From positions 1 to 30,044 of the IMG/VR virus record IMGVR_UViG_3300000117_000152: a stretch of 30,044 nucleotides of DNA; one strand, given 5' to 3'. Shown here one piece after another: positions 1 through 30,044 of the stretch; position 1 is the stretch's first letter, and each line of letters opens with the position of its first letter. A program made the position numbers and the translations under genes. Below the pieces are notes generated by a model, which searched no databases, was not told where the DNA came from, and saw only the letters and a program-made list of their open reading frames with translations. Source of the stretch: a virus.

Positions 1-17
1 CGACGCTCTTCCGATCT
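1..17 (+). other. Illumina TruSeq adapter remnant at contig end
   Basis: The first 17 bases, CGACGCTCTTCCGATCT, are identical to the 3' end of the Illumina TruSeq read-1 adapter. This is library sequence left on the contig, not phage DNA. It shows that position 1 is an assembly end. Real sequence begins at about position 18 with GGGATTTCGCGACCGCG. Confidence 0.97.
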
Positions 18-34
18 GGGATTTCGCGACCGCG

Positions 35-54
35 TTCTTTCGCTAGCGAGAGAA
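35..54. repeat. 20-base inverted repeat, possible cos or operator element
   Basis: TTCTTTCGCT followed directly by AGCGAGAGAA is a dyad with no spacer: nine of ten pairs are Watson-Crick and one is T-G. The core TCGCTAGCGA at 40-49 is a perfect 10-base palindrome. It lies 72 bases before the small terminase start, where cos-type phages carry terminase recognition and cutting sites. It has no U-tract after it, so it is not a typical terminator. A protein-binding operator is the alternative. Confidence 0.5.
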
Positions 55-59
55 TTAAG

Positions 60-72
60 TGAATCTAATTCA
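60..72. repeat. 13-base inverted repeat upstream of the promoter
   Basis: TGAAT, a three-base centre CTA, then ATTCA form a perfect 5+5 inverted repeat. It ends two bases before the candidate -35 box at 75-80, so it is placed as a possible operator or as part of a terminase-binding region. Function is not known, and an AT-rich repeat this short could arise by chance. Confidence 0.3.
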
Positions 73-74
73 TG

Positions 75-102
75 ATGACAACAGAAAGAGTTACTGTATA
101 AT
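75..102 (+). promoter_or_regulatory. Candidate sigma70-type promoter for the late operon
   Basis: A -35 box ATGACA (75-80, five of six matches to TTGACA), a 16-base spacer and a perfect -10 box TATAAT (97-102) precede the terminase genes. The expected transcription start is near 109, just before the ribosome site ACAGGAGG (115-122) and the ATG at 126, so the leader would be about 16 bases. It is the best promoter-like match in the window, at the head of a long same-strand gene series. Confidence 0.55.
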
Positions 103-125
103 CAAAACAATTGACAGGAGGATAA

Positions 126-557
126 ATGGCATCTACAGGTGGTGTAAAGATCGGAGGATCTTACGACGAAGCAAGAACTAGGAAGATGAATGCGGAGGCA
201 GAACTGTCAGAGCTTGAGCTGGCGAAGGTCAGGAATCAATTAGTTATAGTTGATGACGTAGTGAAGGCTTGGGTAGACACTTTATCTAACCTCAAATCTA
301 AAATGACCAGTATTCCGTCTAAGGCAGCACCTATTGTCGCCAGTGAGACTGAGATTGGTCCCGTCCAAGAGATCCTGACAGATTTCATAAACGAAGCATT
401 AGAAGAGTTATCAAGTTATGACCCAAAAGTTTCAGCGAGCAGGACTAGCAAGTCTAAAACAGCATCTGAAGGGAGCGATGCTGACTCTGAAGCCGCCACC
501 CCGCCTAAGCGTAAGCGAGTGGGCCGACCGTCAAAGGCGACTAGACTCTCAGACTAG
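126..557 (+). CDS. Terminase small subunit (Nu1-like)
   Basis: This 143-residue protein is the probable DNA-recognition subunit of the packaging motor, which binds cos or pac DNA and delivers the large subunit to it. The segment at residues 36-65 (LVIVDDVVKAWVDTLSNLKS and the following basic stretch) matches the shape of Nu1-type phage terminase small subunits, in which this region contacts the large subunit. The C-terminus is low-complexity, Ser-rich and then basic (PPKRKRVGRPSK), resembling an AT-hook and able to bind DNA. A strong Shine-Dalgarno site, AGGAGG at 117-122, sets the start. The gene overlaps the large terminase gene in another frame by 140 bases. I see no clear N-terminal winged-helix motif, so the exact family is less certain than the role given by position. 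Confidence 0.8.
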   Translation: MASTGGVKIGGSYDEARTRKMNAEAELSELELAKVRNQLVIVDDVVKAWVDTLSNLKSKMTSIPSKAAPIVASETEIGPVQEILTDFINEALEELSSYDPKVSASRTSKSKTASEGSDADSEAATPPKRKRVGRPSKATRLSD

Positions 558-2271
558 CGCGGAAGCTGGTACTTGGCGTACTTCACGGGCTGAGTATCAG
601 AGAGGCATTATGGATGCCTGTTCCGATTACAACGTAAAAGAAGTCGTTGTGATGGCTGGTGCTCAGTTGGGCAAGTCAGAAGCGTTGTTGAACATTATTG
701 GCTTTCACATCGATCACGATCCGTGTCCGATCCTGATGCTTCAACCGACGGAGTCTATGGCGCAATCATTCTCAAAGGACAGAATAGCTAATGGACTTCT
801 TAGGGCAACTCCTTGCCTGTATGGGAAAGTAAAGGATCCTCGGGCTAGGGACTCCAATAACACGACTTTGCACAAGATCTACCCTGGCGGCAGTCTTTCT
901 CTGGTCGGAGCCAATTCTCCGTCTGGACTCGCTAGTAGGCCGATTAGAATAATACTCGCAGACGAGGTTGACCGATTCCCAGCCTCAGCAGGAAGTGAGG
1001 GTGATCCACTTTCTTTGGCGCGTAAACGAACGTCTACATTCCACAACTCTAAAGTCATTGCGGTATCTACGCCAACGATCAAGGACATCTCTAGGATCGA
1101 AGACGCTTACGAGAAATCCGACAAAAGGGAATACTACGTCCCATGCAAGCATTGCAAGCATTACCAAACTTTAATCTGGGCCAACGTGAGATGGGTAGAT
1201 AGAGATCCTGATACTGCTGGATATATGTGTGAAGAGTGCTCAAGCTTGTGGTCTGATGCTGATCGCAGATGGTCTGTCAGGAATGGACAATGGCAAGCTG
1301 GCGAAGAATTTAAGGGTATTGCTGGATTTAAGATCTCTGGGCTTTATTCTCCGTGGACATCGCTTTCTGACGGCGTTAGGGAATTTTTATCGGTAAAGAA
1401 GAACCCAGAACAGTTAAAGGTATGGACCAATACCTACTTAGCAGAACCGTGGGTTGACGAAGGGATCACGGTCGATGAGATGAATTTGTTCCAGCGCAGA
1501 GAGCATTTTGAGAAAGTGCCAGAAGAAGTAATCATCATAACTGTTGGAGCAGACGTACAGGACGACAGAATAGAATTGACTTTTGTCGGATGGGGCCGAG
1601 ACGATACCAGCTTTGTCTTGGGTCACGAGGTTTTACCAGGGGATCCATCAACGCCTCAGCTTTGGGCGGCACTAGACTCTCAGCTAAACAGAACCTTTGA
1701 GACTGAAGACGGAAGGTCGCTTCTAGTTAAGGCTACTGCGGTAGATTCTGGCGGTCACTTCACTAACAGCGTTTATCAATACTGCCACAGGAACTTTGAA
1801 CGAAGGATCTTTGCGATAAAAGGTGTGGGCGGAGACGGCAGGGCTATTGCTGGCAAGCCAACAAGGAATAACATTGTCAAATGCAGACTGTTCCCTATCG
1901 GAGTTGACACTATTAAGGACTTGGTGTTCGCTAGATTGCGTATACAAGAGCCTGGAGCGGGATATGTGCATTTTAGCGACGAGTTGAATGAAGAGTATTT
2001 CCGCCAACTAACAGCCGAAAAGATTGTTACTCGATTTGTCAGAGGCTTCAAGAAAAGGGTGTTTCAGAAAATTCGTCCGAGGAATGAATGTTTAGATTGT
2101 TTTGTTTATAGTATAGCCGCCTATAGTATAATAAATGTCTCTGTCAATAGCATTGCAGACAAAATTCAGGCAAAATTGACCGAGGTCAAAGCTGAACCTG
2201 ATGAAGAGGTTATAAAAAAGCGTCCTTTTGTTCCGAGAGAGCATAAGAACTGGCTCAACGCATGGCGGTGA
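418..2271 (+). CDS. Terminase large subunit (lambda gpA family)
   Basis: ATP-driven DNA-packaging motor and nuclease, 617 residues, of the Terminase_GpA family. From the ATG at 418, RAGLASL (8-14) and SVSEWAD (31-37) match the start of lambda gpA, which carries RAGLRSL and AVEWAD. AGAQLGKSE (81-89, Lys86) is the Walker A-like motif, and ILADEVDRF has Asp182-Glu183 as Walker B. A zinc-ribbon-like Cys set lies at 243, 246, 271 and 274. VGADVQDDRIEL (Asp379) begins the nuclease domain, and RNECLDCFVYS near 555 matches the gpA motif RNEALDCFVYA. The N-terminus overlaps the small subunit gene by 140 bases. An in-frame ATG at 478, behind GAAGGGAG, is an alternative start, but it would drop the RAGL segment conserved with lambda. 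Membership in this family implies cos-type packaging. Confidence 0.97.
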   Translation: MTQKFQRAGLASLKQHLKGAMLTLKPPPRLSVSEWADRQRRLDSQTSAEAGTWRTSRAEYQRGIMDACSDYNVKEVVVMAGAQLGKSEALLNIIGFHIDHDPCPILMLQPTESMAQSFSKDRIANGLLRATPCLYGKVKDPRARDSNNTTLHKIYPGGSLSLVGANSPSGLASRPIRIILADEVDRFPASAGSEGDPLSLARKRTSTFHNSKVIAVSTPTIKDISRIEDAYEKSDKREYYVPCKHCKHYQTLIWANVRWVDRDPDTAGYMCEECSSLWSDADRRWSVRNGQWQAGEEFKGIAGFKISGLYSPWTSLSDGVREFLSVKKNPEQLKVWTNTYLAEPWVDEGITVDEMNLFQRREHFEKVPEEVIIITVGADVQDDRIELTFVGWGRDDTSFVLGHEVLPGDPSTPQLWAALDSQLNRTFETEDGRSLLVKATAVDSGGHFTNSVYQYCHRNFERRIFAIKGVGGDGRAIAGKPTRNNIVKCRLFPIGVDTIKDLVFARLRIQEPGAGYVHFSDELNEEYFRQLTAEKIVTRFVRGFKKRVFQKIRPRNECLDCFVYSIAAYSIINVSVNSIADKIQAKLTEVKAEPDEEVIKKRPFVPREHKNWLNAWR

Positions 2272-2275
2272 ATAA

Positions 2276-2857
2276 ATGGCTACAAATTACTTTGATACTG
2301 TCCCAGAAGGCTATCCGCATTCGATAGTTGCTGGCGATTTTGTACAATTCAAGCGAACTGATCTGGTCGCTACTTACGATCCCACTTTATACACAATGGA
2401 ATTCATTGCAAGAATTGCTGGCGGTGGGAACGAGATAAAAATTACTGCAACAAATGCTACAAGTCACTATTTGTTTCAGGCTGCTTCAGCAGATACTGAT
2501 ATGTGGAATGTCGGAGAGTATCACTGGCAGCTTGACGTAATTAGGATTTCTGACTCTGAGAGATATACGCTTGACCGAGGTCATAACCTTCAGGTTATTG
2601 CAGATCTTGATACAAATAATTCTGACCCACGGACGCATGAAGAAATAACGCTTGAGAAGATCCGTTCTTTAATTCAGGGCAAAGCCGATGCTGACGTGTC
2701 TTCCTACTCTATAGCTGGTAGGTCTTTGACTAAAATGACGTTTGCAGAACTTACTGAGGCTGAAGACTACTTCTCTAAGAAAGTTAAGGCTCAAATATCA
2801 AAGTTGGACGGACAACTTGATAGAGATACGGGCGCAACAATTAAAGTGAGGTTCTAA
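2276..2857 (+). CDS. Head connector-like protein with gpW-like C-terminus
   Basis: This 193-residue protein lies exactly where lambda has W, between terminase and portal. Residues about 1-115 look like a beta-sandwich (alternating hydrophobic strands, for example YTMEFIARIAGG and YHWQLDVIRIS). Residues about 120-193 (LEKIRSLIQGKADADVSSYS, then IAGRSLTKMTFAEL) follow the pattern of the small lambda gpW head-completion protein: a helix, a short beta hairpin containing a G-R-x-L turn, then a second helix. gpW caps the filled head and recruits the next connector protein. The ATG at 2276 starts four bases after the terminase stop, and the stop overlaps the portal ATG (TAATG). The N-terminal domain is an addition relative to lambda W, of unknown purpose. 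Role is inferred from position and pattern. Confidence 0.65.
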   Translation: MATNYFDTVPEGYPHSIVAGDFVQFKRTDLVATYDPTLYTMEFIARIAGGGNEIKITATNATSHYLFQAASADTDMWNVGEYHWQLDVIRISDSERYTLDRGHNLQVIADLDTNNSDPRTHEEITLEKIRSLIQGKADADVSSYSIAGRSLTKMTFAELTEAEDYFSKKVKAQISKLDGQLDRDTGATIKVRF

Positions 2858-4389
2858 TGGCGTTTTTTGACATTTTTAAGCGGAAAGAGATCGCTAAAGC
2901 CGTTTCTCGCAGAAATTATGCTGGGGTCAACGCTGGCAGACTGTTTGCTGACTTTCAAACGTCAGAAAGGTCTGCTGATAGTGAATTACGGTTCGCGTTA
3001 AAGATTCTGCGAAACAGATCCAGAGATCTTTCGATCAATAATGAGTATGTTAGGCGGTATTTTGAGCTGTTAAAGGTCAATATCATTGGCGAAAACGGCA
3101 TCCAATATCAGTCTAAAGCGTTAGATTCCGTCGGAAACTTAGATCAATCAGGAAACCAAGCTGTCGAATCCGCGTTTAAAATGTGGGGTAAATACGGCAA
3201 TTGTAGCGTTGATGGCAAGCTTTCTTGGATAGATATGCAGAAATTAGCTGTTGAATTAATGGCTAAAGATGGTGAAGCGTTCATTATTAAGCATAGAAAC
3301 GCACAGTTTAAGGATAGCTTCGCAATTGAGTTCATTGAGGCTGATCAGGTTGACGATCAATTAAACAAGAAGCTGGATAATGGCAACGAAATCAGAATGG
3401 GAATTGAGCTAAACAAGTTCAAGCGTCCAGTTGCTTATCATTTGTTGCAATATCATCCTGGCGACTTTGATTATGTGAATAACACCAAGGCAGCTAAGTA
3501 TCAAAGGATACCAGCAGATAACGTCATTCATTTATACAAGCAATTGCGTCCAGGTCAGACGCGAGGAGAGCCTTGGCTTGCTCCTGCTATTCCTGCAATT
3601 AAGCAGTTGGGTGCGTTTAGGGAAGCTGCGGTAGTAAATGCGCGTATTGGCGCGTCAAAAATGGGCTTCTTTACGTCTCCTGGCGGTGATGGATTTGTTG
3701 CAGATGATTATCAGGACAACACACCGATAATATCCGCCGAACCAGGAAGTTTCCACAATTTACCAAACGGCGTTGGGTTCGAAGCATTCGATCCTCAGTT
3801 CCCTAGCAACGACTTTGACGGCTTCCACAAGTCTATACTGAAGGGTATAGCAAGCGGTTTAGGAGTGTCTTATACGTCACTTAGTAACGATTTGGAGGCA
3901 ACATCCTATAGTTCTATCCGCCAAGGCGCATTAGAGGAAAGGGATTTCTATAAGAACATTATGGTTTTTGTAGTTGAGCACTTTGTTCGTCCGTTGTTTG
4001 ACTCTTGGCTTGAGGCGGCAATGGAAGTAGGGTCTTTCAACATCCCATTACGGCAATACGACCGATTCTCTTCAGCAGCAGAGTTCAGAGGCCGTGGTTT
4101 TTCATGGGTTGACCCACAGAAAGAGATGACGGCTGCGATTGCTGGTCTTCAGTCAGGGATACTGCCTTTGAATCATGTTGCTGCTCAATACGGCATGGAT
4201 ACCGAGGAACTGTTGTCGCAGATTGCTAGAGATAAGCAATTAGCAGAACAATTCGGCATTGAATACTCGCTAGAGCCTTTTGGTGGAGTTAGAAAAGAGG
4301 AGAAGCCAGAAGAAGAAGTCGATGATGGCGAACGGGGGTTAAATGAAGCTTTAGCGGAAAGTCTGCGAAGGTGCTTTGTTGAAGATTAA
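2857..4389 (+). CDS. Portal protein (lambda gpB family)
   Basis: Portal protein of 510 residues, which forms the twelve-fold ring at one capsid vertex through which terminase pumps DNA. Family features include the N-terminal pattern LRNRSRDLSINNEYVRRYFE (50-69), followed by NIIGENGIQYQ, the wing region EFIEADQVDD, the HLYKQLRPGQTRGEPWLAPA segment near 225-244 typical of lambda-type portals, and the C-terminal LEATSYSSIRQGALEERDFY stretch near 348-367 that lines the stem and crown. The length agrees with lambda gpB (533). It starts on the TAATG overlap with the preceding gene, so translation is probably coupled. The acidic tail (EEKPEEEVDDGE) overlaps the start of the collagen-like gene. No fusion to the protease is present, unlike the next head genes. 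Confidence 0.95.
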   Translation: MAFFDIFKRKEIAKAVSRRNYAGVNAGRLFADFQTSERSADSELRFALKILRNRSRDLSINNEYVRRYFELLKVNIIGENGIQYQSKALDSVGNLDQSGNQAVESAFKMWGKYGNCSVDGKLSWIDMQKLAVELMAKDGEAFIIKHRNAQFKDSFAIEFIEADQVDDQLNKKLDNGNEIRMGIELNKFKRPVAYHLLQYHPGDFDYVNNTKAAKYQRIPADNVIHLYKQLRPGQTRGEPWLAPAIPAIKQLGAFREAAVVNARIGASKMGFFTSPGGDGFVADDYQDNTPIISAEPGSFHNLPNGVGFEAFDPQFPSNDFDGFHKSILKGIASGLGVSYTSLSNDLEATSYSSIRQGALEERDFYKNIMVFVVEHFVRPLFDSWLEAAMEVGSFNIPLRQYDRFSSAAEFRGRGFSWVDPQKEMTAAIAGLQSGILPLNHVAAQYGMDTEELLSQIARDKQLAEQFGIEYSLEPFGGVRKEEKPEEEVDDGERGLNEALAESLRRCFVED

Positions 4390-5077
4390 CCAAGCGCTTG
4401 CAGTATTCCTTGAGCGACTGCAAAGACTTGACACAAAGGCCAAGGAGCAATTTGAAGCCCTAAACGAACAAATAGAGGTTGTTAGGGACTTTAAACTCAT
4501 CCCTGGAGATAAGGGAGAGACTGGCGAACAGGGCTTACAAGGCATAGAAGGCCCTACTGGTCGCGATGGTTTACAGGGCGAGCAGGGTATCCAAGGTCCA
4601 AAAGGTGAGACTGGTGCTCAAGGATCTCAAGGCTTGCACGGTGTGCAAGGTGAGCAAGGTCAGAAAGGCGACCGCGGTGAAAAGGGCCAAAAGGGCGATA
4701 AAGGGGAAAGAGGCGAAAGAGGCCCAGAAGGCAAGAAAGGTAAGGACGGTCGATCTGGCAGGATGCCTCGGCATAAGATTCAGAACGGAGCGATAGCTTT
4801 TGAGCAAAGCCCAGGAATATTCGGAGAATGGTTAAAGTTTGTACAGAACACCAGCTATTTTTCTGGAGGCGGAGCTAAGACTTGGATAGATTATGCAACA
4901 GGATTTAGCGTTGAGCCTACTCTTGTAGATACAATCGCGGCGGGAGACGTTTATCTGTATAATTACGATGGCAAAATTTTGTATCGGTTAGTCTCAGACT
5001 CAATTGATGCGTTTTATTCCGTTTACAGCGGCGGAGCAGTATCGGGACTGGTAGTCCAAAAATCAATGACAATTTAA
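4376..5077 (+). CDS. Collagen-like phage fibre protein
   Basis: This 233-residue protein has three parts. Residues 1-42 are a predicted coiled coil (FLERLQRLDTKAKEQFEALN and onward) suited to trimerisation. Residues 44-128 are 29 uninterrupted Gly-X-Y triplets with no gaps, rich in Gln at first and in KGD, KGE and ERGERG charge pairs later, which stabilise a bacterial-type triple helix without hydroxyproline. Residues 130-233 form a globular, glycine- and tyrosine-rich tip that may bind a surface. The start is TTG at 4376, chosen because GAAGG at 4367-4371 lies five bases upstream and no in-frame ATG precedes the triplets. It overlaps the portal gene by 14 bases. Collagen-like phage proteins are commonly virion fibres. 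Here head or neck attachment is suggested only by its place after portal. Confidence 0.85.
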   Translation: MLKINQALAVFLERLQRLDTKAKEQFEALNEQIEVVRDFKLIPGDKGETGEQGLQGIEGPTGRDGLQGEQGIQGPKGETGAQGSQGLHGVQGEQGQKGDRGEKGQKGDKGERGERGPEGKKGKDGRSGRMPRHKIQNGAIAFEQSPGIFGEWLKFVQNTSYFSGGGAKTWIDYATGFSVEPTLVDTIAAGDVYLYNYDGKILYRLVSDSIDAFYSVYSGGAVSGLVVQKSMTI

Positions 5078-5086
5078 GGAGTAGAA

Positions 5087-6793
5087 ATGGCATTCACGGC
5101 AGCAGATTGGTCAATTAACCGCGCGACAGGCGCAATTCGATACATTGGAGACGATCATGGTGGCGCTTCGCCTTCATACGCGACTGTCATTGAGTTTCAC
5201 CGAGCCCTTCAAGATTTTGCAGATGATGCAAGTTCTGCGGGTGACGATGAGCTAGACATTACTGATGAGAATCCGTCAGCACGTTCTACCGATAACATTA
5301 TCACGCTTTTGGGTTCTTACAACATCGATGACAATGCTTCCGAGCACCTTTATGACGGTTCTATCATTCAAGCATCTGGTGCCACGATCTATGACGGCAT
5401 TGTTAACTTTGGTAATGCTCCTGATATCCAAGTCGTCCAGAACGGCGCTGTTATTGTTGATGACTGGTGGAACAATGACAGCAACTCAGCAAGTTTAGGT
5501 CTTAACTCAAACGCTGCTGGCGGTATTTCCCATCGTTTCATGATCAAAGTCCGAGACGGCGGGTCGGATGTTGATGGCCGAAGATTACTAGGCTTGACCC
5601 GTGATTATGGTTTCAGCTATGGAGAATTTCAAATTTCTGCCACGGCAAGAGGCAATAATGTTTTAGCTTTATCTAGGGCAACTGACTTAAATAATCAAAC
5701 TGCAAGCGGAACTGTTGCAGCTTGGGATACTTCTGCCTCTACTCAAGGCTATGTTGAGCTTGATGTTGATAACAATGGGGTCAACGAAGCGTACTATATC
5801 GAATGGGATAAAGGCACTCAGACAGATGTCAATGATCTGTATGAGAAGGCAAAGTACATTACTCGCAACGGTACTGCTGAGACTTTATTCGGCTTGAACG
5901 GTCTTCTGTTCCGTGGTGTTACGCATGAAATTACCTTGAGTGCTAGAACTGGTACGTTCTCAGCGTTTGAAGCAGTAAGCTGGTCAGGCGGTACTGGTCA
6001 GATGTTAGCGATTGACTCTGTTACTGCTGGCACCAAGATGTGGATTCAGCTTCTAAGCGGTGTTGCTCCGACTAATACGCAAGTCATTACAGGTGTTTCA
6101 ACAGCAACTGGTACGGCTTCAGGTACGGCTGTCACTAGAACGCTAGAAACCACTGCTGCGCCAGGTTTGGGTGTTTCAACAGGTTCTGCTTTGATCGGTG
6201 TTTATGGTGCTGGTTCGCAAGATCTTGGGGCTTCTGACAGTGTTAAAGACTTAACCGATAGCATCAAGCAGCCGCCAAACAACGTGACTTTCACGGTTGG
6301 TGGTCTAGTTGCTAGTGAAGACCGAGTTTTGGTCGGGCCTTGGAACGGATCATCTACGGACGCTGAAGGTAATCCAGCGATTCAGGTTGATCAATTGTCA
6401 ATCAGTGGCGCTATAACGGGGACGGTAACGTCTGTTGTTGTTGCGGAGACTATTCCATCAGATACGCCAGCATCTGGTGTCATCCGAGTTCAGCTCGCCA
6501 GCGGTGCTTACAAGCGGGTTCCTTATACCAGTTACACAGCTTCGACTTTCACAATTGGGTCAACTGACTTCTCTGGCGATAATGCTGCCGACGGCGCTAA
6601 CGTCTGGATTGCGTACATCGACGTTCTGGCTAGCGCTACTAGCGCAAACTTCACTGGCGTTTACAGTTCAAACAGAAGCCTTGTTATTAAAGTCCGAGAT
6701 GGCGGAGCAAGTCCGATTAAAGAGTTCATCACATCAGGTGTATTAGGAAGCACTGGCGGGTCAGTAACGGCAATCAGAACAAGTGATGCCTAA
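5087..6793 (+). CDS. Large virion structural protein, probable appendage (568 aa)
   Basis: A 568-residue beta-rich protein with no signal peptide or membrane segment. Its N-terminus (FTAADWSINRATGAIRYIGD, then ATVIEFHRALQDFADDASS and STDNIITLLGSYNIDD) is a pattern I recognise from structural proteins of environmental tailed phages, but I cannot name a characterised member. RFMIKVRDGG near residue 152 and SLVIKVRDGG near 533 are a repeated motif, suggesting two related domains at either end of a Thr/Ser/Gly-rich middle (about 290-500) that resembles immunoglobulin-like or shaft repeats. A good ribosome site, AAGGAG at 5076-5081, precedes the ATG. It is the first of three large appendage-type proteins in the block between portal and capsid. 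Decoration, neck whisker or fibre are all possible. Confidence 0.6.
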   Translation: MAFTAADWSINRATGAIRYIGDDHGGASPSYATVIEFHRALQDFADDASSAGDDELDITDENPSARSTDNIITLLGSYNIDDNASEHLYDGSIIQASGATIYDGIVNFGNAPDIQVVQNGAVIVDDWWNNDSNSASLGLNSNAAGGISHRFMIKVRDGGSDVDGRRLLGLTRDYGFSYGEFQISATARGNNVLALSRATDLNNQTASGTVAAWDTSASTQGYVELDVDNNGVNEAYYIEWDKGTQTDVNDLYEKAKYITRNGTAETLFGLNGLLFRGVTHEITLSARTGTFSAFEAVSWSGGTGQMLAIDSVTAGTKMWIQLLSGVAPTNTQVITGVSTATGTASGTAVTRTLETTAAPGLGVSTGSALIGVYGAGSQDLGASDSVKDLTDSIKQPPNNVTFTVGGLVASEDRVLVGPWNGSSTDAEGNPAIQVDQLSISGAITGTVTSVVVAETIPSDTPASGVIRVQLASGAYKRVPYTSYTASTFTIGSTDFSGDNAADGANVWIAYIDVLASATSANFTGVYSSNRSLVIKVRDGGASPIKEFITSGVLGSTGGSVTAIRTSDA

Positions 6794-6796
6794 TAC

Positions 6797-8377
6797 ATGG
6801 CCTCGCCTGCAATAACGAACGCCCCTCAAACGATTAGTACCGCCGAGTCCACTACGGGCTGGGCGGGAACATCTCTTACCTTAGACCCCGACATTCGCAG
6901 AGAGGGGACGAATTCGGTTGCATCAACTCTCAGACAAAACAATTCAACGACCCTTTACAGTGGCGCTAACCTTCCTGCGGCTCTTAATGAGCAAACAATC
7001 CGATTGTGGTGTACAAACTCTTTAACGCCTTACATGAGATCTTTTGCGTTAGAGGGCTTCAGCCTGGTCGTAAATACTGGGTCGTTGGGGTATTACACGG
7101 TTGCGGGGTTTGACACCTACAATGGCGGCTGGCTAAATATCGCTATAACCGTTTCTTCTACTGTATCGCCAACATCTGGCACGGTGACGGCAACGAACAA
7201 CGTGTCACAAATCGGAGTTCGTTTTAGGCGAAATTCTGCGCCTCGAAATATTAACAATACTTGGTTGGACTATCTCCGTTATGGTGACGGCTATACAGTC
7301 ACTGGCGGAACTGCTGGCGACCCTATTACCCCCGTTACTATTGCCGCTTCTGACAACGCTTCTGGATATGGAATATTGGAGCGCAAGGACGGTGTGGTTT
7401 TTGGGTCTGGGATGTTGGAGATTGGCGCGGGCGCAACTGCGACAGATTTTGACAGCGTTGGCGACGTAATAGTCTTTCTGGAGAACCAATACACACGCTC
7501 AAGCCTATACAAGATTGCCGCAGTCGGCTCTGGATGTAATGTTTTGTTCGACGGCTCAGTGGTAAAAACGGCTGGGAATCTTACAAATAATAAATTCGTT
7601 TTTGATTTTTCCGATACAGCGCCAACAGTAACGATTACTGGCTGCTTGCTAGACAAGGCAGATACAAGCACCTTTGCCCCTGGCCAATCCATAACATCAA
7701 ATACGTTTAACCAATGCGGATCAATACTGCCATCTGGCGCTACATTCACTGGGAACACAATAAAAGACTCTACAGGATCTGCTTCTGTCACTTGCACAAT
7801 AGCTGATCTTGCAAACGTCACTGGCAACACGTTTGAGTCAGATGGCTCTAGCCATGCGGTTGAGTTGACAGGTACTGCGGCAAGTTTTACTTGGGACAAC
7901 GATACTACGGGTTATGCAAGTGGAAGCACTGGTAGTCCTGTCACGCCTACCGCTACTGGAAACGAAGCAATATTCGTTAACATTGCGAGCGGTACAATAA
8001 CAATTAATGTCGCTGATGGTGCGGCTATCCCATCCATACGTTCAGCAGGTGCCACGGTGAACGTATTGGCAGGTCAAAGAACATTCACGGTGACGGTAAA
8101 GAATATCGACACTGGATCGGCGCTAGAAAACGCCAGAGTCTATGTGACTGCCGCGGCTGGTGGCGGCTTGTCAGAAGGCACAGTTATCATTGACAAAGTG
8201 TTAACTAACGCCAGCGGTCAGGTTTCAGACACTAGAAGTTATGGATCTGATCAGCCTTACACTGGATCAATTAGACTTGCTTCATTGGGTAATTACTACA
8301 AGGCAACATCGATTTCAGGAACAATATCAAGCTTAACAAATACATCAATAAACGTGAGCCTAATACCTGATGACTGA
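6797..8377 (+). CDS. Virion structural or adhesin-like protein with beta-helix-like repeats (526 aa)
   Basis: A 526-residue protein of unknown function, Ser/Thr/Gly/Asn-rich throughout. Residues about 15-165 look like a lectin-type beta sandwich (GWAGTSLTLDPDIRREG at its start). Residues about 190-400 contain short imperfect repeats of the T-G-N-T or I-T-G-C type (TITGCLLDKAD, ITSNTFNQCG, TGNTIKDSTG, VTGNTFESDG), the pattern of a right-handed beta-helix. Residues about 430-526 (RTFTVTVKNIDTGSALENAR and onward) look like an immunoglobulin-like or carboxypeptidase-regulatory-like domain. Such layouts are typical of carbohydrate-binding phage appendages. The start at 6797 is three bases after the previous stop, with only a weak ribosome site, so coupling is likely. 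The end overlaps the next start by eight bases. Confidence 0.55.
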   Translation: MASPAITNAPQTISTAESTTGWAGTSLTLDPDIRREGTNSVASTLRQNNSTTLYSGANLPAALNEQTIRLWCTNSLTPYMRSFALEGFSLVVNTGSLGYYTVAGFDTYNGGWLNIAITVSSTVSPTSGTVTATNNVSQIGVRFRRNSAPRNINNTWLDYLRYGDGYTVTGGTAGDPITPVTIAASDNASGYGILERKDGVVFGSGMLEIGAGATATDFDSVGDVIVFLENQYTRSSLYKIAAVGSGCNVLFDGSVVKTAGNLTNNKFVFDFSDTAPTVTITGCLLDKADTSTFAPGQSITSNTFNQCGSILPSGATFTGNTIKDSTGSASVTCTIADLANVTGNTFESDGSSHAVELTGTAASFTWDNDTTGYASGSTGSPVTPTATGNEAIFVNIASGTITINVADGAAIPSIRSAGATVNVLAGQRTFTVTVKNIDTGSALENARVYVTAAAGGGLSEGTVIIDKVLTNASGQVSDTRSYGSDQPYTGSIRLASLGNYYKATSISGTISSLTNTSINVSLIPDD

Positions 8378-8579
8378 TGTAACCCACAAGAACATTCTTG
8401 CGGTTATGCAGCACTCAAAGAACAACAAGGCTGAGATAGACGATTTATTTGGCTTGGTTAATCAGTTGCAAGCTGAGAAGATGCTTCTCAATCAGCGAAT
8501 AGATATGATGATGCAGCAAATCCAAAGATTACAAGTAACTCTATATAGCGGAGGTGCGACAAGTGGCGATCTCCATTAA
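8370..8579 (+). CDS. Small coiled-coil protein
   Basis: This 69-residue protein of unknown function is dominated by a predicted coiled coil at residues 20-56 (KAEIDDLFGLVNQLQAEKML then NQRIDMMMQQIQRLQVTL), with Leu, Ile or Met at heptad positions. The tail ends GGATSGDLH. Its start overlaps the previous stop by eight bases and its 3' end carries the ribosome site of the next gene, so the three are translationally linked. A small oligomerisation or linker protein for the neighbouring appendage proteins is plausible but not shown. Confidence 0.6.
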   Translation: MTDVTHKNILAVMQHSKNNKAEIDDLFGLVNQLQAEKMLLNQRIDMMMQQIQRLQVTLYSGGATSGDLH

Positions 8580-9723
8580 TTGGGGTACTAAGGTAATAAG
8601 CATCCCAAGAAACGACATGACTTTGATCCAGGCTGTTCCGACTGAGATCCGTCAGCTTAATCTGGATACTTTTAGGCTTACACTGAAGAATCTGGAAGAC
8701 TCCGACGATGGAATGGCGTTTGAGCGTACTCACAGCCATAACACATCAGTCACAGTTGGTGGTGTAACTCTGGCGCGTGTAATTGAGATGATTAACGGTT
8801 ACTCAGTTACATTTGAAGATGGTCAGTACGCTGTCAACCTAGTCGGTGCCAATTCTAATGTCGGAGATGTGGTTAATGTTAATCAGGTCTCGGTTAGATC
8901 TGCCAACTCAGCAGGCTTGCAGGACTTATCGGTTATCCTTTCTGCGGCATACAACGGCGAGATTTGTATAGATCCGATTAACGGTCAGCCAGGTACAGAC
9001 GTTCCGATTGGCACTAGAACCCAGCCAGTAAATAACTTCGACGACGCCAAAGCGCTTGCGTTAAAAGAAGGTGCAAGAATAATCAGGATTCTTGAGTCTA
9101 CAACCTTGTCAAATACTGACTTTTCAGAAGGTTATGTTTTCACATCTGACAATCCTGGCGTTACCGTATTAACGGTTGAGCCTTCTGCTAATGTTCAGTA
9201 TTGCGAGTTTAATAATGTATCAGTTCAAGGCACTGCTGACGGCAACAACGTATATAGGAATTGTGTCTTATTAGATATTTCGTTCACTTCTGGGTTTATT
9301 TTCCAGTGTTCTTTAAACGGTAACATTCAAATCAACGGTGGTGAGCTTCTAGCCTTGCTGTCTTGCTTCTCAAACAGACTTTCTGGCGCTCAGCAGCCGA
9401 TCATTGACTTTAATGGTAATGGTCAGTTGATTCTGCGAGACTACCAAGGAGCAATTGAATTGCGGAATCACACAGACACAAGCGGTGATGGCGATCTATG
9501 TTTAGACTTTAGCTCTGGCGTTTGTATCATCCATCCTAGTGTCACAGCAGGTTATATACCTGTCAGGGGTGTTTGCAGGGTTGTAGACAACTCTACAGGA
9601 GTGGCAAATGTGGTTGATGAGACGGTTAATAAACTTGTCGGAAGCAATGCAACAGCGCTTGGCGTGATAAATACAGGCGTTCAGAAAGCGTCGAAACTTA
9701 TTCCACATAACACTAATATTTGA
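8563..9723 (+). CDS. Virion structural protein, appendage or tail-associated (386 aa)
   Basis: A 386-residue protein starting at GTG 8563, chosen because GGAGG at 8550-8554 sits eight bases upstream; an in-frame GTG at 8554 would lie inside that ribosome site. The N-terminal 120 residues (AISINWGTKVISIPRNDMTL, then VTVGGVTLARVIEMINGYSV and TFEDGQYAVNLVGANSNVGD) form a compact domain I recognise from structural proteins of many environmental phages, but its role is not established to my knowledge. After NVNQVSVRSANSAGL comes a beta-helix-like region (about 180-330, repeats such as VQYCEFNNVSVQGTADGNNV) containing several Cys residues. The order, small anchor domain then beta-helix, fits a short fibre or spike. 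It overlaps the coiled-coil gene by 17 bases and ends 39 bases before the protease-capsid gene. Confidence 0.6.
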   Translation: MAISINWGTKVISIPRNDMTLIQAVPTEIRQLNLDTFRLTLKNLEDSDDGMAFERTHSHNTSVTVGGVTLARVIEMINGYSVTFEDGQYAVNLVGANSNVGDVVNVNQVSVRSANSAGLQDLSVILSAAYNGEICIDPINGQPGTDVPIGTRTQPVNNFDDAKALALKEGARIIRILESTTLSNTDFSEGYVFTSDNPGVTVLTVEPSANVQYCEFNNVSVQGTADGNNVYRNCVLLDISFTSGFIFQCSLNGNIQINGGELLALLSCFSNRLSGAQQPIIDFNGNGQLILRDYQGAIELRNHTDTSGDGDLCLDFSSGVCIIHPSVTAGYIPVRGVCRVVDNSTGVANVVDETVNKLVGSNATALGVINTGVQKASKLIPHNTNI

Positions 9724-9748
9724 TAATCTAAGCACTATTAGTTATAAG
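9720..9748 (+). promoter_or_regulatory. Possible promoter before the capsid gene
   Basis: TTGATA (9720-9725) and TATAAG (9743-9748) are each five-of-six matches to the sigma70 boxes, with an ideal 17-base spacer. This is the largest gap in the head region and precedes the gene that needs the highest expression. Against it, a start seven bases after the -10 box would fall at or just past the ribosome site AAGGA (9751-9755), leaving little leader. It is a candidate only. Confidence 0.3.
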
Positions 9749-9762
9749 CTAAGGATAAATCC

Positions 9763-11649
9763 ATGGAAGATTTACAAGCAACAGAAGAATTCGATGGGCC
9801 ATTGCCTGATTCCGTGGTGGAAGAAGTAGTTGAAATCGAAGTAGATGAGGAATATAGAGCTATGGCTGAAGATATGGGTCGAAAGGTCGATACCGTATCC
9901 CATAGAGCTATGGAAATGGATAAAGGGCCTATTGACGTAGAAGCCCGAACCGCAATGATTTTACTTTCAACCGAAGAACCTGTTGAGCGTTCTTTTGGTA
10001 TGGAAGTCTTAGAGCATACAGCCGAAGCGATAGATATGAGTTTTATCGCATCAGGCAGAGCGCCCCTTTTGTTGGACCATGATCCAACCAAGGTCATAGG
10101 CGTGTTGGAATCAATCGAACTGGACAGCGAAACGCGGCGACTCCGCGCAAAGGTACGTTTTGGACGAAACGGACTGGCCGCTGAAGCGTTTGATGATTGT
10201 GTTGATGGGATTAAGTCCAACATATCCGTTGGATACTCAATCAACAAATTAGAAAAGCGAGGATCAGATACTTATGTAGCGAAGTCCTGGCGTCCCGTTG
10301 AGGCTAGTCTTGTTGCCATTCCTGCTGACCCAGGATGTGCTATCGGACGGTCTATGGGCAACCCACAAACCGAAAAACCACATATTGAGGTAATAACAAT
10401 GTCTGAAGAAAATGTAGTAGACGTTGCTGCGGTTCAAAGTGAAGCTCGAAAGGCCGAACAAAAGAATGCAGCACAAATCGTTGAGCTTGGCTCACGGCAT
10501 GGCAAATCTGACTTGGCACAACGTGCAATTTCAGAAGGTCGATCAATCGAAGAGTTCCGAGGCGAACTGTTGGACGTAATTGGTTCGCAGAAAGCTTTGG
10601 AAGACACGCAAATTGGCCTGACTCCTAAAGAAGCTAAGAGATTTAGCATCTTGCGAGCAGTTAATGCTCTCGCTAACCCAACTGACCGACGCGCACAAGA
10701 AGCTGCGGCATTCGAATTCGAATGTTCACGAGCTGCTTGTGACCAGTATGGCCGAACGACTCAAGGTATTATGTTGCCTTCTGACGTTATGCGTAACTGG
10801 ACGCGTGACTTGAACACCACTGATGATTCAGCAGTATTGACGGAAGATTTCCGCGCTGGTGATTTCATCGACGTACTCCGAAACTCTTCTAGCGTAATGC
10901 AAGCTGGTGCTCGGGTACTTGGTGGTCTTAACAGCACTGTAACGATCCCTAAGAAAGCTACTGCCTCAACCGCAGCTTGGCTTGCTACTGAAGGCGCTAA
11001 CGTAGCTCAAACCGAACCTACTTTCGGTCAAGTGACGATGGCACCAAAAGATTTGGGTTCTTATGCTCAAGTAACTCGCAGAATGCTGCAAGAGCAAACT
11101 ATGGATTTGGAAGCCCTTATCCGTGATGATCTTGCACAAGCTATTGCTCTGGCAATGGACTTAGCAGCACTGCGCGGCGATGGCACTGGTGGCTCGCCCA
11201 CTGGTATCAAGAGCACTGCTGGTATCAATGCAGTTGACTTCGGTACTTCTCCGATCACCATCCCAAGCTACGCTAAAGTAGTTGAGATGGAAACGGCAGT
11301 TGCTGAAGATAATGCTTTGATGGGCAATCTTGCGTACATTCTTTCTGCCAACATGTATGGCGGGTTGAAGACTACTGAGAAAGCGTCTGGCACTGCTCAG
11401 TTTGTAGTTGAGCCTGGAAACACGATCAACGGCTACCGTGGTATTGTTTCTAATCAAGTTGAATCTGGCGATCTTTACTTCGGTAATTTCTCTGATTTGT
11501 TGGTTGGCTTCTGGGGCGGTTTAGACCTGCTCTTGGATCCTTACACCAACGGCTTGAGCGGCACCATGCGAATCCGCGCCATCCAAACAATGGATGTTGC
11601 AGTTCGACATGCACAGTCTTTCGCACTCGGCAACGACGGCGGCAGCTAA
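9763..11649 (+). CDS. Fused prohead protease and major capsid protein (HK97-type)
   Basis: One 628-residue frame encodes two proteins usually made separately. Residues about 40-205 are an HK97 prohead protease (family S78): His106 in LLLDHDP, Ser155 in SNISVGYS and Glu180 in RPVEASL have the order and motif setting of the catalytic triad. Residues 213-330 are helical and charged (SEARKAEQKNAAQIVELGSR and onward), like the delta or scaffold domain that is cleaved off. From about 330, the HK97-fold capsid follows: TIPKKATASTAAW, EGANVAQTEPTFGQVTM, YAQVTRRMLQEQTMDLEALI and LRGDGTGGSPTGI are typical motifs. A ribosome site TGAGG with ATG at 10399 (Met213) would give the capsid part alone. No separate scaffold gene is present. 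The start at 9763 follows AAGGA at 9751-9755. Confidence 0.95.
   Translation: MEDLQATEEFDGPLPDSVVEEVVEIEVDEEYRAMAEDMGRKVDTVSHRAMEMDKGPIDVEARTAMILLSTEEPVERSFGMEVLEHTAEAIDMSFIASGRAPLLLDHDPTKVIGVLESIELDSETRRLRAKVRFGRNGLAAEAFDDCVDGIKSNISVGYSINKLEKRGSDTYVAKSWRPVEASLVAIPADPGCAIGRSMGNPQTEKPHIEVITMSEENVVDVAAVQSEARKAEQKNAAQIVELGSRHGKSDLAQRAISEGRSIEEFRGELLDVIGSQKALEDTQIGLTPKEAKRFSILRAVNALANPTDRRAQEAAAFEFECSRAACDQYGRTTQGIMLPSDVMRNWTRDLNTTDDSAVLTEDFRAGDFIDVLRNSSSVMQAGARVLGGLNSTVTIPKKATASTAAWLATEGANVAQTEPTFGQVTMAPKDLGSYAQVTRRMLQEQTMDLEALIRDDLAQAIALAMDLAALRGDGTGGSPTGIKSTAGINAVDFGTSPITIPSYAKVVEMETAVAEDNALMGNLAYILSANMYGGLKTTEKASGTAQFVVEPGNTINGYRGIVSNQVESGDLYFGNFSDLLVGFWGGLDLLLDPYTNGLSGTMRIRAIQTMDVAVRHAQSFALGNDGGS
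10399..11649 (+). CDS. Internal in-frame start: major capsid protein alone (alternative product)
   Basis: An ATG at 10399, in frame with the fused gene, follows TGAGG (10386-10390) by eight bases. It opens at MSEENVVDVAAVQSEARK, exactly where the protease domain ends and the helical delta-like region begins. Initiation here would give a 416-residue capsid precursor, close to the usual size for HK97 gp5-type proteins (385), in excess over the full-length fusion. This matches the known need for far more capsid than protease. It is inferred from sequence only; the alternative is that the whole chain is made and cut by the protease. Confidence 0.55.
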   Translation: MSEENVVDVAAVQSEARKAEQKNAAQIVELGSRHGKSDLAQRAISEGRSIEEFRGELLDVIGSQKALEDTQIGLTPKEAKRFSILRAVNALANPTDRRAQEAAAFEFECSRAACDQYGRTTQGIMLPSDVMRNWTRDLNTTDDSAVLTEDFRAGDFIDVLRNSSSVMQAGARVLGGLNSTVTIPKKATASTAAWLATEGANVAQTEPTFGQVTMAPKDLGSYAQVTRRMLQEQTMDLEALIRDDLAQAIALAMDLAALRGDGTGGSPTGIKSTAGINAVDFGTSPITIPSYAKVVEMETAVAEDNALMGNLAYILSANMYGGLKTTEKASGTAQFVVEPGNTINGYRGIVSNQVESGDLYFGNFSDLLVGFWGGLDLLLDPYTNGLSGTMRIRAIQTMDVAVRHAQSFALGNDGGS

Positions 11650-11663
11650 ATAGCTATGAGATA

Positions 11664-11683
11664 GGGGGGCTTATCGGCCCCCC
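11664..11683 (+). terminator. Strong GC hairpin after the capsid gene
   Basis: GGGGGGC (11664-11670), a six-base loop TTATCG and GCCCCCC (11677-11683) form a perfect 7-pair stem. It begins 14 bases after the capsid stop and lies before the next ribosome site GAGG at 11691-11694. There is no run of T after it (GATTCTT), so it may be a partial terminator or an mRNA 3'-end stabiliser that keeps capsid message abundant relative to the tail genes. Confidence 0.55.
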
Positions 11684-11700
11684 GATTCTTGAGGTGAACT

Positions 11701-11907
11701 ATGAAGTATCAAGTAGTTAGAAATTGTGTTATTGCTGGACAGAGCCATCAAGCAGGATCTGTCGTTGAAGTAGGCGTAGATGACGCCACAGTTTTAATGG
11801 GTATGGGCAGAATCATGCCTTATGCCGAACCAGTTGTTGAGAACCGTTCTGTTGAGCTAGACAAGGCTCCAGAAAAGACTGTTAAGAGGAAGAAGAATGC
11901 CAGTTGA
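11701..11907 (+). CDS. Small protein following the capsid gene
   Basis: This 68-residue protein has no recognised function. Its first 45 residues (KYQVVRNCVIAGQSHQAGSV, VEVGVDDATVLMGMGRIMPY) resemble a small beta-barrel fold, shared in general form with short proteins found after capsid genes in many phages. The tail (DKAPEKTVKRKKNAS) is basic. A GAGGTGA ribosome site six bases upstream supports the start. The gene overlaps the next start by 11 bases. A minor head, decoration or connector role is suggested by position alone. Confidence 0.6.
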   Translation: MKYQVVRNCVIAGQSHQAGSVVEVGVDDATVLMGMGRIMPYAEPVVENRSVELDKAPEKTVKRKKNAS

Positions 11908-12199
11908 GACTGCTGCTGACAGGTTAGTTATGCTCAATGACTTTGGGGTCAATTGCACATACACTCCTGACGGCGGTGCTCCTGTTGTTATTCGTACAAT
12001 TCTTCTAAACGATTATTATGCTGTAGAGACAGGCACTGTATCGGTTGAGGTTAACCAGCCCATAGCTGTAATTAGGACCGCAGATGCAGCGGCTATATCG
12101 CACAACGATATAATGGTTATTGAAGGTATAACGTACAAAGTAGTTAATATTAGGCCAGATGGCACAGGTATTTCAGAGATTCAGTTGGAACAGCAATGA
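11897..12199 (+). CDS. Head-tail joining protein (lambda FII-like)
   Basis: This 100-residue protein is at the position of lambda gpFII, the head-completion protein that presents the tail-binding face under the portal. The second half (PIAVIRTADAAAISHNDIMV, IEGITYKVVNIRPDGTG) matches the FII pattern, in which a conserved R-T-x-x-x segment leads to a strand pair of the form G-D-x-x-x-I then F/Y-x-V-x-x-I-x-P-D-G. A strong ribosome site (GAGGAAGAAG at 11886-11895) precedes ATG 11897. The stop overlaps the next gene as ATGA, so it is coupled to the tail terminator. Sequence similarity to FII is by pattern only, but size, place and neighbours agree. Confidence 0.65.
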   Translation: MPVETAADRLVMLNDFGVNCTYTPDGGAPVVIRTILLNDYYAVETGTVSVEVNQPIAVIRTADAAAISHNDIMVIEGITYKVVNIRPDGTGISEIQLEQQ

Positions 12200-12639
12200 G
12201 CCATGTTCGCCAACAGATAAGAGAGCAAATTGGTACGATCCTTACGGGATTAGCATCCACTGGCTCTAATGTTTATGAGTCTAGGGTGTATCCTTTAAAC
12301 GAGTCAAACTTACCAGCGCTTTTGATATACACTAAGGCAGAGACATCATCTATCAGCACCATAGGGACATCTCTTGGCGTAGATAGAGAAATAACGGTTA
12401 TAGTTGAGGTGTACGTTAAAGCGAATTCTAACTTTGACGATACCGTGGATACTGTTTGCGCTGAAGTTGAGGTTGCAATGGGAAGCAACCGCACATTAAA
12501 CGATACGGCTCGATTTAATTACCTAGAGAGCACAGACATAGAATTTAGCGGAGACGGGGAGAATCCTGTGGGTGTTGCTACGATGAGTTTCATTGTACAA
12601 TATCGAACGCTACAAAATGCTCCAGAAACCTCAATATAG
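12196..12639 (+). CDS. Tail terminator protein (lambda gpU-like)
   Basis: This 147-residue protein is probably the tail terminator, which forms a hexameric ring that stops tail-tube growth and binds the head connector. It opens with an amphipathic helix (VRQQIREQIGTILTGLASTG), then VYPLNESNLPALLIYTKAE and a long beta-strand region (REITVIVEVYVKAN), then a helix (DDTVDTVCAEVEVAMG) and closing strands including VATMSFIVQYRT. This is the gpU-type alpha-beta order. Its length is close to lambda gpU (131). It starts on the ATGA overlap and is followed after ten bases by a small protein and then the tail tube gene, the usual neighbours of a tail terminator. Confidence 0.75.
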   Translation: MSHVRQQIREQIGTILTGLASTGSNVYESRVYPLNESNLPALLIYTKAETSSISTIGTSLGVDREITVIVEVYVKANSNFDDTVDTVCAEVEVAMGSNRTLNDTARFNYLESTDIEFSGDGENPVGVATMSFIVQYRTLQNAPETSI

Positions 12640-12649
12640 GTGATACAAT

Positions 12650-12844
12650 ATGAAGTTATATAGTCCAGATGGTTCTGTTGAAATAGTCGCCCATCCGAAC
12701 AAAGTAGATTATTTGATCGCCAAAGGTTGGAAGTCGGATAAAAAAGAAAAGAAAGCTAAGAAAGAAGCTGTGGTGCCAGTTGTTGATGCAGTTTCGGAAG
12801 AGCTTATGGAAGAATTACATAATCAAACAAAGGAGTTTGAATAA
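12650..12844 (+). CDS. Small charged protein of unknown function
   Basis: This 64-residue protein lies between the tail terminator and tail tube genes. The first 28 residues (KLYSPDGSVEIVAHPNKVDY, LIAKGW) resemble a short beta-alpha unit, and the middle is highly basic (KSDKKEKKAKKEA), followed by an acidic helix (SEELMEELHNQTKEFE). AGGTGA at 12638-12643 is its ribosome site. The stop overlaps the tail tube ATG (TAATG). Small proteins with a comparable fold start occur near head-tail joining genes in other phages. I cannot assign a role. Confidence 0.55.
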   Translation: MKLYSPDGSVEIVAHPNKVDYLIAKGWKSDKKEKKAKKEAVVPVVDAVSEELMEELHNQTKEFE

Positions 12845-13242
12845 TGGCTAGCTTTATTGGTCGAAACGGAATTGTAAAAGTTGGTGATAATGCCGTCCTA
12901 GAGGTTAAAAGCTTTAGCGTTGAAGAGACAAACGATACTGTCGAAACGACGAAAATGGGCGATCTTTCTCGAACGCATTTGATTACTTTGTCAAGCTGGT
13001 CTGGGACAGTAGATGTTTTCTGGGATCCAAGCGATACGACAGGGCAGGTTCTTTTAGAAGGCTCAAGCACTGCTGTAGCTCTTAAGCTTTACCCAGATTC
13101 TGATGATACTGGTAAGACCTACTACGGTGGAAACGCTTTGGTAACTGGCGTATCTCGAAGCACTAGCTTTGACGGGATGGTAGAAGCTTCTATTAGCGTA
13201 ACTGGAACAGGGCCATTAACTCCTGCTCTTGAACCTGCATAA
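12844..13242 (+). CDS. Major tail tube protein
   Basis: This 132-residue protein is the probable subunit of the tail tube, stacked as hexameric rings around the tape measure. It begins GRNGIVKVGDNAVLEVKSFS, then VEETNDTVETTKMGDLSRTH, the typical tube start: a strand, an N-V-x-x-W/F-like turn, and a D-T-x-x-x-T-x-x-G-D motif. Later strands include SWSGTVDVFWDP, VALKLYP and GNALVTGVSRS, and the end is the usual SISVTGTGPLTP pattern. AAAGGAG at 12830-12836 is a good ribosome site. Both ends overlap neighbours as TAATG, placing it in one translational unit with the chaperone gene. It lacks the extra C-terminal Ig-like domain of lambda gpV. Confidence 0.85.
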   Translation: MASFIGRNGIVKVGDNAVLEVKSFSVEETNDTVETTKMGDLSRTHLITLSSWSGTVDVFWDPSDTTGQVLLEGSSTAVALKLYPDSDDTGKTYYGGNALVTGVSRSTSFDGMVEASISVTGTGPLTPALEPA

Positions 13243-13571
13243 TGCCAGGAATAATTGATAACGCTATTGAACACTTCAATTCGAAGGAAGTTCGTAAAAC
13301 AGAAGTCCCAGAATGGGAGTCAACGGTATATGCCAAGAATCTGACGTTGGAAGACAAAGCCAAGATGCTAAAACGCTCTGGCGATGACAACACGGATTAT
13401 TTGGTATATGCGTTGATCTTCGGTCTAGTCGATGAGAAAGGCGACTCCGTCTTCACGCTTGAGGATAAGGTCGCGCTTCGCAAGAGAGTTGATCCTGATA
13501 TTGTCAGCAGGCTTGCTACTTTTGTTCTTGCAGCGGAAGGAGTAAGCGAAGAGGACAGGGAAAAAAACTAA
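13242..13571 (+). CDS. Tail assembly chaperone, short form (lambda gpG analogue)
   Basis: This 109-residue protein is the short form of the tail assembly chaperone, which coats the tape measure during tail assembly and is not kept in the virion. It is helical and charged (LTLEDKAKMLKRSGDDNTDY, LVYALIFGLVDEKG, then LEDKVALRKRVDPDIVSRLA). Like other gpG analogues, it ends right at a slippery sequence, A_AAA_AAC at 13562-13568, immediately before its stop codon (TAA 13569-13571). Place between tail tube and tape measure is the standard one. It starts on the TAATG overlap with the tube gene. Confidence 0.88.
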   Translation: MPGIIDNAIEHFNSKEVRKTEVPEWESTVYAKNLTLEDKAKMLKRSGDDNTDYLVYALIFGLVDEKGDSVFTLEDKVALRKRVDPDIVSRLATFVLAAEGVSEEDREKN

Positions 13572-13762
13572 TAAATGACCAAGGCATCCCGACTCAGCTA
13601 TACTGGATGTATGAGTTAGCAGAGCGTCTTGGTCAGCCACTTTCGACAATTATGGATATGACTGTTGCCGAGTTCGACCACTGGTGGACTTTCTTGAGAA
13701 TCAAACAAGAGAAGAATAATGGCAGCAGTAGTAAATCAAGACATAATAACCGCAACAATTAG
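13242..13762 (+). CDS. Tail assembly chaperone, -1 frameshift product (lambda G-T analogue)
   Basis: A -1 slip at A_AAA_AAC (13562-13568) joins the short chaperone to a downstream reading frame that runs from 13568 to the TAG at 13760-13762, adding 64 residues for a 173-residue product. After the slip the protein reads LINDQGIPTQLYWMYELAER, then LGQPLSTIMDMTVAEFDHWW and TFLRIKQEKNN. The pattern with W-x-Y-E-L-A-x-R-L-G and E-F-x-x-W is typical of the gpT half, which recruits tail tube subunits. This extension has no good start of its own and overlaps the tape measure gene by 44 bases, as in lambda. Expression ratio is not readable from sequence. Confidence 0.88.
13562..13635 (+). promoter_or_regulatory. 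Programmed -1 ribosomal frameshift signal
   Basis: The slippery heptamer A_AAA_AAC (13562-13568) is in the correct reading phase. After a seven-base spacer, TGACCAAGGC (13576-13585) pairs with GTCTTGGTCA (13626-13635), giving ten pairs with one G-U. Inside the loop ACTC (13592-13595) pairs with GAGT (13613-13616), and ATAC (13600-13603) with GTAT (13609-13612). Heptamer, spacer and structured stem are the three standard parts of a -1 signal. Confidence 0.85.
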
Positions 13763-16265
13763 GGTTAAAGACCAATCTAGACTTGGCTTTAATTCCTATG
13801 CGCGTGAAGCGGCGAGAGCTTCAAAAGCCTCTCAAGCCTTCAAAGATCATGCTATAGACAACATAGTCAAGGGCTTAGATAAGCAATTGATTGCTCTAAA
13901 GCTATCTTCCAAACAAATGGATTTTCACGCTGCGGCATCTGCTGGTGCTACTAAAGAGCAGTTAAAAGCAATCCATGCTACCCATCAGCAAGTTGACGCG
14001 CTCAGGGCATCTCAAGCTCAAGAGCTAGCCGCGACCGAAGCAAAAGAGCAAGCAAAGAGAGAGCAGGATCGTCTTAACTCTTCTATAGAGAAGACAATTG
14101 CCAGGCTTAATCAAGAAGCCAAAGAATTCAATATGACCGAGGATCAAGTAGAAGATTATCGGTTAGAACTCATGGGTGCTTCTCAAGCTCAAAGAGAAAT
14201 GGTTGCACAAGCCAGAGCCGCTAGAAACCAAGTCGTTGGTGTCGGGGCCGCTGGGAAGCAATCAGTAAAAGGCTTAAGGCTGATGCGTGGCGGTCTTGGC
14301 CAGGTAGGTCATCAGGTACAGGATATCGCGGTACAGCTTCAGATGGGCCAAAACGCCATGTTGGTGTTTGGTCAGCAGGGTTCTCAGATTGCTTCTTTGT
14401 TTGGCGCAAGAGGTGCTTTGATCGGTGCTGTTCTTGCGGTTGGTGCAGCGGTTGGAACGTCTCTAGCCCCTTCTTTGTTTAGCTCTAAGTCTGCAATGCA
14501 GGAATTAGGTAAGGCGACCGAAGATCTTTCTAAGATTATGAGGATTGACGGGGTGACTGGCGTTGCACAAATGTCAGACGAGCTTCTAACCTTGGCAAGA
14601 ATCTCTAAAGATCTTGCTAGGAACAAATTAGAAGCGACATTATCCTTGGCAATGTTAAAGGTTGAAGAGACTACTCAATCTGCCACGAAGGCAATGGCTG
14701 AATTTTCGGCAAATCCTTATGATGCGACTCCGACAATGGGGGAAATTGGAGCTTTGGCTAATGAGTTTGGCATAGCTTTTAAAGATGCTGAATCTTTGTC
14801 ACAAGCTTTTCAAGATGTAAAGAATGGAACAGATGCTTCTGGAGATGGCTTTAGATCTTTACTGCTAGATATAAATCTAGTTACAGACGCAACTGATAAG
14901 CAGAAAAAAGCTTTCTTGGCCCAAAAAAATGTAATTCTTGACGATTTGGTCGCAAGAGAACTGGCAAATGAAAAGATAAAAGAAGCCAAAAGGATTCTGG
15001 GTGATTTTGATGGTGAGTTGTTAAGGAATAATAAGACTTATAGAGACGCTAACGAGGAAAAGAAAAACTTTATCGACCAATTAGTTCAACAAGGTCTTGA
15101 ACTTGGCAAAAATGAAGCGGCGATAATAAGACAGCAAGCGGAAGCTCTAAACCTTACCGATGCTGAAATGCAAATTGTTGACGCTATTATTCTTCATAAG
15201 GAAGGTGTTGAAGCGTTAGATGAAGCCAGGAAAAACTCTAAGAAGACAGCCGACGCTCTTTTAGTAAAGCAACAGCAGTTATATGAAGCTAACGAAAACT
15301 TTGTTAATGGACTTGGCAAACAGGCGGCAGCTTTAGGAAGAACTAATATTGCCATCCTGCAAGCCACAATAAACTCTAAAAATCTTACTAAAGCTCAAAG
15401 AGACACGGCTCAAGCTGCTTTAGATGTCATGGTTGCTTTTGAAAATCAGCAGCGAGCTAAAGATATAAAGTCTGGTCAGAAATCAGAGCTTGACACTTTA
15501 GCAGATTCTCTTCGCACTGAAGAAGAGTTGCAGATTCAAACTTACGAAAAAGCTCAATCGCTACTTGTTGTTGCTAGGGCAAACAAAATACAAACAAATA
15601 TAAGCTATGATGAGCTGGAAAGACGAGCCTTAGAAGACCATTTAAAGGCTATGAATGCTATCAGAGAGCAAGCCGCCCAAAAGGAAGGGCAGAAAATATC
15701 TTTCTTGGAACGAGCGACTATTGAGGGTGAGAAGAGAAAGAAACAATTTGCGATGATGTCAGCTACAGAGCAAAGTCAACATGTTCTGGGAGAGCTTGGT
15801 AATCAATTTAACGGTATAGCAAAAAACAACAAGAAATTGTTTGCGATCAGTAAAGCGTTCAATATTGCCAACGCGATAATGAATACTTCTACTGCTGCAA
15901 CCGTAGCCTACAAGAGCTATCCGCCGCCTCTGAACTACGTTATGGCTGGTGGTGTTATTGCTGCTGGTATGGGTCAAGTCGCTCAGATTAAGGCTCAGAG
16001 CTTTGAGGGCGGTGGTTTTACTGGCAGCGGATCAAGGTCAGGCGGGATGGATGGGAAAGGCGGTTTTGCGGCTATGCTCCATCCTAATGAAAGTGTAATA
16101 GACCACACCAAAGGCCAGTCTGGCGGTATCACAATTGTAAACAACATTGACGCAACAGGGTCTGGGGCTGATGTAGATATGAAGATTAGATCTGCAATGG
16201 AGCAATCCTCTCAGCAAACTATCGTCGCAATATCAGATCTTATGAAGAGACGGAGATTCGGGTAA
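13719..16265 (+). CDS. Tail tape measure protein
   Basis: This 848-residue protein sets tail length and leaves the tail during DNA ejection. By the usual rule of about 0.15 nm per residue it predicts a tail near 127 nm. Residues 1-220 are mostly helical and Ala/Gln-rich (coiled coil). LRLMRGGLGQVGHQVQDIAV with LQMGQNAMLVFGQQGSQIAS near 190-225 is a motif shared by gpH-type tape measures of this class. A hydrophobic stretch follows (about 227-253, ARGALIGAVLAVGAAVGTSL), then long helices. A second apolar region (about 708-768, AFNIANAIMNTSTAATVAYK and onward) leads to the Gly-rich end FEGGGFTGSG, the AAMLHPNESVID motif and a C-terminal ITIVNN segment seen in this class. AGAGAAG precedes ATG 13719. 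It overlaps the frameshifted chaperone. Confidence 0.93.
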   Translation: MAAVVNQDIITATIRVKDQSRLGFNSYAREAARASKASQAFKDHAIDNIVKGLDKQLIALKLSSKQMDFHAAASAGATKEQLKAIHATHQQVDALRASQAQELAATEAKEQAKREQDRLNSSIEKTIARLNQEAKEFNMTEDQVEDYRLELMGASQAQREMVAQARAARNQVVGVGAAGKQSVKGLRLMRGGLGQVGHQVQDIAVQLQMGQNAMLVFGQQGSQIASLFGARGALIGAVLAVGAAVGTSLAPSLFSSKSAMQELGKATEDLSKIMRIDGVTGVAQMSDELLTLARISKDLARNKLEATLSLAMLKVEETTQSATKAMAEFSANPYDATPTMGEIGALANEFGIAFKDAESLSQAFQDVKNGTDASGDGFRSLLLDINLVTDATDKQKKAFLAQKNVILDDLVARELANEKIKEAKRILGDFDGELLRNNKTYRDANEEKKNFIDQLVQQGLELGKNEAAIIRQQAEALNLTDAEMQIVDAIILHKEGVEALDEARKNSKKTADALLVKQQQLYEANENFVNGLGKQAAALGRTNIAILQATINSKNLTKAQRDTAQAALDVMVAFENQQRAKDIKSGQKSELDTLADSLRTEEELQIQTYEKAQSLLVVARANKIQTNISYDELERRALEDHLKAMNAIREQAAQKEGQKISFLERATIEGEKRKKQFAMMSATEQSQHVLGELGNQFNGIAKNNKKLFAISKAFNIANAIMNTSTAATVAYKSYPPPLNYVMAGGVIAAGMGQVAQIKAQSFEGGGFTGSGSRSGGMDGKGGFAAMLHPNESVIDHTKGQSGGITIVNNIDATGSGADVDMKIRSAMEQSSQQTIVAISDLMKRRRFG

Positions 16266-16924
16266 TGACCGTTTATATGTTCCCACAGACGTTAGTCCCA
16301 TCTAGCACATCTTTTGAGCTTGTGTCTAATACAAAGGCGTTTACAAGCCCATTGACAAATTCAGTACAGACTATTACCAGAAAGGGATCTTTATGGAAGG
16401 TCTCTATGAAATTTAACAACCTTTCTGGCGACGATAGGATTGAGCTGCAAGCATTCTTGACTAAACTTAAAGGTCAAGAGCATAGATTCTACCTGCATGA
16501 TCACGCAGCCTATAAAAGAGGTATTGCTCCAACGAATCCTCTTGATACTGTTACAGTAACTGGAGCTAATCAAACAGGTCCTGTTCTTGCAGCTACAGGG
16601 CCTTCAGGAGCAGTTTCTAATTACTTTAGGGCTGGCGATCAAATAGCTTTTAACAATGAGCTGCACATGATCACGGAAGACGTAAGCAAGAAGGCTGATG
16701 GGACTTTTGAGTTTGATAAGCCTAACAATGATCTAACCACCACGTTGACGGCTGGTATCCCTATTACTCCTAACATTAGGAAGTCTACGGTGGATGGCGG
16801 CGCGATTGATTACGCTACGCCAGTCTACGGCGTTTTTATGTTGGCAAGTTCCGCAAGCTGGGACACAGCGCCATCAATAATTTCTAGCTTCACAGTAGAA
16901 GCAGTGGAGGACGTACTAGCATGA
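16265..16924 (+). CDS. Distal tail / minor tail protein
   Basis: This 219-residue protein directly follows the tape measure, where siphophages encode the distal tail ring or first minor tail protein. The N-terminal half (TSFELVSNTKAFTSPLTNSV, QTITRKGSLWKVSMKFNNLS) is a beta-sandwich pattern, followed by the R-I-E-L-Q-A-F-L-x-x-L-K-G-Q segment that also occurs in similar phage tail-tip proteins. The middle has a long loop or inserted domain (about 90-175, VTVTGANQTGPVLAATGPSG), and the end has GVFMLASSASWDTAPSIISS. It starts on the TAATG overlap with the tape measure gene and ends four bases into the next. Role is inferred mainly from position. Confidence 0.7.
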   Translation: MTVYMFPQTLVPSSTSFELVSNTKAFTSPLTNSVQTITRKGSLWKVSMKFNNLSGDDRIELQAFLTKLKGQEHRFYLHDHAAYKRGIAPTNPLDTVTVTGANQTGPVLAATGPSGAVSNYFRAGDQIAFNNELHMITEDVSKKADGTFEFDKPNNDLTTTLTAGIPITPNIRKSTVDGGAIDYATPVYGVFMLASSASWDTAPSIISSFTVEAVEDVLA

Positions 16925-17547
16925 GCCGAGGTTTTTCTGTAGAAGTAGCGGCGGCTCTTACTCAGCCAAACGTATCATTGGTGTCTTTTGTCAAGCTTGA
17001 GTTTGAAGAAATATGGTATGTACATAATTCCATAGGTACTTATAGCTGGGGAGGGCAAACCTGGCACGGCTTAGGAGATCTTGGGCAGATATCACAGGTA
17101 GAAGAAGGGAAGTCAGTTTCACCTTATGCCATAACCTTAACCTTATCTGGACTTAACTCTGAGATACAGGCAGCGGCTTTGACTGAAAACTATTTCCTAA
17201 ATCCTGTTGAAGTTTACTTAGGGGTATTAGACGAGAATGACGAGCTTATAACTGACCCAAGCCCTATTTGGTCGGGTTATATGGATCAAATGAATCTTAC
17301 GGTTGGGGCTTCTGGTGGTGATGCTATCCAACTGGTTTGTGAGTCTGAACTAAGCATATTTAATAGATCAAGAAACTTGATGTATACAAACGTCGCTCAA
17401 CAAGAGAAAAGTTCGACAGATTTATTTTTCTCCTTTTTGCATAAAATAGAAGGTGCTAAGGTCGATTGGGGATCTAAAGGAGTTACGGGAGGCGGGGTAG
17501 GTACGCCAAGAGGTCCCGAGGAACGTCAACCTCAATATATGCGCTAA
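16921..17547 (+). CDS. Tail tip / baseplate hub-like protein (DUF2163-like pattern)
   Basis: This 208-residue protein is probably a ring component at the tail tip. FVKLEFEEIWYVHNSIGTYS, WGGQTWHGLGDLGQISQVEE then GKSVSPYAITLTLSGLN is the characteristic opening of a tail-hub family found between distal tail and J-type genes, with a W-G-G-x-x-W turn. The centre IWSGYMDQMNLTVG followed by IQLVCESELSIFNRSRNLMY also fits this family, and the end has KVDWGSKGV. GGAGG at 16906-16910 supports ATG 16921, which overlaps the previous stop (ATGA). The stop overlaps the next ATG (TAATG). In lambda the matching slot is held by gpL. I see no Cys cluster for an Fe-S site. Confidence 0.72.
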   Translation: MSRGFSVEVAAALTQPNVSLVSFVKLEFEEIWYVHNSIGTYSWGGQTWHGLGDLGQISQVEEGKSVSPYAITLTLSGLNSEIQAAALTENYFLNPVEVYLGVLDENDELITDPSPIWSGYMDQMNLTVGASGGDAIQLVCESELSIFNRSRNLMYTNVAQQEKSSTDLFFSFLHKIEGAKVDWGSKGVTGGGVGTPRGPEERQPQYMR

Positions 17548-17936
17548 TGATATTGAAAGTCTACCAGGCCCTAAATAAGTGGGAAAAAAAAGAGTTTGAA
17601 TATGGCTCAGTAGACTGCTGCCAGTTCGCTGGGTTTGTTGTAAAAGAGCTAACAGGCAAAGACTATCTTTCCGATTTCCATTATAATTCTGAGCAAGACG
17701 CTGAAATCCTAGTTAAAGATTTTGGAGACTTAGAGGACACAGCGGCAAGCGTATTAGGTGATCCAACTGAAGATATAGACTCTCTTCCAGATGGTTCGCC
17801 AGTTATAGTAAAAACTCCTGACGGGCAAATTATGGGCGTCAAGCTTGGTGATAAAGCTGTTTGCTTAGTCAAGAAAGGTTTAAAGCAGATCCCAAGGGAA
17901 TATATAGCATCAGGATTTAAATTATGGGGCCATTAA
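17547..17936 (+). CDS. Tail assembly protein, NlpC/P60-type cysteine-protein-like (DUF6950 pattern)
   Basis: This 129-residue protein is at the position of lambda gpK, an NlpC/P60-type peptidase that acts at the tail tip on cell-wall peptides. The segment VDCCQFAGFVVKELTGKDYL (residues 24-43) has the D-C-x-x-F start typical of the catalytic Cys helix. The strand pair SPVIVKTPDGQIMGVKLGDK looks like the region that normally follows, and AVCLVKKGLKQIPREYIASG ends it. I do not see a clear H-x-G-x-Y motif for the partner His, so it may be inactive or a structural relative. It overlaps its neighbours at both ends (TAATG before, 13 bases after). Confidence 0.7.
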   Translation: MILKVYQALNKWEKKEFEYGSVDCCQFAGFVVKELTGKDYLSDFHYNSEQDAEILVKDFGDLEDTAASVLGDPTEDIDSLPDGSPVIVKTPDGQIMGVKLGDKAVCLVKKGLKQIPREYIASGFKLWGH

Positions 17937-20900
17937 CACCAGTTCTAGTAGCAGTAATGAAAGTCGGATATTTTGTTGCAGAAGTTGCAATGGGAGCTGC
18001 TTTCGCTGGTGGCCTAGGTGGAGTAGCAGCGCTTGCAATTGGTGCTGCGGTAGTTGTTGGCGGATATGCTTTAACTAAAAGCTTCTTTGAAGTTGAGATG
18101 CCTACAGTTGATACAGACGCGTCCAGGCAGAGAACTGTCAAATCTACAACAGAGCCCCAAAAGATCGTATACGGCGAGGCATTGGTATCTGGCCCGATTT
18201 CTTTTATTGGGTTATCGGGTGTCGATAACTCTGATCTTTATCAGTCTATTGTACTAGCAGGTCATCAGGTAACTGCTATTACTAACATCCACATGGATGA
18301 TGAGATTATTTTAAATAATCAAATAGACGGAAGCGGCAACGTAACTGGCGGAAAGTTTGGGCCAAAGGGAAGTCCATTAAGCACTATTTGCGTCATAAGC
18401 AAACATCTTGGTGTGGCTACAGAAACAGCAGATAGTCTTCTTACGCCTTTTGCGAATTATACCGCAAATCATAGAGGGGATGGTTTAGCCTATATCGTCA
18501 CCAAATGGACGCTTAACGCAGATTCTTCTGATACTTGGGAGAAATATTCTCCTTCTAACGTCAAAGCATTGGTACAAGGTAAGGCTGTTTTCGATCCGAG
18601 AACAAATACCACAGCCTATTCGACAAACCCAGCATTGTGCGTTATCGACTATCTCACGGATACCTATCTTGGTATGGGCATTCCATCAAGCAAGATCGAT
18701 TGGGATGCTGTTGAAGTCGCGGCAGACGGTTGTGATGCCCTAGTTAATGTTCCTGGTGGACAAGAATCTAGGTTTACATGCAACGGCGTTCTATTTTGTA
18801 CTGACTCTCATCAAAAAAATATAAATAAGATCCTGAGTGCTATGAATGGGTCTTTAGTTTTTAGCAACGGCAAATACATTGTTAGAGCTGGCATACCTGA
18901 GACCGCAGCAATTACTTTAGACGAAAACGATCTTAGAGGATCCATTTCTTTAAAGACTAGCTTGGAAGCAAGCGCCAGAGTCAATACTGTAAAAGGTCTG
19001 TTTATTGATCCAGCTCAGAATCACAAGTCAACCGAGTTTCCAAAGGTTCAAATTCAAACAGCCTTAGAAAGAGACAACAATAGGGTTATGGAAAAAGAAG
19101 TCCAGTTCCCTATGACGAACTCTTCTTATATGGCGCAAAGACTTGCTCACAAAACAATTCAACGGGAAAACCTACAAAAAGTAATTACTTTCCCCGCTAA
19201 TTATTCCGCATTAAGGATTGCATCTGGTGATAGGGTAAATGTCAAAGTTGAAGAGCTTGGATGGACTCAGGAATTATACGAATGTGTAGGTTGGACGTTT
19301 AGCGAAGAGGGCGGAGTAAGTCTTACCCTTAGAGAAGACTCTCCTTTTGCTTATGCTGATCCTCTTGTTGCTGAGTATTCCACGGTTTCAGCCACTGGCG
19401 TTATAACTGACGCCTTTAGAGGAGTTCCTGCTCCTTCTGCATTAAGCGGAATATCGTCAGAAAATAAGGTCTACTTAAATTGGACTAATCCAGAAAAACC
19501 TGACGATTATAACACTATCCATGTATTTTACTCTGACACACCAGACTTTGTTGATTCAGTCAAGCTAGGTGAGACTGATGGCGACGAGTACATTCACGGA
19601 GGATTAACTGCTGGTGAAACAAAATATTATTGGGTAAGGGCTGTTAAGAACAAAGATTTACAGTCCATCTTAAATCCTCCAACTGCTGGCGTAGGAGTAT
19701 TAGTCGTCGATGTTCTTGTTGATTGGGACAATGTTGCATCTCCTACTATTGGGATTGATCTGACCAACGATACTATTTCTATTGATCTGGGATCCACTGG
19801 ATCGACTACTGGTAGAGATGTAGCTCAGAGTGGTATTTCCGAAGATGTGACTATTTCATCTGGCGGGATATTAATGAATGGTGGCGGCGCTATCCGTGGT
19901 GGTCAAAGTGCATACAACAGCGGCACAGGGTTTTTCCTTGGCTACGATACGGACGCCTATAAATTTAGCATTGGTAATGCTAGCGACCAATTCCTTAAAT
20001 TTGATGGGCAAGATTTTACTATTAGCGGAAACATTACGGCGACCTCTTTAGCTTTAGAATCAGGTGTGACAATTGGTTCGTCCAACCTAGATACAGCCGT
20101 GCAAACAAGTCTAGGTTTAGCTGATAATTCAAACCAAGACTCAACAACAGACATTAGGGCAGGAACCACAGCAGAAGATATTGGATACTCAGGGCCTCTT
20201 TCTGGGGGTGGATTTGTTTCAGTCGTAAAACCAGGGTATGGGCATTTTGACGGCCTTAGTGATACTTCTGGTTTTGGCACATCATTGCAAGGCATTCCTT
20301 CAACTAGAAGTTTTGACACCTCAATATTTAGAGTAGGAACTCAGTCAATAAAGCAAAACGGCAACACGGGCGGCGTAGGATTTTATAGCCCTGCAAATAC
20401 TCTAAATCTAATACCTGGCAGAAAGTGGATGATGACTTTCTGGGTGCGCGCAACCAGCACATTAGGCGTATGGAATGTAGGCATTCACGATAGCGTAGGA
20501 CTCACTAATGGCACCTCTACGGCTCTATCCGCAGCGAACGCTTGGGAATTCAAGGCTGCGGTAGTTGACTTAACCTCCTCAACTTCTTCAACGGGTTATT
20601 ATCGAATCTATAACAACAATTTCACAAGCGGAAGTGCTTACTTTGACGCTATAAGCATCTTTGATATTACTGAAGCTAGTAGCGTGACTGTTGGTAACGT
20701 GTCACAAAATTATTTTTCTCCTTTGGCACAAGCAGTGTCAATAGACACGGATAAGGTAAACGGAATAGAAGCCTCTATTGTACAAAGCGGAGCGCAAGCA
20801 GGATCCACTGCGATACAAGACAATACCTTTGGATTGACTTTAGGTTTGCAAGCTGGGTCAGCGGGGCCAATAACAATTTCCTACACCCCTGCGGATGGTG

Positions 20901-23900
20901 GCGACCCTGAAGTCGCCAAGTTATATCAAGGCACTGGGACTTTTAATAACGCCAACACGGGTTTCTACTTAGACAATTCTGGAAACTTCAGCCTTCAGGA
21001 TAAATTGGCGTTTAATGGAAGTACATTATCCGTTGATGGAGATATTGTTGCTGAAAATTTAACTATTACTGAAGCAAACATTACAGGGACTCTAACTTTA
21101 GGTGGTGGCGTATTACAAGACGGTTCTGGCAATAATTTAACGACAACAACCACCCTGAACGCCAACCAAGCAATGAGCGACGTTTCAGGAGTCCTTAGTC
21201 AGACGCAGCACTTAATCCCATCGTTTTATCGCATAACAACAGACACTGACGTTGCTCCGACAAACGCGGAATTTAACACCATTGCTCTAAGGCTCCCAAA
21301 AATTAACGACATTGTGATCACGACAGATACAACCGTCACAGATCCTGTTACACCAAATAGAACTTACGGCTGGACTTGCACCGTCGCAGGGACCGTTAGT
21401 ACAGAAGCAACTTGGGTAGAAGTCACTGATTTCATTGCTGGTAATCTTTTGGTTAATGGAACTATCACCGCAGATCAGATCGACGCTGATAGTATTTCGG
21501 CAGCGGTAATTACTGCTGGTGGAATAGTTGTTGCTGATGACATATCTGCCTTCATAACTGGAACTGAAGTTAATGCAAATGTAACTTCAATTAGTGGCGG
21601 AGCGATTTCGACTGGAACTGTTAATGCTGCTCGAATAGATGTTGCTGGTGTCATTACTGCTGGTTCTTTAATCACCGAATCTGCAACGATTGCAAATAAT
21701 ATCAGAATCGGATCAGGTGATAGTGTTTTTTCTGCTGATTCATTAGGCATTTATCTTGGAAATGAAACCTTTGCTGATGCTGAATTCAGTGTAACGCCTG
21801 AAGGTGTTTTGACCGCGACAGGTGCCGATATTAGTGGCGCAATTACAGCCACTTCTGGAAGTATCGCAAACAGTGTAACTATTGGCGGCACAGCAGCTAG
21901 TACAGTTGAAAGTGGAGCACTAGCAGGAGCTACGGCCAATCAAGATTCCACAGCAACCATTCTTGCAGGCAATTTAACAGGACAGGTTGACGGAACAGCC
22001 GTTGCAACCATAAAAAGTGGCGCAGAAGCAGGAGCAACTGCGGTACAAGACTCTGATACTGGATTAACTTTAGGGTTACAAGCTGGGTCTGCTGGGCCAG
22101 TAACTATCAGCTACACTGCGGCGTCTGGCGGCGATCCAGAAGTTGCCAAGCTATATCAAGGCACTGGGACTTTTAATAACAGCAATACAGGTTTCTATTT
22201 AGACAATTCTGGCAACTTCAGTTTGCAAGACAAACTAGCTTTTAATGGAAGCACTTTAGCAGTTTCAGGCGATATAACAGCGACTAGCCTAACACTTTCC
22301 GAAGGTATTACGATCGCAAAAAGCGTGGTCGGCTTAACGAATGTTGACGATGTAAGCGCAGCAACAATCCAATCGGACACACTAGCGGCAGCAACAAGCG
22401 CGGATGTTGGATTGGATCAGGTTACAAATGTAAGCGCGTCAACAATCCAATCGAACACACTAACAGCTGCGACAAGCTCGGACGTTGGGCTTGCGAATGT
22501 AGAAAATTTAGACGCGCAGGATCAAGCGCAAACAGGGCTAATCGCAGGAACAACAATTACAGGCGGCGGCATTACTATGTCGTCAGGCGGATCTGTAAAA
22601 GGCGGTGCTACAGAGTATGCGGATGTCTCAAATGCTGGTTTTTTTATTGGTTATGACACAGATGCTTATAAGTTATCGGTCGGAGATGCTAATAATTATT
22701 TGAGATGGAATGGCACTGGATTAGACATTAAAGGAACGATAACTGTCGGCTCAACAGAGTTAACTGAGTCGAATACTTTAAATACTAATGCGACCGCAGC
22801 AGATGTTGGATTGGATCTGGTTACAAATGTAAGCGCGGCAACGATCTTAGACAGTAATCACACAGGCACCGTCAACAATGTAAGTGCAAGCACGGTCACG
22901 TCAGGAGCGGCGGCTGGTGCAACAGCATCTCAAGTAAATGCTGGATTGGCATTGCTTTTAAATAAAGACACGTATGGCAACGATAACACTGGCGAAGCAT
23001 CTTTAGTCTCGGTGGATAAAGATGGGGTTCCGATACTTGAGACATCAAGCATTACATCAAATGGATTTATTCAATGGAACGGCAGCAAGATAACTGTAGA
23101 AGCTGTCCAGTATACTTCTACCTCAACGGTTAAGTTTACAGTCTTAACGGGGCTTTCAGCCAAACGCGGTTTTATTGTTTTTGACACGACGAAATCAAAC
23201 CCATTTACTGTAGACGGCGTGGCGATGGACGTGGCCTTCGCGTTCAAAGAAGGCTCCCAATGGTTCTACGACAATAACAGTACCGCCACCACGTTCACTC
23301 CAACAAACGATATGGTTGCTCTCGGTTACTTAGAAACTGGAGCTGGCGATACAATCTTAAAAGGCGGTTTGATAAATCCTGTTACTTTGACGGCGGCTGC
23401 ATTTCCAAGCGATGAAATCAAGTCTGGAAGTATCGGTGGGATAAAGATTAACGGCGATTCTATATTCGCTGGAGCTGGTAATTGGACAAATACTGATACG
23501 GGTTTTTACTTAGACAACACGGGCAAGTTTAGTCTTAAAGATAAAGTATTTTATGATCCAAGCCAAAACAAATTTAGGGTTCAAGGCACGGTAGAAGCTG
23601 ATGTTCTACAAGTAAATAGTGAGTTCATCCTGTTTGGTAACTCTTTAAAGCAGCAAATTCTTACAGACGGAAGCATCAGTGGGTCAATGTTATCTCAAGA
23701 TGCTATTAACATCTTGCAAGGGACTTTGGCTACAAGTACTGGCGGAAGTAACGGGGATTTTAAATCTGAGACTGGGACATTTACAACTAGCGGCGGCAGC
23801 ATTGTTCTAGGAACTTCTGGAGATCTGTTTAATCACGGCGAGCTAAGTGTAGATCTTGAGGCTAACTTCAGTATTAGCTGGAACACTACGACTAATTACG

Positions 23901-26900
23901 GAATTCAATCTTTTAACTTGCAATTCCAGATAAGTACAGATGGAACAAATTACACAAACATAGGGACTGGCCACTCTATACAAATAACGACCTATGATTT
24001 GAGCCAGTACTATGCTGGTAATTATTATGTTCATTACTCTTATACTGACATACTAGAAACCATTCCAGCTTCTAGTTTTGTTGACAATACTGATTATTAT
24101 ATTCGGGCTTTAGTATCAAATGTCCCGACATCGGTAACAGGACAATCTCCTGAATTTACCTTTAGCGCAAACGAAGGCGTAACAGGTGTTACATCAACGG
24201 GCGGAAATGCTGACACGCTAGACAACTTAGACTCAACGGCATTTTTACGCTCAAACGTAGATGACACGTTTGACGCAAATTTAACTGTCACTGGCAACCT
24301 AACTGTTCAAGGCACAACGACCACCGTAGACACTGACAACCTCACGGTCAAAGACAACAACATTACGCTGAACTATTCCGCGGGTGATTCATCTAGCACT
24401 GCGGGCGATGCGGGTATCACTATCCAAGACGCGGTTGATGCTTCGACAGATGCTTCTATACTATGGAAGACGGCGAGCAATACGTTCGCATTCAGTCATG
24501 GGGTAACGTGGCCTAGTGGCAGTTCAACAAATGCCAACACTGCTTACACCTACTCACAAGTAGGGCATCTTCCGCTGACTGGTGGCACTCTAACGACATC
24601 TGGTTCCACCCCTTTAACGCTGAGATCTGGAAACGCCCTAGGATCGGTTATCAACTTTAGCGACCAAGACACCGAATTGCAGCAAGGAAATATTAAATAC
24701 TTTCACCAAGATACACAGAGTTACGGCTCAGGTAATGCGTTTGTAATAGATGGCACAGAAGATAGCATGACTGTTTTGGCAGACGGCAAGCTAATGTTCA
24801 AGGAAGGTTTGTATGTCAAGCCAGCCACTGGCACTGGTGCAGGGACGTTATTGATAAGTTCATCAGGAAACCTGACCAATATCGGCACCATTACAGCTAC
24901 AGGCGGTACATCTACTGAGTGGAACACAGCTTATACCTATTCCCAAGTGGGTCACTTACCTCTGACTGGTGGTACGCTTACGGTAGTAAATGCTGGAGAT
25001 GCTACGTTATTAACGCTTCACCATGATACAGGTGCAGATATTTCACAGCAGAAGTCTTTTATTGATTTTAGCTTTGAAGATGACAATCCAAACGAAACTC
25101 CTCAAGTAAGAATTGGGGCAGAGGTTGGGCCAAACGGTGATGCTAATTCCCAAACCTTAGAAGGCTCTGGTGCGTTTGTGGTTTATACAAACAACGCAAC
25201 AACCGACAGCGGAGCCGCTACTGGTTTATCCGAGCGGTTTAGAGTTGATTACTTAGGCAATACCACTGTCACAGGAACTATCTCTAGTGGGGCTATATCC
25301 TCTGGAGACATTACAATAGCGGTTGACGATACGCCTACTTTGAATTTTAAGAAGGCTTCTTCTGCTGACGTTTTAGCTAGTATTAATGTAACTACAGATG
25401 CAGGGACAGGCGGCAAACTTGTTATACAAACAAAGCGTAATGGTGATACTGCTGTTGATAGATTAACAATTAATGATGATGGCAACGCCACATTCTCTGG
25501 CACCATCTCTAGTGGGGCTATAACCAGTACAGGTGATCTAACTATACCCGCCAAGATTATTCATTCAGGAGACTTAGATACTTATTTAGAATTCTCTGCT
25601 GATGATCAGTTTAGAATCGTTGCAGGCGGAGCTGAAGTAACCCAGTGGACTGGAACTCAAATGGAGATGAATAAGTCAATTACTTGGAGTAATTGGGTGG
25701 ACTTCAGTGAGTCTGCCGTAACTGGTTTTGGATTCAGCGAACTTAATGCTCCTATTCATCTACCCGCGGTTAACGTAGGAAGTGTTGATAAATATCTGCC
25801 ATTTTTACAAGGCTCTGCTCTACATGCCGAAGGATACAGATCAAGTTATGTGTTTGGTGCATTTAAACAAGGAACTACAGGAGCTGGCTGGGGAGATGGA
25901 CAGTCTGGCTTCTTTATGGCTATGGGTGGGGCTGACACAAACCCTACTACTGAATTTAGATTTTCTTGGGACGGCCATATATGGCACTCAACTGGCACCA
26001 GTGATACTTATATTGACTTCGGGTTAGCAGCGGATACCTTGTCATTTAGAACAGGAGGCACTGAGCGTTTAAAGCTTGATAGCTCTGGCGCAACCATTCC
26101 TGGCGCAACCTTTACTGGCGGTATTTCTAGCAATAGCCCTATAACTACAACCAGCCGTATCGAAGCCCAGTATTACAACAGCATAGGAGGTCAAGAGTTA
26201 ATATTAACAGCGGGCGAGTCAATAGCTCAACTGCAAGGCGTCACTGGCGGTAATCCGCTCCAGAATGAATATGTATATGCGGTTGCTGAAAGTGGCTTAA
26301 CGGTCATTAGCTCTCCTAACAACTGGATAAACGGCGCAGATAGTTACAACGATGTGACATGGGCGGAAAGAAATACCGCAATTATTAATGACGTAAATGG
26401 AGATTCAAGCTTCCCTGGCTCTATTACAGCGTTAGATCTAATCGTTGGAACCTACTCAACCACTGCAACTGGCTCGCTTTACCTAACTGGCTCAACCGCT
26501 TCCAAACAAGCAGTACTTAAATGTACTAATGGCAACCTGCACATGGATGCCAATAGCGGTAATTCCATGTACCTAAATTACTACAGTGGGAGCGGTATCG
26601 TTTTTGGCAATGGAGCGTCAGGAACCAATGCCAGTATTGCGGCTAACGGCAATTTTACCACCAGCGGCACAATCTCATCGGGTGTTATTACCAGCACTGG
26701 CTTGGACATGAGCGCCACGGCATCAGGGTGGGCACATTTGAACCAGTCCTCGTTTATTACATTTTTCGGGAATGGAAGCGACAATCACGCAATAGGATCT
26801 CGCAATAATGCAGGCACTGCTTCTGATGCAATAAGAATAAATTCATACGGCGCGGTTTTTATTAATTTAGATTCCAACAATAATAACGCATCTGGCGCTG

Positions 26901-27319
26901 ACTTCAAGATTGGTCGTCACGGTTCTGGTGTAGGCGCGATTGATCTATTGCTTTCGGTGAGTGGCGAAAACGGAAACCTGATCAGCGAGGGAAATATAAC
27001 GGCATACGGTTCAGCTTCTGACATCCGACTAAAAGACAACGTACAGCGCATTGCCGACCCGATTGAAAAGGTTAAACAGCTAGACGGCGTTACCTTCAAC
27101 TACAAGAAAGACGGCTCAGAATCTACGGGTCTTATAGCGCAACAGCTTTTGGAGGTTCTACCCCAAGTCGTCTACGAGACAAAGGATCTCAATGATGAAG
27201 AAACACACTATGCAGTGAGATATGGGCAGGTTGCAGGCTTGCTCGTAGAAGCAATTAAAGAGCAACAGTCAGAGATTGAGGAATTAAAAACCTTTGTTAA
27301 AAAACTAATGGAAAAATAG
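17924..27319 (+). CDS. Giant tail-tip protein J / tail fibre fusion with S74 chaperone
   Basis: A single 3131-residue frame, nearly a third of the window. Residues about 18-50 are apolar and Gly/Ala-rich (AAFAGGLGGVAALAIGAAVV). From about 60 to 480 a gpJ-type tip domain follows (STTEPQKIVYGEALVSGPIS; LGMGIPSSKIDW; NGVLFCTDSHQKNINKILSA; SLKTSLEASARVNTVKGLFI). About 500-580 is a fibronectin-III-like domain (YLNWTNPEKPDDY to GGLTAGETKYYWVRAVK). Then come long fibre modules, several repeated. The last 100 residues are an S74 intramolecular chaperone: SDIRLKDNVQRI has Ser3032 and Lys3037 spaced as in the endosialidase Ser-Lys dyad, so it should cut itself off at Ser3032 after trimerisation. The end is a coiled coil (EAIKEQQSEIEELKTFVKKL). 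The protein probably folds as a trimer that binds the host receptor. It starts inside the previous gene. Confidence 0.93.
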   Translation: MGPLTPVLVAVMKVGYFVAEVAMGAAFAGGLGGVAALAIGAAVVVGGYALTKSFFEVEMPTVDTDASRQRTVKSTTEPQKIVYGEALVSGPISFIGLSGVDNSDLYQSIVLAGHQVTAITNIHMDDEIILNNQIDGSGNVTGGKFGPKGSPLSTICVISKHLGVATETADSLLTPFANYTANHRGDGLAYIVTKWTLNADSSDTWEKYSPSNVKALVQGKAVFDPRTNTTAYSTNPALCVIDYLTDTYLGMGIPSSKIDWDAVEVAADGCDALVNVPGGQESRFTCNGVLFCTDSHQKNINKILSAMNGSLVFSNGKYIVRAGIPETAAITLDENDLRGSISLKTSLEASARVNTVKGLFIDPAQNHKSTEFPKVQIQTALERDNNRVMEKEVQFPMTNSSYMAQRLAHKTIQRENLQKVITFPANYSALRIASGDRVNVKVEELGWTQELYECVGWTFSEEGGVSLTLREDSPFAYADPLVAEYSTVSATGVITDAFRGVPAPSALSGISSENKVYLNWTNPEKPDDYNTIHVFYSDTPDFVDSVKLGETDGDEYIHGGLTAGETKYYWVRAVKNKDLQSILNPPTAGVGVLVVDVLVDWDNVASPTIGIDLTNDTISIDLGSTGSTTGRDVAQSGISEDVTISSGGILMNGGGAIRGGQSAYNSGTGFFLGYDTDAYKFSIGNASDQFLKFDGQDFTISGNITATSLALESGVTIGSSNLDTAVQTSLGLADNSNQDSTTDIRAGTTAEDIGYSGPLSGGGFVSVVKPGYGHFDGLSDTSGFGTSLQGIPSTRSFDTSIFRVGTQSIKQNGNTGGVGFYSPANTLNLIPGRKWMMTFWVRATSTLGVWNVGIHDSVGLTNGTSTALSAANAWEFKAAVVDLTSSTSSTGYYRIYNNNFTSGSAYFDAISIFDITEASSVTVGNVSQNYFSPLAQAVSIDTDKVNGIEASIVQSGAQAGSTAIQDNTFGLTLGLQAGSAGPITISYTPADGGDPEVAKLYQGTGTFNNANTGFYLDNSGNFSLQDKLAFNGSTLSVDGDIVAENLTITEANITGTLTLGGGVLQDGSGNNLTTTTTLNANQAMSDVSGVLSQTQHLIPSFYRITTDTDVAPTNAEFNTIALRLPKINDIVITTDTTVTDPVTPNRTYGWTCTVAGTVSTEATWVEVTDFIAGNLLVNGTITADQIDADSISAAVITAGGIVVADDISAFITGTEVNANVTSISGGAISTGTVNAARIDVAGVITAGSLITESATIANNIRIGSGDSVFSADSLGIYLGNETFADAEFSVTPEGVLTATGADISGAITATSGSIANSVTIGGTAASTVESGALAGATANQDSTATILAGNLTGQVDGTAVATIKSGAEAGATAVQDSDTGLTLGLQAGSAGPVTISYTAASGGDPEVAKLYQGTGTFNNSNTGFYLDNSGNFSLQDKLAFNGSTLAVSGDITATSLTLSEGITIAKSVVGLTNVDDVSAATIQSDTLAAATSADVGLDQVTNVSASTIQSNTLTAATSSDVGLANVENLDAQDQAQTGLIAGTTITGGGITMSSGGSVKGGATEYADVSNAGFFIGYDTDAYKLSVGDANNYLRWNGTGLDIKGTITVGSTELTESNTLNTNATAADVGLDLVTNVSAATILDSNHTGTVNNVSASTVTSGAAAGATASQVNAGLALLLNKDTYGNDNTGEASLVSVDKDGVPILETSSITSNGFIQWNGSKITVEAVQYTSTSTVKFTVLTGLSAKRGFIVFDTTKSNPFTVDGVAMDVAFAFKEGSQWFYDNNSTATTFTPTNDMVALGYLETGAGDTILKGGLINPVTLTAAAFPSDEIKSGSIGGIKINGDSIFAGAGNWTNTDTGFYLDNTGKFSLKDKVFYDPSQNKFRVQGTVEADVLQVNSEFILFGNSLKQQILTDGSISGSMLSQDAINILQGTLATSTGGSNGDFKSETGTFTTSGGSIVLGTSGDLFNHGELSVDLEANFSISWNTTTNYGIQSFNLQFQISTDGTNYTNIGTGHSIQITTYDLSQYYAGNYYVHYSYTDILETIPASSFVDNTDYYIRALVSNVPTSVTGQSPEFTFSANEGVTGVTSTGGNADTLDNLDSTAFLRSNVDDTFDANLTVTGNLTVQGTTTTVDTDNLTVKDNNITLNYSAGDSSSTAGDAGITIQDAVDASTDASILWKTASNTFAFSHGVTWPSGSSTNANTAYTYSQVGHLPLTGGTLTTSGSTPLTLRSGNALGSVINFSDQDTELQQGNIKYFHQDTQSYGSGNAFVIDGTEDSMTVLADGKLMFKEGLYVKPATGTGAGTLLISSSGNLTNIGTITATGGTSTEWNTAYTYSQVGHLPLTGGTLTVVNAGDATLLTLHHDTGADISQQKSFIDFSFEDDNPNETPQVRIGAEVGPNGDANSQTLEGSGAFVVYTNNATTDSGAATGLSERFRVDYLGNTTVTGTISSGAISSGDITIAVDDTPTLNFKKASSADVLASINVTTDAGTGGKLVIQTKRNGDTAVDRLTINDDGNATFSGTISSGAITSTGDLTIPAKIIHSGDLDTYLEFSADDQFRIVAGGAEVTQWTGTQMEMNKSITWSNWVDFSESAVTGFGFSELNAPIHLPAVNVGSVDKYLPFLQGSALHAEGYRSSYVFGAFKQGTTGAGWGDGQSGFFMAMGGADTNPTTEFRFSWDGHIWHSTGTSDTYIDFGLAADTLSFRTGGTERLKLDSSGATIPGATFTGGISSNSPITTTSRIEAQYYNSIGGQELILTAGESIAQLQGVTGGNPLQNEYVYAVAESGLTVISSPNNWINGADSYNDVTWAERNTAIINDVNGDSSFPGSITALDLIVGTYSTTATGSLYLTGSTASKQAVLKCTNGNLHMDANSGNSMYLNYYSGSGIVFGNGASGTNASIAANGNFTTSGTISSGVITSTGLDMSATASGWAHLNQSSFITFFGNGSDNHAIGSRNNAGTASDAIRINSYGAVFINLDSNNNNASGADFKIGRHGSGVGAIDLLLSVSGENGNLISEGNITAYGSASDIRLKDNVQRIADPIEKVKQLDGVTFNYKKDGSESTGLIAQQLLEVLPQVVYETKDLNDEETHYAVRYGQVAGLLVEAIKEQQSEIEELKTFVKKLMEK
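19862..20041 (+). repeat. Fibre repeat B, copy 1
   Basis: This stretch encodes GGILMNGGGAIRGG then GFFLGYDTDAYKFSIGNA, and corresponds to 22565-22743 (GGITMSSGGSVKGG then GFFIGYDTDAYKLSVGDA). The pair brackets repeat A, so the fibre has an internal B-A-A-B-like order in which modules have been duplicated and shuffled. Confidence 0.75.
20777..21046 (+). repeat. Fibre repeat A, copy 1
   Basis: Residues 952-1041 of the giant fibre protein match residues 1363-1451 (22010-22276) almost throughout: SGAQAGSTAIQD, LTLGLQAGSAGP, then GDPEVAKLYQGTGTFNN and TGFYLDNSGNFSLQDKLAF. Much of the DNA difference falls at third codon positions, so the duplication is old and the protein sequence has been kept. 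Confidence 0.9.
22010..22276 (+). repeat. Fibre repeat A, copy 2
   Basis: This is the second copy of the module at 20777-21046, with one codon fewer. A shortened third relative (TGFYLDNTGKFSLKDKVFYD) is at about 23494-23553. The copies share an exact 28-base DNA stretch ending in GGCACTGGGACTTTTAATAA. Confidence 0.9.
22352..22507 (+). repeat. Tandem 78-base (26-residue) repeat in the fibre gene
   Basis: Two back-to-back units (22352-22429 and 22430-22507) encode VSAATIQSDTLAAATSADVG and VSASTIQSNTLTAATSSDVG, each followed by six residues of the L-D-Q-V-T-N or L-A-N-V-E-N type. A third, broken relative (DVGLDLVTNVSAATILDSNH) begins near 22803. Such units are typical trimeric fibre shaft repeats. 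Confidence 0.8.
22565..22743 (+). repeat. Fibre repeat B, copy 2
   Basis: This is the second copy of the module at 19862-20041, sharing the GYDTDAYK core and the following S-x-G-x-A turn. Sequence between the conserved cores has diverged strongly. A related pair, AYTYSQVGHLPLTGGTLT, occurs twice further on (near 24541 and 24929). Confidence 0.7.
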
Positions 27320-27321
27320 AA

Positions 27322-27600
27322 ATGGCGATAACTAAAACCGAAGTATTACAACGATGCGAGATTTATCCTCCATTCCCTTCACAAGTTTCAAGCGCAGAGT
27401 CTACGACCAACGAAGGCAATCCGACATTGATGGTTGTGATGCAAATCACCTTTGATGATGCAGACGATGCTGAATTACCAGCGGTCTCTAATCATGTTAC
27501 TCACTTAAATCGGTACGACGCTGACGGCAATCCCACGGATGTATCTGGTTACGTTCAGCTCGTCCAAGACATCTGTGCGGCGGTCTGGACTGATGCCTGA
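27322..27600 (+). CDS. Small protein downstream of the fibre gene
   Basis: This 92-residue acidic protein has no recognised function. It opens AITKTEVLQRCEIYPPFPSQ and contains a strand-rich centre (NPTLMVVMQITFDDADDAEL) and an end that looks helical (YVQLVQDICAAVWTDA). It begins two bases after the fibre stop, with a weak ribosome site, so translation is probably coupled. Small genes directly after the fibre often encode fibre-assembly or tip accessory proteins, but nothing in this one shows that. The stop overlaps the next gene's start. Confidence 0.6.
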   Translation: MAITKTEVLQRCEIYPPFPSQVSSAESTTNEGNPTLMVVMQITFDDADDAELPAVSNHVTHLNRYDADGNPTDVSGYVQLVQDICAAVWTDA

Positions 27601-27766
27601 TTACGTTGTTGAAGGCGGGTTTATCAAATTCAGCGTAACTCTTAGCAATAACGAAGATCTTGTTGTTGAAATTCCAGAAGAAGAGAACCCTGAAGCGGCA
27701 ATTGCCAGCTTTATCACTAAAGAAGAACAAGCGTTGGAATGGCTAGAACAATTGAATCAAGGGTAG
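27593..27766 (+). CDS. Small acidic protein of unknown function (57 aa)
   Basis: This 57-residue protein starts at ATG 27593 (PDYVVEGGFIKFSVTLSNNE, then DLVVEIPEEENPEAAIASFI). I chose it over an upstream ATG at 27539 because that stretch lies inside the preceding gene in another frame, while 27593 overlaps its stop by eight bases as the neighbours do. The composition is acidic with a strand-rich first half and a helical end (TKEEQALEWLEQLNQG). It overlaps the next gene by 28 bases. Function is unknown. Confidence 0.55.
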   Translation: MPDYVVEGGFIKFSVTLSNNEDLVVEIPEEENPEAAIASFITKEEQALEWLEQLNQG

Positions 27767-28941
27767 TCACCGTAGGGAACGGCATTTCAGGCTTTGCTTG
27801 GGGTTATGACTTCGGGCCGCCTATTGGCAGCCCTTATGGGTCTATTAATAATTCCACAAGTCTGATCTACGGAAATAATTTAATAAGGACGGTTTATTGG
27901 TTAACCAGCGACGGCGGAACTATTAGCTTTGGTTTTGAAGGTGTTCATGACAATGAAGGCTGGGACACCGTTGAGATAAATGGCACCAGCTATTCCCGCA
28001 CCAGTATGACTTATGCGGCAACCATTACTGATTTTTACGGTCCTAGGACTTGGTGGTATTTGTCTGGCGTTTCTAACCCAATTCCACAAACAGTTGGGGC
28101 GACCTTTACGGTAAACGTAAAGCATAATGGCTACGTCCCAGCAAACGGCGCAATAGCTTTAAATGATATTCACCAAGAGGCAGGAGGGTCTAGCGGAACC
28201 TCGGTCACAATAAACGATGCAGACGTTAGAACTAAAAGTTGGTACAGCACTATTAACGGCACAACACCCGCTTCTGGCGCTACACAACGATTCACTGACT
28301 TCTATTATCCGTCAGCCATCAATGACACTACGATCCTGAAAAGAGTTAGCTCAACTGCAACAGGAGGAACAAACGGCACCACAGATCTGACGGCGCTGGT
28401 CAACACAGGGGGTAATGGTTTTAATCAAACTTTTGACGGGGATTATTCTGTAACGGTTCAAGCAACGAGCACAGATACTTTTATAAAAGTAAGATCATCG
28501 TCTGGTACAAAAACCGTTTATGACCGAAACGGAAACAACTCAACTGGAGCTGCAATGGAGGAGATGTGGAAATCAACAGGCTTCCCAGCAGCGTATTGTG
28601 CAATTCAAAGCACATCAACCTACACATTTGTAAATTCTATTTTTCCGTCGGGATGGAGCTATAGCAGATTACCCAATGAAGCTCCAGCAGTTGGCACTCA
28701 TTTAAGTAGCAACAGCTTAACGTCTTTTACGTCAATGACTGAGAATACTGAATACGGAAGAAAAGTAATCCAAAGAATCACGACAGATAGCGCCACGAAC
28801 ACAATCGGAACTTTACGAGAGACAACAAGATTTACAATTGTTCTTCGCACAGCGCCAAACGGAACTTCTACAAAGAATGACAAGAGTATTGCGCTGTCGT
28901 TTTTGATTCACAATGTTCATATTGTTACTGGTGAAAACTAG
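27739..28941 (+). CDS. Second tail fibre or tail-tip accessory protein
   Basis: This 400-residue protein is Ser/Thr/Gly/Asn-rich and has no signal peptide or membrane helix. Residues 140-166 (AIALNDIHQEAGGSSGTSVT, INDADVR) carry the pattern I-x-L-x-D-I-x-x-E-x-G-G followed by a short V-x-I-N-D-A-D-V-R segment, which recurs in phage tail-tip and fibre-associated proteins. The N-terminus (VVTVGNGISGFAWGYDFGPP) and the rest are beta-rich and have aromatic turns. Several TDT, STST and GTNGT clusters suggest surface loops. It starts inside the previous small gene and ends before an 81-base gap. A minor fibre or tip protein is the best guess; the exact role is unknown. Confidence 0.6.
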   Translation: MARTIESRVVTVGNGISGFAWGYDFGPPIGSPYGSINNSTSLIYGNNLIRTVYWLTSDGGTISFGFEGVHDNEGWDTVEINGTSYSRTSMTYAATITDFYGPRTWWYLSGVSNPIPQTVGATFTVNVKHNGYVPANGAIALNDIHQEAGGSSGTSVTINDADVRTKSWYSTINGTTPASGATQRFTDFYYPSAINDTTILKRVSSTATGGTNGTTDLTALVNTGGNGFNQTFDGDYSVTVQATSTDTFIKVRSSSGTKTVYDRNGNNSTGAAMEEMWKSTGFPAAYCAIQSTSTYTFVNSIFPSGWSYSRLPNEAPAVGTHLSSNSLTSFTSMTENTEYGRKVIQRITTDSATNTIGTLRETTRFTIVLRTAPNGTSTKNDKSIALSFLIHNVHIVTGEN

Positions 28942-29022
28942 GCAATTAAGCTGACCTGTTAAACCAGTGGAAGATGTGCTAATAACGGGATAAAATCGTC
29001 AAACCACAACTAAGGAGAAGGT

Positions 29023-29232
29023 ATGGCCGATAACGAAATGACCCGTGAGCAATACGTCAATATGAGCAAGATTGACTCCCTAGCGAGGCAAAATGCCAAG
29101 CAGGCGGTTCACATATCAGAACTTGAAACGCAGATCAATCTGCTTAACATGGAACTTAACGAACTCAAGGAAGCGCAGGCCAAGGTGCCAGGCGAAGAAC
29201 CTGTTTTTGAGGAAGTTGACGAAGCACACTAG
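29023..29232 (+). CDS. Small coiled-coil protein before the lysis genes
   Basis: This 69-residue protein is largely one predicted coiled coil at residues 12-52 (YVNMSKIDSLARQNAKQAVH, ISELETQINLLNMELNELKE), then an acidic tail (GEEPVFEEVDEAH). It has a strong ribosome site, AAGGAG with AAGG just after it (29012-29020), and follows the longest gap in the right part of the window (28942-29022), so it may open a new transcription unit. No membrane segment is seen, so it is not itself a holin or spanin. It may be a small scaffolding or lysis accessory protein, which is a guess. Confidence 0.6.
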   Translation: MADNEMTREQYVNMSKIDSLARQNAKQAVHISELETQINLLNMELNELKEAQAKVPGEEPVFEEVDEAH

Positions 29233-29240
29233 GTGATAAT

Positions 29241-29408
29241 ATGCAAGAAGAGGCAAAAACTATTGTAGACGGAATTGCTGTATCTGGCACTGTAGCGGCA
29301 TTAGCTGGCTGGTTGCCTCCGATTGCATCTGGATTAACCATCGTCTGGTTATCTATTCGGATCTGGGAAAGCACAACGATTCAAAAGATCTTTAACAGAG
29401 ATGCCTGA
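29241..29408 (+). CDS. Holin-like small membrane protein
   Basis: This 55-residue protein begins at ATG 29241 behind AGGTGA (29231-29236). After a short charged start (MQEEAKTIVDG) comes a hydrophobic stretch from about residue 12 to 43 (IAVSGTVAALAGWLPPIASG, LTIVWLSIRIW) that fits one long or two short membrane helices with a Pro-Pro turn, then a short polar tail (ESTTIQKIFNRDA). This layout fits small holins of the T7-like type, which form holes in the inner membrane at the lysis time. Its stop overlaps the start of the next gene (TGATG), in a cluster ending with an endolysin. The function is inferred from topology and context. Confidence 0.65.
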   Translation: MQEEAKTIVDGIAVSGTVAALAGWLPPIASGLTIVWLSIRIWESTTIQKIFNRDA

Positions 29409-29563
29409 TGGAAGTCTGGGAAGTTATCGTTTCTGGATGGCCTATCGCCGCTGGGATCTTCATTCTTGTTCTGACCATCGGTAAGATCCTTAACCGTTTG
29501 GAGGTTTTGGAGTCCAAGATGGTTGAGGCGTGGAAAGCTATAAACGAATTAATAAGGAAATAA
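29408..29563 (+). CDS. Small membrane protein with coiled-coil tail, lysis cassette
   Basis: This 51-residue protein begins at ATG 29408 on the TGATG overlap. A single membrane helix (about 8-24, VSGWPIAAGIFILVLTIG) is followed by a charged amphipathic helix (KILNRLEVLESKMVEAWKAI) that looks like a coiled coil. One helix with a soluble coiled coil is the layout of an inner-membrane spanin or of a holin modulator, but length and context do not decide which. It overlaps no outer-membrane lipoprotein gene, which an i-spanin would normally need. Confidence 0.55.
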   Translation: MEVWEVIVSGWPIAAGIFILVLTIGKILNRLEVLESKMVEAWKAINELIRK

Positions 29564-29565
29564 CT

Positions 29566-29748
29566 ATGGGTATTTTTGCATATTTAGATATGGTTCCAGT
29601 GATCATTGCTTGCGCTTCTACGCTAGCTGCTATGACTCCTACTCCTAAAGATGACGAGATGGTGTCTAAATTAGGAAAGGTCTGGTCAAAGATGTACAAG
29701 GTCATCGACATTCTAGCTCTGAATATTTTCAAGGCTAAAGATAAATAA
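29566..29748 (+). CDS. Small lysis-region protein (60 aa)
   Basis: This 60-residue protein starts at ATG 29566, 11 bases after AAGGA (29553-29557). An upstream GTG at 29530 lies within the preceding gene and is not preferred. Residues 6-22 (YLDMVPVIIACASTLAAM) form one apolar helix. The middle TPTPKDDEMVSKLGKVWSKM then YKVIDILALNIFKAKDK is a pattern I recognise from small proteins placed between holin and endolysin genes in many phages, where a T-P-T-P-D segment is followed by W-x-K-x-Y-K-x-I-D-x-L-A-L. The biochemical function is not established. It may be a second holin or an antiholin. Confidence 0.6.
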   Translation: MGIFAYLDMVPVIIACASTLAAMTPTPKDDEMVSKLGKVWSKMYKVIDILALNIFKAKDK

Positions 29749-29813
29749 AGCGCATGAAAGTGTTCCAATGTCGCAGAAATGCGCGCCAGAAAAAGAAGAA
29801 TTAGGTTTAAACG

Positions 29814-30044
29814 ATGTTTAAATATTTTAAGCTAGAGGAATTTGATTGCCAAGAGACTGGGGAAAATGAGATCGAAGAAGAATTTGTTCACGCGCTGGAC
29901 TCATTACGTTTTGAAGCTGGGTTTCCTTTTGTCATTACGAGCGGCTATCGGTCTCCTCGTCATAGCATCGAAGCCAAGAAAGCAGTACCTGGACAGCATA
30001 CGACAGGCCGCGCTGCTGATATTGCTGTTAATGGCGGGGCTCAG
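29814..30044 (+). CDS. Endolysin, M15-family peptidase (truncated at the window end)
   Basis: The first 77 residues of a peptidase of the M15 type (zinc D-Ala-D-Ala or L-Ala-D-Glu peptidase), which cuts peptide cross-links of the cell wall during lysis. YFKLEEFDCQETGENEIEEE is the usual opening. Then FVITSGYRSPRHSIEAKKAV has the conserved S-G-Y-R-S-P-x-H segment, and PGQHTTGRAADIAVNG gives the H-x-x-G-x-A-A-D-I motif. These supply two His and the Asp of the zinc site (His51, His63 and Asp70 in this numbering). The expected third zinc ligand and C-terminus lie beyond the window. The start follows a weak ribosome site. Confidence 0.88.
   Translation, partial: MFKYFKLEEFDCQETGENEIEEEFVHALDSLRFEAGFPFVITSGYRSPRHSIEAKKAVPGQHTTGRAADIAVNGGAQ

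Follow-up and report, generated by a model that had tools for sequence, protein, structure and literature searches.

The five genes that lie between the portal and capsid genes of this virus probably encode a self-contained, horizontally mobile virion appendage of the modular kind represented by the Syn5 horn, most likely carried on the head and glycan-binding. The window, meaning the whole stretch of DNA analysed, is a linear virus record of 30,044 bases with a lambda-like siphovirus layout. Its genes are arranged in the order TerL, head-tail joining protein, portal, the five genes, capsid, head closure, tape measure, distal tail protein and J. The capsid gene is of the protease-fused HK97 type, and the J-type tail tip is 3131 aa long.

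Insertion of five genes at the portal-capsid junction

An earlier note on this DNA had pointed to five genes between portal and capsid; all of them were found, at positions 4376-9723. The ORFs are on the plus strand and are tightly packed, overlapping or abutting one another (Table 1). The nearest cultured backbones are those of Roseobacter phages CRP-811 and CRP-406, which belong to the CRP-822-type family (PMC12629253). The window portal is 48-52% identical to theirs and the packaging and tail genes follow the same order, whereas in both phages the end of the portal gene overlaps the capsid gene and the site is empty, with no cassette. Synechococcus phage S-CBS3, which is more distant, also has adjoining portal and capsid genes. 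The direct passage from portal to capsid, said in the note to be normal for lambda-like phages, holds for these three, and the five genes are an insertion at the portal-capsid junction. More than 10 partial contigs in IMG/VR that belong to the clade of the window carry the cassette at the same site. Codon-position comparison revealed purifying selection in relatives of the five genes; because the changes among relatives are mostly at third positions and the order is kept in independent contigs, the five are not chance ORFs.

Table 1. Features of the cassette and its flanking genes in the window (positions in the 30,044-base stretch)
Feature	Coordinates	Strand	Length or part	Matches and remarks
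Portal protein, left flank	2857..4389	+		PF05136 6.9e-92
Slot 0, collagen-like protein	4376..5077	+	233 aa	Pfam Collagen 1.6e-16
Slot 0, C-terminal domain	4775-5074		aa 134-233	
Slot 1, beta-rich protein (p568)	5087..6793	+	568 aa	Proposed hub/base
Slot 2, beta-rich protein (p526)	6797..8377	+	526 aa	Body at ~aa 60-420
Slot 2, C-terminal docking domain (putative)	8180-8374		~aa 462-526	
Slot 3, coiled coil	8370..8579	+	69 aa	Conserved SGGATSG-H tail at end
Slot 4, spike (p389)	8563..9723	+	386 aa	N-terminal anchor and beta-helix-like tip; most likely start
Slot 4, anchor	8563-8922			
Slot 4, tip	8923-9720			
Protease-fused major capsid protein, right flank	9763..11649	+		phrog_617 6.1e-141; Pfam Phage_capsid 1.2e-42

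Components of the cassette

The slot 0 gene starts with TTG and overlaps the portal gene by 14 bp. Its product consists of an N-terminal coil of approximately 43 aa, Gly-X-Y repeats at aa 44-136 and a C-terminal domain of approximately 100 aa. This last domain recurs directly upstream of the 568-aa gene in other loci, three of which (L054, L148 and L163) encode it in genes of 89-109 aa that lack most of the remainder. The N-terminal 45 aa are confined to the portal-capsid clade. Since the C-terminal domain travels with the cassette and the N-terminus is specific to that clade, the protein fits the role of an adaptor, which we infer for it.

Slot 1 is the most widely conserved part of the cassette. 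Its product, p568, gave a beta-rich AF2 model (pLDDT 88.8) and has at least 345 relatives in IMG/VR; 11 contigs carrying it had been placed in bacterial MAGs, including several Patescibacteria. The window protein matched no family in Pfam or PHROGs (0 families), and of 41 relatives searched against the same collections, one matched a single family without function (0.0073). No match was found in 50,697 GenBank phages with three diverse queries, and no meaningful PDB sequence was matched by the profiles of p568, p526 or p389. Searching the PDB with the p568 model by Foldseek returned low-TM matches to beta-rich proteins only, which were set aside. The sequence searches set p568 apart from Pfam, PHROGs, the PDB and the GenBank phages as an undescribed and widespread family, a putative structural family whose environmental relatives were invisible to annotation.

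The slot 2 protein, p526, is the fastest evolving of the set, with 44% identity to its counterpart in L056 as against 61-75% for the others compared. Of 115 loci carrying p568, 56 have a short coiled-coil-like ORF between slots 2 and 4, and these short ORFs showed a heptad contrast of 0.40 vs 0.24 after shuffling (s.d. 0.10).

The slot 4 ORF was called at 8554-9723; the most likely start is the GTG at 8563, giving 386 aa, because GGAGG is located 8 bases upstream and the family consensus MAISIDW is matched. The AF2 model (pLDDT 85.9) has a beta-rich anchor and a beta-helix-like tip and is weakly matched to tailspike and beta-helix folds. Several relatives, of about 135-225 aa, retain the anchor and have no tip. 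Conservation of p568 and p389 approaches that of the portal and capsid proteins. The description of all five products as beta-rich in the earlier note stands for the models of the 568-aa protein and the spike, but is wrong for two of the products, the collagen-like one and the coiled coil of 69 aa.

Relationship to the Syn5 horn genes

The first pointer to Syn5 was the fold search of the 568-aa model, in which Foldseek matched p568 to Syn5 gp54 (prob 1.00, TM 0.24); this match was used only as a lead and was followed by sequence comparison. The Syn5 genes gp53-gp54-gp55 (EF372997) form a cassette conserved in approximately 30 further phages, and carriers of the gp53 type include S-TIP28, Maribacter phage Panino, Virus Rctr197k, ctPCi537 and 27 IMG/VR contigs. 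Syn5 gp53 and gp54 carry annotations as structural proteins and reportedly form the horn (Raytcheva et al. 2014).

Alignment of family profiles with hhalign matched p568 (108 sequences) to the gp53 family at 89.9% (1.7e-6 over 290 columns; reversed control, 0.4%) and the N-terminal domain of p389 to that of gp55 at 92.3% (5.6e-7; reversed control, 0.1%). The profile comparisons were controlled by reversed and shuffled alignments, which stayed at background. By HMMER, gp53 had no match in 114 p568 loci and the relation between the p389 and gp55 N-terminal domains was undetected, i.e. it is remote; comparing the profiles with single Syn5 proteins gave nothing, and family profiles were needed. 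On this evidence p568 appears to be a remote relative of Syn5 gp53, a link that we regard as moderate. In addition, gp53 and gp55 have a common N-terminal domain (97.8%, 7e-13).

The p526 body is common to the slot-2 proteins of gp53-type cassettes (HMM E=1e-47), as in Rctr197k_179 (BLASTP 3e-10 over 323 aa), and the claim is restricted to such proteins of environmental cassettes. It has no relation to the body of Syn5 gp54 (0.1%). An apparent homology between p526 and gp54 (100%, 4.5e-45) was rejected as artefactual, because the gp54 set had been joined via its C-terminal domain when the families were built. That the gp53 link is moderate, that the fold search favours gp54, at low TM, and that the gp54 body is unrelated to that of p526 were counted against a Syn5-like appendage.

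The slot-2 C-terminal and slot-4 N-terminal domains are strictly partitioned by the type of slot 1. In the p568 loci, the 568-type C-terminal domain of slot 2 is present in 88 and the gp54-type domain, weakly, in 3; the 568-type N-terminal domain of slot 4 is likewise present in 88 and the other type in 0. The gp53-type loci contain the gp53-type versions of the slot-2 and slot-4 domains in 30 and 30 cases and the 568-type versions in 0 and 0. As the loci had been picked by the slot-1 gene only, the partition is not an effect of selection. Both slot-1 types occur together only in L095, with a p568-like body and a gp54-type C-terminal domain in one protein. Bodies and tips, in contrast, are pooled: slot-2 bodies common to both cassette types were found in 80 (568-type) and 17 (gp53-type) proteins and slot-4 tips in 42 and 6, respectively, and the tip of the window spike is also present on gp55-type anchors (E=2.6e-80). 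The natural reading of these sequences is that two socket systems draw their plug-in bodies and tips from a single pool and that the partitioning domains may be the contacts; the pattern thereby predicts which domains touch.

The Syn5 particle itself bears a horn at the vertex facing away from the tail; its capsid also has knobs, whose proteins have been proposed to stabilise it (PMC10575957). If the five window genes instead specified a knob- or cement-like set for decoration or stabilisation of the capsid, with no host-binding role, a precedent would be at hand, and the nearly portal-like conservation of p568 and p389 would be in keeping with it. Such a function is improbable, as a fast-evolving body and exchangeable beta-helix-like tips resemble recognition parts, no relative of gp58 was detected, and Hryc and Baker (PMC9207676) found that a model of gp55 fails to match the knob density of Syn5. 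On these published grounds assignment of gp55 to the knobs is doubtful (PMC9207676), and the conservation of its gene neighbourhood, together with the shared domain, suggests a place for it among the horn proteins. Syn5 gp56, gp57 and gp58 had no match in the window proteins and none convincing in the 115 loci, an observation also counted against a Syn5-like appendage.

It is very improbable that the proteins are made during infection and are absent from the virion, for instance as secreted or displayed surface proteins. Relatives consisting of the anchor domain only would suit such products, but the genes are situated inside a structural operon, inspection by eye revealed no secretion motif, and the apparent relatives gp53 and gp54 carry a structural annotation.

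Occurrence of the cassette with different tail types

Among the 115 p568 loci, a 526-type neighbour was present in 97 and a 389-type neighbour in 88. The cassette occurs in uncultured phages with long, short and contractile tails. A search for the five-gene order in other phages, recommended in the earlier note, found it in podovirus-like L009, whose TerL, portal and capsid families differ from those of the window. The order collagen-568-526-69-389 is the same, slot 1 is 70-74% and slot 4 is 83% identical to the window, and the cassette follows the last of the tail/lysis genes, 3' of the endolysin gene and preceded by a 1625-aa virion protein. In myoviruses L045, L123 and L127 it lies directly 5' of the tail sheath gene, with a tail-fibre-like protein upstream in L045. 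Other positions are between TerL and portal (L152), after the portal gene (L166 and L167), after the capsid gene (L035, L043 and L044) and before TerL (L015, L023, L027, L029, L059 and L142). TerL, portal or capsid genes were no more than 1.5 kb from the cassette in 18 of 24 loci, compared with 42% by random placement, a crude null; the 24 are loci outside the window clade with a recognisable head gene. These varied positions and the frequent neighbourhood of head genes indicate that the cassette is mobile, is not tied to any one tail type and lies preferentially near head genes, the proximity to the head being a tendency. The earlier proposal of a multi-part unit separate from J agrees with these results, as the five genes form one unit, but location in the head module loses the significance given to it there, since the cassette follows tail/lysis genes in L009 and precedes the sheath gene in the myoviruses.

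The same modular adsorption cassette could, in principle, form an accessory fibre or tailspike complex on the tail side, i.e. on the neck collar, tail tube or baseplate. The virion protein and endolysin genes preceding it in L009, the sheath genes and tail-fibre-like protein of the myoviruses and the weak tailspike and beta-helix matches of the slot-4 model are in line with this. We nevertheless consider a tail-side complex, the main rival of a head appendage, unlikely: with three tail types, the docking site could not be one tail protein unless the adaptors differ, the cassette tends to adjoin TerL, portal or capsid genes, and the apparent remote relatives are Syn5 horn proteins. The place of the L009 cassette after tail/lysis genes and the tailspike-like spike tip were entered as observations against a head appendage.

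Proposed appendage

In the head appendage that we favour, the 568-aa protein would be the hub, on which the 526-aa protein would dock via its C-terminal domain and present its variable beta-rich body. The coiled coil of slot 3 may join or trimerise the next part, the 386-aa spike, which would be held by its N-terminal anchor and bear an exchangeable beta-helix-like tip. The slot 0 protein is predicted to bind the set via its C-terminal domain, while its lineage-specific N-terminus would fit the appendage to the particle. Most likely, the assembly would project from the head, at a vertex or the neck, and bind host surface glycans in an initial, reversible step that precedes commitment by the J tail tip. 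Reversible glycan binding is suggested by the exchangeable tips, the fast-evolving 526-aa body and the analogy to RcGTA head spikes. A head appendage is plausible beyond gene order because the apparent remote relatives are Syn5 horn proteins. Antibodies against the Syn5 horn proteins are said not to have blocked infection, which weakens a role in adsorption. Should contact with the host be set by the appendage, the cassette would act as a determinant of host range that passes between phages with different tails.

To our knowledge, horn-like head appendages are known from essentially one cultured cyanophage. We suggest, tentatively, that they might represent a general plug-in virion organ, in which interchangeable gp53-type and 568-type sockets with pooled bodies and tips move among sipho-, podo- and myoviruses, each joined to its particle by a lineage-specific adaptor. 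The cassette also offers a route to the purpose of the Syn5 horn.

Comparison with known systems

The phi29 head fibres and the SPP1 gp12 spike are single-protein fibres or spikes. They provide examples of head-borne fibres and of collagen-like trimers in head decoration (PMC7602432), and differ from the cassette in that Pfam, PHROGs and PDB searches gave no sequence relation beyond the collagen repeat. The head spikes of RcGTA, composed of a base (Rcc01079) and a fibre (Rcc01080) on the capsid, bind capsular polysaccharide (PMC10218006) and serve as a comparison of how such a device works only: the p568, p526 and p389 profiles match no relevant PDB chain. Homology to these spikes was dropped for want of a profile match among PDB chains.

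Among the closest known systems is that of Syn5. Its cassette differs in having another slot-1 protein, other docking domains and a gp54 body unrelated to the 526-aa body; the window, for its part, has two additional components, the collagen-like protein and the coiled coil, and is without relatives of gp56-58. The earlier suggestion of an undescribed appendage thus applies to the 568-aa family and to this type of cassette, but not to the general, barely characterised kind, the Syn5 horn cassette being a relative. Environmental gp53-type cassettes have slot-2 bodies and slot-4 tips in common with the window's type. With Syn5, the window shares three recurring slots (1, 2 and the anchored 4), remote profile matches in slot 1 and in the slot-4 anchor, and a cassette that in Syn5 is also located near TerL.

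Relationship between the two cassette types

Comparison of the cassettes carrying the 568-aa protein (568-type) with those of the kind found in cyanophage Syn5 (gp53-type) revealed a 753-aa protein, encoded in a gp53-type cassette locus (L095), which by its domain composition is a bridge linking the two types (see the table). Collagen-like proteins are found alongside cassettes of both types. In the circular siphovirus ctPCi537, a 713-aa "collagen alpha 1" protein comes after the gp54-gp53-gp55 cassette.

Slot 2, usually a protein of ~530-600 aa, was occupied by a variant family of 690-955 aa at four loci (L017, L031, L032, and L039), and slot 4 was an anchor-only protein of ~150-180 aa in the first three. 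Relatives of the 568-aa protein were also present in contigs (L061-L071) assigned by binning to Patescibacteria, Omnitrophota, Acidimicrobiia, and other taxa; either the contigs come from phages that infect a very wide range of hosts, or the binning may be in error.

Coordinates of the features described
Feature	Location	Remarks
753-aa protein	L095:15795-18056	568-aa protein-like body and gp54-type C-terminal domain
gp54-gp53-gp55 cassette of ctPCi537 with the 713-aa protein after it	L078 (MW202577) 5420-12222	
Likely programmed -1 frameshift region	window 13242-13740	ORF 13242-13571 and second open frame
J-type protein, 3131 aa	window 17924-27319	
Endolysin/peptidase gene, phrog_894	window 29814-30044	incomplete; window stops within it

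Other features of the window

A relative of the phrog_894 endolysin/peptidase was located immediately upstream of the cassette in L009, a podovirus with the same five-gene order. The J-type protein matched tail-fibre families phrog_5481 and phrog_14572 at its C-terminus; the tail protein at the corresponding place in Roseobacter phages CRP-811 and CRP-406 is only ~960-970 aa.

The stop of ORF 13242-13571 falls directly past GGGAAAAAAAC, and a second reading frame is open from this point up to the tape-measure gene. A programmed -1 frameshift is likely here, the arrangement being like that of the lambda G/GT tail-assembly chaperones.
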